Shown here piece by piece: positions 1 through 64,000 of a DNA stretch of 64,000 nt. The position numbers were made by a program, and so were the translations under genes. The DNA is from Prorocentrum cordatum (lineage: Eukaryota > Sar > Dinophyceae > Prorocentrales > Prorocentraceae). Under the pieces are notes generated by a model. The model was not told the DNA's origin. It saw only the letters and a list, made by a program, of their open reading frames with translations, and made no database searches. The stretch is from contig CAUYUJ010016154.1 in the NCBI GenBank assembly GCA_963575745.1, positions 65,651 to 129,650 on the forward strand. The letters are read 5' to 3'. How positions within the stretch are numbered: the stretch's first letter is position 1; each line of letters begins with the position of its first letter.

Positions 1-125
1 CTTCCTGCCCATGAGCGTGCTTGACCTTGTTCCGCTTATGTCCCAGGAGAAGAATCATCATTCGAATGATACAGATAGGAAGAAGGAGAAGGAACTGCAG
101 AAGGACGGGGGCCAGCAACACGCCC
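1..125. repeat. Direct repeat, copy 1
   Basis: This stretch recurs almost unchanged at 509-625. Both copies begin CTTCCTGCCCATGAGCGTGC and include CAGGAGAAGAA and the motif GGGGGCCAGCA. Each copy is followed by purine-rich DNA. It has no recognisable coding content. Confidence 0.85.
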
Positions 126-508
126 CTTGCGGGCTGGAGGCCCAGATGCGGCGGGGAGGAGGTTGGTGGGAGGAGAAGGGGGCAGGGGAGAGAGCCGGAG
201 GAGGAGGAGGAGGGGAAGGAGGAGGAGGAGGAAGAGGAGGTGGAGTAGGAGGAGGAGGGGAAGAAGGTGAAGAAGAGAACGAAACATAATAATGATGAGA
301 AGAAGAGGAGTACTGAGAGTACTGATATGAAGAATAACCATACTAATCATGAGAACATGAGTAATAATCATACTAGCAATGCTACGACCCACCACTCTAC
401 GAAGAAGAACAATAATGATAATCGCAAGCATTAGAATATGAATAATGACAGTACGGACAAAAATCCGAAGGAGGATTACCGCTGCATTTGCCACCTCTCA
501 CTTGAAGG
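126..508. other. GGA-rich tract and A/T-rich island, no gene seen
   Basis: A GGA/GGAGGA tract (about 165-275) passes into an unusually A/T-rich island (about 285-470) rich in ATAATCATACTA-like words. Open frames here come from the simple repeats. Nothing functional is recognised. Confidence 0.6.
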
Positions 509-625
509 CTTCCTGCCCATGAGCGTGCTTGACCTTGTTCCGCTTATGTCCCAGGAGAAGAAGCATCAGCAGTTATAGGAAGAAGGAGAAGGAGCTGCAG
601 AAGGATGGGGGCCAGCAGCAATAGA
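509..625. repeat. Direct repeat, copy 2
   Basis: Second copy of the sequence at 1-125, with scattered substitutions and a short indel near 568-575. Confidence 0.85.
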
Positions 626-739
626 AAAGGCAGGGGAGGCCAGGGTAAGAAGGAACGGCCCCTTGCGGGACCGAGGGGGCCCAACGGGGACGGGGGGGAT
701 GTAGGAGGGGTGGAAAAGGGCATGGCAGAGCAGGGGGTG

Positions 740-990
740 AGGAGGGAAGGGAAGGAACCGGAGGAGGAGGAGGATGAGGAGGAGGAGGAGGAGAGGAGGA
801 AGAGGAGGAGGAGGAGGAGGAGGAGGGAGGAGGGGGCCGAGAGCGGAGGCGGAGGAGGAAGATGAGAAGGAGGAGGAGGGGGAAAAGGAAGAGGAGAAGG
901 AGGGAGGGGAGGAGTTGGAGTGAGTGAGCGAGCAGCAGCAGGAGCTCACGATGAGGAGGAGGAGGAGGAGGAGGAGGAGGAGCAGACCAC
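740..990. repeat. (GGA)n polypurine tract
   Basis: Imperfect GGA/GAG trinucleotide run. Reading frames across it encode only Glu/Arg/Gly or, on the other strand, Ser/Pro/Leu runs. I treat those as artefacts. Confidence 0.9.
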
Positions 991-1196
991 ACAACAAAAC
1001 AAAACAAACAACCAGATAGGGGAGGAGGGGGGAGAGGCAGCAAAACAAGACGCCCACGCAAGCCCAGGACCTGCTGCGGCTGCCCAGCCGGCGCGGCCGC
1101 GCGGGCGCCGCAGCCGCGGCAGGCCCGCCCCTACTCGCTTCCTGGGGAGCAGGAGGAGGCACAGCGTCGAGGGGGGTGGCGATATTCTGGGGGTGC

Positions 1197-1395
1197 TCCT
1201 CCTCCTCCCTCCCCCTTCCTCCTCCCTCCCTCTTCCTCCTCGTATCCTCCTTTTCCTCCCCCCTCCTCCTCAACTCCTCCTCTCTCCTCCCTCTCCTTTC
1301 CTCCTCCGGCCTCCTCCTCCTTTCCTCCTCCTCCTCCTCCTCCCCCTCCTCCTTTCCTCCTCCTCCTCCCCTCCTCCTCCCGTTCCTCCTCATTC
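1197..1395. repeat. (CCT)n polypyrimidine tract
   Basis: Imperfect CCT run. With the upstream GGA tract at 740-990 it forms an inverted purine/pyrimidine pair separated by about 200 bp of GC-rich sequence. Confidence 0.9.
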
Positions 1396-2062
1396 TGCAG
1401 CGGCTCCGCCAACCCCTCCAGCAGAGGGGAAAGCAGCGGCAGCCACCGAGGCGGCGGCGCCAGCATCAGCGAGGGCGGGTTCTGGTGATACTCTCCCCAG
1501 ACTCTGGGTGGTCAGGGGAAGGGAGTTGCCTGAGGGAATCCATGGATGGGCAGACCTCGAACATCCCTGTACCCACCCGGTGGAGTGAAGGGAGGGGAAC
1601 GGTTTCAGGCACCAGGCCGGCTCCATGGATGGCCAGCACCAGCGGCGGAGGCAGGGCTCAGGGCAGACCGACCGCGGACGCGCGGGTCGCCGTGGCCCAG
1701 TCCCCTGAGCGCCCACGCCCCAGGGCCGTCGACGGGCGGGTGGCCGTCGTTTCTGAGAGCGCTGGCTGTGTGCTTCCGCCGCGAACGGCCCTGTGCCCAC
1801 CCCGAGCGGGCGTCTGGGGAGTGGCTCGTGCACGCGGCTGCGGGCCGGGGATCTGCCCCGCCACGGCGAGCCCCAGGACTGCGCACAGCCAGCCTCAGGA
1901 GGCAGTGTCCCAGCCCTTCTCTCTGGGGGGGCTACGGCTTCTCGTCCCGAGCCGCTCTTCCGGACGGCCCCCCGGGGCCCTCGAGGGCCCCCCGGAGACC
2001 GGGAACGGTGGATCGGTCGGGAGCTTTGAGACGGGGGTCAATGCTAGGGGGGGTCAGCCAGA
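1396..2062. other. GC-rich region, nothing identified
   Basis: Several overlapping frames are open on both strands, but none shows a recognisable domain or consistent protein-like composition. I see no RNA gene or repeat family member here. Confidence 0.5.
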
Positions 2063-2226
2063 GCGCCCGATCTTGCAGGATCCTGCAGAGGCCAGGGGCG
2101 CATTGACCCGGGTTTGGGTGCAGGATCCTGCAGGATCCGGCAGGATCCTTCGCATTGACCCGGGTTTGGGTGCAGGATCTTGCAGGGTTCTGCAAGGCCT
2201 GACTGACCCAGGTCTGGATTGACCCG
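2063..2226. repeat. ~52-bp tandem repeat
   Basis: The unit GCATTGACCCGGGTTTGGGT plus GCAGGATCCTGCAG occurs at about 2099 and 2151, with a partial third copy near 2216. Internal GCAGGATCCTGC palindromes add local hairpin potential. Confidence 0.8.
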
Positions 2227-2810
2227 GGCCAGAAGATCCCCGAATCGGGGGCGGCCCAGAGAGGGTGTGATGATTGGGTGGGTGGGTGGACATCATGGCT
2301 GGGCCATGAGCTCTCTCCCGACGTCGTGGCCCCCTCCCCTGACGTAGTCTTTGCTGCTCTCAGCAAGTCCTCAGGGGGAGCCCCTGGGTGGCCTCCACAC
2401 CCGGCTCCGCCTCCAGCGGCGCCCCCTCGACCTCCGCAGAGATGCATGTTGCCATCGCGGTGTTCTTCCTCTTCACGTCGGCCACCATGGGCCAGATTCG
2501 GGCCCCCATCAAATTCAGGAGGAGAAAAACCACACAGACACAATCCATCGTCGATTCCCCAGAAAATATGGGAAAATATGGGAAGTGGGGGGGAAGACAA
2601 AAACCAATCAGATATGGGGAAACATGGGTAATCCTTTTATTTGTGTGTATTTATTTGTGTGTCCCAGGACCCCTTCACAAACATTAATCTGGGGCGCAAA
2701 GCTCTCCTGACCATCCTGGCACAGTTCGGTCGTACCTCGCGTCCAGGCTGCGACTTGTCAGCGAAGGAGTCGGGATATCCTGGGGCCGCAGACTGAATAA
2801 CAAATCATAT
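2227..2810. other. Unassigned sequence upstream of LINE-1 target repeat
   Basis: Unique-looking sequence with no supported gene. A short GGGAAAATATGGGAA motif is locally repeated near 2560-2620. Confidence 0.5.
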
Positions 2811-2900
2811 CGGGGAGGAGGAGGAGGAGGAGCAGGAGGAGGAGCAGGAGGAGGAGGAGGAGGAGGAGGAGGAGGAGGAGGAGGAGGAGGAGGAGGAGGA
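2811..2900. repeat. (GGA)n tract abutting LINE-1 3' end
   Basis: Nearly pure GGA repeat (CCT on the sense strand of LINE-1). It begins directly where the LINE-1 3' untranslated sequence stops, about 53 bp after the last stop codon. Confidence 0.95.
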
Positions 2901-2953
2901 CACGCACGTGGCTGATGGGGTGTTCGATGTCCGCCGTGAGAGAGCACGGCTGA

Positions 2954-4994
2954 CTATGGAGGGCTTGGTGCCTCCTCTCCACTGACCTTGGCCTGCTCTT
3001 CGCGCACCAATCTGGCCAGGGGGATTGCGGGGGTCTTATATATGATCGGGGATGACTTAGAACCCTTGGGATCACGACCCTCCTGGACACGGGCAAGTTG
3101 AGTAGCCGCTCCTTGGTGGCTCACTCGAGTGCCACAGCCTCCAGTGAGCCCTCGACCCAATCCTTCAGAGTAGGATCCACACTTATGGCACACCGGAATA
3201 CTCGTGGGATGATCAAGGTGCTCATAATGAAATAAAGCATGGCCTTTATTATCATGTACGAGGTCTGACAGCTGCTTGCAGTGGCCAGGACATTCCTTGG
3301 CCGCAAGAACTGCACTCTGTTTGGTTGACTTCGTCTGCACCCTACACAGAATGCACCGATGATACTGCGCAATTGATGCCCACGCATGAAACCTCCTAGG
3401 TACTCTGGGCTCGCGAGGGACCTCGTGAGGCACAGGCGAAGGAGGGGGAGGAGGAGGCACGACCAACGACGGCGGCGTCCACGACGTCAGGGCAGAGGCA
3501 GCACCCGTGGGGGGAGAGAGGCTCTTCTCTGGGGCGGCCAAAGCTTTGTTCTTTCTGGGGGCTATCGCGGGCCACTCCCCCAGAGCCTGAGCAACGTACT
3601 TGAGATATTTAGTAGCAAACTTCCTATCTTCGGCGAAATTGCACTTCTCATCTTCGCTGGGCTGAACGCCCTTGTGTGCTGCGGCCTTCGCTAAGCGATC
3701 CGCAGCATCATTACCTTCCGCCATTCGACGGGCCTCGCTGCCTACGGGTAGGGCTTGTGTATCTTGATGGGCTTTGACCTTTTGGAGCCTCGACCCTAAA
3801 GGAAAGAGCCCTCTGCCAGCCAAGACTTTAAACCCAGCCCAAAGATTGCGACGGGGGTACTCGGTGCCTTGATGCAGCAATAGTACTCCCTTGTAGTCAG
3901 AATCAATCACTTCAACACTGCTAGACATAAGACTGGCCGCGACTGCAGCCACATGCTCCGCGGCTCCCGACGTTTGTAAAAGCAGCTGGCCGACCCGGCC
4001 ACTGAAATGGGCAAAAATTTCACCTTCTCTGAAACAAACTACAGCGAAACCAGCAGCGTTGAGCACATAGTGCCCATGATTGGTGCAACTGCCATCTATA
4101 TACACTTCCCCCTCGCTGAAGGCCTCTTGAGGGGTGATACCTTCTTGAGCACACCAAAACTCCCCAAACTCTAAACCAGATCCAGGAGGAGGCACTCCAC
4201 GGAACTCAGGGACCAGCTGGAACCCAAGACGTAAAAGGGGGGCCTGGGGAGGGGGCTCTCTTAAACGCTGAAGCTCCGCATCCGAGAAGTGAGTGGCTCT
4301 GAGAACTTCTGTCTTCTGGCAGTGCAGTAATCTGTGGCAGAGGTTGTCCGAATGATGGCCGCACTCGCAGCCGACTGGAACTTCATATCCTGCTGCTTTG
4401 GTTCTCTCCATGGTCCAGATACTTTGGGTGAGGAAGGCGAGTAAGGTGCCTTTCTGATGTCCAGGAAGGTCTGACGAGAGAGCCATCCGAGCAGCAGTAA
4501 CGTGTAAGTGAGCGCCCGCGTGGCCGAGGTTGACGGCCGCCTTGGAGGCGAGCTGGCCGTGCCAGTCGTGCTCCATGAGCTTTTGGAGGAAGGCGGGGGG
4601 ATGTCCTGGGAGCGGGTACTCAAGACCTGAGGCAGTCACAAAGGTAAACGGCCCCTGGAACTTCCAACCAATACGCTTCAGCGACAGCACCGCCGCACTG
4701 ATGGGGGCCCCTGGAAGAGCCCCACGATTTAGAAACCCTCGGGAGGATGTTTTCAGCCCAAGCCCGCAGCTGTTGGAGACTAGCCACGGCCAAGTGCGGA
4801 TGGGTGTTCGCATCCCAAACTAAACGATGCCACATAAGGGCGGGACCGAGGGCCGCTTTCCACAAAGGGGTCCTGGAGGATGAGCAACGCCAAGCTGCGG
4901 CTGCGGGTCGAGCATCTCGGGCCCGCGGCAGCCAGAAACTGCGACCTAGCAGATTCAAGTTGAGTGCCGTTGATGCCAGTGACCTCAACTCCAA
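2954..4994 (-). pseudogene. LINE-1 ORF2, RNase H and C-terminal Cys domain
   Basis: After a shift near 4790 a 619-codon frame runs to TAG at 2954-2956. It contains a Cys/His cluster (CECGHHSDNLCHRLLHC), then an RNase H domain with YIDGSC (about 4105-4085), a Glu in SGAAEHVAA, Asp in VIDSDYKG and EGNDAADRLAK. The C-terminus has CILC..., HC and a CHKCGSYSEGL...QLARVQEGRDPK segment. An equivalent tail is found in LINE-2 and LINE-3. RNase H would remove element RNA from the hybrid during integration. This block itself is largely open. Confidence 0.88.
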
Positions 4995-6554
4995 AAGTGG
5001 TGGCCGCTTCCAGGCCAGTCTTATACAGTTTGTGAGTGGTTACCCCCCAGCACGTTTTAGCATGCGGACCCTGTTAAGTCTTTTACGCATCTTATCAAGA
5101 CGCCCCGTAAGTTTTCGAAGCTTTCTCCATCTTCTCTGGGGGCGGCCAGCCCCAGTTTCAACGCCCAGGTTGGATCCCGAACGATCAGGGTTCGGGCCTG
5201 CCAGAGGCCCTAGCTTAGTCCTGAGCTGGTCCTGCAAAGCTTGGTGAGACGCTAGCACCTGGGTCTTCTTGCTGGCAATCTGGCTCTTAAACTCGTGGAT
5301 GGTGCAATCCGCCATCGATCTTGCGGCTATGTTCAACTGGCTGACGATGAGGCTGAAACTGCGGCCGTGGCACTGGAGCAGCAAATCATCAATGAACATC
5401 GCGAGTCTAATGTGACTATGGGCCTGTGTCCATATGTCCAAGGGGGCGAGCGCATACATCTGCACAAGGTACGTGGCCCAACTGCAGCCAGCAGCAATGC
5501 CCCTCCACGGTTTGCCGACGCTGACCGCGCAATCTTTCAAGGAAACGGTACGTTCGCTGACATATTGCGATGGAGTGCTGCGAAGTAAACAACATGGAAA
5601 ACCTGACTCAACAGCACGATGCGCTAGACAAGGCCGATCAACATGTTCGTAATAGTTTGATAGATCGTAAAAGGACCTGGGCGCTGTATTGTTGATATTT
5701 GGCTGAGCTGTTGAACTCGCATTCCAAGGATTGTTTATAGACCAATTCAACAATAGAGTGGCCAGCCTGGTGTGCAAGATCAGGCCGACGATGGTGGGCT
5801 TCCCACTCTCTGACCGCTGACCTCCTAAGGCGGGCCCAGACACGATAGAGCGCTGGTAGCATGCCAATGGACCTGAACGAGGGCTGACTGGCTGGAGTAT
5901 CATGTTGTTTCTGTTTCATCATAAGCGTAGAGACAATCCCCTGGAGCTGAGAGTCGGCATGTGATCAACCTTCTCGATCAGAGAGATCAATTGGCAGACG
6001 ATCCCCGCCTGCTCATTATTCAACATACTGAAGTGCTGCGGATGAAAACCGTCCCAGGTCGAAGCTGTGGCGCGAGGAAAGCTACGCGCAACTTGCCGAA
6101 GCCTCTTGGGGGTAATCGGGCCCAGGGCGACACGATCATCGGTATCGGGAACGAGCTGAGGTGGGGTCTCGGGGGAAACTTTCCATGTCTTAGCTAGACG
6201 ATCAGCTTCGACCTGCAATATATGCTGGGGCCTGCCGGCGCACTGAGACTGGCATTGCACAGACGACGGGCGCCAGGCCTCCAGCCGTTTAGACCATCTG
6301 TGAGCCCATCCCATTCCCCTTTTCATGTTAGACTGGACCCATTCCCTCCAAGCCCTCCCATCTGCGGCATTATCCGCCGCCTGCTCCTGGTGCAGGAGCT
6401 TGGTGATCTGCTCTAGCAGCTCGTCTAGAACTTGCAGCGCCAACGTCTGGTCTAGAACGACAGCCTGAAAAAAGTAAGAAGCAAACCTGCGGCCACTCGA
6501 ATATCCTGAAGCCCCTCCTTGAGGGACACCGCGGTGGAGAACAACTCGGGGCAA
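4995..6554 (-). pseudogene. LINE-1 ORF2, reverse transcriptase domain (broken)
   Basis: Three frames together cover the reverse transcriptase. 6554-5919 carries the linker and a TWDGFHP motif. 5922-5740 carries RSIGMLPALYRVWARL. 5903-5040 carries motif A (FYDLSNYYEHVD, about 5679-5639), a GIAAGCSWATYL motif B and the catalytic FIDDLL motif C (about 5400-5384). The FIDD box is a variant of the usual YxDD with both aspartates kept. LINE-2 has the same DL(R/S)(K/N)YYE and xIDD signatures, so the two belong to one superfamily. At least two frameshifts make this copy non-coding as it stands. Confidence 0.88.
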
Positions 6555-7708
6555 TCCTCCAGGCTGTCCAGGGCGCCTTGAAACTCAAGCAAATTCCAGT
6601 CCTGAATACAGCGTCTAAAATCCTGAACTCGGTTACACAACCATCTTAACGGGCCCGTATAGGCCACCCATTTGGCTCTGCTGCGAGCCGCTTTGGCCCC
6701 CGCGGGGACCATGAGAACCTGAGGGGGGTGAGCCCTGGGGAACTTACTGGGTTTGATAGGCGCGTTGGTTCTCCCACTGACTGCAGCTTCCAAGTCCTGG
6801 GCCAGGGTGAAGTACACGTGGTCCAGGATCGACGTCGACTGTTGATCGGTGAGAGGCCGTTGAGCATCATCGATCAATTGCGAGGCATAATCCACGATCG
6901 CGGCAGTCTGGTGCCAACTCACTTCTGGTAACTGCGGGCCCACTGGAATGTGAGTGGGCAGCTTCTGGGGCCTATGCAGCGAGGGGATATTAAAGTTATC
7001 CTGGGCAGCAATATCCAACAGCACGGGCCTATGAGGGGAGAGAGGATAGGAGGCCAGGGTGCGGGGGTTCTGGAGCCAAGGCGTGAGGCCTTGGCTGGAG
7101 ACAAAATAGTCGAGGGTCGACTTGGTCTTCTTGGTTCTGTAGGTGGCTGTCGGGGGCGCAAGCACAGCCATGGTGGACCTGGACAAAAACTCGGCCTGGG
7201 CCAACCTGGTGGGGGCCAAATTGAAATCCCCCGCGACCAAAACTGGGTGCGCTAAGTCATCTTGAAGTTGGCCTATGGTGGCCAAGAGATTGAAATTGGT
7301 CTCCGAGAGACCTGCAGCAGCTTGGAGATACGTAGAACACAAAGCGAATGTTGGGATCCCTGGGAGCTCCAGGATCACCCCAGACAAACGAGCGGGTTCA
7401 CACCCCGAGGGAATCCGCAGAGGTTTGACCCCCAGGTCCAGACCATCCCGAATCAAAATCGCGACGCCCGAAATCAGCTCATTGTTGGGGTTCACTGCAG
7501 CAGAAGTTATGTAGGCCAGCCACCCTTGAGACGCGCACCATTGTATCTGGCGTACAATGCTATCGCCTTCGGCTAACTTACACTCCTGGGCACAAGCGAT
7601 GGTGACTGCGCTGGCTTGCGGTGGTTGCAAAAACTTGCGAACGGCAGGCCAGCGCGATCCGTTGATGGTGGCTAGTTTATAATTCTGGTTACCCTGGCGA
7701 CGGGCCAT
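6452..7708 (-). pseudogene. LINE-1 ORF2, EEP endonuclease domain
   Basis: Start chosen at ATG 7708 (MARRQGNQNYK), inside the ORF1 end. The endonuclease/exonuclease/phosphatase fold is visible: INGSR at residues 15-19, catalytic-type QE at 41-42, GDFN at 160-163, STLDYFV at about 198-203 and SPHRPV with His225. In LINEs this domain nicks the chromosomal target to prime reverse transcription. The frame continues through a linker and ends at 6452. The true protein would shift frame near 6540 to continue into reverse transcriptase. Confidence 0.9.
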
Positions 7709-8847
7709 CACTTGCGACCGCGGCGGCCGCTGCAGCCGCCCTAGCCTTCTTGGTCTCGGGGCCGCCGTCGCCCTGGATCTTGGCCATGCCGTTGGCGACC
7801 TGCTCCAGAGCCGCAGCAGCACGAACACGGCCTTGCGTCTCGTCCATCGGGGTCGCTTCGATGGCGTCGGCGAGCGGGGCCTCCTCCAGCTCCTTGTCAT
7901 CCACCGGCGTCGGGACATGCTGGCCTGGAATGGGCTGGGGCGCTTCTGGCTCATCTGCTCGTTCGCCAACTGCGGGGAAGCCGTCAGGCTCCTGTGCTGG
8001 CTGAGACCCCTTGCCCTGGCCAGCGCCCTTCGCCTGGGTCTCCACAGACATGGTGTGCTGGTGCTGCATGTTGTCAAACAGCTGCGCCAGCTCCGATACT
8101 TTAGCTCGTAGTTCTGTTGGGGCCTCACCACCCTCGGGCATGCGCGCTGCCAGCATGCCTTGGAGAGTGGTGAGCAAATCCTCATCCTTGGATGCCTCGT
8201 ACGCTGCTGCCTGGGTGGCCAGGTTGAGCTGAGACTCCAGGGGCTGCACTTCTTTGGTGTTGATCTCGATCTCCTCGACCAGCTTGCCGTGGTCTTCGCT
8301 GGCCTCGACGATGGTGTGCACAAGATCCGTCGCTTCGTTCTTCTGGGCCATGAGCTTCTGGCGCGCGACCTGCAACTGATCTGACAGTGACTGCGCCTGC
8401 TGCTCCAGGCTCTTGGCGGACAGGGCCTGCGCCTTGGCAAATTTGAGCTTGCCCAGCGCCGCCTTGTGTTCCTCTCCGTCTGGTTTCCACTTCTTCCAGA
8501 AAGTGACCTGCGCTTGGGCCAGGGCCACTGGATCTTCACTGTGGGTGTCATCATCCGCGAAGGTGACCTTGCGACCTCCTCCGCGGCCCAGGCCAGGGGG
8601 GGGGCTCTGGCCCGCGGGAGTTGTGCCTCCAGCGGCCTGGCTTGGTCGGTGGCTCATGGACGTCAGGCCGATCATCCTGAGCTCCTCCACCTCCCCCTGC
8701 TGGGCGATCTGCATGCGAAACTGACTCCGGGCGCTGCTTGAAGCGACTGCCACACTGGATGCAATGGCGAGCATTAGCAGAGCACCAAGACCACCCTTTA
8801 CAGCCTCGCTTCGAGCAGACGACATACTTCCTCTGGGCCGACGACAT
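7689..8847 (-). pseudogene. LINE-1 ORF1 (zinc motif + coiled coil), frameshifted
   Basis: Start chosen at the ATG at 8847 (MSSAQRKYVV). This places a Cys-rich motif (CSKRGC...WCS...HCIQCG) at residues about 11-33, like the N-termini of ORF1 in LINE-2 and LINE-3. A one-base shift near 8740 moves the frame to a long acidic region with a VTFADDD motif and a Gln/Glu/Lys-rich coiled coil (roughly 8500-8080), then a Pro/Glu-rich tail and an Ala run, ending at TAA 7689-7691. ORF1 proteins of LINEs bind element RNA, which is inferred here from position and architecture. The ORF2 start overlaps its last 20 nt. Confidence 0.8.
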
Positions 8848-9005
8848 CTCCTGTCTCCCCTGTGCAGCAGCACACGCAGGAAATGGGCCCAGCAGGTGGC
8901 ACTAGTGCGGGACGTGGTTGTGCCGCTGCCTGGGGCTGACCAGGCTGGCACTGGGAAAACGCAGGCTTGGGCCCGAACGCCCAGGGCCTTCCCTGGATGG
9001 CAGTG

Positions 9006-9027
9006 CTTGAGCCAAAATGGCTACGGA
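9006..9027 (-). other. Dinoflagellate spliced-leader (DinoSL) relic
   Basis: On the minus strand these 22 nt match the canonical dinoflagellate spliced leader as I know it (TCCGTAGCC... to ...TTTTGGCTCAAG). In nature it is trans-spliced to mRNA 5' ends from small SL RNA genes. Here there is no SL donor GT after it and it fuses straight to the LINE-1 5' leader, so it is a reverse-transcribed relic rather than an SL RNA gene. Its first T overlaps the flanking (TCC)n. Confidence 0.95.
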
Positions 9028-9080
9028 GGAGGAGGAGGAGAAGGAGGAGGAGAGGGAGGAGGAGGAGAAGGAGGAGTGCA
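9028..9080. repeat. (GGA)n tract abutting LINE-1 5' end
   Basis: GGA repeat starting immediately after the spliced-leader relic. It reads as TCC repeats in the LINE-1 sense direction, the same repeat and orientation as at 2811-2900. Confidence 0.95.
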
Positions 9081-9201
9081 AGGCTTCTGTTTTTCGTGCT
9101 GGTCAGTTCTCCGGGCGGTCCCGAGGCCTGGCGAGAGGGCCTCCGGAGGCGGACCGCGGGCCAAGCTTAGGGGAGCGAAGCATGACATAAACGTCATAAT
9201 T

Positions 9202-9332
9202 CGGAGGTCCGCGCGGATGTCTTGGATCGGCGCTGGACCCGCCGCCCTGGCGCGCGGGGCGCGGCAGGGGCGGCGCCGGAGGCCCCGCCAGGGGGGTCCA
9301 GCGCGGATCCGGGAAATCCGCGCGGACCTCCG
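9202..9332. mobile_element. Repeat C: foldback MITE-like element with 17-bp TIRs
   Basis: The outer arms CGGAGGTCCGCGCGGAT (9202-9218) and its exact reverse complement (9316-9332) bracket a GC-rich core that itself contains GCGC palindromes. Weaker inverted similarity continues outward (CATGACAT on the left, ATGTCAT on the right). A related, partly rearranged copy occurs at about 21995-22240. There is no coding capacity, so a non-autonomous element or structured repeat is the best reading. Confidence 0.7.
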
Positions 9333-9686
9333 AGTTTTTCTGCTCATGTCATTGTTCGTTCCCTTTGTGCAATGCAGGAAGGCACACCCCAAAAAGGGGC
9401 TTCCGTGTTCCATCGTTCCCAGGGCGGCCCCGAGGCCTGGCAAGAGGGCCTGAGGGGGCCGGCCGCAGCGAGCGGACGTGCCTGCCGTCCTGGCCTCTCC
9501 GTGGCTCGGAGGGGGGCGGCGTGAGATCGCAGCCCCTCCCTGGGCGTCGCTCGGACGTGTGCTTTTTGTTGCCTCGGCGAGGGCCCTCGAGGAGCATCCA
9601 TCGCGCAGCGAAAGACGACGCGCGCGCGCAGGAGGCCGAGACATGCCAGGGGGGAGGGGCGACCCCGGGCGACGGGTGGGGCGCTG
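9333..9686. other. GC-rich region, nothing firmly identified
   Basis: Contains two similar GGCGG(T/C)CCCGAGGCCTGGC(G/A)AGAGGGCCT stretches (about 9113 and 9423) that duplicate sequence on either side of repeat C. No gene is supported. Confidence 0.5.
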
Positions 9687-9860
9687 CAGGTCAAGACCGT
9701 GAAGTTCAAGGAGGGGCCCTCCGTCGAGGAGCTCGTCTGCCAGCTCTCGCGCGTGGCCCCGGCGTTGGAGGCCCTGGTGCTCGCGGGCCGCAGCTTCGAC
9801 CTCGTGCCCGTGTCGGGCTCCAGGCCGGGCCGCGCCGCCGGGGGAGACAGCATGGCTCAG
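9687..9860 (+). CDS. Putative isolated exon, unknown protein
   Basis: A GC-rich open segment reads VKTVKFKEGPSVEELVCQL... then ALVLAGRSFDLVPVSG. The composition is protein-like and unlike the Glu/Arg runs around it. It is preceded by CTGCAG|G, which fits the AG|G acceptor common in dinoflagellate introns. No convincing donor is visible before the GGA tract at 9865, and I do not recognise the family. Chance openness in GC-rich DNA remains possible. Confidence 0.3.
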
Positions 9861-9864
9861 GGGG

Positions 9865-9865
9865 A

Positions 9866-9896
<31 letters not shown>

Positions 9897-10135
9897 GAGG
9901 AGGAGGAGTAGGAGGGGATGAGAGAGGAGGCGGAGGAGGGAGAGGAGAGAGGAGAGAGGAGATAGGAGGAAAGAGGAGGAGGAGGAGGAGCAGGAGCAGG
10001 AGAGGAGAATGAGGCCTGGGAAGGAGAAGGAGGAGGAAGGATGAGGAGGAAGGAGGCCTGAGGAGGAGGAGGAGGGAGGAGGAGGAGAGGAGGAGGAGGA
10101 TGAGGAGGAGGCAAGGGAGGAGGTAGAGGAAGGCA
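9865..10135. repeat. (GGA)n polypurine tract
   Basis: Imperfect GGA/GAGGA run, interrupted by short GAATGAGGCCTGG-type segments. Confidence 0.92.
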
Positions 10136-10139
10136 ATGG

Positions 10140-11345
10140 GGGAAGCATGGGCCACCAAAACACATACGCGTCATCGACAACAAACGGGACTAGAGGCTTT
10201 TCCATCGTTTTCCCCGGCTTTTCGAGGACCACCCCCTCGGGTCATAGAACAATTCTTCCTCTCTCCTCCTCCTCACTCCCCTCCTACTCCTCCTCTTCCT
10301 ACCTCCTCCTCCCTCCCACGTCTTCTTCCCTCCTCCTACTCCTCCTCCCTCTTCCTCCTCCTCCTCCTCCTCCTCCTCCTCCACGACGGAAGGTTTCTCG
10401 CTATTTTCGGCCTCTGGAGGCCCTCGCCGGGCCTCGGGGCCGTCAAGAAGCGACTCGGGATGGAAGACTGGTCCCGGGGAAGTGTTTGAGAGTCTCGTCG
10501 AAACGAGGAGGAGGAGGAGGAGGAGGAGAGGGGAGAAGGCAGGGGGAGAGAAGCATGAGGAGGAGGAGGAGAGGAGGAGGAGGAGGAGGAACGGCAGGAG
10601 GAGGAGAGGAGAGGCGAAGGATAGAGGTAGAGGAGGAGGAGGGGAGAGGAGCAGGAGGAGGACGAGGAGGAGGAGGAGGAGGGGGTGGGGGAAGCAGGGA
10701 CCACCGAAGGCATCTGGCGTCTGGACAAACATCGGGACTGAGACTTTTCCATCGTTTTCGGCTTTTCGATGACCCCCTCGGGTCATGAAACAAGTCCTCT
10801 TCCTCTTCCTCCTCCTCCTCCTCCTCCTCCTCCTCTCCTCCTCCTCCTCCTCCTCTTCCTCGTCCTCCTCCACGACGGAAGGTTTCCCGCTATTTTTGAA
10901 CTCTGGAGGCCCTGGCCGGGCCTCGGGGCTGTCAAGAAGCGACTCGGGATGGGAGACTGGTCCCGGGGAAATGGTCGACAGGAGGAGGAGGAGGAGGAGG
11001 AGGAGGAGGAGGAAGAGGAGGAGGAGGAGGGGGAGGAGGAGCATGAGGAGGAGGAGGAGGAGGAGGAGGAGGAGGAGGGAGGAAGGATGAGTGGAGGAGA
11101 GGAGGAGGAGGAGAAGAAGGGGGTGGGGGAAGCAGGGGCCACCCAAGACATCTGGCGTCTCGGCAAAAACCGGGATTGGGGCTCTTTCATCGTTTTCGGC
11201 CTCTCGGGGACCCCCTCGGATCATCAAACAATCACGACGGAAGGTTTATCGCTATTTTCGGCCTCTGGAGGCCCTCGCTGGGCCTCGGGGCCGTCAAAAA
11301 GCGACTCGGGATGGAAGACCGGTCCCGAGTCCCGTGGAAGTGGTC
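10140..11345. repeat. Repeat A tandem array with internal CCT and GGA tracts
   Basis: Three successive units share CATCTGGCGTCT, CATCGTTTTCGGC, CCCCTCGG(G/A)TCAT and TCGGCCTCTGGAGGCCCTCG followed by GTCAAGAAGCGACTCGGGAT. In the first two, a (CCT)n run (10255-10385, 10797-10875) precedes the conserved block and a (GGA)n run (10505-10690, 10980-11125) follows it. Each unit can therefore fold as a long CCT/GGA hairpin around about 110 bp. The third unit (11120-11345) has lost the microsatellites. Confidence 0.82.
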
Positions 11346-11379
11346 GAGAGGTTGGTGGCCCGTGTCTCGAAAAGTCGAG

Positions 11380-12680
11380 TCTCAAGTCGGGCGTGTCCCT
11401 GTAGAGGAGGACATGGTCAGAAAAGAGTCCGGGGAGAGTTTCATGATCACTTTTTGGATATTTCTGAGGGGGATGGGAGAGATCTTCATCATAGCAAATG
11501 GAAGAAACTTTTGTCACGGCTGTGTCGGGCGTGTCCCTTTAGAGGAGGGAGTGGTCAGAAGATTAAAGTCTGGGGAGAATCTTACGACTACTTTTTGGAT
11601 ATTCCTGGACTGTGCTCAATGTTTCGTCCAAAATCCCAACTCCGCTGCGCCCCGCCAGCCGTCGCGGCGGCCCTCGGCCGCCTCGTCGGCGGCCCTGCCT
11701 GCGGCCCCTCGGAGGCCCCGCGGCGGCGCCCTCGGAGGCTCGTCCTGCGGCCCCGGCGGCCCCTCGGGGGCCACCTCGGTGGCCCCATCGGAGGCCTGCC
11801 TCGGAGGCCCGCGGGCCCTCTGCAGCCAAAGGCGGCCGCTTGAGGTGGATGTCCGATGCAGTTTTAAGTGGGAAAAAAAGCCAGAGTAGGGCGGATCTGG
11901 AGTCTGGGGAGAGTTTCAGGACTACGTTTTTTTTTGTTTTATATTTCTGGACTCTGTGCAGCTTTTCGTCCAAAGTAATCCGCTTGTAGGGGGGGGCACG
12001 TCCGACCTAAGGCGGGGCCTGCGGGGCCTTCTGCGGGAGCTCGACCGCGGGGTGCCCCGGCCTCCGCTGCCCGAGGGCGGCGAGGCCGCGTGCCTGGTCT
12101 CTCTTGGTCGTGCCCCAGCGGGCACCTGGAAGAGAAGATGGCTGCTTGGATGTGCCTCGCCTTTTTTCTCGCCCAGTCCCACAGGTCGATCCGCTTGTAG
12201 GGCCAGAGTAGGGCGGATCTGGAGTCTGGGGAGGGTTTTAGGACTACGTTTTTTTTTTTTTAAAATATTTCTGGACTCTGTGCAGTTGTTCGTCCAAAGT
12301 AATCCGCTTGTAGGGGGGGCACGCCCGACCCAAGTCGAGGCTCCGGCCGTCCGAGACCGCCACGGCGGGCGTGCCGCCGCCCCATTGGCTGCGGCCTCGC
12401 CCGCTCGGGCTCCTCGGCGGCGGTGGCCCCCCGCCGCTCCTCCGAGCGGCGGGGCTGGAGTTCAGTCGAGGCTGTCCCCCTACATTGGGGATTTTCGACG
12501 AGAAGCACAAATCCCCCAAGAATAGTCCAAAGATAGTCCAAAGATAGTCCGGGGACTGTTTTTGGAGTATGTTTTGCCTTTTTGGCGTATTTTTAGGGTA
12601 CTTTTCTTATTTTCCGTCGAAAATCCCCCTGTAGGGGGACAGGCCCGACTTAAGGCTGGAGGCTCAGACCTCCGACGAGG
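11380..12680. repeat. Repeat D cluster (poly-T containing)
   Basis: Five degenerate copies (near 11385, 11520, 11880, 12200 and 12480) share GTCTGGGGAGAGTTT, a T-rich run with TTTTTGGATATTTCTGGACT, CTGTGCAG and TCGTCCAAA, often followed by CCGCTTGTAGGG. GC-rich spacers lie at 11640-11860 and 12010-12130. A short AAGATAGTCC tandem lies at 12530-12552. No gene is supported. The family could be SINE-like, but no polymerase III boxes were verified. Confidence 0.65.
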
Positions 12681-12689
12681 CGACCCTGA

Positions 12690-13082
12690 GATCCCCCGAG
12701 GTCCAACGCACTGACAAAAGTCAAGGCGGACGTTTTCCGCCGTTTTCGGCCTCTATAGGGGCTCTCGCCGGGCGTCGGGGCCGTCCAAAAGACGACTCGG
12801 GACGACGAGCCGGTCCTGGGGAATGGGTCGAGCTTTCCGGGGGCTCCGCATTGAACAAAAATCGCGACGTCGGATCGCAGGGTCCGACGCTCCAGGAACA
12901 CTGGAGCGGCAGGATTTTGGCAGTTTCTGGCTTCCTGGGGGCCCTCTCGCCGGGGCTCGGGAGCGTCAAGAAACGGCTCAGGACGAAAAACCCGTCCTGG
13001 GGAAGTGGTCCGGACCTCCTGGGTCCACGCACCCAACAAATTGGAGCAGCCGGATGTCTTCGAGTGGGGGACTGGTCCTAAA
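12690..13082. repeat. Repeat A, two tandem copies
   Basis: Two diverged units (12720-12840 and 12900-13080). The second ends with GGAGCAGCCGGATGTCTTCG and TGGTCCTAAATTCTTCTC and leads directly into a 630-bp CCT tract. Confidence 0.8.
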
Positions 13083-13712
13083 TTCTTCTCTTCCTCCTTC
13101 TCCTTCTCCTCCTCCTCCTCCTCCTCCTCCTCCTCCTCCTCCTCCTCCCTCCTCCTCCCTCCTCCTCCTCACCTACCATCTCCTCCTCCGCCTCCTCCCA
13201 CTCACTCCTCCTCCGCTCTCCGCCTCTTCCCTCCTCGTTCTCCTCCGCCTCCTCCTCCTCCTCCTCCTCCTTTGCCTCCCTTCTCCTCCTCCTCCTCCTT
13301 CTCCTCCTCCTCCTCCTCCTCCTCTCACTCCTCCTTCTCCTCCTCCTCCGCCCACCTCCTCCTCCCTCTCCTCACTCCTCCTCTCTCCTCATCCTCCTCC
13401 CCCCTCCTCCTCCTGCCGCCTCCTCCTCCTCCTCCTCCTCCTCCCTCCTCCTCCTCCTCTATCGCCTCCTCGGTCCTCCTCCTCCTCCTCCTCCTACCCT
13501 CCGCCGCCTCCTCCTACCTCCTCCTCACTCTTCCTCCTCCTCCTCCTCCTCCTCCTCCTCCTCCTTCGCTCCTCCTCCTCCTCCTCCCCGGCTCCTCCGC
13601 CTCCTTCCCTCCTCCTCCTCCTCCTTCTCCTCCTGCTCCCTCCTCCGCCTTCTCCTCCTCCTTCTCCGCCTCCTCCTCCTCCTCCTTCTCCTCTTCCTCC
13701 TCCTCCTCCTGG
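13083..13712. repeat. (CCT)n tract, ~630 bp
   Basis: Long imperfect CCT/TCC array with CCG and TTC interruptions, among the longest in the window. Confidence 0.95.
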
Positions 13713-13930
13713 GGGCCCTCGCCAGGGGCCACCGCTGGGCCCGGGCGCGCTCGCCCCTCGACGAGCTCGGGGCGACGCCGCTGCCCCAGCGGCTGCGGGC
13801 CGCGCGCGGGGCTTGGAGCGCCCGGCGGGGCGGCCGCTGCCGCCTGCCCCAGGCCCTCCTCTGCGGCCGGGGCGGGGCCAAGGCCAGGGGGCCCCCAATC
13901 TGCGAGCTCCCAGACCTCCTGGCGTCGGGA
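13713..13930. other. GC-rich island between CCT tracts
   Basis: Very GC-rich segment. One plus frame reads RSPLDELGATPLPQRLRAA and stays open, but neither a splice pattern nor a known domain supports a gene. Confidence 0.35.
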
Positions 13931-14182
13931 CGAAAATCACGGCGGGAGGTTTTTCGGCTCTTTTCGGCCTTTGGGGCCCGCCACCGGGCCTCGGGAGCGT
14001 CAAGAAACGACTCAGGACAGAAAAACCGGTCCCGGGGAAGTGGTCCAAACCTCCTGGGTCCACGCACCCAAAAAATTGGAGCAGCCGGACGTCTTCGAGT
14101 GGGGGGCTGGTCCTAAATCCTCCTCCTCCTCCTCCTCCTCCTCCTCCTCCTCCTCCTCCTCCTCCTCCTCCTCCTCCCCTGG
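13931..14182. repeat. Repeat A copy followed by (CCT)n
   Basis: Close relative of 12900-13080: the same block with GGAGCGTCAAGAAACGACTC, the same GGAGCAGCCGGACGTCTTCG end and TGGTCCTAAAT, followed by a CCT run (14115-14178). Confidence 0.85.
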
Positions 14183-14194
14183 GAGCCCAGACCC

Positions 14195-14453
14195 CCTCGC
14201 GTTGCGAACAATGACGACGTGAGGTTTTCCTTATTCTCGGCCTCGGAGGGCACTTACCGGGCCCGGGACCGTCAAAGAAAACGACTCAGGAGGAAAAACG
14301 GGTCCTGGCGAAGGGATCCAGACCTCAGGGGGTCGACGTTGTGAGAAAAACACGACGCCGGGGTCTGGGAGCAGGGGAACGACTACGGGATTGGTTTACC
14401 CCGACGTGGATTTGTCCGTCGAAGGTACCAAGAAGACAAAGAGACCTCCCCAG
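14195..14453. repeat. Repeat A, diverged copies
   Basis: Contains CGGGACCGTCAAAGAAAACG, a repeat A block, and a following CCTCCCCAGACCCTCT segment that is the insertion point of the MITE-like element. Confidence 0.7.
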
Positions 14454-14460
14454 ACCCTCT

Positions 14461-14681
14461 CTAGGCCTCCTAGATGGGGTCGGAGCGGATGGGGTCGGAT
14501 GATCGCGCCGCATCGCCGATGCATCGGCGATGCGGCTCGATGCGGAGCCCGATTTTCTCCACGCCGACGTCGCCGATGCGTCGCTGACGTCGGCGATGCA
14601 TCGCCGATGCATTGGCGATGCATTGGCGATGCGGCGCGATCCTCCGACCCCATCTTCTCGGACCCCATCTAGGAGGCCTCT
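14461..14681. mobile_element. Hairpin MITE-like element, copy 1, with TSD
   Basis: A 221-bp element with terminal inverted repeats AGGCCTCCTAGATGGGGTC (14463-14481) and its exact complement (14661-14679). The interior is packed with GATGCATCGGCGATGC-type palindromes. A 7-bp direct duplication ACCCTCT flanks it (14454-14460 and 14682-14688). The neighbouring sequence at about 14757-14787 (CCCCAGACCCTCTCGGG) shows the same site without the insertion. It has no coding capacity. The transposase family is not assigned. Confidence 0.85.
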
Positions 14682-14688
14682 ACCCTCT

Positions 14689-15160
14689 CGGGTCATGAAA
14701 CAATCACGACCAAAGGCTTCTCGCTAGTTTCGGCCCCTGGAGCCAAGACGACACAGAGACCTCCCCAGACCCTCTCGGGCCATGAAGCCATCGCGACCGA
14801 AGGTCTCTCGCTATGTTCGGCCCCCCCCAGACATCCGACGAGATTTTCTCACAACGTCGACCCCCAGAGGTCTGGACCCTTTCCTGGGTCCGGTTCTTCA
14901 TCCCGAGTCGTCTTGTGACGGCCCCGAGGCCCGATGAGGACCTGCAGAGGGCGAAAGTAGCGACGAACCTCCCGTCGTGATTTGCCCACGGCGCGAGGAG
15001 GTCGGGGCCTGGAGGCCCTCGCCGGGCCTCGGGGCCGCCAACACAACGACTCGGGATGCAAAGCGCAAAGTGCGGCCCCGGGGAGCGGGTGGAGGCGTGG
15101 AGACCGCTTGGGGGGTCGGCGCCACGACAGACTCATGACGTCGGGGGCCTGGGTCCCCTG
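14689..15160. repeat. Repeat A copies, including one inverted
   Basis: Repeat A words TCATGAAACAATCACGACC and CGGGCCATGAAGCCATCGCG lie in direct orientation. At 14825-14970 the family is inverted (CATCCCGAGTCGTCTTGTGACGG). A third block at 15005-15150 is direct again. I infer local rearrangement. Confidence 0.7.
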
Positions 15161-15385
15161 AGGTCCTCCTCTTTCTCCTCCTCTTGCTCCTCCTCCTCTT
15201 CCTCCTCCTCTTCCTCCTCCTCCTCTCGTCCGCCTCTTCCTCCTCTTTCTCCTCCTCTTTCTCCTCCTCCTCCTCCTCTTCCTCCTCCTCCTCTCTGTAC
15301 AACAAACGTGGGTCGTACTTGAGTCGAACGGAAGCCCCTTCCCCCTCCTCCTCCTCCTCCTCCTCCTCCTCCTCCGCCTCCTTTT
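15161..15385. repeat. (CCT)n tract interrupted by 45 bp
   Basis: CCT/CTT-rich run broken at about 15298-15342 by ACAACAAACGTGGGTCGTAC-like unique sequence. Confidence 0.9.
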
Positions 15386-15439
15386 TCTCTTTCTCCCCGG
15401 AGATCCGACGCTCCAAGAACATTGGAGCAGGCGGTTCTT

Positions 15440-15515
15440 GAAAGGTTTCGGCCTCCGGGCCGCCTCCGGGGGCCCTCGCCGGGCCGTGGGAGCGTCGAAA
15501 CCCTAGCCTACAAGG
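15440..15515. repeat. Repeat A fragment
   Basis: Short block with GGGGGCCCTCGCCGGGCCGT and GGGAGCGTCGAAAC, related to the repeat A core. Confidence 0.6.
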
Positions 15516-15535
15516 GGCAGTGTCTGTCTTCTATG

Positions 15536-15935
15536 CGTTTTCTTGGAAAGGGTTGCTCAGCTTCTAAAAAAAGTGTCGTGCCTACTTCTTCGTGCCACTC
15601 ACACTGTAAAACACAGGCGAAAAAAATAGAAATGGACACGAAGTGTAGGTTGCCAAAATTGGCACGAATCTATTGAAACATAGACACGAGATGGCATCAA
15701 CTATAGACAAGAACGTCAATAATAGACACGAAAATAGACACGCGTACTAAGTAGACACGAATCTGGCACGAATAGACACGAATAGTCACGAACACATAGC
15801 CGGGCACGGGCTCGCGCAAAAAGACAACGAATGATAGACACGCTCGCGGGTGTGTCTGCATGTGTATATAAACCCACGTACGTGCTCGGAAACATACACG
15901 TCTTGTACACATGCACACCCAGGTGCGGGGGATCC
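15536..15935. repeat. Degenerate GACACGAATA repeats
   Basis: The words AGACACGAA, GGCACGAAT and TAGACACG recur irregularly over about 200 bp (15600-15850), then fade into CACA-rich DNA. No gene is supported. Confidence 0.65.
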
Positions 15936-16470
15936 TATGGTACGGGGTGGGTGGGGGAGGAGCGCCGAGGATTGCGAAGGAAAGGGGAGAGTTTGGAGGA
16001 GCGCCGCGGAGTGCGATGGAGTGCGGGGGGGCCCGGAGAAGTGAGAAAGAATGCCGAGGAGTGTGATGAAGATCAGGGGGAGAGGCGAGGAGCGCGATGG
16101 AGTGGAGGTGGCGTGGAGCGCCGTGGAGTGCGACTGGGTGGGCTGGAGTCTGGAGGAGTGCGGGGGTCGCCGAGGAGTGCGAGAGAGCGGGGAGAAGTCG
16201 GCAAGAGTAGGGAGGACCGTCGACGAGCGAGATGGAGCGAGGAGTCCTGAGCAGCAAGGGGAGCCGAGGAGTGGATTGGGAAGGAGTTCGCGGGAATGCC
16301 GAGGGCTACAACGGAGAGGGGGGAAGGAGTTCGCAGGAATGCCGAGGGGGAGTTGGGTGGAGCGCCGAGGGGTGCGGTGAAGTGGGGAGTAGTCCTTGGG
16401 AGTGGGAAGCAGCGCCAGGGCGTGCGGTGGAGTGGGGAGACGTGCCGAGGAGCGCGCCATGCATGCAGAC
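15936..16470. repeat. Degenerate GGAGTGCG repeats
   Basis: Purine-rich sequence in which GGAGTGCG, GGAGCGCC and GAATGCCGAGG words recur every 10-40 bp. Long frames on both strands result from this periodicity. Confidence 0.6.
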
Positions 16471-17019
16471 CTGTATCCATGTGCAGTTTTCGGGTACTTC
16501 GCCTCCGGGTTCCTGTGCAAGGCGTTCCTTTGCATGCACACCGCCTTCGGCACCGCCTGATTCCGGGGCTTTGCCCTCTCTTGGCCTTGACGTGAGGCCC
16601 CTCCTTCTGCCTTCCCCCCTCTGTCAATCTAAGCTGTGCGCGGCCCGCTTAGCTTCGACCGGAAGAGGCTCGCCCTCGACCCGCGGATCCAAACATGTAT
16701 CCATGTACACACGCGCCAAACGATGGCCTCCCCAATGTGGATGGATCGCGGGGGAATATTCACACGTTCCAGAGACGAGACACGACGGGATAGACACGGA
16801 GAGTTACAAACTTATGAAGCAGATACACGAGTCGACACTAACACGTAAACACGCTTCATGTTAGATACGGATAGACACGGAGTAGGCACGGACCCGTGAG
16901 GATGTCTCAAGCCGTTGGTCCAGTTACTACGCAAATAGGCACGAAAACCTTAAAACTATCATCGCTATAGAAGCTCAAAAATTGCGTGGGACATCACGAC
17001 AACCCCGAGCCTAATGTCT
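16471..17019. other. Unassigned, with a second GACACG-rich patch
   Basis: 16780-16900 repeats the words ATAGACACGGA, CACGAGTCGACAC and GGCACG seen at 15.6-15.9 kb. The rest shows nothing recognisable. Confidence 0.5.
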
Positions 17020-17260
17020 ATATATTTGGGGCGTCTTGTAGGCCAGGGAACAAGACCCAGGACGAGAAGCCGGCCCCGGGGAAGCGGTCCCGACCTCCGC
17101 GGCCCACGCATCGAAAAAGTTGGAGCAGCCGGATGTCTTCGAGTGGGGGACTGGTCCTAAATTCTTCTCCTCCTCCTCCTCCTCCTCCTCCTCCTCCTCC
17201 TCCCCTGGAAGCCCGCGCATCGAAAACGTTGGAGCAGCCGGATGCCGGATGTCTGGGTCC
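17020..17260. repeat. Repeat A copy with short (CCT)n
   Basis: Carries the family end GGAGCAGCCGGATGTCTTCG and TGGTCCTAAATTCTTCTC, followed by a CCT run (17166-17205). A partial second GTTGGAGCAGCCGGATG follows at about 17229, so the end motif brackets the CCT run. Confidence 0.82.
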
Positions 17261-17540
17261 GTAGATCTGAGGAGTTTTCGGCTTGTGGCTCGTCGGCTAT
17301 GTGGAAAAGTCAAGGTTGGGGTACATCAATTCTGTAGCCGATCCCCCTACTCTCGAAGTCGATCGACGACAGGCAAGAGGGAGTGTGACCTTTGGTGCGG
17401 GCCCACTGGGGTCCTCCGAGCGCCGAGCGCGATGCGACAGCGTCGGCTTGCGCGCTTGGGTTTCGCCACTCCGCGCCGCCAGTCGAGTCGCGCACTAACA
17501 GGTCACTCTGGCCCAACGTCACTCTTGCGTGAAGCCGAGC
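17261..17540. other. Unassigned sequence, nothing seen
   Basis: No gene, repeat family member or RNA gene recognised. Confidence 0.4.
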
Positions 17541-17916
17541 CTAGGCCTCCCAGACAGGGCCCAGAGGTTCGAGTTTCGGGCTTCGTTGAGCGTTTTCGTT
17601 GCTTCTCGGCGGCTTCCAGCCCCGGGATGTGCTCCGGCGGCTGCGCCTCGCCGGGGGCATTCCGGGGGTGCCCGGATCGTCCCGAGCGGCCGCCAGAGGC
17701 CCGAGCTATGGCCCGACCCGAACCGAGGACATGGAGTCGGAGGACTGCGCCGCATCGCCGATGCATCGACGATGCGGCTCGATGTGTAGCCCGATGTTCC
17801 TGACGCGGACGTCGCCGGTGCGTCGCCGGCGTCGCCGATGCGTCGCCGATGCCTTGGCGATGCGGCGCCATCCTCCGACCCCATCAGCTCGGACCCCGTC
17901 CCGTCTAGGAGGCCTC
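17541..17916. mobile_element. Hairpin MITE-like element, copy 2, split by an insertion
   Basis: The left end CTAGGCCTCCCAGACAGGG (17541-17559) and right end GTCTAGGAGGCCTCC (17903-17917) match the ends of copy 1. The inner GATGCATCG-rich half starts at about 17735. Between them lies a repeat B unit (about 17595-17715), which accounts for the extra ~150 bp relative to copies 1 and 3. Confidence 0.7.
17595..17715. repeat. Repeat B, copy 1 (nested in MITE copy 2)
   Basis: Shares GGCTGCGCCTCGCCG, GCATTCCGGGGGTGCCCG, CGTCCCGAGCGGCCGC and a GAGCTATGGCCCGACC end with copies at 18235 and 21085. Confidence 0.7.
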
Positions 17917-18060
17917 CATCCAACCCAGACCCCCTCGGCTCATGATCCCGTCAGAGAACGGCTTGGGATGCCAAGCCGGTCCCTGGGGCTGGGTCAAGAT
18001 CTCTGGAGGCCCGCGCCACAAGACAGCTCTGACGTCGGGGGTTTGGAGAACGGTGTGGCG
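17917..18060. repeat. Repeat A, diverged copy
   Basis: Contains CAGACCCCCTCGGCTCATGA, a GTCAGAGAACGGCTTGGGAT block and TCTGACGTCGGGGGTTTGG, all family words. Confidence 0.65.
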
Positions 18061-18234
18061 ATCACTCTGCGTGCTGAGCCCGTGAGTGGTGGTGCTCATC
18101 GTCCGTCTCCTGCCCCGCCCTGCCCGAGCCCAGGTGCCGCGCGCCCCGTCTGTCGCTCCCCTCCTCTCTGCTCTCCTCCGTGGGCCTCCGCGCGCTCTGC
18201 CGTCGCGTCTTCGCTCGCTCCTGCGGGCTCCCTT

Positions 18235-18345
18235 GCCTCGGGGTGCGGCTCCAGCGGCTGGGCCTCGCCGAGAGCGTTCCCCGGGGTGCCTGGACCGTCC
18301 CGAGGGTCGTGGGCGTCCCGAGCGCCATGGCCCAGAGACCAAACG
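18235..18345. repeat. Repeat B, copy 2
   Basis: Contains GGGCCTCGCCGAGAGCGTTC, GGGGTGCCTGGACCGTCCCGA and GCCATGGCCCAGAGACC, similar to 17595-17715 and 21085-21205. Confidence 0.7.
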
Positions 18346-18410
18346 TTCGGAGGAGGGCTGGTGTGGTGCGCCAGGAGGGACTCGGGGTCACCGCGCGTTT
18401 TTGGGGGCTG

Positions 18411-18560
18411 CCTCCTCCTCCTCCTCCTCCTCCTCCCGCTCCCTTTCCCTCCTCCCCCCTCCTCCTCTCCTCCCTCCTCCCCTCCTCCCGCCCTCCGCCT
18501 CCTCCTCCTCCTCCCTCCTCCCTCACGCCTCCTCCTCCTCCTCCTCCTCCTCCTCCTCGC
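18411..18560. repeat. (CCT)n tract
   Basis: Imperfect CCT run. The phrase GCGCGTTTTTGGGG lies immediately on each side (about 18398 and 18559), so the run expanded inside, or is bracketed by, a short direct repeat. Confidence 0.9.
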
Positions 18561-18774
18561 GCGTTTTTGGGGACTCGGGTCGTCCTCCGAGGACCGAGGA
18601 CGCTTCGGGCGACTGGGGCCTCCGAGGTCCCAGGGCAGTGCGGCGACGGACCCGGACCGCGCGGTGAGGTCTCCTGGGATTTCGAAGCCACCGCGCGGTC
18701 CGCCACCCAACTGTTGTGAGACCCCCGACCTTTTGCGGCCAGGGCGGGGCCGGGTAATTAGACCTCGTTAGGTT
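18561..18774. other. GC-rich spacer, nothing firmly identified
   Basis: No protein family or repeat copy recognised. Confidence 0.4.
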
Positions 18775-18872
18775 CCGCCTCCTCCTCCTCCTCCGCCTCC
18801 TCCTCCTCCTCCTCCTCCTCCTCCTCCTCCTCCTCCTCCTCCTCCCTCTCCCGCTCCCCCTCCTCCTCCTCA
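18775..18872. repeat. (CCT)n tract
   Basis: CCT run ending in CCTCCTCCTCAAG, which has the form of a polypyrimidine tract plus AG splice acceptor. Confidence 0.9.
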
Positions 18873-18923
18873 AGGCACACGTCGACAGCCACGTCGACGA
18901 CTCCTTGAGCGAGCTGCTGGGGT
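18873..18923 (+). other. Exon-like segment VDDSLSELLG, copy 1
   Basis: Directly after a CCT tract and AAG|G the plus strand reads AHVDSHVDDSLSELLG, then GGTGAGGG, which fits a splice donor. A related segment (ADDSLSEVLGG then GTGATC) sits after the next CCT tract at 19345-19374. The arrangement resembles duplicated microexons with CCT tracts as polypyrimidine stretches. It is too short to assign a protein. Confidence 0.3.
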
Positions 18924-18974
18924 GAGGGCGCCCCGCTGGAGACCCTGGCGTCGCACGTTTTTGTTTCCGCACCG

Positions 18975-19050
18975 GGCGGCGTTGCCCGGGACCCTCACGG
19001 ATCGATTCGGCTCGAAATAGGCCGCAGAATGATCGTGCCTAGGGCTTGCA
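18975..19050. repeat. Repeat E, copy 1
   Basis: GGGACCCTCACGGATCGATTC followed by a CAGAATGATCGTGCC context. A related copy is at 19960-20022 (GGGAACCTCACGGATCGATC). Confidence 0.6.
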
Positions 19051-19059
19051 CGCCGACTC

Positions 19060-19345
19060 CCCTCTTCCTCCTCCTCCTCCTCCTCCTCACTCCTCCTCCT
19101 CCTCCAACCCCCCCTCACCCCCTCCTCCTCCTCCTCCTCATCCTCCTCCGCTCCTCCTCTTCATCCTCCTCCTCCTCCTCCTCCTCCTCCGCCTCTAACC
19201 TCCTCCTCCTCCTCCAACCCCCCCTCCCCCTCCTCCTCCGCCTCCTCCTCCTCCTCCACCTCCTCCTCCTCCTCCTCCGCTCATCCTCCTCCTCCTCCTC
19301 CTCCTCCGCCTCCTCCTCCTCTCCCTCCTCCTCCTCCTCCCTCGC
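19060..19345. repeat. (CCT)n tract
   Basis: Imperfect CCT run with two internal CTCCAACCCCCCCTC copies (about 19108 and 19214). Confidence 0.92.
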
Positions 19346-19378
19346 CGACGACTCATTGAGCGAGGTGCTAGGGTGATC

Positions 19379-19609
19379 CTAGGCCTCCCAGAGGGGGTCC
19401 GAGTAGATGGGGTCAGAGGATCGACGCGCATAGCCGATGCATCGGCGACGAAGCTCGATGTGGAGCCCGATTTCGCCACGCCGTCGTCGCCGCTGCATCG
19501 CCGACGTCGCCGATGCATCTTCGATGCATCGGCGATGCATCGGCGATACATCGGCGATCCGGTGCAATCCTCCGATCCCATCTACTCGGACCCCATCTAG
19601 GAGGCCTCT
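19379..19609. mobile_element. Hairpin MITE-like element, copy 3
   Basis: A 231-bp relative of 14461-14681 with ends CTAGGCCTCCCAG and CTAGGAGGCCTCT, a second left-arm word AGATGGGGTC (19404-19413) matching GACCCCATCT on the right, and a palindrome-rich GATGCATCGGCGATGCATCG core. Flanks GGTGATC and AGTGATA may be a diverged 7-bp duplication. Confidence 0.8.
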
Positions 19610-20365
19610 AGTGATAGCGCCAGTCGGGCCAGATCAAATTTTGTCTTGGTTTCGGATCCGCCGTGCTTGGGTTGACTTTTTGCCTTTCTAAGAAATGTGT
19701 CGGACATGCACCCTAGACGATGCGAACAAGTAAGGCGGACAGTGCCGGTTCAGAGGAGTAGGGCGAATATCCCCGCAACTGTACATATGATGGCGGAAAC
19801 AGTGACGGCAAAGCAGGGCAGAAATCGGCGTCAAAGGCGCTTGAAAAGTAGGGCGGGAACTTCCGCCCTGCTTGCGAAATCGCCCCAGGTACTGCGGATC
19901 CGTTGTCGGGGCTGAGTTCCGCGCATTTCTTCACACCAGGCGATTTCGCCCAGTTTCGGGCCCCGGGAACCTCACGGATCGATCGGTTGGAAAAATGCTG
20001 CAGAGTCATGGATCTTGAGCTGAGTTCTGCTGATGCTGCAATTTGTCGCAACGTCAGATCTCAGGGGACCAAAGGGGGGGGGATTCTGCAAGGGGGGGTG
20101 CGAGCATCGCTACGTGCCGCTGGTTTCGGCCCCCTTGCCAGGCGCCCTGGTCCCTCTTCTGGGACCAGGGCGGGGCCCGAGGGCCCGCCAACGCCTCCTC
20201 GATCTAAGGGGGCTGCTAGGGTGAGAGCTGCTCGGTCGCGTGAGGGGGGGCGGGGCGAACGGGTTCGATGCTTGAGGACTCCGGATGTACTTCCCCAATC
20301 AGAGCTTGCCTCTGTAGGGGTCCTAGCGGATTCATATGGTTAGGTGAGGTTTGTCACCGATTTCC
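19610..20365. other. Unassigned region
   Basis: No gene is supported. It contains repeat E copy 2 (19960-20022) and several GGGCGGAA/GGGCAGAAA words around 19780-19880. Confidence 0.5.
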
Positions 20366-21035
20366 GCGGCCCGCCCGGGTGCCCAGGTGCCCAGGTGCCT
20401 CATAGCCCTACATATCGCCCCATAGCCCATAGCCTTATAGCCCTATAGCCCCAAAGCCCTATAGCCCTATAGCCCGATGCCCCTATAGCCCTATCGCCCT
20501 ATAGCCTTATAGCCTTATAGCCATACATCCTTATCGCCTTAGAGCCCTATAGCTCTATAGCTCTGTAGCCCTATAGCCCTATAGCCCTATAGCCCAATAG
20601 CCCCATAGCCCCATAGGCAGATTGCCCTATAGCCCAATAGCCCTATAACCCTATGGCCCTATATCCCTATAGCCCTGTAGCCCTGTAGCCTTATAGCTTT
20701 ATAGTCATTTAGCCATTTCAACCTGTAGCCCTATAGCCCTATAGCTCTATACGCCTATAGACCTATAGCCCTACAGCCCCATAGCCCCATAGTCCAACAG
20801 CCCTATAGCCCAATAGCCCTACATCCCCATAACCCTATAGACTCATAGCCCTATCGCCCTATCGCCCTATGGCCCCAGAGCCCCAGAGCCCATAGCCCCA
20901 AAGCCCTATAGCCCTAAGGCCCTATACCCCTATAGCCCTAAATCCGTGTAGCCCTATAGACCTATAGCCCTATGGCCCTATAAGCCCCATAGCCCTATAG
21001 CCCTATAGCCCAATAGCCATATAGCCCTGTAGCCC
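20366..21035. repeat. CCCTATAG octamer array
   Basis: About 670 bp of degenerate tandem CCCTATAG/CCCATAG units. It resembles telomeric CCCTAAA only superficially because the unit keeps TATAG. It is interstitial and flanked by unrelated sequence. Confidence 0.92.
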
Positions 21036-21084
21036 TAAAACGACTTTGATTGGGACTTTTCTCCGGTATTATTGTTAGTTCCCA

Positions 21085-21205
21085 GCGGTTTTCCAGTCTC
21101 GAGATACTCTCAGGGAACTGCGCCTCGCCGAGAGCGTTCCGAGGGTGCCCGACTCGTCCGGAACGGCCGCTGGCGTCCCGAGCTCCGACCGAAGACTAGA
21201 CGACG
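21085..21205. repeat. Repeat B, copy 3
   Basis: TGCGCCTCGCCGAGAGCGTT, GAGGGTGCCCGACTCGTCC, GAACGGCCGCTGGCG and CCCGAGCTCCGACCGAAGAC align with copies 1 and 2. Confidence 0.7.
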
Positions 21206-21245
21206 TACGACGGAGATCACTCGGCTGGACGAAGCGTGGGCATCG

Positions 21246-21972
21246 GGAGGAGGAGGAGGAGGAGGAGGAGGAGGAGGAGGAGGAGGAGGAGGATGCGGGA
21301 GAGGAGGATGAGGAAGGACGGAGGAGTGAGGCTGAGGAGGAGGAGGAGGAGGAGGAGGCGGCGGCGGAGGAGGCGGAGGGAGAGAGGGGGAGGATGACGG
21401 AGGAGAGAGCGGAGGATGAGGAAGGAGGAGAGGAGGAGGCGGAGGAGGAGAGGAGGTGGGACGAAAGCTAGTGCATGCAGTTTGTTTCGGCTCCTCCCCT
21501 TGCTCTTCCCTTCCAGTCCTCCTTCGGCCCTCCCGCACGAGGCCGCACATCTCACCTGTTGGACTTCCTCCTCCTCCACCTCCTCCTCTTCCTCCGCCTC
21601 CTCCTCGCTCCTCTCGCTCCTCCCACCTCCTCCTCCTCCTCCTCCTCCTCCCCTTTCCTCCTCCCCTCCTCCTCCTCCTCAGCCTCCTCCTCCTCCTCCT
21701 CCTCCTCCTCCTCCTCCTCCTCCGTCCTCCTCCTCCTCCTCCTCCCCCTCTGCTCCCTCCCCCATCCCTCCTCCTCCTCCTCCTCCTCCTCCTCCTCTCT
21801 CCACCTCCTCCTCCTCCTCCTCCTCCTCCTCCTCCTTCTCTCCGTCCTCGCTCTCCTCCTCCTCCTCCTCCTCGTCCTCTTCCATAGGAGGAGGAGGAAG
21901 AGGAGGAGCAGGAGCAGGAGCAGGAGCAAGAGGAAGAGGAGGAGGAGCAGGAGGAGGAGGAGGAGGAGGTCG
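21246..21972. repeat. GGA / CCT / GGA compound tract
   Basis: GGA run (21246-21460), about 100 bp of unique sequence, CCT run (21565-21880), then immediately GGA/GCA run (21885-21970). The CCT-GGA switch at about 21884 forms a near-perfect purine/pyrimidine palindrome able to extrude a hairpin. Confidence 0.92.
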
Positions 21973-21994
21973 AAGAAGAAACCACTGCACAGCC

Positions 21995-22240
21995 AGAAGC
22001 TGTCGTTGGTCCGCGCGGATTTTGGGGGGGTCAGCCCTGGGCCCGCCCAGGCAGCGCCTCCGACGCCGCCCCTGGCGCGCCCTGCGCGCCAGAAAGGGAG
22101 AATCCAGCGCCGATCCAAAAGGAGGAGGAGGAGGAGGAGGAGGAGGAGGAGGAGGAGGAGGAGGAGGAGGGGGGCCTCCAAGACGACCCAAGCAAGAGGC
22201 CTCCGAAAGTTTCTGCTTATGTCGTGTTTCTTCTTCTGGA
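21995..22240. mobile_element. Repeat C, copy 2, with internal (GGA)n
   Basis: GGTCCGCGCGGAT (22008-22020) and a core matching the reverse complement of 9220-9300 (CCGCCCCTGGCGCGCC..., CCAGCGCCGATCC). A (GGA)n run (22120-22170) follows, then AGGCCTCCGAAAGTTTCTGC, the counterpart of the sequence right of copy 1. So the core is inverted relative to its flank and a microsatellite is inserted or expanded inside. Confidence 0.6.
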
Positions 22241-22266
22241 TGGGGGTGGATGAGGAGGAGTCGATA

Positions 22267-22836
22267 GATGAGAGGGCGGTCGCGAAGGGCGGAAGGGCAT
22301 GCTCAGCAGCTCCCGTCTTCCGGCCTTTCTTGACCGTGTCTTGCTCTGCCGCCTTCCCTCCAAGGGCGAAGCACTGTGCCGTCGTGAACCGGCAGCGCGC
22401 AGTGCTCACGCGGACTTGCCGCGCACGTGCTGCACCCATGGAGTTGTGCAAATCGAGTCATTCGAGCATGAGTTGCTCCTCGCGATTGCGGGTGCTGTGG
22501 TGTGCAGCGACGTGTGAAAGACAACCGAGTTGGTCGCCGACAGAAAAGGTCCAGCAGACTCTGTCAGGTGCTTGCCCGTTCCGTGCAGTGCAAGATCGCG
22601 TTTTCCATCGTGTGTCGCAGTACGTAGGCATCTCGGAAGCGGCGCTCTCTTCGAGCGTCTCGCCGGATGCAGACATGAGGCCGAGTCGCGATCACGCTTT
22701 GATGATTGCCGCCCTCGGGATGAGTTTTTTTTTCTGTTGCACCGCCCGGGTAGGGACCTCTGCGGTGCGGCGGACGAAGGCGGGTAGCTTTCTCGTGCCG
22801 CTTTTGACCACAGTATGCTGCGAGCTTGTCCATTAG
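22267..22836 (+). CDS. Hypothetical open segment, unrecognised
   Basis: A frame of about 190 codons stays open (ERAVAKGGRACSAAPVFRPF... to ...LLTTVCCELVH) in sequence of normal complexity, without trinucleotide repeats. The opposite strand is also open over much of it. No family, initiation context or splice signal supports it, so chance openness is as likely as coding. Confidence 0.2.
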   Translation, partial: DERAVAKGGRACSAAPVFRPFLTVSCSAAFPPRAKHCAVVNRQRAVLTRTCRARAAPMELCKSSHSSMSCSSRLRVLWCAATCERQPSWSPTEKVQQTLSGACPFRAVQDRVFHRVSQYVGISEAALSSSVSPDADMRPSRDHALMIAALGMSFFFCCTARVGTSAVRRTKAGSFLVPLLTTVCCELVH

Positions 22837-23410
22837 GGTTCTCCAGTTGTGCAGTTTTTCCTTCCGCGTCCATAGACCGGCACTGGTCGCCGAGCGAGTC
22901 TGCTGCCATCAGGCGCTAAACAGTACCACATTGCCTCCCTCTCCCCGTCACTGCTCAGAAAAAGGCGAGCGTCGCGAGTGTCCACGGCGCCGCTCTCAGA
23001 CATCGGGCGTCTCGAGACGCGGGCCACCAACCTCTCGATCCCATACCGAGACCGGTTTTCCATCCCGCGTCGCTTGTGGACGGCCTCGCCCAGGCCCGGT
23101 AAGGGCCCCGAAAGGCCGAAAACGATGCAGCGCCTCTGTCTCGATTTTGCTCGACACGCCTGGTTTGATGTCTGTTCATGGGAGCTTGGGTCAGCGGCAC
23201 TGGAATCAGCTTTTCCAGCACTCAGACCACATTTTGACTGCAGTTTGCTCCTCCCCCTGCTCCTCCCCTCCCCTCCTGTTCCTGCTTCCTCTCCTCATGG
23301 TTTTTGTCCCCCTTGGAAAGGGGCGAATCCTGTCTAAATCTGGTCCCAAATGTGTTCCAAATCTGGTCCAGATCAGGCCCAAACCTTGCGGAAGTAGATT
23401 GATGGAGAGG
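22837..23410. other. Unassigned, with an inverted repeat A copy
   Basis: 23025-23130 is a minus-oriented repeat A (reads CATCCCGCGTCGCTTGTGGACGG and GGCCGAAAACGATG). The rest is unassigned. Confidence 0.5.
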
Positions 23411-23535
23411 AAGCATGCTGCCAAATAATTTCCAGATGTCTAAAGGATGTTTCAAACATGCTTTTAAATATGTTAAACACATGTTTGAAACATTCTTATA
23501 ACATGTTTCATACATTTTAATTACATCTTTAATTC
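23411..23535. other. A/T-rich patch with AACATGTTTC inverted words
   Basis: Local A/T-rich segment in which CATGTTTGAAACATTC, AACATGTTTCATAC and TTCAAACATGC form short inverted repeats. A similar AACATGTTTCA...AAAACATGTT hairpin lies inside LINE-2 at about 30064-30095. Confidence 0.6.
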
Positions 23536-23699
23536 AATGATAGGATTGTTAGAGTGTCCATTGTCATGGCATCCACAGCCCAAGCCAGACAGCTCCAGGA
23601 GCCACGCAGGCTCCCATGGAACAGACACCGAAGCCGGGTGTATGGGCCGGCCGGGCGGGGGTCACGCTTGTCTTCGAAGGCTTGGGGGGGCTGGCCAGG

Positions 23700-23796
23700 C
23701 CGCAGACGGACCCCGTTCTCGGCCTCCGCGTGCACGGTGCCCCCAGACCGTCACAGAACGACCCAGGATGACAAACCTGTCCCAGGGCAGGGGTCC
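23700..23796. repeat. Repeat A copy leading into CCT tract
   Basis: TTCTCGGCCTCCGCG, CCAGACCGTCACAGAACGACC and CAGGATGACAAACCTGTCCC, then GGTCCACCTCCTCC, the same order as other repeat A units. Confidence 0.75.
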
Positions 23797-24058
23797 ACCT
23801 CCTCCTCCTCCTCCTCCTCCTCCTCCTCCGCCTCCTCCTCTCCTCCTCCTCCTCCTCCTCCTCCTCCTCCTCCTCCTCCGCCTCCTCGTCCGCCTCTTCC
23901 TCCTCCTGCTTCTCCTCCTCCTCCACCTCCTCCTCCTCCTCGTCCCCCTCCTCGTTCCGCTCCTCGTCGCCCTCCTCGTCCTCCTCCTCCTCCTCCTCCT
24001 CCTCCTCATCCACCACCTTATTCTCCTCCTCCTGATTCTCCTCCTCCTCCTCCTCTTC
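23797..24058. repeat. (CCT)n tract
   Basis: Imperfect CCT run with CGT interruptions in its second half. Confidence 0.93.
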
Positions 24059-24059
24059 A

Positions 24060-24480
24060 CGGATTGAGGGCGGGTGGTTTTCAAGATGTGGCTCTCGCCT
24101 TAGCGCCGCGCACATTCGTTTTGAATAGTTGCAAGAGTTTCACGGATCGAGGGCGGGTGGTTTTCAAGATTTGGTTCTCGCCTCAGCGCCGCGCACATTC
24201 GTGTTAAACATTTGCAAGAGTTTCATGGATTGAGGGCGGGTGGTGTTCAAGATGTGGCTCTCGCCTTCGCGCCGCGCACATTCATTCTAGACAGGTGCAA
24301 GAGTTTCATGGATTGAGGGCGGGTGGTTTTCACGATGTGGCTCTCGCCTTTAGCGCCGCGCACATTCGTTTTGAATAGTTGCAAGAGTTTCACGGATCGA
24401 GGGCGGTTCTGTTTCAAGATGTGGTTCTCGCCTCAGCGCCGCACACATTCGTTTTAAACATTTGCAAGGGCGTCACGGAT
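24060..24480. repeat. 83-bp tandem repeat, about 5 copies
   Basis: GGGCGGGTGGTTTTCAAGAT recurs at 24068, 24151, 24234, 24317 and 24401. Each unit includes GCGCCGCGCACATTCGT and GCAAGAGTTTCA. There is no start codon or coding periodicity (83 is not a multiple of 3). Confidence 0.92.
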
Positions 24481-24802
24481 TTCCATGAGCAACTTGCCAG
24501 ACATGGTGTTTTGGAAGTATTCAGGGTTACGCGGGTGCAACAGTTATGTTGATTCGTGGTGCTGAAGTCCAAAAAATGACGTTCTAGCGCGATTCCAGAT
24601 CGTCAGGACACAGCTGTCAGGTTGATCCGTGGCGTGGAAATGCCGAGAACAATGTTTTGGCATGCTTCAAGGTCTTCAAACGGTTGTCTTCCAACGAGGC
24701 AGTTCCCTCAATGGAAATGAGCCGTTGTAGGGGCCTATGAAGAGGGAGCTTGGAAGGAGGGTTAATTACAACATCGTTGATGACTCTTGGGTTTACACTG
24801 GT
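24481..24802. other. Unassigned spacer
   Basis: No gene or repeat recognised. Confidence 0.45.
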
Positions 24803-25135
24803 CCTCCTCCTCCTCCGCCGCCTCCTCCCCTTCCTCGTCCTCCTCGTCCTCTTCATCCTTCTCCTCCTCCTTCTCTCCCTCCTCCTCCTCCTCCTGCTCC
24901 TCCTCCTCCTCCTCCTCGTCCTCCTCCTCCTCCACCTCCTCCTCCTCTTCCTGTCCTCCTCGTCCTCCTCCTCGTCCGCCCTCCTCCTCCGCCTCCTCCT
25001 CCTCCTCCTCCTCCTCCTCCTCCTCCTCCCCTCCTCCTCCTCTTCCTCCTCCCTCACCACCACCTCCCCTTCCTCGTCCTCCTCGTCCTCTTCATCCTTC
25101 TCCTCCTCCTTCTGCTCCTCCTCCTGCTCCTCCTC
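24803..25135. repeat. (CCT)n tract with internal duplication
   Basis: CCT run with CGTCCTCCTCGTCCTCTTCA twice (about 24835 and 25074), showing segmental duplication inside the tract. Confidence 0.93.
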
Positions 25136-25865
25136 TGCACCGCCCCGCGCGCGCGGGCGCGGAACGACGAGGCTCGAGACTGCAACCTGCAAGACTCGTC
25201 AAGGATAAACGGACGGTTTTTGTTTTCGACGCTCTTGCGCGGTCGGCGCTGCTTCCATGTTGGCATGAGGTGCATGGCCCGCACGCAGGGGTGTCCGAAA
25301 TCTGGCAGTTCCCTCACGGCGTTGAGGAACGCGTCGTTTTGCCAAGCGCCCTATTTTGAACGGCGTGTCAGTTCATTTCTGACGAAACATGCAGAAGACG
25401 GGCTCACGTTGATCGCCCAGGCCTCTTGCCAGGAGGGGGACGCGCTGAACGTGTCTCCGAAGGCATCACAGCCTGCCTGCAATCATCTTCTCCGAACAAC
25501 CCTCCGCCGCGGCATCCAGCACGCCCAGGGTCCCTGACAAATGAGGTCAAATTCTGGATGCCCTGCTGTGTGCGCCCGTGGGCAACCTCAATTCCACTTT
25601 CCCATTTTTCTCCCTATCCAGACGTCCGTCGTCGCGCACATCCCGAGCTTGGAAACGAAGACCACTGGCCTGTTTCGCCTCCGCCCACGCCCCTGTGATA
25701 TTCACTTCTTGGGAATGAATGCATGTCCGCGCAATGTCTACCCAATCGACGTGTCTGAGCCTCTACACGAAGCAGCGTGTGTCCAGTCTGTACGCCCTCC
25801 CAGTGGAATATTCATCAAAACGAGCTTGCCAGGCATCATTAAATCAGACCGCTCGCAATGGACAT
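25136..25865. other. Unique sequence, no gene firmly identified
   Basis: Normal-complexity sequence. A plus frame from 25541 (MRSNSGCPAVCARGQ...) and a longer one upstream are open, but no known domain appears. It could hold exons of the adjacent minus-strand secreted-protein gene. Confidence 0.4.
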
Positions 25866-26345
25866 TCAACCAATGGCAGTCGCGACTCCACCAGCAGGAG
25901 AAGCTCCAAGTGTAGGCGCTGGCGGTGGTGCTTGCGTAGGTACAGGGGTTGGTGCTTGCGTCGGTGCTGGTTCAGGCGCTGGCGCCGGCGCTGGCGTGGG
26001 CGCTGGCGTTTGTGCCAGCGTTGGTGTTGGCGTCGGCGCTGGCGTCATAAGCGCTGGCGTTGGTCCCGTCGTCGGCGCTGTAGGCGCCGGCATCGGCGCA
26101 GGCGCCGGCATCGGCGCTGGCGCGGTTCCGTCGTCAAAATTGGCGTTGGTGCTGGCGTCGTCGGCTCGCCGCCGCCGCATGCGCAACACGCGTCGTTGGC
26201 GGTCCCGTTGAAGGCGCCGTACCCATAATGGTCGCCATAAATGCTGCAAACGCTGATGTCGTTGGCATACCAGACGCGAGTGCTTCGCGCGATGCTACTA
26301 AAAGTCAGTCCGTGCCGTCCGGCAAGAGATACGTGCCGTCCAGCA
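25866..26345 (-). pseudogene. Secreted Cys-rich (ACCxCGGG) protein fragment with Pro/Ala/Thr tail
   Basis: The minus strand from about 26345 reads a Cys-containing stretch ending NGTANDACCACGGG, then EPTTPAPTP. After a one-base shift near 26135 it continues as a long (Pro-Ala)-rich tail (TAPAPMPAPAP... to ...PTLGASPAGG). The short W/C/Y-rich module ending in ACCxCGGG followed by Pro/Thr linkers is a pattern I know from predicted extracellular proteins of algae and other protists. No signal peptide or start is visible, so only part is here. The frameshift suggests decay or a sequence error. The tail DNA is itself a GGCGCTGGC minisatellite. Confidence 0.5.
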
Positions 26346-26434
26346 CAAGACCTTGGCAACGTTTTGTCGTGTAGGCGACCATGGCACCTGGATCCGCTTG
26401 CCTCCCTGATCTGATCTGCTTGCCTCCAGTGTCC

Positions 26435-26990
26435 TGCCTCCTCCTCCTCCTCCCTCCTCCTCCCTTCTCCTCCCTTCTCCCGCCTTCTCTCTTCTCCTCT
26501 ACTCTCCTCGCCTCGCCTCGCCTCGCCTCGCCTCTCCTCTCCTCCCCTGGGCAGCGAGGGCTGCAGAGAAGGGGCCCTTTGGGGCCCCTCGAGGTGCCCT
26601 CCAAGGCCCCAGAGGGGCCCTCTTAGGGCCCGGAGAGCGCACCTTCCACAAAAACTACCTCCCCCCCTCCTTTCTCCTCCTTCCTCCTCCTCCTCCTCCT
26701 CCTCCTCCTCCCTCCCCTTGCTTCTGCCTCCTCCGCTACTCCTCCTCCTCCCCCCTCCTCCTCCTCCTCCTCCGGCTCCGCTCCCTCCCCTTGGCCCCTC
26801 ATCCTCCTCCCCTCCTCCTCTCCTCCTCCGCCTCCGCCTCCTCCTCGCTCCTTCTCCTCCTCCTCCTCCTCCTCCACCGCTCCCCTCCTCTTGCCCGCCC
26901 CACCTCCTCCTCCTCCCGCCTCCTGCTCCCCTCCCCTTGCGCCTCCTCCTCCTCCTCCTCCTCCTTCTCCTCCTCCTCCTCCTCCTCCTC
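26435..26990. repeat. (CCT)n tract with a short GC island, abutting LINE-2
   Basis: CCT/CTT run with a CGCCTCGCCTCGCCT patch (26508-26535) and a non-repeat island (26540-26650). The second CCT block (26670-26990) ends exactly where LINE-2 begins. Confidence 0.93.
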
Positions 26991-27081
26991 CGCGGCTCGA
27001 CCACCGACGGTTTGTGCAACCTGAGTCGAGCTGCGCGCTGCTCGGGCCAAGAGTGATTGTCAGGGAGCCTGGACTCCCGAG

Positions 27082-28218
27082 ATGGTCCCGCCAGTGCCCG
27101 TGCACCGGCGGAAGTGGTTCTGCAAGACGTGCAAGCACGAGAAGTCGGGGAAACAGTTCCTCAACTTTGCGGAGAACACGCAGTGCCACATGTGCAAGCG
27201 CTCGAAGAGCGCCTGCTTCGGGGGCTATATCCAGGCCAAGGAGCCCTCTGTTTCGTCAGGGCGCAAGGGGGCGGCGAGTGGCGAGCCAGCCCCGTGGGTC
27301 AAGGCCTCGGAGGTCGCCAAGCTGGCCGAGCAGGTCAAGCAGCTCGAGGCCAAGCTGGCCAATGCGGGATCGGCATCACACGCGCCCCTGCCAGAGGTCT
27401 GGGATGTGGACCTTGGGTGCGAAGCCGTGCCCGACAAGGACCGCCTGGCCACCGTCGAGCGTGAGCTATCCACCATCGCAGGCCTTGTTGGCGAGAGGTG
27501 GTCCAAGCTCCGTGAAGACCTCAAGCAGGAGAAGCAGCGGCTTGAGCAGAAAATGCTTGCCGAGCAGCCCTATTGTAAGCGGCTGCGGGCACTCCTGGGC
27601 CGAGTGGACGAGGCGGAGCAGAAGCTGCTCAAGTCCAAGAAGCAGCAGGAAGCCAGCCGCAAGCGACTCGCGGAGGCAGAATCGGCGCTCCGCGATGCCG
27701 ACAAGCGGGTCCAGGAGCAGGAGGCTGAGCTGGGTCTGCTCAAGGCGCAGCAGATGGAGCTGGCATCGCAGGGCATGGCTCAGGGGGTCCAGCTCGAGCC
27801 CGGCACGGCGGCAGCCGTCTCGGCTCCCATGCTCCAGTTGGACGCGTCCAAGGTCAAGGGCTTCCTCGAGCAGGGCCTCGACCAGCTTGGCGTGCACGTG
27901 CCCGACCTTTCGGCGTTTGCGCAGGCCTTCTGCGAGCAGGTGCCAAGTTGCACCTCGCAGGTCTTTGTTCGGGTCCAGCCCCCTGGGGCGCCCTTGGGCC
28001 CTGCGCCGGGGACGCCGCCTGGCGATGCTACTGGCGAAGCGGCTCCGGCGCCCGTGCCCATCGTTCCCATCGAACAAGTACGGGCGGAGCTCACCATGGG
28101 AGGGGTCGACCCGCCCGCATCGGAGGAGGAGGCCAGGTCCTTGCACGGTCAGTTGCGCGCCGCGTTCGGAGGCCGAGCGAAGCCAGGGGCCAATCCTCCG
28201 GGCTTCTCTCCGATGTAA
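27082..28218 (+). CDS. LINE-2 ORF1: zinc motif and coiled-coil protein, 378 aa
   Basis: ATG at 27082 gives MVPPVPVHRRKWFCKTC. A C-x2-C ... C-x2-C motif (WFCKTCKHE... then NTQCHMCKRSK) lies at residues about 13-38 and resembles a small zinc ribbon. Residues about 70-230 are Lys/Glu/Leu/Gln-rich with heptad character (coiled coil). The C-terminus is Pro/Ala-rich. The frame is intact to TAA at 28216-28218. By position and architecture it is the LINE nucleic-acid-binding ORF1 protein, probably packaging element RNA. The ORF2 ATG lies 8 nt after its stop. A longer frame overlapping it in another phase is a shadow. Confidence 0.85.
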   Translation: MVPPVPVHRRKWFCKTCKHEKSGKQFLNFAENTQCHMCKRSKSACFGGYIQAKEPSVSSGRKGAASGEPAPWVKASEVAKLAEQVKQLEAKLANAGSASHAPLPEVWDVDLGCEAVPDKDRLATVERELSTIAGLVGERWSKLREDLKQEKQRLEQKMLAEQPYCKRLRALLGRVDEAEQKLLKSKKQQEASRKRLAEAESALRDADKRVQEQEAELGLLKAQQMELASQGMAQGVQLEPGTAAAVSAPMLQLDASKVKGFLEQGLDQLGVHVPDLSAFAQAFCEQVPSCTSQVFVRVQPPGAPLGPAPGTPPGDATGEAAPAPVPIVPIEQVRAELTMGGVDPPASEEEARSLHGQLRAAFGGRAKPGANPPGFSPM

Positions 28219-28225
28219 GCTGAAG

Positions 28226-30600
28226 ATGCTGATGATGATCCTGGGCATCATGACGTTCTTCTTCATGCTTCGGACCGATTGGGACCTGGTCTGTGAGGTC
28301 CTCGCTGGCAGGGATCTGCGCATCGATGCTGCTGGGCAACTTGGTGCGGCCTCGCCCTCGCCGCGGGCATGGCCAGAGTGCAGGCTGAGCCGGTACGGCG
28401 GTCAGGCGTTCCCCTACGGCGACGCGTTCCTCTCTCGGGAGGAGGAGCGGCTGCTCGGCGATGCTTGGTGGCAAGGACGTGTGGCCGCCCGTCGTTTTAG
28501 AGAGCGGCCCATCCTGGATTGCGAGGCTGGCTTTGCAGCTGGGCTGGGGGCGGCCTTGGAGCCGCGGCGCTGGGGCACGGTGCCATCCGACGCTTTGCTC
28601 GTTGCTTCGCACGCCACCCGTCTGCCTGCTGCTGCGAGCCCGGCTATTGATTGGCCGTCGACACTGCAGACTGCGTCTACAGCGGCATCAGCAGAGCGAG
28701 CGCAAGGCCCTGACTGCGAGTACGCTCCAGTCGGGGGTGGGCGCCCAGACCCTGACTGTGAGGACGCTCCAGTTGGGAGTGGCGACGCTTCGGCGGCCAC
28801 TCGCGGGGCTCCCGGGAGGGAGGTGGTCGATTCCCCCGCTGGTCAAGACCCTGACTGCGAGCTGGCACGCCAGCACCAGTTGGGAGCGGCGCCTTGGGGA
28901 GCTGAGCATTTGGAAGCCTGCCCCAATGGAGCCGCTCGCGGGGCGCCCGTGAGGGCGGTGGTCGATGCCCCCGCTGGTCGCGCGATTTCTCGTGACGCTG
29001 ATCGTGGCCGGTCGGCGTCAGCTTCAGTGCAAGTACCTCCCAGCACGGCTCGGGGAGGGCATGCGAAGATGTCGACCACGCCACGAGGAGGGCAAGCAGC
29101 AGTAGCAGCAGCTCCACAGGTCGGAGCCCCAGCCCAGCCAAAGCCGAAGGCGAGACCCTCCTCGAGCTCAAGGTCGGGGCCCACTGTGTCGGCGACGGCG
29201 GCTCCCTCGCCCTCCAAGGCTGTCGCTGCTCGGGCGTTGTCGTGGACCCGGCCCGCTAGCGGGCTCAGATTTGTAGTGGTTTCTTACAACTGTAACGCTT
29301 GGTCGACGGGCCAGTCGTTCTTGGAGTGGCTTCATCACGAGCAGGGTTTGACACCAGATGTAGCGCTGCTGCAGGAGACAAGGCTCACGGGCCCCAAGAC
29401 AGCGCCAGCTCGAAACTGGGCTAGTGCTGCAGGCTTCGTCATGTCCAGTGGCAACGCAGGATCGACTGGGGCAGAGGCGCTTTGCACGTCTGGTGGAGTG
29501 GCAGCTTTGGCTTCCAAGAAATATGGGTCTGCGGTGTGGGCGCTCCCGTCCACCGCGCCGCCTCACAGGATTCTTGCCCACCAGGTCACGGTCGATGACA
29601 AGGTGCGAGTTTTGTTCATTTCCATATATTGCGTCACGTCCGAAGGCATGGGGCCCAACAACCAGGCGCTCCTTGGAGAACTGCAGGAGGTGGTGCTGTC
29701 AGCTCAGCTCCCTGTGGTAATCGGTGGGGATTGGAACATGGATCCGCAGGAGCTACAGGCTTCGCAGTGGCACTCCGACCTGAGCCTCCAGGTGATGTTT
29801 CCTGAGGCCCCGTCCTGCCAAGGTCGCCGCCTGGATTTTTTTGCTGTCAGCCATTGCCTCGTGCCGTTTGTGCGGCGGATAGATACTATTGTTAGCACCC
29901 CTCCGGGACCGCATGCAGCCGTGCGCCTCACTTTTCAAGGGCTGCACCGGCAAGCGAAAGTGTGGCAGCGCGTTGTGCCCAAGTCTTTCCTACTTCAGTG
30001 CGAATCCTCCTCCTCCTCCTCCTCCTCCTCCTCCTCCTCCTCCTCCTTCTCGGCCTCCACACCCAACATGTTTCAAAATGATTTAAAACATGTTGCGCAT
30101 CCGGACGTTTTGCCTCAGCTCCCATCGTCGTTTGAGTGGGGGTGGGAGGCTGCTTCTGGGCCGGAGGACCCGTGTGAGGCTGCGGGGGTTTGGTTCGACT
30201 TGGCCGAGCGTTGGCTCTGCTACCGCCACAAGGTGCCAGAACATGATAAGAAGAAGCACTGCGGGCGTCGAGCGGCCTGTACATTTAAGCAGGTGCCTCT
30301 GTCAGCGGCGTGGGGCAGAGAGCTCCGCCGCCGCTCGACTCGCAGCACTTTGAAATGGCTGTCGTTTCGTAGAGCACTGGCGCAGCTGCTGTCGCTGCCC
30401 GCGTCGAGCGAGCAGGTCCGGCCTCACCTCCTCTCGTGTTTGCTCGAGGCCGACGCCATCATCCCTGAGGCCTGGGAGGAGGAGCTGAGGGAGTTTTCGG
30501 CGCTCCAGGTTTTGGAGTCCCTGCAGGACCCTGCTCGGAAGACCTCTGTGTTTGCTGCCCTGGCTCGTGAATGCCAGGCTCGGCTGAGGCGGACGCGAAG
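28226..30600 (+). CDS. LINE-2 ORF2, N-terminal part with EEP endonuclease
   Basis: Start chosen at ATG 28226 (MLMMILGIMTFFF), 8 nt after the ORF1 stop. Residues about 150-260 contain degenerate repeats of PDCEYAPVG/PDCEDAPVG and AARGAPxRxVVDxPAG. The EEP domain spans about 349-570: VVSYNCNAW, LLQETRL with the catalytic-type Glu near 384, GGDWNMDP near 500, RRLDFF and a PHAAV His. This domain cuts target DNA. A (TCC)15 run encodes Ser at 30006-30050. The frame shifts by one base between about 30565 and 30600 into the reverse transcriptase frame. The N-terminal repeat region lacks an obvious counterpart in LINE-1. Confidence 0.85.
30003..30098 (+). repeat. In-frame (TCC)n plus small palindrome inside LINE-2 ORF2
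   Basis: About 15 TCC units encode poly-Ser between the endonuclease and the next region. Next comes AACATGTTTCAAAATG paired with TTTAAAACATGTTG, a stem of about 10 bp. The reading frame is preserved across it. Confidence 0.85.
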
Positions 30601-33600
30601 CGCGCAAAGCAGGAATGGCAAGACTTCTGTAAAGAATCCGTCACCAAGGGAGCCAAGAAGGCCCACGATTTTTCGAAGGAGCCCGGTTCAGCGGCTTCCC
30701 CGGTGTGGGGGGACGAAGGCGAGGAGGGTGGAGCCCCCCTCGCAGGCCAGCAAGCTTTGCGTCAGATCCTGAACGAGTGGGAGCCCCTTTGGGATAACTC
30801 GACGCGCAGGGGGGAAATTCACCCGGCAGCATGGGAGGTCCGGGACGACCTGCCCCCCATCACGGCAGAGCAGGTTTTGGCTGCATGCAAATCGTTCGGG
30901 AGGGGGAAGGCTTTGGGTTGGGACGGCTTTCACCCTCGGTTGATGGAGCAGCTGCCATCAGAGTTTGCTCGGAGATTTGCGGATGTGTTGAATGCTTGGG
31001 AGGCGGATCCGCGGGTCTCTCAGCTCTGGCTCATTCTGGTTATTTTTCTAGACAAGCCGACTGGGGGTGTGAGGCCGATCGGCCTCCTCCCCCTCTGGTC
31101 GAGGGTCTATTCGAAAATTCGGCACCAGGAGTGCGACAGGTGGGAGAAATCCCACGGCTGTAAATTGTTCTGGGGCCAGGATAGCTCGTCAGCGTGCGAC
31201 AAGAGTGCGTGGCTCCACAATGCCCTTGCGTCTTATGCAAGGCTCAAGGGCCTCTCCATGGCCTCGGCCTTTCTCGACCTCCGGAAATACTACGAGAACA
31301 TCGGCCACGCTGAGCTCCGAGAGGCAGCTCGCGAAGTAGGCTTCTCAGAGAAGTTGTTGCGATCGTTGTGCTGCATTTACCGTGCGGAGCGGCGCGCAGT
31401 ATTTCAGTCAATCACGTCGCCGGCGCTGCATGCGAATGGTACAGTAGTAGCGGGCTGCTCTTGTGCAACCTCACTGGCCAGAGTTATGGTTTTGGTGACT
31501 CTTCGCAAGGCAGCAGCGGCCAATCCGATTGTCACGATCCGTAGTGTGATTGACGATGTTTCGTTTCAAGCCCTTGGGGGTCCCTCCACGGTTGCTCAGC
31601 AGTTGCCTCGAGCGTTTCAATTGGTTTCGCAGTCGATGATCTCCAGGGGCCTCCCTATTTCTTGGCATAAGGCGGGCTACTTGGCCTCGTCGAGCCAGCT
31701 GGCCAGGGACATGGCTCCGAATTGGGCCTTGGGGCCCGAGGATCGCGTTGTGGTCCACAGGGATCTCGGAGGAGATGCCGTGGATGGCACGGCTCGCAGG
31801 TGCGAGTCTCAGCTCTGTCGGTATCACGACTCCCTCAGGCGAGGGAAGCGGCTGCGCATCCTACAAGCTGGAGGCGCGCAGATTGGAGCTGCCCATAAAT
31901 CGGGGCCGACGGCGGTGGCGATGTGGGGGTCGTGTATTTCAGGAATCCCTGATGGGCGCCTCACAACGCTGAGGGTCCAGGCAGCTAAGGCGCACGGGAG
32001 GCTCCCTCGAGGAGCGTCCCTGGGCCTCTCTCTCATGTCCAGCAGGTCGGGCTGGAGGCGGGATCCGCTCGTGCTGACTAGCGTTGATTCTTTGAAGACC
32101 TTTGCTGCCGTGCTCTGGGAGGGGCACCTCGCGCGAGCGGTTCTGGAGGGGCTGCTTGCGCAGGCGATGCAGCATGCTCAGAAGCTTCGTCCATGGATCT
32201 CGGCCAAAGATCCTGTGATGGCCCTGGTCCTTACGATGAAAAGGGTGGGGTGGAGCTTTCGCGGCGTGACCGCTGCGGTTGACGACTGGGGCGGGGAGTG
32301 GGACCTGATGTTTTATTCGCCAGGTTTCTTGTCTCAGCTCGTGGCTCACTCAGCCCGGCGCGCGTCCGACAGGCGAGCGCTGTTGCTGCAGGACAAACGG
32401 GGGCCGTGGGATTCGGGGCTTTTTTGGAGACCCACGCTGGAGCTCTTGTTCGCCAAGCCCTCGGAAGGATGGACGCAGCACGATCAGAACGTGCTGCGAG
32501 GTCTCATTGTGGGATCCCATTGGAATCAGCTGCTTATGAATAAGCACGAGCCGTCTCTGCCTGACGTTTGCATGCTTTGTGAAGGAGGTCACGGTACCTT
32601 CTTTCACCGAGCGTTTTGCTGCCAGGCCCACGCCCTCTGGAGGCGTGACAATCTTGAGTCCCTGGTCGAGCGCGCGCAGAAAAGAATGGCCACGGCGCCG
32701 CACCAATGGAGAGAGCGGTTTGCGAGAGCGATCTTCCCGGAGCCGAATCAGTGTTTTCGCCGCCGGGATTTTCAGGCGGAATGGGAGGTCCGCTACCAAG
32801 GTGTGGATCTGCCAGTGCTGCTAGAAGGGGGATACGTCTTTGTGGACGGATCGGGATTTGATGGTGATTTTCCGTCGATTCGCTGTGCTGGGTGGTCGGC
32901 GGTCTTTTATGATTCTGAACGTCGGTATGTGGGAGTGATGTATGGGGCAGTGCCCCCGCTTTTCGCGCCCCGGCAGGTGGCCAGAGACGGGGAAGACTTT
33001 GCGGTCCTGAAGGTGTCGGAGTTGGTGTTGGGCCAATTTTCGGTGTTATGTGATTGCAAAGGAACCCTTGCGTGCTGCATGAAGCCTGCCATGGCGCAGG
33101 CACCGTCCAATGCTCGTGCGCATATCTGGAACAGGGTCCATTCGAGAGAAGATTTCACACAGCGCCCCTTCATTCACGTCAAGGGCCACGCGACCTCCGG
33201 GGATGTGGAGGCGGGAAAAATCTCGCCGTTCCACCGCCTGGGGAATTCGCAGGCAGATGCGTTTGCCAAAAAAGGGGCGTTGCAAGCTAGAGCTGACGAG
33301 TCAGACGTCCGAGCCCTGGAGGGGTTCAGGGCTGTAGCGAGGCAAGTGGCGACGTATGTGGCGCGGTGCACGGCCATGGCTGTAGACACCGAGAAGAGAG
33401 ACCACTTGCCCATCGATTACTTGAAGACGGTGGACCTTGGAGAGCTCCCCGGCGATCTTTGTGACGCTGAGGCCCTTGCCGTGCCCCTGGGCGCTCCTGT
33501 GTCCAGCCTCCCTCCTGGTGTTGTTGCCTCTTCGTCCCAGGGGGTGTCGGCGAGTGGTCTTGGAGAGGCTGCCATGTCCAGGGGCTTGCTCCACCTTAGT

Positions 33601-34091
33601 CCGTGGAAGGTTAACGAGCACAGTGTTTTAGCTGCCCAGGTCTCTGAAGGAGACCAGGTCCTGTTTTGCTCCTCTTGTTGGCAGTTTGCGGTCCAGCTGA
33701 ACCAGCGTGGCCTTAAGGAGCCGTGCAAGGGACCCGTAAGATCTCTGGTGGGGCCGCATACACGTCCCGTTTAAGGCTCAAGAGGGGCGAGCACCCCACG
33801 AAAGCAGGCACGTTTTTCGCCGATGTTAGGTCCCCCTCCGGGGCCACCCGCGAGGGCTGGTCCAGCCACTTTGGTTTGGCAGCTGGCAGTGGGGGTACAG
33901 CTGCTGGCCCGAGCGTGCGCCCTTTCATTGAGCAGTCGGCCCCTGTTCGTATGGAGCTTGCTGCTGTGCTTTTCGCCTTTGGGTTGGGCTCCCGAGAGGA
34001 GGTGGAAGCTGTTGGTGCGCGTGAGCTGGAAGCTCGTGCGTTAGCGCTGTCTCGGAAGGCCAAGGGAGATCCCGACCCTGAGGCCATGTGA
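30571..34091 (+). CDS. LINE-2 ORF2, reverse transcriptase, RNase H and C-terminal Cys domain
   Basis: A 1067-codon frame (30571-33774) begins with KQEWQDFCKES...KKAHDF, equivalent to a motif preceding the LINE-1 reverse transcriptase. The reverse transcriptase has GWDGFHP, RPIGLLPLWSRVYSK, motif A FLDLRKYYENIG (residue ~234), motif B GTVVAGCSCATSLA and catalytic VIDDV (~327). A Cys/His cluster (CMLCEGGHGTFFHRAFC) precedes RNase H: VFVDGSG (~755), Glu in SELVL, Asp in LCDCKG and NSQADAFAKKG (~893). The tail has FCSSCWQF...LKEPC. A one-base shift at about 33727 moves to a frame that continues the tail (SRLRLKRGEHPTKAG) to TGA at 34089-34091. The VIDD box keeps both metal-binding aspartates. Apart from two shifts the copy looks young. 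Confidence 0.9.
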
Positions 34092-34228
34092 TGTTTTTTT
34101 TGGGGGGGTGCCCTGTCGGCGGGCCCTGCCTGGGGGATGGAACCTCAGGTTGGGAACAAAAAGTTCTCATCGGATGGGCGCCCCCACCCGATTTTCCCTT
34201 CTTTCCCCCTTGACTTCTCCCCTCTATG

Positions 34229-34481
34229 GGCAGTGAACCTCCTCCTCCTCCTCCTCCTCCTCCTTCTCCCCCTCCTCCTCCTCCCTCCTCCTCCCCATCA
34301 TCCTCCTCCTCCTCCTCCTCCTCCTCCTCCCTCCTCCTCCTCCTCCTCTCCTCCCCTCCTCCTCCTCCTCCTCCTCCTCCCCCCTCCTCCTCCTCCTCCT
34401 CCTCCTCCTCCCTCCTCCTCCTCCTCCTCCTCCTCCTCCTCCTCCTCCCCCTCCTCCTCCTCCTCCTCCTCCTCTTCCTCC
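34229..34481. repeat. (CCT)n tract between LINE-2 and LINE-3
   Basis: Nearly pure CCT run directly joining the 3' end of LINE-2 to the 5' end of LINE-3. Both elements are in the same orientation relative to it. Confidence 0.96.
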
Positions 34482-34638
34482 CTCAAGCCATATCGGCCCG
34501 AGCACCAAGTCCTCTTCCCCCGTGGAGAGGCCGCGTGTTCGCGCCGCCTCGGTGCCGTCCCGTGGCGCTTGAGGGACAACCTCAGTCGAGGGTGCAGCCC
34601 AGCCCTCCAGCTTTGGTTGACTAAAGCCGAGGTTCGCC

Positions 34639-35741
34639 ATGAGCCGTTTGTGGTCATCGTGTCAGCACTGTGGGCGACAGGAATACAACGAATTGTTGAT
34701 TGTGAGAGGCCAGAAATGTGTTTGTGGCAAGAAGGTTACATTGTGGAAGCCCAAGAAGAAGCCACCCGCCCCCGTGGATGGAGTAGTGCAGGCTGCTCCC
34801 AAGGGTCCCTACGGAAGTCAGTGCGCTTTGCTGACGGACAGGGTGGTCTTGACAGAGGAGGCGGTGGCTCACGACCTTCGACGCCAACTTCTTCCCCGAG
34901 GGGATCGGCAGGGGTGCAGAAGGATCAGGATTCAGTGGCATCTCATCTTCAGGCGGCACTCCAGTCAGCGCGAGACCCTGAACTACGTGCCAGTCTTCAG
35001 CAGCAGCTCGATAAGCTTCAAGCCCAGAGGAGCCCAGGTGCTTCCAACGTGGTGCAGGCCATGCAGCAGGCCGACGGAGCGTGGAGAGATGCGAAGAACC
35101 GCCATCAACAGGCGGCCACATCAGTTTTGCGATTGGAGAAGAATCTCGCAGCTGCCCGTGAGAAGGAAGCTAAGTTGTCCAAGTTGGTAGCAGAGGCCAG
35201 TTTCACAAGGTCGCAGGCTGCTGCAGCGGTGGCAACACTTGAGGGAGTGACAGGCACTGCGCAGCCGGATTCATCTATCAAAGAAGAGAAGAAGCCCGTC
35301 GATGTCGTGTGGGACGAGGATCTTTTCAACAACTTGGATCAGCTCGAGTGTGAGCAGGCGGAGCGAGAATTGTTGCGTAATTGTCTGGCAGAGTTGCAGT
35401 CGCAGAAGGCGTCCATTTCCACCACAGCCGACGAGGTTGCTCAGCTGGTCGAGAGAGCTAAGGCAACCAAGGCCGCCATCACTGAGAGGTTGGCCAAGAA
35501 GCGTCGTAACAATTCAGGTGAAGCTGATGGTAGTTCCCCTGCAGGTGGTGCTCCAGCAGTCGCAGCTGAGTCGTCAGGCGCTGGATCGGTGACAGCAGCA
35601 TCTCCAGAGGTTGAGGCCAAGCAGAAGGCAGAGAGGGAAGCCAAGATTGCAGCCGAGGCGGAGAGGATCTCGCAGGCGCAGTTCCAGGCCCAGAGGCACG
35701 CGGAGCAGGCCGCGGCGGCATACCAAAATCCTTCGCATTGA
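34639..35741 (+). pseudogene. LINE-3 ORF1: zinc motif and coiled coil, one frameshift
   Basis: ATG at 34639 (MSRLWSSCQHCGRQEY) gives a C-x2-C ... C-x-C motif (CQHCG, KCVCGKK). A one-base shift near 34810 leads into a second frame with KSVRFADGQ, the counterpart of VTFADDD in LINE-1, followed by a long Gln/Ala/Glu/Leu-rich coiled coil (about 34920-35500) and an Ala/Glu-rich end. It stops at TGA 35739-35741 (QNPSH*). The TGA is followed in the same frame by ORF2. Role inferred as RNA-binding ORF1. Confidence 0.8.
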
Positions 35742-35745
35742 CTAG
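35739..35745 (+). promoter_or_regulatory. Possible stop-codon readthrough site TGA-CTA-G
   Basis: The ORF1 stop is TGACTAG and the next codons stay open in the same frame straight into the endonuclease. A stop UGA followed by CUA(G) is the best-known leaky context in eukaryotic readthrough genes and some viruses. Whether it is used here is inference. Confidence 0.45.
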
Positions 35746-37203
35746 GGACTACGAAGTCCCCCCGTGCGGCTTACGAGCCGCGTGCCCGTCCTCAGCTACC
35801 AGAATTCTCCACCGTGCTGTTCGGGAACGTTACGTCCATGGGCGACAAGGTGTGGGACTTCGCCGTGGCCAACTTCGAGGCGGGCCATGTAGATGTGTGC
35901 GCTTTCGCTGAGACGCATGTTTCACGTGCTAATTCGACCACTTGGTTTAAAAAGGCTCGTCGAGCCAACATCAGGTTGCATATGAACCCAGCCCGTAAGA
36001 CAGGTCGTGCGGTCACTGTTCAAGGCCAGGATCGTGACACTGAGGGTGGGGAGTGGATTTTGATGTCTGGTCACAGGCAAGCACACTCTTTAGTTCACCA
36101 GCTCGATCGTGTTCATGAGTTCCAGCATGATGGTCAGGTGGCAGTTGACGGGTTTGCGGCTGTACATATACATATGTCTGGGTATTCGTATGTGTTAGTT
36201 TCCTGTTATGCCTACACTTCGGTGGGTATGGCCAGCTCGAACCTTGCTAGGTTCGCAAAGCTGGGGGCCTTTTTGGCCGCGCTGAAACTTCCCTGGGTCC
36301 TTGTGGGAGATTTCAATCTGTCCGCTGCCGTACTCGGTAAAGCTGGATTTTTCACTCGCGTAGGTGGTCAGCCTGTGCACCCAGGTACAGAATACACTTG
36401 CGATTCGGGTAAATCTGGCTCTAACATAGACTTTGCCGTCATCAGCTCGGCAACGGCTCCATATGTTCACTCGATTTCACCCGTGTTTAAGGTCCCGTGG
36501 AAAACTCACTGCGGTCTCAAGATTTTGATGAGATCGTCTGGCAAGCAGTTAATTCAGAGGGCCCTTCAGCTCCCGACGAAGTTGCCTCAATTTGCCAGGC
36601 CCACCACTCGGCCTACGGAGGGGTCTAAGTCCCAGGCAGCTAAGGCCCAGCGAAAGCTTAAGGCTGAGGCTTTTGCTGAGCGTCGTTCACAATACTATTC
36701 TAACCTTTTTGGCGACGCGTGGACTCGTGAGGAGAACGAGCGCAGTCGTGCCCGAGAGGTCAGCGCGCCAGCTGATCTCGATGACTTGTCTGATGCGCCC
36801 TCGGAGGGATCCTTGGGCGCACGAGCTAAATTTTTTGGATGCTCACACGTCGGCGTCGCCAGGAGGACTGGATGCGTCGGTTCCCCCGGGGGTCGGATCC
36901 TCTCGTCTTCCCGACGATTCTGCTCAGGGCCGGCCTGGCCAACACGGTATGTCCATCATGGGCGGGCGGTTTCACTTGCCCCAGTATGCCCATTCTGTCG
37001 CGCGGGGTCTTGCTGGTGAAGATCACATAATCGTCGTCTCTGAGCCATACAGTCGACCCTATGCTCATGTTTCTATGCGTGAGCTGTCGAAACCATGTTC
37101 TCATAAGCTTGACCCCCATCGCCGAGAATATTTGTCTCGTATCGATGATGGGTTGTGGCCGAAAGCTCTCAGTAAAGCTGAGAAGCTCACTCGTGGCCAG
37201 TAA
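35742..37203 (+). pseudogene. LINE-3 ORF2: EEP endonuclease joined to C-terminal tail
   Basis: In frame with ORF1 beyond its TGA. EEP signatures are FGNVTSMG (near 35820), FAETHV with the catalytic-type Glu (35901-35918), GDFNLS (36307-36324), NIDFAV (near 36423) and a KTHCG His (near 36503). After a linker ending near 36800 the frame shifts by one base and reads a tail (FLDAHTSASPGGLDASVPPG... then ELSKPC...YLSRIDDGLWPKAL) homologous to LINE-2 after its RNase H. TAA ends it near 37203. No reverse transcriptase or RNase H motif lies between. No ATG is needed if readthrough is used, and the first in-frame ATG would already be inside the domain. Confidence 0.82.
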
Positions 37204-37238
37204 TTCCTGAACCACTACGTGGGATAGCCTGTTCCTGT

Positions 37239-37447
37239 TCCTCCTCCTCCTCCTCCATTTCCGCCTCCTCCTCCTCCTCCTCCTCCTCCTCCTCCTCCCC
37301 TTCGTTCCTCCCCCATGCCTTCCTCCCCCCCTTCCTTCCTCCCCCCCTTCCTTCCTCCCCCCTTCATTCCTCCCCACTTCCTTCTTCCTCATCCTCCTCC
37401 TCGTCCTCCTCCTCGTCCCTCCTCCTCCTCTCCTCCTCCTCCTCCTC

Positions 37448-37478
<31 letters not shown>

Positions 37479-38050
37479 TCATCCTCCTCCTTCTTCTACT
37501 CCACGTCCCTTTCTCCTCCTCCTCCACTCCACCTCCTCCTCCTCCTCCTCGTCCTCCTCCTCCTCCTCCTTCCCCCCCCCCTCCTCCTCCTCCTCCTTCT
37601 CCTCCTCCTCCTCCTTCTTCTACTCCACTTCCGTTCTCCTCCTCCTCCTTCTCCTCCTCCTCCTCCTACCCCACTTCCTTTCTCCTCCTCATCCTCCTCC
37701 TCCTCTTCCTCCCCCATTTCCTGTCTCCCGTCCTCCTCCTCGTCCTCCTCCTCGTCCTCCTTCCTCTCCTCCTCCTCCTCCTCCTCCTCCTCCTCCTCCT
37801 CCTCCTCCCTCCTCCGCCTCCGCCTCCTCCGCCTCCTCCTCCTCCTCCTCCTCCTCCTCCTTCTCCTCCCCCCTTCCTTCCTCCTCCCCTCCTCCTCCTC
37901 CCACCTCCTCCTCCTCCTCCCCTCCTCCTTCCCCTCCTCCTCCTCCTCCTCCTCCTCCTCCTCCTCCTCCTTGTACCCACTTCCTTCCTCCCTCCTCCTC
38001 CTCCTCCTCCTCCTCCTCCTCCTCCTCCTCCTCCTTCTTCTACCCCACTT
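37239..38050. repeat. (CCT)n tract, ~810 bp
   Basis: The longest CCT tract here, including CTTCCTCCCCCC and CTTCTACTCCACTTCC higher-order words repeated near 37500, 37620, 37670, 37980 and 38040. It starts at the 3' end of LINE-3. Confidence 0.96.
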
Positions 38051-38063
38051 CCTTCCTCCTCAC

Positions 38064-38181
38064 CCTGCCGCGGGGGCGGACGTAGGCCAGGGAGCCGAGC
38101 AGCTGCGCCGAAGTGCCCGCCGCGAAATCTCGGAGCGCGTCGCCCTCGCCGATGACGGTCTGGCCGTGGCTCTTGCGGATC
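38064..38181 (-). CDS. Putative 118-bp host exon
   Basis: On the minus strand a normal-complexity island between trinucleotide repeats reads IRKSHGQTVIGEGDALRDF then AAGTSAQLLGSLAYVRPRGR. It is bounded by AG|G upstream (38182) and |GTGAGG downstream (38063), matching dinoflagellate acceptor and donor patterns. The sequence is protein-like but I cannot name it. The flanking (GGA)n would be intronic. No neighbouring exon was found within the window. Confidence 0.4.
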
Positions 38182-38545
38182 CTCCTCGATCCCCAACCTC
38201 GATCCTCCTCGATCACCCTTTTCGATCCTCCTCGGTCCTCCACCTCGATCCTCCTCCTCGATTCTCCTCGGTCCTCCTATCCTCCTCGATTATCCTCCTT
38301 ATCCTTCTCCATCATCCTCCTCGATCCTCCTCTGTCCTCTTCCGCGATCCTCCTGGATCATCCTCCTCCTCCTGGATCCTCCTGGATCCTCCTCATCCTC
38401 TTCCTCATCGACGCCTCCTCCTCCGCCTCCTCCTCCTTCTCCTCCTCCTTCTCATCTCTCCTCCTCTCTCCTTCTCTCTGCTCCTCCTCGAACTCCTCTC
38501 TCCTCTCTCATCCTCCACCTTGACCTCCTCCTCCCCCGCCTACGC
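38182..38545. repeat. GATCCTCCTC decamer-type repeat and CCT run
   Basis: Degenerate (C)GATCCTCCT units (38175-38400) grading into CCT/CTC repeats to 38535. Confidence 0.85.
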
Positions 38546-39039
38546 GCTCTCCCCCGCCCCTCTCGGGCGCCTGCCATAACAACACGGATCGGGGGAATAG
38601 TGCCTCCCCAAACATGGAGCCGGTGCCGTCTTAGCTATCGACGGAGCGTGTCGATCTCGCATTGACGCGGGACCCGTCACTGCAGTCCAAACAGGGCCAC
38701 AAGAACGTGGATCAAGAACGTGAGCCCCTTTGCCGAAGGCAGGTCCAGGAGAGGTACCCCAAACGACGAACATTCAAATGTGGAGAGAGCCCAGACACGA
38801 AGAGCACAAGGGTACCCTTCCAAAGTCAAGGCTGTTCTTAACCCTCGTGCCAGCTGTGATCCACGCCGCATGAATCTATGCTTGCGCGTCCTCGATCCCC
38901 GTCTTTCCCTTTCCCCTCTCCACTCGCCCTCCAACTCTCTCCCCGCCCCCTTGGGGCACCCGCTGCTACTGCTGCTGCGACTGCGTCGGATGTGCTGATC
39001 TCTGCTGCTACTAGCTAATAATCATGTGCCTCCGTCTCC
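38546..39039. other. Unassigned unique sequence
   Basis: No gene supported. It marks the end of the CCT-dominated part of the window. Confidence 0.5.
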
Positions 39040-39112
39040 TCCCTCCCTCTTTTCTCCTCCTCCTCCTCCTCCTCCTCCTACTTCTCCTCCTCCTCCTCCT
39101 CCTCCTTCTCCC
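39040..39112. repeat. Short (CCT)n tract
   Basis: CCT/CTT run. Beyond it CCT tracts occur again only briefly, near 49.5-49.65 kb. Confidence 0.9.
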
Positions 39113-40404
39113 CTCAGCCCTCATAGCGCCACCAAGATGTCGCTACACTTACATGGATGATCGCCGAACTGATAGCGCCAAAGGGCCGGCTGCACGCGAG
39201 ACAGCAGCGCACCACTGGAAGGGGTATTGGTGAACACAGCCAGAATGTGTGAGGAACTGCAAATGCCACTCGCACATTGACTGTCTTGTGAGAAGAGGCC
39301 ACCCTGCATATGGTATGATATCTAGAGCAAGTCCCTGCACAAGACACATGGAGAAAGCAAGGAGACACGGGCTCGCGCAAGAGAGAGAGAGAGAGATAGA
39401 CATGCTGGACATGCAAACTCTGAATCTGAACAAATACCACCTCATATTGGTAAGCTTTCCTTGCCCTCCTTTCCCCCATCGCGGATGTATCATTTATTCA
39501 TTGGCAGAGCATTGAGCACGGTTATCACAAGCCGTCTCACGATCCCCTCGCTAGCAACTAACTTCGGAATATCTGCTTGGGTCAAGCATCTGGCACACGT
39601 TCGGCACTCATTCGGCAAACATTTGGCGGGCAGCTGCCAAACATTGACCGAGCGACGGCGGCAGAGATTGTAAGCACTCAGATAACAACGTGCTTACATA
39701 TGTTTCAATTTCTTCGACCAGAGCAGCTATTTATCGCAGCTTAGGCATGCCGGTGTCTTCACTGCGCCCATACCTTCTCCTCTGCACCACCGCCACTACA
39801 GCCTCAGCCCCATGTTTGGCCGTGTCGCAATACTGGTGGCCCCCCATGCGACGAGAGCCATACTGAGAGATGGGAGCATGTAGGAAGCCGAAGATACATG
39901 ACGACAGATAAATGGACAGAGGGGAAACTGAAGGATGGAAGGGGACCCAGGGAAGGCCACAGCGCCTTCGACAACTCCACCCCGCCCATGTAGAGGCCTC
40001 GCGCGAAGGGCGTGGAGACGGCATTGACGGCCGCGCCCTTGTAGAATGCCTCGGCCGACCGTGGCAGTCGGACGGCAGGTGCCCCTGTGCGAACACGGTG
40101 TGCACTGTTGCACTCGTAGGTTCGAAGCTCATGCAGAGCACGAGACTGAATAAAAAGAGATGGACGTGGGACTCAGGACGCACCGAGGAGAAGAAGGAAG
40201 GCTGAGAGGAGGGAGGAACGAGGGGAACAAGAAGATAGGTGCGTCCGAAATCCTCAGCCAAGGTGAACCTGGCTCGGCCCTGGACGCCTGCCACGAATCC
40301 CGCGTGCGACGAACCGACCGCTCTGCGCTTTCACAGCTGTTGGCCCAACCGGCCGTCACCGCGCGCCTGTGGCGCGCCGGGCGTGTTAGAATCCCGCATG
40401 CCAT
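39113..40404. other. Unassigned region, nothing identified
   Basis: Normal-complexity DNA with a short GAGAGAGAGAGA run near 39383. A 187-codon minus frame (39731-40294) has low-complexity Ser/Pro/His content and no domain, so I do not call it. Confidence 0.45.
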
Positions 40405-40605
40405 CTGGGCGTGAGTGGTTTAGGGAGGTTCCACTTCCAACCCTCCTTCTTCCCCGTCGGGAAGGGGTTGATCACTGCTCCCTACTAATATACACCCCCT
40501 CCCCCTGGCGACCAGCAGCCAACCAGGAACAATGCCGACCCCATGCTCACCCCCCCGCCTAACCATCCCTGTCAACAAAAACAATACAAAGTACAATTTG
40601 GGGCA
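40405..40605. repeat. Repeat F, copy 1
   Basis: Contains ACTGCTCCCTACTAATATAC, ACCCCCTCCCCCTGGCGACC and CCATCCCTGTCAACAAAAAC. Related copies occur at 43965-44175 and 44690-44830, so the family flanks the foldback element on both sides. Confidence 0.7.
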
Positions 40606-40731
40606 AAGTCTTGTGTCATGTTCGTGAGGCCCGCGAGCACTTTGTCAGAGTGAGGGGGCCGAACGGTCATTCATTGTCCCTGGGTGCGTGGCTCTAGTGG
40701 GCATCCGTGGTGAGGATTCTGCTTGTTCCGT

Positions 40732-40946
<215 letters not shown>

Positions 40947-40969
40947 GTTGTCGTCGTCCCCCCTGCGAC

Positions 40970-41235
40970 CCCACCCGCGGCCCACCCGCGATCCACACCG
41001 CGACCCACCCCGCGACCCACCCCGTGACCCACCCCGCGACCCACCCCGCGACCCACCCGCGACCCACCCCGCGACCCACCCCATGAGCCGCCCGCGACCC
41101 ACCCCGCGACCCACCCCGCGACCCACCCCGCGAGACACCCTGCGCGACCCACCCGCGCGCCCCCACCCGCGACCCACCCCGCGACCCACCCGCGACCCAC
41201 CCGCGACCCACCCGCGACCCACCCCGCGATCCACC
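40970..41235. repeat. GCGACCCACCCC tandem subrepeats, left arm
   Basis: 11-12-bp units of GCGACCCACCC(C), the reverse complement of the right-arm array at 42964-43350. Confidence 0.92.
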
Positions 41236-41484
41236 CACAATGCTTTAACAAAAAAATCGGCGCCTGCGGCGGGTTCAATGCATACTTGTAGAAAGTTAGG
41301 CGCCTGCGGCGGGCTTCTCCGGAGCCTTGCAGACTGAGGACGTCCTCGCACCCCCCTCACTCTTATCCGCAACTGCAGGGTGTTACGATAATGTTTTTTC
41401 CACACATGCTTAGTGAGGGTATGGTTCTCTTCCTTCCCGCGTCGCACCCGCGTCTCCTCCTCACCCCTCCTCCTCCTTCTCCTT

Positions 41485-41850
41485 CTCACGCAGCACAACG
41501 CAGCGCAGCACAGCACAGCGCAGCACACAGCACATTGACACACAGCACGTACACAGCACAGCACTGGTCAGCACAGCTCATCTCAGCAAGGCACAGCTCA
41601 ACACAACACCTCAGCACAGCACAGCACAGCACAGCGCAGCACAGCACTGCACTGCACAGCACAGCACCGCCCAGCTCAGCACAGCACAGCACAGCTCAGC
41701 ACAGCACAGCACAGCGCAGCACAGCACAGCGCAGCACAGCGCAGCACAGCTCAGCTCAGCACTGCACAGCACACACTCTCTCTCTCACACACACACACGC
41801 TCTCACACACACGCACAAACACACAAACACATGACACGCACACCACGCAA
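41485..41850. repeat. CAGCA pentamer array and CA/CT run
   Basis: CAGCACAG(C/G)-type pentamers (41485-41775) followed by (CA)n and CTCTCT (41776-41835), in the middle of the foldback element. Confidence 0.92.
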
Positions 41851-41864
41851 CACATGCGTGCCAA

Positions 41865-42335
41865 CAGGAGGTGCGCACGGGGTGGTCCCTGAGCGCGGCC
41901 GCTATCCGTGACGGTCGCCCACGGCATAGCAAGCGTGGCATATTCTCGACACAATAGGGGGTGCGCACGGGGTGGTCCCTGACGGCGGCCGCTATGCGTG
42001 ACGGTCGTCCAGGGCACAGCAGGCGTGGTGTCTTCTCGACACCATAAAGGGAGTGCGCACGGGGTGGTCCCTGAGCGCGGCCGCTATCCGTGACAGTCGT
42101 CCTTGCCCTAGCAAGCGTGGCATATTCTGGACACCACCAGGGTGCGCACGGGGTGGTCACTGACCGCGGCCGCTGTCCGTGACGGTCGTCCAGGGCACAG
42201 CAGGCGTGGTGTTCTCTCGACACCATAAGGGGGTGCGCACGGGGTGGTCCCTGAGCGCGGCCGCTATCCGTGACGGTCGTCCAGGGTACAGCAGGCGTGG
42301 CGTCTTGTCGACACCACACGGATGCGCGCATGGGG
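41865..42335. repeat. ~90-bp tandem repeat, 5-6 copies
   Basis: GTGCGCACGGGGTGGTC starts units at about 41871, 41961, 42053, 42142, 42233 and 42322. Each contains GCGGCCGCTATCCGTGACGG. One frame remains open across several units because the period is near 90. It lacks other coding signs. Confidence 0.9.
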
Positions 42336-42805
42336 GTGGTCCCTAAGGGTGGTTTCTATCCGTGACGGTGGTGCTCAAGTCACATCGGTACGCAAGTTTG
42401 CTATCCGTGCCTGTCGTGCTCAGGGCACACGGGGACGCAAGCGAAGTGAGTGGTATCATCACCAGGATAGTTTAGGCACTTTGGCTCATACCGGGTCAGA
42501 CCGTTCGGGCTTGCACGCAGGCGTGCTCGCGCCGGTGATTGTCCGTCAAAGGTGCGGCGCCCGTCATGGCGCCCAAATGTGCCATGTCCGCGCTGCCGCC
42601 TCCGAGTACGATTACGACTACGACGAATACGATGACGACGACGAGGACGAGGACGAGGACGACGTCTTGGAACGGTCGTTCAGCGCCTGTACTCTTGTCT
42701 GGTTGATCTGCTTGGTCTGGTTTGTTGCGCTGGCTGGCTCGTCTGGCTCGTGGTGGTGTCGGTGGTAGTGATAGCGTAGTGCACACAGCAATGAAATAAA
42801 GTATC
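42336..42805. other. Foldback centre, right part
   Basis: Two more diverged TATCCGTG(A/C)C(G/T)GT words (near 42358 and 42400), then a GACGACGAGGACGAGGACG run (42635-42665). No gene is supported. Confidence 0.5.
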
Positions 42806-42963
42806 GTAACACCCCGCAGTTGCGGATAAGAGTGAGGGGGCTGCGAGGACGTCCTCAGTCTGCGAGGCTCTGGTGAAGCCCGCCGCAGGCGCCTAACTTT
42901 TCTACAAATTATGCATTGAACCCGCCGCAGGCGCCAATTTCTTCGTTAAAGCATTGTGGGTAG

Positions 42964-43350
42964 ATGGCGGGGTGGGTCGCGGGTGGGTCGCGGGTGGGTC
43001 GCGGGCCGGGTCGCGGGTGGGTCGCGGGTGGGTCGCGGGGTGGTCGCGGGGTGGGTCGCGGGTGGGTCGCGGTGGTCCGCGGGGTAGGTCGCGGGGTGGG
43101 TTCGCGGGGTGGGTCGCGGGGTGGGTCGAAGGGTGGGTCGCGGGGTGAGTCGCGGCGTGGGTGGCTGGGTGATTCGTGTGGTGGGTCGCGGGGTGGGTCG
43201 CGGGTGGGTTGCGGGCGGGTCACGGGGTGGGTCGCGGGTGGTTCGCGGGTGGGTCGCGGGGTGTGTCGCGGGGTGGGTCACAGGGTGGGTCACAGGGTGG
43301 GTGGCGGGGTGGGTCGCGGGGTGTGTCGCGGGGTGGGTCGCGGGGGGGAC
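42964..43350. repeat. GGGTCGCG tandem subrepeats, right arm
   Basis: Units of GGGTGGGTCGCG(G) with occasional CACAGG and GTGTCGCG variants, inverted relative to 40970-41235. Confidence 0.92.
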
Positions 43351-43457
43351 GACGAAAATTAACAAAAACAACGCAAGAAACATAATCCTCACCACAAATC
43401 CCCACTAGAGCCACGCACCCAAGGACAATGAATGACCGTTTGGCCCCCCTCACTTTG

Positions 43458-43964
43458 ATGTGGGGTTCCTCGGTAGCGTATTTGACAAGGACGGCGGGGG
43501 TGTCAGCATATTGCCTGCTGCGCGCAAGGCCACCATCCCTTACAACAAACAACACAAAGTGCACATCGCGGCTAAATCTAGATCGTGCGCGGCCACCCCG
43601 CGATCACTGTCAAGTGGTTTATGAAAGGGTCGGCCGCGGTGGTAGCGTACGGCCTGCTGTTCGCAGGCCCACCAGACACAATGATGGGCATTGGGTTCCG
43701 ACAAGGACGGTGGGGGCCGCCATGTTTCCCGATGTGTGCTGTCACGTGCGCAAGCGCACCTGACACACTCTGCACGTGCCCCGAACGTGGCGCACCTAGC
43801 GCGGCTGGAATATGCGGTACACCCGGCGCACGCGGAGCACGTGATGCATCTGGCGCACCTGGCGTGCCTGGCACGCTCGGGCCCCCGGGGTGCCTGGTGC
43901 GCATGGCGCGCCTGGCACGCATGGCACACCTCGCCCTAACGTCGCGCACATGGGGTCGGTTTTG
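43458..43964. other. Unassigned, with a GGCACGCCTGGCGC-type patch
   Basis: 43790-43945 is rich in CTGGCGCACCTGGCGTGCC-like 10-12-bp repeats. No gene is supported. Confidence 0.55.
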
Positions 43965-44175
43965 GTTCCCAGTAGCTGCCCATCCAAAGACGACCGCTGA
44001 ACATGCTGAGACTCGGGTGTTACTCATGTGTTGGGAAGGCGGGTGGGACTGAGCTCGACGGCTTGCTATCTAGGAGGGTGTCTTGCTCACTGTTCCCTAT
44101 TAGTATACACCCCCTCCCCCAAGCGACTGGGAGCCAACTCATGTCAATGCGCCCCCCCCCTACCATCCCTTGAGA
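43965..44175. repeat. Repeat F, copy 2
   Basis: AGTAGCTGCCCATCCAAAGA, GTTCCCTATTAGTATAC and CACCCCCTCCCCCAAGCGAC align with copies at 40405 and 44690. Confidence 0.7.
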
Positions 44176-44219
44176 AAACCCTGCAAAACACACTCTGCCC
44201 CTACCGTTCCTTGTAAAAT

Positions 44220-44232
44220 ACAATACAACACA

Positions 44233-44267
<35 letters not shown>

Positions 44268-44275
44268 TGTCTCCA
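44220..44275. repeat. (CA)n run
   Basis: CA dinucleotide repeat with a TACACA interruption. Confidence 0.9.
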
Positions 44276-44349
44276 AATTCGGAGCATGCGCAGCGAACCC
44301 GATGCGGCCTCCCCCCACCATCCCTGTCAACAAAAACAATACAGAGTAC

Positions 44350-44685
44350 ACTTGGCGGCGGCGGCGGCGGCTGCGGCGGCTGCGGCGGGGGCAGCGGCTG
44401 CGGCGGCTGCGGCGGTGGCGGCGGATAGCGGCGGCGGCGGCGGCGGGGGCGGCGGCGGCGGCGGCGGCGTGGCGGCGGTGGCGGCGGCGCGGCGGCAGCG
44501 GTGGCGGCAGCGACTGCGGCGGCAGCGGCTGCGGTGGCGGCGATTTGGCAGCGGGGGCGGCGGCGGCGGGCGGGCAGCGCGGTGGCGGCGGCAGCGGATA
44601 GCGGCTGCGGCGGCGGCGGCGCGGCGCCGGCGGCGGCGGCGGGCGGCGGCGGCGGGGGCGGAGGCGGCGGCGGCGGCGGACAGGC
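44350..44685. repeat. (GGC)n tract
   Basis: About 335 bp of GGC repeats with GCA, GAT and GGT interruptions. Poly-Ala, Gly and Arg frames are artefacts. Confidence 0.93.
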
Positions 44686-44689
44686 CCCC

Positions 44690-44830
44690 AGTAGCTGCCC
44701 ATCCAAAGACGACTGCTGCATATGCTGCGGCTCGGGCCAGGCTCGGGTGCTACGAACGTGTTGGGAGGGCGGGTGGGAGTGAGCGAGACGGCTTGCGGGC
44801 GGGGAGGGAGACTCTTGACCCCTCCCCCTA
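44690..44830. repeat. Repeat F, copy 3 (partial)
   Basis: CAGTAGCTGCCCATCCAAAG through GTGTTGGGAGGGCGGGTGGG, matching copy 2. Confidence 0.7.
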
Positions 44831-44942
44831 CCCCACCCCCTGGGTCTGAAGGGAGGGGGGGGGCGCGGGTCGTTGCTCCCCCACATGCCTGATCAAGGCA
44901 ACTCGCCTGGGCACCGTTCCTGGACAGGCTGGTGGGGTTACA

Positions 44943-45593
44943 TTAAGCGTCTAGAACAGCAGAAGGAGCGCGGGAGGCACCGAAATCAAAACGAGAAGAC
45001 ATTTGGCGTTGGCTGGATTGGCGACTGGTTGATCGGTTCCCACCACGCCGCATACAGCTGCGACTCTCCGAGTGCCCCATAGGGCAAAAGGCGTGTCGCT
45101 CCGACGGAGCCTGGTCGTTACGGACGCAGCGCTGCCATACATACGCCTGCGAGGTTCCCCCACACTCGGAAGGGGAAGAGACAGATGCCCCAAGAGGCAT
45201 CCGAGAGACGCCCAAAGAGGCATCCAGCGAGGCCTTCTGGCGGGAAGCCAGCACGACAGTGAAAGGGCAACCAAATGCGGTAGCTTCCAATCTTTCGACA
45301 CAATGTAGGTGTTGGTAATTCCCGTAGAGCTCAACGATGCCCCCCAAAGGGCCCAAAACTGCCCCATGAGCGCCGTAAGACACCCCGAAAACTGCCCGAA
45401 CACACCAGAACATAACCCATGAGGGCATCAGGACGAACCGAACACATGTCCATGTTTCCCCAACGTGGTTCAACCGAGCACCTTCGGGAGAGCTCCGTGG
45501 AACCATGTTGCTCAAGACGGCCAAAGACCCCTCGTCGCTCCCCAGCGCTCTTTTTAAGAGGCCCACAAAGAGGTCCCCCCGAGGCGGCCCCAA
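44943..45593 (-). CDS. Hypothetical open frame, 216 codons, unrecognised
   Basis: The minus strand stays open over about 650 bp of normal-complexity DNA (MGPPRGDLFVGLLKRALGSDE...). It has no domain, initiation context or homologous repeat that I recognise. A second minus frame overlaps it (45331-45645). Chance openness is plausible. Confidence 0.2.
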   Translation of the reverse strand: MGPPRGDLFVGLLKRALGSDEGSLAVLSNMVPRSSPEGARLNHVGETWTCVRFVLMPSWVMFWCVRAVFGVSYGAHGAVLGPLGGIVELYGNYQHLHCVERLEATAFGCPFTVVLASRQKASLDASLGVSRMPLGASVSSPSECGGTSQAYVWQRCVRNDQAPSERHAFCPMGHSESRSCMRRGGNRSTSRQSSQRQMSSRFDFGASRAPSAVLDA

Positions 45594-46136
45594 AGCGACC
45601 CACGAGGATCCCCCAAGAAGCGCTCACGATGGCTCCAAGAAGCAAGAAGCTAAAAAGGGGATAGAAGAGGATAAAGGAAGGGGGCGTTCAGCACCCGCAC
45701 CCGGTCAAGCACGGGACTGGCCTGGAGCACGCCCCCCAAACCAACCTTATTCGGCGGCGAGCGAGGGGGGAAATGAAAAGGAAAAGGCCTTCTCAGTGGG
45801 CGGCGGGGTTTCTCAAAGCGCTCTGGCCTTCTGAGAAGTGTTTTGATTTGATGTGTGCCTTCGCGGAAAGTTTCGGGAACTCCTTAGAAGGCCCGACGCC
45901 TTCCGAGCCTTCTGAAAAGGCCTACCCTTCTCACTTCCCCCCAGACGCGCCACCGACTCATTCCTGCTGCGTTGCCGTTTCGGCGCGGTTCGCCGCAGGC
46001 AGCTGGATGCAGGACGGCAGCGCGGCATCGTGCCACCGTCGCGGCAAATCATGCTGTCGCTCGCGCTCGCGCAACACAGCCAAGACGAAACGGACATGTA
46101 GAAAAGAACGAAAACATCGGCGCAATCATATGTAAT
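45594..46136. other. Unassigned sequence
   Basis: Contains clustered GGCCTTCTGAGAAG/AGAAGGCC inverted words (45785-45935). No gene is supported. Confidence 0.45.
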
Positions 46137-46335
46137 GGGGGGTTAGGACCCCCCCCCTCCCCCCCTTCCCCGATCCGTCGTCGGGGGACCTCCCCCCCCT
46201 CCCCCCCTTCCCCGATCCGTCGTCGGGGACCCCCCCCCTCCCCCCCCCTTTCCCCGATCCGTCGTCGGGGACCCCCCCCCCCTCCCCCCCTTTCAAAGGG
46301 GAGGGGGGGTCCGAACCCCCCCCCCCCTCCCACCC
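46137..46335. repeat. C/G homopolymer-rich tandem, left boundary of satellite block
   Basis: Three copies of CGATCCGTCGTCGGGG separated by C7-C12 runs. Its end carries GGGTCCGAACCCCCC, which also occurs at the right boundary (about 51325). Confidence 0.9.
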
Positions 46336-46439
46336 TTTCGCCACGCCGCCCCCTGACTCCGGAACCCGACCCCGCCACCCCTACCCCTAGTCTTCACTCT
46401 AACCAAAACCCCTAATCCTAACCCCAACCACTAACACCA

Positions 46440-48065
46440 GCCCCAGAGAGTACTCACTACTCATTACTCACTACCCACTACTGACTACTCGCTATTCACT
46501 ACTCACTTCTCACTACCCCCTACTCACTATTCACGACTACTCACTACCCACCACCCACTGTTCGCTACTCACTACTCCCTTCTCACTACTCCCTCCTCCC
46601 TACTCACTACTCACTACTCACTCCTCACTACCCACTACTCAATACTCACTACTCAGTAAGCACTACTCACTAGTCACTGATCACTAGTCACTACTCATGA
46701 CCCACTACACCCCACTCACCACTCGCTACTCACTACCCACTATTCGCTACCCACTTCTTGCTACTCACTGCTTACTACTCCCTACTCCCTACTCACCATT
46801 CACTACTCACTACTCACTACTTGGTACTCCCTACTCGTTACTCACTAATCACTACCCACTACTCACTACTGACTTCTCTCTACTCACTACTCACTACTCA
46901 CTACGCCCTACTCGCTCCTCACTGCTCACTACTCGCTACTCCCTACTCGCTACTCACTACCCAATGCCACTACCCACTGCTCTCTATTCATCACGACTCA
47001 CTACTCACTACTCACTACGCACTACGTACTACTCAGTATTCAGTACTCAGTACTCACTACTCACTACCCACCACCCATTACTCGCTACTCACTACTCCCT
47101 ACTCACTACCCCCTCCTCCCTACTCACCACTCACTACTCACTCCTCATGACCCACTACTCAATGCTCACTACTCAGTAAGCAGTACTCACTACTCACTAC
47201 TCACTACTCACTAATCACCACTCATTACCCACTACCCACTATCCACTATCCACTACTCACTACTAACTACTCATTGCCCACAAAGCACTACTCACTACCC
47301 ACTACTCGCTACTCGCTACCCCCTGCTCCCTACACAATACTGACTACACAGTACTCAGTACTCACTACTCGCTACTCTCATACTCGCTACTCAATACTCA
47401 TTACTCACTCCCCGCTACTCACTATTCACTACTCACTACTCCCTACTCACTAGTCACTACATAGTCTCTAGTCACTAATCACAACTCACTAGTCACTAAT
47501 CACTACTCATTACCCACTACACCCCACTCACCAATCGCTACTCACTACCCACTATTCGCTACGCACTTCTTACTACTCACTGCTCACTACTCTACTCCCT
47601 CCTCCCTACTCACTACTCGCTACTCCCTACTCGTTACTCACTAATCACTACCTACTACTCACTACTGACTACTCTCTACTCTCTACTCACTACTCACTAC
47701 TCACTACGCCCTACTCGCTCCTCACTACCCACTACTCGCTACTCCCTACTCGCTACTCACTACCCAATGCCACTACCCACTGCTCTCTATTCATCACTAC
47801 TCACTACTCACTACGCACTACGTACTACTCAGTATTCAGTACTCAGTACTCACTACTCACTACCCACCACCCACTACTCGCTACTCACTACTCCCTACTC
47901 ACTACTCCCTCCTCTCTACTCACTACTCACTACTCACTCCTCACTACTCAATACTCACTAGTCAGTAAGCACTACTCCCTACTCCCTACTCACTACTCAC
48001 TAATCACTACTCATTACCCACTATCCTCTATTCACTACTCACTACTAACTACGCATTGCCCACAA
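46440..48065. repeat. ACTCACT heptamer satellite, block 1
   Basis: Degenerate (ACTCACT)n with variants CCACTAC, CGCTACT and CCCTACT. A higher-order period is visible: CCAATGCCACTACCCACTGC occurs at 46961 and 47763 (802 bp apart) with similar surroundings. Repeating Thr/His/Tyr/Ser/Leu frames are artefacts. Confidence 0.95.
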
Positions 48066-48134
48066 AGCACTACACCGGACTCACCTCTATAGCGCTCACT
48101 TCTATAGTGTTCACTTTGACATTGTGGTCCGGAA

Positions 48135-48315
48135 GGGGCCGCACATGCAGGCACATGCCGCACAGTCGCATGCACATGCCCATGCAAATATACAAAAGCC
48201 TCAACAGCATTGCCGCACATGCGCGCACATGCCACACCGTCCGACGCACAGTCGAATGCACGGTCAAGCAAAATTCTGAAAGCATAGACGCACATGCCCG
48301 CACATGCCGCAGAGA
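48135..48315. repeat. GCACATGC repeats, set 1
   Basis: CGCACATGC, GGCACATGCC and CGCACATGCGCGCACATGCC words every 8-12 bp. Confidence 0.85.
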
Positions 48316-48344
48316 TGTCGCAGGCGATAGTGGCCTGACCACCT

Positions 48345-49230
48345 GAGCTCGGGGCATTTCGCAACCCAGAGTTCCGAGGATGTCTCAGGCAAGCGTGGCC
48401 GGATCACCATGGGGCAGGGCATCTTGGAAACCAGAGTGGCGAGGATGTCGCTGGTCAAGGTGACCAGACGACCATGGGGCAGGACACCTCCGAGGTCTGA
48501 GTTGTGAGGATGTCTCAAGCGAAAGTGGCCTGACCACCATGGGGCAAGAGATCTCTGAGGTCAGAGTTGCGAGGATGTCTCTGGGGAGAGTGGTCTGACC
48601 ACCTCAGCCCAGGGCATCTCGGAGCCCAGAGTTGCGAGGATGTCTCAGGCAGGACTGGCCTGACCACCTGCTCAGGGCATCTCAGAACCCAGAGTTGCGA
48701 GGGTCTCAGGCGAAAAAGGCCGAGACACTATGGAGCAGGGCATCATTGAGGTCAGAGTTGCGAGGATGTCTCAGGCAAAAGTGGCCTGAACAGCTCAACT
48801 CAGGGCATCTCGGGCGAGGATGTCTAAAGCGAAAGTGGTCTAACCACCTCAGCTCAGGGCGTCTCGGAACCCAGAGTTCCGAGGATGTCTCAGGCGAAAG
48901 GGGCCGAGACACTATCGAGCAGGGCATCATTGAGATCAGGGTTGCGAGGATGTCTCAGGCGACAGTGGCTGACCACCTCAGCTCGGGGCATATCGGAATC
49001 GAGACTTGCGAGGATGTCTCAGGCGACCGTGGCCTGACCAGCATGGGGCAGGAGATCTCTGAGGTCAGAGTTGCGAGGATGTCTCATGCGAAAGTGGTCT
49101 AACCACCTCAGCTCAGGGCGTCTCGAAACCCAGAGTCCCGAGGATGTCTCAAGCGAAAGTGGCCGGGCCACCATGGGGCAGGGCATCTCCGAGACCAGAG
49201 TTGCGAGGATGTCTCAGGCGAAGGTGGCCA
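48345..49230. repeat. 65-bp tandem array, ~13 copies
   Basis: GAGGATGTCTCAGGCGAAAG starts units at 48376, 48441, 48506, 48571 and 48636 (exactly 65 bp apart), continuing with small indels to about 49215. Units alternate between ACCATGGGGCAGGGCATC and ACCTCAGCTCAGGGCATC subtypes. Confidence 0.94.
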
Positions 49231-49645
49231 GATCACTTCATGTCAAAGCAGTCGGCCTCCAGATTGCCGACGACGTCTCACGCGGAACTGGCCGGACGCG
49301 AACGCGCCGGCGTCCGGAGACGAACGCCGGCCCCGGCATTCTTGCACGTCCCGCACATGCACTGCACAGGTACGCACAGTATTCGCACAGGCCGAGCTCG
49401 CCGGTGGCCGAGCCAGGCCAGCGATTCCGAGATTCCCTGAGCTCGGGCCGTCAAGCCACTTTCGCCTGAGACATCCTCGCAACTCTCACCTCCTCCTCCT
49501 CCTCCTCCTCCTCCTCCTATCCTCTGGCCGAGCCGAACAGGCAGGCCAGCGATTCCGAGATTCCTCGGGCCGTCAAGCCCTTTCGCCTGAGACACCCTTG
49601 CAACTCTCCTCCTCCTCCTCCTCCTCCTCCTCCTCCTCCTTCTCC
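49231..49645. repeat. 65-bp unit fragments with two short CCT tracts
   Basis: Inverted partial units (CTTTCGCCTGAGACATCCTC at 49459 and a relative at 49578) each precede a CCT run (49490-49518 and 49606-49640). Each run is followed by TCTGGCCGAGCCGAACAGGC. The whole ~115-bp module is duplicated. Confidence 0.8.
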
Positions 49646-49964
49646 TCTGGCCGAGCCGAACAGGCAGGCGGGCCGGCCGAGCCGGGGGCGCCCGCCTCCT
49701 CCGCCCCCCCCTCCTCCCCCCCCCTCCACCTCCCCCCCCCCATCCCTGCTTCTCCGGCCGAGCTGAGAAGGCGCGCGGGAGAGTATTTTATTAGGCGGGC
49801 GCGCCACCGCCAGCTCACGAACCGGGCGAAGAACCGCCCCCGCCAGCAGCGGGCGAGTCTAAACGCACAACAAACTCTTTCAGGAAGCCCTGGCACGCCC
49901 CAGGTTAGCTCTGCGAAGGCCAGGAGGCATTGGAGGCACAGGGGTCCCAGACAGCTCCTAGGGC
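49646..49964. other. Unassigned GC-rich sequence
   Basis: C/G-run-rich then unique sequence. No gene is supported. Confidence 0.45.
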
Positions 49965-50340
49965 ATGAGCGTGCATGTGCATTGGGATGTGCACGCATGT
50001 GCGCCCGCGCGCTTCACCGCATGTGCGTGCATGTGCGGGCCCGCGCGGCCTCCCGAAGAGAGGTTGCGCAGGCATGTGCGTGCATGTGCCGATGACAGAT
50101 CTGCGATTCTCGAACACCTCCCGCATGCGCAGGCATGTGCGCGCATGTGCGTCGGACTGTGCGTGCATGTGCGTATGATGGATACATCAAAACACAGCGC
50201 ACATGCCCCCGCACATGTCCGGGCACGACGTGCACAGTAGGAAGTCCATCCAAGAAGGACCGCACAGGCCTGGCACATGACTGGCACATGCCGCGCACAT
50301 GCGCGCACATGACAGCGCCAAAACGGCCGCACATACACCC
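49965..50340. repeat. GCATGTGC then GCACATGC repeats (inverted pair)
   Basis: 49965-50175 carries GCATGTGCG-type words. 50195-50335 carries the complementary GCACATGC words, so the two halves form an inverted pair. The second half is in the orientation of the array at 48135. Confidence 0.85.
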
Positions 50341-50369
50341 ACCCAGGGGTATAGATGTGAGTGCGGTGT

Positions 50370-51310
50370 ACTCACTACCCACTACTCGCTGCTCCCTACT
50401 CCGTACACAATACTGACTACACAGTACTCAGTACTCACTACTCGTTACCCCCATACTCGCTACTCAAATACTCATTACTCACTCCCCGCTACTCACGATT
50501 CACTACTCACTACTTACTACTCCCTACTCACTAGTCACTACATAGTCTCCAGCCACTAAGCACAACTCACTAGTCACTAATCACTAGTCACTACTCATTA
50601 CCCACTACACCCCACTCACCAATCGCTATTCACTACCCCCTATCCGCTACCCACTTCTTACTACTCACTGCTCACTACTCCCTCCTCCCTACTCACCATT
50701 CACTACTCACTACTCACTACTCGCTACTCCCTACTCTTTACTCACGAATCACTACCCACTACTCACTACTGACTACTCCCTACTCACTACTCACTACTCA
50801 CTACGCCCTACTCGCTCCTCACTACTCACTACTCGCTACTCCCTACTCGCTACTCACTACTCACTACCCCATGCCACTACCCACTGCTCTATTCATCACT
50901 ACTCACTACTCACTACTCACTACGCACTACGTACTACTCAGTATTCAATACTCAGTACTCACTACTCACTACTCACTACGCATGACGCGCTACCCACTAC
51001 TCACTACTCACTAATCACTACTCGCCACCCACTACTCACTACCCACTACTCACTACCCACTACTCATTACTCTCTACTACTCAGTACTCACTACTCGCTA
51101 CTCGCTACTCACTACTCACTACTCGCCACCCACTACTCACTTATCAGTACACACTACTCACTATGCACTACTCACTACTCCCCACTCCCTACCCCCTACT
51201 CCCTACTCGCCACCACTCACTACCCACTACTCCTTACCCAACACTCACTACTCACTACGCACTAACTCACTACTCACTACTCACCACTCCCTACTCCCAA
51301 CTCCGAACTC
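50370..51310. repeat. ACTCACT heptamer satellite, block 2
   Basis: Same heptamer family and orientation as block 1. It includes CATGCCACTACCCACTGCTC near 50868 and a CATAGTCTC(T/C)AG segment near 50540 that matches 47461. Confidence 0.95.
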
Positions 51311-51314
51311 CCTA

Positions 51315-51530
51315 CATGAGGGGGGGGGGTCCGAACCCCCCCCCCCTTCCAGCGCCAAGGGGGGGAGGAGGGGGGGGGGTCGGGACCTCCCCCCCCCTCC
51401 ACTCCAAGGGAGGGGTGGAGTGGGAGGGTCGGGGGCCCCCCCCCCCACCTCTCCTTAACCCCCCCCCCCCTTTTCCCTTTTTGAAACGGGAAGGGGGGGG
51501 GGTTCTGGACCCCACCCCCCCCTTTTGTGC
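51315..51530. repeat. G/C homopolymer-rich tract, right boundary of satellite block
   Basis: Alternating G8-G9 and C8-C13 runs with GGGGTCCGAACCCCCC and GGGTCGGGACCTCCCC, able to form many stems. Confidence 0.9.
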
Positions 51531-52330
51531 ATTCAGGGAGATCCATTGGCGCACTTTCGTAATGGACCCCTGACATCCAAGATGAACGGCATGCAAATCT
51601 ACGCCAGTGCCAACGGTGCCAACCTACACGGGCATACTCATAACAGACGACCATCGGAATGTCGACCATGCTGTCCCATAATAACGTATTCGATTGATTG
51701 TCGATACATTGCAAATTCGGCATGATCGCCGAATTTCGCACCCAATGCGTCGCAGCTTTAAACGTTCCGTATTCTTCCCCAAAACTAGTGTAGAGTGGCC
51801 CGGCGCAATGCATATCGAACTGGCCTGAGTGCAGAGGGCCTCCCGTTCCAAAATGACGCTGGAACTGCGCCAACACAGGGCATGCGGCATCCATGCGAGA
51901 GCCCGCATGGCCAAGGTCAGGTAGCATCCGTCAACAAATTCACGCGGCGAAAAGGGGTTTAGCAGCGTAACTACAACCCCGTGCGAAAAGCAACTGATGT
52001 TAGGCGAGCCCCCGGGCCTCCCATTTCAATGTTGATCGCGCGACCGGCGAAGTTCGGGCAAAAAATCGGCACCGCATTGAACATTGAAATTGGGGGGGGG
52101 GGAGGTGCGTAGAAAAACACCAGCTGCTTTTTGCACGGGGGGGTAAGTCAACCCTGGACACGATGGGGGTTGCAACCGCCCACCAGACAGCGCCCCAACT
52201 TCCTAACCAACCGCCGCGTTTTACGCCGCCTGAAGTAGGCTCAAGAACATAAGCGACCGTTAACTGCAGTTTTTCTTTGGACACTGGTCCTCAAGCAATC
52301 TGCGCCACTGCGCATATCAGAGAATGGCAC
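51531..52330. other. Unique sequence with a weak minus-strand open frame
   Basis: Minus frame 51927-51530 (MLPDLGHAGSRMDAACP... to ...PMDLPECTK) is open in normal-complexity DNA and protein-like, but no family is recognised. It could be a decayed exon. Confidence 0.25.
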
Positions 52331-52344
52331 GTGACCACCGATAC

Positions 52345-52500
52345 TATATATATATATATATATATACACTCATATGTGCATATGTATATATATATATAGA
52401 TATATATACACACTGATATATGTGTGTATAGATACCCACATACATATCCATACGTACATACATACATGCATACATGCATATACACACTCATTACTATATA
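52345..52500. repeat. (TA)n and ATACATACATGCATAC repeats
   Basis: TATATA run (52345-52410) followed by ACATACATACATGCATAC-type tetranucleotide repeats. Confidence 0.9.
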
Positions 52501-52639
52501 AGGGAAGTTCCATCATGTGATCCAGCATATGCCCTGCAGTCGCGCACAATCTTCTCAAATGGACGCTCTCAAAGTCTTGCGCGCGCTGCCATTCTGCCGC
52601 GCGCGCCGCGCTCCAAATCTGCGCGAAAAGTGAACATTT

Positions 52640-53405
52640 CAATGGGCGAATCTCGCCCGTTTCCTCATCCACCGGAGCCCAAACAAGGCCCGCGCGGCAG
52701 AAGGGCGCAGCTGCTTTACGCGCTCGCCCTGGCCGCGCTCCCGTCAGACGCTCGGCAGACTCCCGCGAGCCTGATGATGTTCCTCTTGACGTCGAAAGGC
52801 GGCCACGCGCGTCGTTCCCGCGGCAACGGTCGAGCTTATCATTGCAATGGGGAACGCAAAGGGACGCGCGCCCGCTGTGACGCTCGAGCTGCCCAATGTA
52901 TTGAGGGGAGTCATAGGAACGGGCGGGGCCCGCAATGACAATCGAGCCTTCCACTGTTTCCATTGTGATGAGGGCGTTGCGGGACTAGGCAGGAGCCCGC
53001 AGTGACGCTCAAGCTGGTGGCAGCGATGGCGATGATGATGATTATTGATGACGATGGCGATGCGGATAGTGATGATAATGATGCTGCTGGTGAGGATGAT
53101 AGTTATGATGATGTTTATGATGATGGTGGTGATGCTGATAGTGGTGGAACGATGATCATGATGCGGATGGTGAAAATGATGATGATGCTGCTGATGATGC
53201 TGGGGAACCCCATCCCCATATATACATAGCGTTACGCGTCACGTGCAGTGCCCAGAGGATCTCATTTCCCTGGGGCCCTGGATATTCATTGACACAAAAA
53301 AAATATTCCCCGAGAATTAATGGATCCACTGTTTTCCCATCTCGGAATTGGATCCGCGGAGCGAATGAACAGGACCCACGAGGCCTACGCTCGCTCGCTC
53401 GCAAG
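52640..53405. repeat. ~870-bp repeat G, diverged copy 3
   Basis: Aligns with 57483-58345 and 58346-59225. Shared order: CCCGCGGCAACGGTCGAGC, GGGACGCGCGCCCGCTGTGA, CAATGACAATCGAGCCTTCC, a (GAT/GAC)n run (53020-53215), GGGGAACCCCATCCCCATAT, GGATCCACTGTTTTCCC. It lies just beyond the 3' end of LINE-4. Confidence 0.75.
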
Positions 53406-53433
53406 TAATACTCAGAAATGCGCGTAAACAAAT

Positions 53434-55408
53434 TTACCATGCACAAACACACTGGGCAGCGCCTCTCGCCCATGCACTGCGACCCTCAACGCTTGCCGGT
53501 ACCTTAGCAGCGTGATTTTGCACTTGCCCAGTCCATTCGTTTCTAGTGCGCCCTACGCGCCCCGCATACTTGCACGCGATTGGAGCAATATTCCCACGGC
53601 GAAATGTTCGACATTTCAGCACGTCGTCTTCGGGGGCTCTCACCACCCTGCCGTAAGCAAGCAACAGCCGACGTAAGATCTTATGTGAAATTGGCTGCCT
53701 GCCAACCCTGGCCAGCCTCATTGGACACGGATGATATGAAGGAAAGCTGAATGCGCTGGATTACCCTCAGACGTCTGCAGCGGAAGCCATCCAGCTTACG
53801 GATCTCAGCAACATTGAGCCATGCAGAATTAAGCCCGTGGAGCAGCCAGCTAACGACGATGGCCTCGAACACCTCAAGCTTTCTGGCGGTCGTCAGCTGC
53901 GCGTGCTTCCAGAACCGGCCCACGTGGCAGGTCGACACAGGCCCTCCCGATTCTGCGGCGGGGGTCTCCGTTGGTGCTGCCATCTGGTCTATGCGGAGGC
54001 CAAAATAATGATGCATCACCTCCGCGCTCGGGATTGGTTCCCCCGAAGTCGCGCTCGAGCTGCAACTCCGGCCACCAGAGATCAACTGCAACTTCGACCA
54101 GTGGAGGGACATGCCGCATACGGCACCCGCCCTGGCCACGGAGTCCAACAGCTCCTGCACATGGATCTCGTTGATCCCGATGAGAAGAGCGTCGTCTGCA
54201 TAAAGGAGAAGATCGAACAAACCGTCGTCGAAATTCTTCCGGGCCTCCGCAGTCAGCGACCTCGTCGCCTCTTCGACGACCGCCGTCATCAGCGTGGCAA
54301 AGAGGAAGGGCGATAGTGGGTGCCCGCGTGGGATGCTGGACAGCTGAGCTCGCTTGACCGACTCCCCTGCGGGGCAGACAACAGAAAAGCGGCGGCCCCG
54401 GCAGATGCGCTGGATCATCCCCAGGATCTTCGGCCGCAGGCCGAAGCGTCTGGGCGCGACAATGAGCGCGTCGAAGTTGATGGGATCAAAAGCTGGTTTC
54501 CAATCCAACGCGACCATGCCCGCATTGCCACGCTGGCGCGCCAGCTCTGAGTTCAAGCGTCTTCTGACGGCGAAGACAGCACTCTCAGTGCTCCTCTCTG
54601 TCCTGAAGCCGAACTGCGCCTTTGTCAGCATTTCCACTGCGCCTCCGCGCTTCAATCGCCGCAGTAGAATTGGAGCGAAGAGCGCGCGCCGCGCAGACAA
54701 GACATATTGGCGTGCAGTTGTCGAGTTCCCGTGCGCTCCCTTTCTTATGCTTTGAAGCAACTGGAGCCCCATGCCAATCTGAAGGCGTCTGCTCTGTGGC
54801 CCAGCAACTGTTCGCAATGCCAACCGCCCATGAAATCCCTCGCTGCGCGCGGCCCGCGGCTGGCCAGAACTCCGCGGGAATATCATCTGGGCGGGGGTCT
54901 TCCCTATCTTGAGCCCTCTCAGAGCACTGGATACCTCCTCCGCGCGGATGGCTTTCAAGCTGATCGGGAGCTCTGGCCCGAGAGCGGAGCCGTCGACGAG
55001 GCCTGCAGGGCGCGCGCGCCGCGCGATCTCATCCAGATGCTTCGCCATCGCGTCACAAATCACTCGACCTTCCCAGCCCCGCAGTTTGATGCCGCCTGCG
55101 CGCTTGGGCCTCCGCGCTCTCCTGACCTGCCTCCAGCAGCCAGTGCTGAAAAGTTCGTCGGCCCACTTCGTCCTGTCCAGCGCGGCTTGCTTCCTGGCGC
55201 ACTTGTGCAGATCTCGCTCGAGATCGCGGTCGCCGGCTTCTCTCGCCTGCCGTCGCTGATCCAGCAGAGCCAAAGTAGCATCAAAAATCCACGGCTTGTT
55301 CGACCTCTTCGGCCTGTCTGGCAGGGCGGCCGCGGCTGCAGCGATGGCGGCTTTCCCCGTCCGCCATGCTGCGTCGGCGGCCCCCTCCCAGCCGCCGTGG
55401 TCGTCCAA
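53434..55408 (-). pseudogene. LINE-4 reverse transcriptase
   Basis: A 575-codon frame (55408-53681) has the linker WIFDATLALLDQRRQARE, then reverse transcriptase motifs: QFGFRTERSTESAVFAVRR (~265), motif A VALDWKPAFDPI (~301), motif B SSIPRGHPLSPFLFATLM, and motif C LLYADDALLI (~402). The C-terminal RCRRLRVIQRI...ISSVSNEA is typical of LINEs. A shift near 53700 continues in another frame with ISHKILRRLLLAYGRVVRAP and GRTRNEWTGQV to about 53434. This copies element RNA into DNA. No RNase H follows. The IPRGHPLSP motif keeps the key Gly and Pro residues. Confidence 0.85.
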
Positions 55409-55489
55409 TTCCAGATTGTAAGCAATTGCGAAAGCATCTCAGATCTCTGGCAGCTTGAGCGCCTCCACGTTCCTTCGCGGAGGTTTCTC

Positions 55490-57400
55490 TCGAACCCCTG
55501 TGGTCGTGCCGGATCCGCTTTCAATGGGATGTGGTCTGATGCCAACGAGGCGCTCGGGAGGCGCGTCGCGGCGTCGCAAAAGAAAATCGATCATGTGAAA
55601 ACCTCGTTCAGTGACCCCTCCTGTCCTCGAGCTGCCGGGCTCCGCAAGCGCTGCCATCTCGCTCGGCCCTCCAGGCGCTCATGCGTTGGCGACAAGAAAA
55701 GAATTGCTCGGGCAATCTTCCGCCGGCAGACCCCTGCTTGAAACGCCCGCTGTCGACGCCGCGCGCCCCCCGAAAACGCGTTCCTCTTCGTCGGGCAGGC
55801 CCGGCCCAAGGCGAGCGTCGAGATCTCCAAAAACAAGCTTGGAGACGTTCGCAGAAAGCGCCCTAGAAGAAGATTCCGAATCGCAGAAGAATCGAAATCT
55901 CTCGTTTAGTGGCCTCGCATCGCGTGGGGCGCACGCACAAACGAGACCGAAAACCCCCCCCCGCGCTCGAAGCCGCAGAGAGCAGAGACGATCATATATA
56001 TATATATATATATATGATTGTAAGATTTCACGGAAGAAACATACCGATGGGGATGCAACGACACCAATCCCAGCCTAGCTTTTGACACTGGAGTCGCTAT
56101 CAGACAAAATTATCATACAACTAACTTCAAAGCGCGCGCTGCTTGATGATGCCCACGTTTCTTGCCATGGCAAAATGTACATACCCAGTTTTCGGACATG
56201 CTGCATTACTTCATGAAGCTTCACGTCCGTGGGGCCGTTTGCGTTCCAAGATCCACGTACGCAGTGCAGACGTCGGTAGCGAGTTTGTTGAAGGGCCACC
56301 GCCATCACAATGAAGTCCCGCACCTGAGCTGTCGCCGGTGAAACTGCGCCCGCGCACCCTCGGCCCCACCACCTTGGCGGGCTTTTGCCCGCCCCCTTTG
56401 ACACCCCCTCCCTGCTCTTGGCCAGGCGATCGCGCGCGCTCTGGTGGATGGTCCTGAGCTCTGGGGAGTGTCGGAGCTCATTCCGCATCTCCCAGTCCTC
56501 GCTGATCCAGTCGACGTCGAACTCGTTGCCGGCGACTTTGGCCTTCCCCGCCTGCTCGCCCTCAACCTTCAAGGCGCGCATTTCTTGTCCGCCCTGACCG
56601 ACGACGCCGAACTTCCACTCGACGAGCTGCTTCTGGGGCGCGCGGAGGAAGCCCATGCGCGCGCGCTTCTCCATGGGGGCCTGGACGTCGCGCCGCGGGC
56701 GCTCGGGCCCCTGCGCCCCCGCATTCTCCTCCACCACCTTCTCTCTCAACGCCTGCGGGCCCACGGGCGCGTCGACCGCGCTCGCGGACTTCGCGAGCGC
56801 CACCCCCTTGACCCCCCCCCCATCCTGGTCCTTTTTACGCGCGTCAAGTGGCTTGACAAGCTCGCGGATCCAGTCGGCCGGCTTCGAAAGTGCTCTGCTT
56901 GAGACACCGCGACCACCGCGCGCGATTCTGCCGCCGCTGCGCGCGCCGAGGGGCCGCGCGGAGCAACGCTGAACTTGCGCAAAGACTCCTCGATCATCTG
57001 CGCGACCTCCGCCTCCGCGGTGACTCTTCCGATTGCCTTGGCCCTCTTCTCCGTGCCCCCACCTCATCTACCCCTTCACGTTGATCGCATCCGCCTCGAT
57101 GCTACTGATCGTCATCTTGGCCTCGAGTGCGGCCAGCTTCGCGGACCTCGCCTCGTCGCGCGCCTCCTGGGGGATTCTCTTGCCGTTGCACGTCTCCTTC
57201 ATGTCCCTCATAATTGCTTCCATCATGCATTACATGTTCATGCCGTTACTCTCGTCCACATCCGCCTCCTCCACCTCATCCACCTCGTCCGCAATCACCT
57301 TGGCCCCGTCGCCCCCGTTCGCCTTGCCCGGAGACGCGAAGCGAAGCGCGCCTGCTTCTGCGCGCCGCCAGCGGGGGAACGCCCCGTGCGATCCATCGGC
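55490..57400 (-). pseudogene. LINE-4 ORF1-like region and EEP endonuclease
   Basis: 57400-57080 reads an acidic, Lys-rich stretch (MMEAIMRDMKETCNGKRIPQ... KLAALEAKMTISSIEADA) with stops near 57240 and 57069, then a 330-codon frame (57067-56075). Near its end comes RGSWNANGPTDVKLHEVMQ and ILPWQETW, the start of an EEP domain with the catalytic-type QE. An in-frame TAG at 56078 interrupts it. The next residues AGIGVVASPSV fit the domain. FHMIDFLLRRR (about 55600) and, after a shift, SDHIPLKAD (about 55535) are its C-terminal motifs. A (TA)n run sits inside (55993-56014). Confidence 0.7.
55993..56014. repeat. (TA)n run inside LINE-4
   Basis: About 11 TA units within the decayed endonuclease region. 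Confidence 0.9.
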
Positions 57401-57482
57401 GCATTGGCGCTCGACGGTTCCGAATGCACGTTAACTCGAGCCCAAACGCTGACTTGAGCCACCCAGGAGACGATCCAAGCAA

Positions 57483-58345
57483 CAAAGATTTCGGCTGGGG
57501 GGCGAAGGAATCGGCAGCCCCATCGCACCTGCGCGCAGGGGCGGCGGCGGCAGGTCACCCCCCGACAGCTCGCCGCACGAGATGCGAGCCGCGAAGTCGC
57601 CCGCAGCTTCGCGCGCCGCTCCCAAAAGAAATGCGCCGCAATAACAGCGTTGGAAGGCGTGCCGATAGCAAGAGCCAGGGTCCACCGCTCCAGCAGCGCT
57701 GTCGCGCCGCCCCGTCGCCCGCCAGCCTCGCCCCCGAAAGCCCGGGCCGGGCGGCCGACGCAGGGGCGCGCGACGAACGGCGAGAAACTGTCGGGAGAGA
57801 CGAAATACCGAATCCCACTTCACTGGCCGGGGGATTTTCCTCTTGAGCTCGAAGGGCCACGCGGGTGCCCGCGGCGACGGTTGAGCACGTCATTGCCATG
57901 GGGGGCGCGAGTGGACGCGCGCCCGCTGCGAGGCTCGAGCTACCCGATATTATGGCGGAAAATATGGGGACGGGTGGGGTCCGCCATGACAATCGAACCT
58001 TCCGCTGCTTCCATTGTTATGTGGGCGCTGTGGGAGTGGGCGGAAGCTCGCAGTCGTGCTCGAGCTGCCGGCGACGATGGCGGCGACGATGATGATCATG
58101 ACCGCGGTGATGATGACGACGACGACGAAGCTGATGATGACGGGGAAACCACATCACCGTATACTCATCGCATTCTGTGCCACGCGCAGCGCCCCGCGGA
58201 CCCCATCTCGCCTGACCGGCGAATAACTAGATCCCCTGGTTTTCCCGCGCTGGGTAGTGGATCCACCGAGCGCAGGAATGGGGCCCCCGATGCATTCGCA
58301 CAACAAGAAATCAAATGTGATCCATTGGTCTTTGCGCGTTTGTAT
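57483..58345. repeat. ~870-bp repeat G, copy 1
   Basis: Starts near GGGGGCGAAGGAATCGGCAG. Shares with copy 2 GCGCAGGGGCGGCGGCGGCA, GGGCGGCCGACGC, CGACGAACGGCGAGAAA, TTTTCCTCTTGAGCTCGAA, GGGGGGCGCGAGTGGACGCG, CTACCCGATATTA and a GAC/GAT trinucleotide run (58070-58145). Frames open across it are not conserved in phase between copies. Confidence 0.88.
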
Positions 58346-59225
58346 CCCAAAAAAATTCTACCTGGGGGCGAAGGAATCGGCGCCCTCCTCGCACCTGTGC
58401 GCAGGGGCGGCGGCGGCAGGTCGCCCCTCGACAACTCGCCGCTGGAGAAGCGCGAGGCACCAAGGCAGGCGGCCTGCCTGCAACGGGCGCGCGGCGTCGT
58501 GAAAACGCGGGCTGCGGCCGGAGACGTCGCGCGCGGCTGCCGGGAGAAATGCGCCGCGATAGGAACGCTGGGAGGCGCTGCCAATGTGAAGGGCCAGGGT
58601 GCGCCGCGCCAGCGGCGTTGCCGCGCCGCCCCGTCGCCCGCCCGCCATCGCCCCCAAAAGCCCGAGCTGGGCGGCCGACGCCGCGAGCGCGCGACGAACG
58701 GCGAGAAATTGGCGGGGGGGGCAAAATACGAAACCCCACTTCCGCAAGCCGAAGGACTTTCCTCTTGAGCTCGAAAGGCCGCGCTGATGCCCGCGGCAAC
58801 GGTCGACCGCGTCAGCGTCCTCGGGGGGCGCGAGTGGACGCGCGCCCACTTCGACGCTCTACCCGATATTACGCGGGGAGATATGGGAGCGGGGGGGGGG
58901 CCGCAATGACTGTCAGCGACGCTCGAGATGGCGGCGACGACGGCGGCGACGATGACGATGACGACGACGACGACGGCGATGATAGGGGCGAGGGGGGCGA
59001 TGATGACGGGGGAGCCCAACCCCCATGTAATCAAGACGTTTTTGCGTCACGCGGAATGCCCCGTGGCCCCCGATTCTCCTGGGTCCTGGATACATGGACC
59101 AGCTGGTTCCCTGGCTTCCCTCCGCTGGAATTTGCATCCGCCGAGCGCAGATATAGGGCCCGCGAGACGTTCGCACGCCCGAGAAAAAACATCCAATTGG
59201 ACCCATTGGTTGTTGGCACGATTTT
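58346..59225. repeat. ~870-bp repeat G, copy 2 (tandem)
   Basis: Immediately follows copy 1 in the same orientation with about 75-80 percent similarity by eye. The trinucleotide run is at 58940-59010. Confidence 0.88.
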
Positions 59226-60240
59226 ACCCCGCAAGAACGCCCAGCCCGGGGCTGCATCGGGCTCCGCAGTCCGCGCATGTGTGCGTCCACCTTGCATGCT
59301 CAAAACACATGCTCAATGTTCGCCGCGCGTTCGCCTGCGTTCTCATCGCGACCAGTCACGTCAGCGTGGCTTGCGCGTTTGACCGCGCCCGGACTGTTCG
59401 ACGCCTCGAATTTCCGGTCGTGCAACGTCGAAGCCGACCGACCGAGCGCCTGCTGTCGCGCCCTCGAGTCGAGGGCCAACCTGCGCGGGGCACATTTTGC
59501 CGCGGCGCCTGGCCTCGCGCAACGCCCTCGGGCCCGTCGCAGCCCCCGAAGCTTTGGAGGGCGCCGCGGGCGCCAACCAGCGGAAGCGCGAAGCGTTTCG
59601 GTCCGCGGGCGCAGGCGGGCACGAGGCCAGCACGCGTGCCAGCCTGCGTCGGGGGAGGCTGGAGCGGCGGAGCAGAAGTAGGGAAGCGCGAAGCACGCCG
59701 CTCGCCGTGACTTCCTGGCCGCTTCTGTAAGCCATTCGCCTGCGGCATGCGAGCCCCCTTTACCAAGGCCGTGGACTGCCCGAGAGTAGCTGCATGGAAA
59801 ACAAGGAGATGCGAAGTGCAATTAGGAGGGCCCGTGCTGTGAGAGAGCACGTTCTATCCTTTTTACAAGGTCTGGGGCGCGCCCGACGCCCGCGCGCCGA
59901 GATGACCCGAGGGCCCTTGTGAGCCGATGCGGCGGTGCGACATGAACATGGGCCTGACAACCACAGCTCCTACCTTTCTTGCAGCGGAAACGCCGCCTGG
60001 CCTCAGATCGTGAAATTCCGCTTATAGTCGATACAATGAAAAAAAGCAAAGTAAGGACGCGTGGTAAGGACGCGAGACCCTTGGAGGGCGAAGTTTAAGT
60101 TTTCTGGGCGGCAGGCGGCCAAACCCCCAGGGGCGCAACGGTGCCCTAACCCGCCCCCGTCCTTGACGAATTGTCGTCGGGGCCCAACGCAAACACATCG
60201 CAAAGGCGCAAGGGTGCCTTTAACATCCGCGCGCCCCCCT
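59226..60240. other. Unassigned GC-rich sequence
   Basis: Several long frames overlap on both strands around 59300-59820, as expected for very GC-rich DNA. None has a recognisable domain. No gene called. Confidence 0.45.
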
Positions 60241-60244
60241 AAGC

Positions 60245-60890
60245 ATGGCGCCGCGCCTGCTCGGCTGGGCGACGCGGCGCACGCGGCGGGCGCGAGGGCG
60301 CGCGAAGGGCCCCTGCCTTCTCCGCGCCCTTAGGGCCACGCCCGCCCGCGGAGTAGGCGACGGTCGAGCGCGGGGGCGACGCGCCCAAGGGCGGCCAAGG
60401 GGGCCCTGCTTGGCCGATGTCCTTGAGACAACGTCCGCCCACAAAGTGAACCACGGGCGAGGAGGAGGGCGACGCGCCGAAGGACGGCCAAGGGCGCCCT
60501 GCCTGATCCGCGCCCGCGAGGCAACGTCCGCCCGCGAAAACAAGAAAACGACCGAGGGCAGCGGCGGCGCGCCCAAGGACGGCCAAGGGGGCCCTCCTTG
60601 GCCGACGCCCTTAGGGCCACGCCCGCCCACAAAATGAACCACGGGCGAGAAGGAGGGCGACGCGCTGAAGGACGGCCAAGGGCACCCTGCCTGGCCCGCG
60701 TCCACGAGGCAACGTCCGCCCGCGAAAAAAAGAAAACGACAGAGGGCAGCGGCGGCGCGCCCAAGGACGGCCAAGGGGGCCCTCCTTGGCCGACGTCCTT
60801 AGGGCCACGCCCGCCCACAAAGTGAACCACGGGCGAGGAGGAGGGCGACGCGCCGAAGGACGGCCAAGGGTACCCTGGTAGCCCGCGCCC
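60245..60890. repeat. 188-bp tandem repeat, ~3.5 copies
   Basis: GCGCCCAAGG(G/A)CGGCCAAGG starts units at 60381, 60569 and 60757 (188 bp apart). Each consists of two related halves around GGACGGCCAAGG(G/A)(G/C) and CGTCCGCCC. Frames are open in several phases, but 188 is not a multiple of 3, so a conserved protein repeat is unlikely. Confidence 0.92.
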
Positions 60891-61157
60891 TTAGACTGCA
60901 TCCCCAAGGGAACGCGCCGCCGCGCAGCCGAGGGGCAGCGCCCGCCCCAAGGGCACCCTGAGAAACTGGCCTGCGAAAATTGCTAGGGACGGGCCGCAGA
61001 GGCTGAGGCAGGCAAGGACCCAAGGGCACCCATGAAACATCGTTTGCCCTTACTGTGCGCGTTGACTGTACCGCAGCCACTCCACGCCGCAGTCTCAAAC
61101 ATCTGACGCACAGCCGGCACGGCTACACGGACAAACACGTGAGCCTTGAGAGCACCT
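60891..61157. other. Unassigned spacer
   Basis: Contains two CCAAGGG(C/A)ACCC words (near 60950 and 61021). No gene is supported. Confidence 0.45.
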
Positions 61158-64000
61158 CTAAAAGAAATCCTTGACGGGATTGTCCGACGCGGAGTGCAAT
61201 ATGAGATCTCCAGACTTCGCTGCCTCCGTAGCCTGCCCCTTCTGATTCATGAAACTCTGCGGCTCGACTCCGCGATGGTCGCGGCGTTGGCCAGTTCGCT
61301 CCAGGTAGCGAACGGCTGCGCTGAGCTCCTTGGTCCACTGGGGAAACCATCTCTCGTGCTTCAGAACCAGCTTGGCCTCGAGAACCGGCAGGTCGAATGC
61401 CTCGATCTTATCGTCTGGGCACGCGTGGACACTCGGAAACGCTACGGCGATGGCCTGCGCCGCAGGGTGCATCCTGACCGTGCGATTCCAGAGCCTATAC
61501 CAAAGACTTGCTGCTTCGCCTGTGATTTGTCCCAGATCTCCCTCATCGCCGCAGTGCGAATCCAGAGCGCATTGACGTAAACGTTGCCTTCGGTCTGGTA
61601 CCGCTGCTTGTGGACATGCGTATTGGGATCGCCTATGAGACGATTGCGGCCCACCTGCATCTCGAAAATGCAAGAGCACAGGTGCATCTCAGGGCCGACG
61701 TCGGACGACGCGTGCACCATGTAGCGGGCGCAGGAGGCGCGGCGAAGTGTTCCGAAGACGCCAAAGACGTTCTCGCAGCTCGAAGGTCCTGGCTTCAATT
61801 CGAACAGGCCCTTCTTGCTCCAGATGGATGCCAGCGCTGCCAAGTGGGCGCCGTGGTAAGTGGTCTCGATATTGGCCTCCTTCTTGCCGAGCTCAATGTA
61901 ATGCTGCGTTTCCCTGGCGCATATGGCCGACGCATCCATGACCCACCACTGTCCGGTTAGATACGCAGTTGGACCCCCAACATGAGGGCCATCGACGAGT
62001 CCGGAAAGATGCTCGAGTAGAGCGGGATCCTTTGGCCACTTGAATCTCCCAGGAGTGAACCTCCATAACCAAGACGGCCACAACTCTCGTAGTGAAGGAG
62101 AGTGTTGAATAGGCGGCCCCTTGTCACGTCGATCTTGACTACGCGCTTTCCAATTAAGGATCATCATCTGGTTGAAAACAACCTTGCTCGTCCGGGGCAA
62201 TTTGTAGGCCTTCCTCCCCTCCAGTGAGCGCTGGTGTATTTCTTCGGGTCCGAAGAATATCTCGACCTTTTCTACTGGGGGCTCGTCCACTCCTGGAGTA
62301 GAAGTGTAGTGGTCGATAGCCACCGCGGCCTTCATGGCCGATGGCTCCGCCCGTTGGCGACGGGTTTTCGACGAATCCTTTTAAGCATCCCTACAACGTT
62401 TGACAACTCGCCGAGGTTCTTCAGCAGGCGCGCCAGCTCTTCTTCCTCGTCGTTCCCGCCGTGAGCCCTGATCCAGTCCATACTGTCCTCGGGGGCCTTC
62501 TCCCAATCTTTCACCAGCTCTCCCCAGCTGTCGACCGACGGCAAGCTTCTCGTCCTCGCAAGGTGCCACAGGGCCCTGCCGATCCCCGGAAGTTCGCGGT
62601 GGTTCACGCTGGGGGCGATGGCCAGCGCTGCAGGGGCCAGCCAAGCAAGTCGCTGAATGGCGCCCCGATGAACCCTGACACTGGGCGAGAGTCGGAAGGG
62701 CCTTGGATCTCGGTGCCCCTGCGCACCTGGAAGTACGCGTAGAGAGGCTCGTAGTCACCGCTCTCGTCTGCTGTATTCAAGTAGCTCTGCACGAACTCGC
62801 ACCCATACGCATTGCGCGAGTCGATCATGCCCAGGGCGATGCCGAGTGGCATGTGCGTCAACAGCTTCAGCCAGACATGAAAAGCAGGCTGTCTCGGGCA
62901 TTGATGCTGCGCGGCCATCATCTCCGACGGGGGATCGCTGAAGGCGGCGTCGGGCTTCGGATCCTGAGCGCGCAGCTGAACGCGGCTCTTCAGCATCAGG
63001 TAGTCGATCACGTCGTCGGTCGGCCAGCGTCCGTTCCTTTCGAGTTCGGATTGTTCGTTCTTCGTCGCCTCCTCTTGCTTCGCCATATCTTGCTTCATCT
63101 GCGGGATATGGTCCTTCTCCACCATCGCGATGTAGAACAAAGGCTGCTTACATGCTGAAAGGATGTCTGGTAGCTCGATTAGGTCGCCCACATTGATTCA
63201 GACATGGTAGCTGTCTCCGGCAGGGAACCACAGGTCCTGAACACACTGATGTACCACCTCACCTAGAGACCGGTTCTGCGGCCCCTTCACTTCGGAATGT
63301 CCCGAGAGGAGGGGAACAGAACGTAGACACCGACGGTCCCGACGTACCTCGGCCTTTGGAGGAGTGGCATGTCCTCCTCGGCTGTTTCCTTAGCTGTCTC
63401 CTCGGCAGCCTCCTGGACCACGTCGTCAGCGAGGTACGTGTTGACGCGAGGGCGCTGTGCTCCAGTCGCAGGTGTTTTGGTTCCTCTCGCCGTTGGAGCT
63501 TCTCCCTCTAGCATCTCCGGGAGCGGCTCCGGCTCTTCTTTGTCTTCCTCTCCTATGTTGGCCAGAGCCTTAGCAATGAGCTTCCTCTCCGCGCAGCCTT
63601 CGTAGGGCGTCTCGTACTGCTGCAGGAAGTTGCCGCTGTGGATGTCATCGCCAGATGCTGCGCCAGGTCGTCCACCGCGGGGTTCCTCCACCTGCGTGGT
63701 ATCTTCCTACTGTTCGTCGTCGCCCTCGTTCGAGTCCTCGTCCTCGACCTCCTCGGCCTGCTCGGCCTGGCGCTTGGTCTTCCTGTTATGGCTGCGCATT
63801 CGACGGTCGCAAATCGAACCCGCCTAGCCGCGGGCGCACGGCCTAGATTCTGCTCGGCAGGTTCTCGAACTCCTTTTCGCGGTGCCCACTGCTTCCTCCA
63901 GGTTCGCCACCATGCTGAAGTGGGTCCGCCTGTCGTTCAAGGCGCACCTCATCCTGCGGAATCGATTCTGGAACTGTTTCTTGAAGTAGCGGCTCCAAGA
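61158..64000 (-). pseudogene. Large unrecognised coding region, decayed, 5' end beyond window
   Basis: Protein-like frames follow one another with almost no gap. 64000-63700 reads SWSRYFKKQFQNRF... and EQAEEVEDEDSNEGD with TAGs near 63826 and 63707. 63691-63287 reads ...QYETPYEGCAERKLIAKALA. After a shift near 63310 it continues GPQNRSLGEVVHQCVQDLWF, a TGA near 63203, then 63191-62604 (LPDILSACKQPLFYIAMVEK...), 62607-62332 (VDSWGELVKDWEKAPEDSMD), 62335-61442 (WWVMDASAICARE, KEANIETTYHGAHLAALASI, SCENVFGVFGTLRRASCARY) and after a shift near 61480 ...KIEAFDLPVLEAKL to TGA or similar at 61158. It amounts to at least 900 codons without obvious introns. I do not recognise the family. It may be a retroposed gene, a transposon protein or a host gene with sequence errors. 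Confidence 0.6.

Follow-up and report, generated by a model that had tools for sequence, protein, structure and literature searches.

This locus raises the question of how a LINE came to begin with a complete dinoflagellate spliced leader (SL), and whether such a leader is the regular 5' end of its family. The element, termed E1, lies in a 64,000-nt stretch of the Prorocentrum cordatum genome (GCA_963575745.1, contig CAUYUJ010016154.1, positions 65,651 to 129,650), hereafter the window. An initial annotation had placed a 22-nt SL match exactly at the junction between flanking (TCC)n and the LINE. This is borne out: E1, flanked on both sides by (TCC)n, carries TCCGTAGCCATTTTGGCTCAAG on the minus strand, identical to the SL at all 22 positions, between the element-sense (TCC)n tract and the LINE body (Table 1). 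It is the only SL match in the window at up to three mismatches, and none appeared in 100 shuffles.

Table 1. Coordinates of E1, its flanks, and two further elements in the window
Feature	Position	Strand	Remarks
Complete SL, 5' end of E1	9006..9027	-	22/22; 0/100 shuffles; first 3 nt common with the TCC tract
5' flanking (TCC)n tract, element sense (target)	9025..9076	-	
LINE E1 body	2901..9005	-	without the ~34-nt family leader; terminus GTGCGTG
E1 ORF1-like open stretch, 443 codons	7692..9020	-	no Pfam family above cut-off
E1 open stretch with endonuclease domain	6455..8653	-	Exo_endo_phos, 1.1e-6
E1 reverse transcriptase piece	5043..5915	-	RVT_1, 3.6e-5, below Pfam curated cut-off
E1 open stretch, RNase H-like part	2957..4819	-	RNase_H, 0.017, below cut-off
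3' flanking (TCC)n tract, element sense, without poly(A)	2814..2900	-	
Second LINE, E2	26992..34237	+	sense (TCC)n on both sides
Third LINE-like element, E3	34482..37238	+	ORF1-like stretch and endonuclease; sense (TCC)n on both sides

Origin of the spliced leader of E1

The domain order of E1 (6.1 kb) on the minus strand is endonuclease, reverse transcriptase, and a weak RNase H match (Pfam), in reading frames broken by frame changes. With an endonuclease, a reverse transcriptase, and no LTR, E1 has the sequence features of an APE-type non-LTR retrotransposon (LINE), to which class we assign it. A blastn search of E1 against the window gave no second match inside the element, and a protein homology search with its ORF returned nothing at E ≤ 0.001. 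Another sequence (G000 C6828:11821-12267) is 100% identical to the last 447 nt of E1 and is missing from the set of 40 scored 5' matches described below; it represents either a duplicated contig or a recent copy with a different 5' end.

An SL RNA gene, or chance similarity, beside the LINE could in principle account for the 22 nt, and SL-like sequences are abundant: a 21-nt SL pattern with up to two mismatches has 33,832 sites (16,858 + 16,974) in the 4.13-Gb assembly. The reversed pattern, however, matched only nine times; on this control and the shuffles, chance was rejected. The SL of E1 is followed by CA, so it is not an SL RNA gene; the GT splice donor is absent, and the SL RNA gene cluster that the annotation had considered as a source fails on the same point. 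GT is likewise absent after 28 of 30 sampled SLs (the first 30 listed, all exact, all on contigs 1 to 3). Because GT follows only two of them (L024 and L028), most of the sampled SLs are insertions and not SL RNA genes. An SL RNA gene or chance match at E1 thus has practically no likelihood of being correct. The template RNA of E1 was nearly certainly trans-spliced and SL-bearing.

How far this RNA was copied can be stated to within three nucleotides. Letters 1 to 3 of the SL are TCC and also fit the (TCC)n flank, so that 19 nt (GTAGCC...CAAG) are unambiguous. Copying to the very last 5' base, as originally claimed, is therefore supported as copying to the RNA 5' end or within 3 nt of that end, the outermost three positions being ambiguous. 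A T precedes CCGTAG in 27 of the 30 sampled SLs; among the seven flanked by GGA, six have T and one has A, which makes it plausible in general that copying reaches the first SL base.

Most family members begin with a nine-nucleotide SL remnant

Related copies were sought with the 350 nt after the SL of E1 as query, and 40 of 78 candidates were scored. These comprise E1, 29 places at 85-92% identity, a partial match with 90%, and a group of nine with 74-75%. For every one of the 39 places other than E1, the 5' end was fetched and classified. A 9-nt SL remnant at the pyrimidine tract begins 36 of the 39, being exactly TGGCTCAAG in 34 siblings and differing by one change in two (L052 and L069). 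A conserved leader, absent from E1 and L058, comes after the remnant. Because the leader was no part of the query, the 38 siblings with remnant-type letters before the leader were not selected for that feature.

The complete SL is the exception in the E1 family, and the 9-nt stump is the uniform 5' end. This contradicts the expectation that a complete leader would form the uniform end: 36 of 39 siblings start ~34 nt further out than E1 and hold only 9 nt of the SL. Full-length copies lacking the complete leader had been named in advance as evidence against the proposal, and these siblings are largely such copies, with the qualification that their start lies ~34 nt further out.

The exceptions are informative. 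L067 carries a complete SL, with one change, at the same junction as the remnant, and L083 carries a complete SL stacked on an older partial SL, CCATTTGGCTCAAG; stacking of this kind had been named as a feature to look for. In L058, TGACTCAAG is joined further in, after another AG (by eye). Four of the 40 copies (E1, L067, L083, and possibly L058) accordingly record trans-splicing or a look-alike. Given the complete SLs in L067 and L083 besides E1, trans-spliced element RNA has been copied more than once.

In E1, the SL is joined ~34 nt downstream of the usual sibling start. The two bases before the homologous position are AG in 32 of 39 siblings, CG in five (within 'TTCG'), and CT in one (within 'TTCT'), while L058 was not placeable. 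An AG that could act as acceptor is thus present at this join in most siblings and missing from six. The acceptor used for the SL of E1 was likely an AG within the family leader. The rival explanation is a small deletion: the SL would first have stood at the usual place, as in L067, and a later loss of 34 nt of leader between CTCAAG and CTCAG would have created a join that is no splice site. Short letters common to both ends of the missing piece fit such a loss, as do the siblings that resemble E1 just downstream (by eye), which have TTCG and no AG at the join. The deletion requires an extra event, however, and one ending exactly after the AG position; we consider it rather improbable. Either way, the RNA of E1 was trans-spliced. 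The original view that the insertion derives from a trans-spliced mRNA is supported by the complete SLs of L067 and L083 and by the AG that 32 of 39 siblings show at this join.

Insertion into (TCC)n tracts with target-site duplications

By script, TCC repeats make up half or more of the 60 nt that precede the aligned start in 38 of 39 siblings, and the 39th, L067, has a TCC tract before its complete SL (by eye); all 39 fetched siblings therefore lie in sense (TCC)n-rich tracts. Independent insertions share the same repeat and the same orientation, as is characteristic of microsatellite targeting.

For the 3' ends, the last 447 nt of E1 served as query, and 40 of 137 candidates were scored. 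Twenty 3' ends were fetched from the 39 non-E1 places, 18 of them from copies with a known 5' end. At all 20, CGTG is directly followed by TCC. None of the 20 flanks (~20-27 nt read) has poly(A), nor does E1; a 3' poly(A), as expected of a processed SL-tagged retrocopy, is thus lacking in these siblings and E1 alike. A few 3' tracts soon become C- or T-rich (L094, L101, L102, and L105).

Duplications of imperfect sequence, at least 8 nt long, flank six of the 18 copies with both ends, compared with 4 of 306 mismatched control pairs. Five further copies have a pure TCC duplication, which is uninformative, and seven have one below 8 nt; C3258 falls short of the threshold by one C. The duplication measures 15-16 nt in five of the six informative copies and 8 nt in one, whereas that of E1 is unreadable in pure TCC. 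The family thus shows the target-site duplications expected of a LINE. In the six informative copies, they directly adjoin the remnant, and the remnant start is therefore the element start.

Two copies on different contigs (L055/L098 and L059/L095; C19987 and C10645) share TCCTTCTCCTCGTCC in the 3' flank. Its last 12 nt recur in the 5' flank, as an imperfect flank common to both copies, although the sequence beyond differs. This 12-nt flank raised the idea that the TCC flank travels with the RNA; the duplications weaken it, though the two copies also agree in TCCTTCTCCTCGTCC on the 3' side.

The family leader is conserved and predicted to fold

A 35-nt pattern spanning remnant and leader occurs at 71 genomic places with up to two mismatches (50 with none) and at no control places; as the pattern contained the remnant, this number counts the family and does not test the link between remnant and leader. 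Between the two subfamilies, the leader stretch is 95.4% identical compared with 87.2% for the next 36 nt (L058, L070, and E1, which gave no match, were left aside), although subfamily 2 shares only 74-75% identity with E1 over 350 nt. Within subfamily 1, the corresponding values are 97.6% and 94.5%; within subfamily 2, where they are 98.7% and 99.4%, the extra conservation is absent.

The leader can form a predicted hairpin whose outer stem includes the AG of the SL. Pairing holds in 96.7% of cells (22 of 40 rows, 20 distinct), and one U-A to A-U change, probably a single event, separates the subfamilies; a second changed pair may stem from a misplaced E1 row. Folding energies of the leader loci are not unusual (weak z-scores of -0.6 to -1.5), and an Rfam search on six loci returned no match up to E 1. 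The 9-nt stump itself begins exactly at the 3' arm of a predicted SL hairpin, GCCA-UUU-UGGC, which appears in the predicted fold of L067 and not in that of L083.

SL insertions across the genome

In the 40 nt upstream of the 30 sampled SLs, we found TCC in 15, GGA in seven, and neither in eight. The combined 22 of 30 contrasts with 134 of 4,980 background stretches (2.7%) drawn from 200 kb of arbitrarily chosen loci on nine large contigs. Two exact SLs lie in other repeats, (AT)n for L011 and (CAT)n for L024, and other microsatellites may also be targets. Of eight diverged SLs (one to four changes) in the background loci, one is clearly at TCC (by eye), so the link between SL and TCC may be confined to young insertions.

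Three TCC units lying no more than 20 nt from GGCTCAAG, taken as a search pattern, matched 10,621 times forward (overlapping starts counted) and 4,278 times in reverse, against 103 and 223 for the controls. The first 100 matches listed reduce to 54 distinct ends: 30 exact SLs, 18 with few changes, and six others, among them one 9-nt form. Complete SLs thus account for 48 of these 54 TCC-adjacent ends, two or three of the 48 being doubtful, which led us to reject the idea that reverse transcriptase stops at SL position 14 in every family.

The sampled loci carry varied cargo. When the longest sense ORF at each of the 30 was compared with Pfam, 43 families were retrieved; the 25 shown, mostly WD40-type, each occur in one member, which indicates host genes among them. 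L001, one of the TCC-flanked loci, encodes a protein like the ORF1 product of E2 (tblastn 9e-10). L005 and L017, 90% identical over 1.5 kb, both lie at (TCC)n, with ATG following immediately on an exact SL. The 22 of 30 exact SLs next to TCC or GGA suggest that the known SL-tagged retrocopies of dinoflagellates are products of TCC-targeting LINEs.

Proposed renewal of the 5' end by trans-splicing and competing explanations

The best explanation of the whole, to which we give even chances, is a TCC-targeting LINE whose SL is renewed by trans-splicing and whose copying usually ends inside the SL. Members of the E1 family would use target-primed reverse transcription to insert into (TCC)n-rich tracts, consistent with the sense-strand TCC of every copy examined, with the lack of poly(A) in siblings, and with their duplications, most of which measure 15-16 nt. 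In an ordinary cycle, the sense (TCC)n tract would serve as polypyrimidine tract and the 9-nt remnant would supply the AG at which the element RNA is trans-spliced. Copying would then usually break off within the SL, where the loop of the GCCA-UUU-UGGC hairpin has its edge, restoring TGGCTCAAG, while rare copying to the cap would leave a complete SL (L067, L083, and E1). The original idea that every cycle re-creates the 5' end thus survives in a weaker form, with trans-splicing onto the remnant's AG as the possible means, provided that copying as a rule falls 13 nt short. Renewal with copying that ends in the SL is favored because the stump starts at the 3' arm of the SL hairpin. Such LINE machinery may also make the SL-tagged retrocopies of host mRNAs.

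Several observations count against renewal. TCC-adjacent SLs are nearly all complete, so a stop inside the SL would be peculiar to the E1 family. The SL hairpin is predicted in L067 and not in L083, fold z-scores are weak, and six siblings ('TTCG' in five, 'TTCT' in one) have no AG at the E1 join. More diverged SLs are mostly not at TCC. Renewal also leaves the conservation of the leader between subfamilies (95% compared with 74-75% over 350 nt) without explanation, whereas an internal promoter would explain it. The conserved leader, which E1 lacks, argues for caution on the idea, put forward at the outset, that the element may need no internal promoter of its own at the 5' terminus if it lands in transcribed DNA.

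An internal promoter, or precise 5' processing, is the core of a second reading, in which the RNA has a fixed start at TGGCTCAAG, the leader hairpin is the signal, the remnant is a fossil, and E1, L067, and L083 are trans-spliced by-products. The common start of 36 of 39 siblings and the duplications that abut it agree with this, as do the 71 places with remnant and leader, their conservation between subfamilies, and the paired hairpin with its U-A to A-U change. L067 speaks against a fossil, however: its renewed complete SL stands at that very junction, a coincidence that a fossil would not predict. The six loci searched gave no Rfam match, the covariation of the hairpin is probably one event, and within subfamily 2 the conservation of the leader does not exceed that of the following 36 nt (0.987 versus 0.994). 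Because almost all TCC-adjacent SLs elsewhere are complete, we rate a fixed RNA start nearly as likely as renewal and regard it as a serious possibility, somewhat short of even.

The link to host retrocopies has its own competitor: general insertion into microsatellites, by any break repair or by LTR-element machinery, with no special role of LINEs. The review of dinoflagellate retroposition, in the part available to us, leans to LTR elements (PMC6050394); two of the eight SLs with neither TCC nor GGA sit in (CAT)n and (AT)n, and the seven GGA-flanked SLs have an orientation never shown by the 39 LINE siblings. Against it, at these repeats the LINE siblings are strictly sense-oriented, carry duplications, and have fixed 3' ends, and we think general insertion rather improbable. 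Returning to renewal, we put forward, as less likely than not, a joint reading in which the LINE inserts in sense into (TCC)n as polypyrimidine tract, retains the final 9 nt of the SL for use as acceptor, has every new RNA capped by host trans-splicing, and regains its stump at each copying; the same TCC-directed machinery would make most of the ~34,000 SL-like insertions and so drive dinoflagellate retroposition.

Relation to known systems

The comparisons that follow refer to the portions of the cited papers available to us. SL relicts, stacked SLs, and retrogenes are already known (PMC6050394, PMC12014239, PMC8045281, PMC10235124, PMC11453091, PMC10666404, and PMC4640811 form our literature base). 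Dinoflagellate genomes hold many SL-tagged retrocopies; the review describes the element type behind them as unknown, with LTR elements more likely (PMC6050394). LINE-mediated retroposition of viral sequences has been proposed in Symbiodiniaceae (PMC10235124). In the literature searched, judged mainly by titles and the starts of abstracts and with most subscription papers outside its scope, we found no report of an SL-bearing or TCC-targeting LINE.

Like the recycled cDNAs with DinoSL relicts, E1 and its siblings are inserted cDNAs whose 5' end bears an SL or a stack of relict SLs; what was copied here, in contrast, is RNA of the LINE itself, and sibling insertions lie in a TCC microsatellite and show a duplication. 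A preference for a simple repeat is shared by microsatellite-targeting non-LTR retrotransposons, such as (TG)n-specific Togen and some HERO families (PMC4640811). Those are described with a restriction-like endonuclease, whereas the present family has an Exo_endo_phos (APE-like) type, targets (TCC)n, and starts with an SL remnant. Trypanosomatid LINEs with the Pr77 signature (PMC8190864) likewise pair a conserved short 5' leader with an SL trans-splicing protist; Pr77, as reported there, activates transcription and yields unspliced transcripts, whereas the E1-family leader begins with SL letters. In the E1 family, the 5' end of a mobile element has taken up a host RNA tag as a fixed component. 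Because SL marks, a TCC target, and LINE-type duplications are combined in one family, the source of SL retrocopies becomes testable by counting.

Other elements of the window

E2 resembles E1 only at the protein level (reverse transcriptase 32%, endonuclease 21%). Its 5' end shows no clear SL, and a PDB search with its reverse transcriptase gave no match. No reverse transcriptase was found in E3, which starts with CTCAAG, the SL end, followed by 15 nt of which 11 agree by eye with the relict SL CCATTTTGGCTCAAG; in the available part of one report, DinoSL relicts include a truncated form of CTCAAG plus CCATTTTGGCTCAAG that resembles this start (PMC12014239). E3 appears 3'-shortened yet bears TCC on both sides, and recombination between TCC tracts could be the cause. 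Elsewhere in the window, at 46688-51570, repeated coding-like units occur among the open frames.
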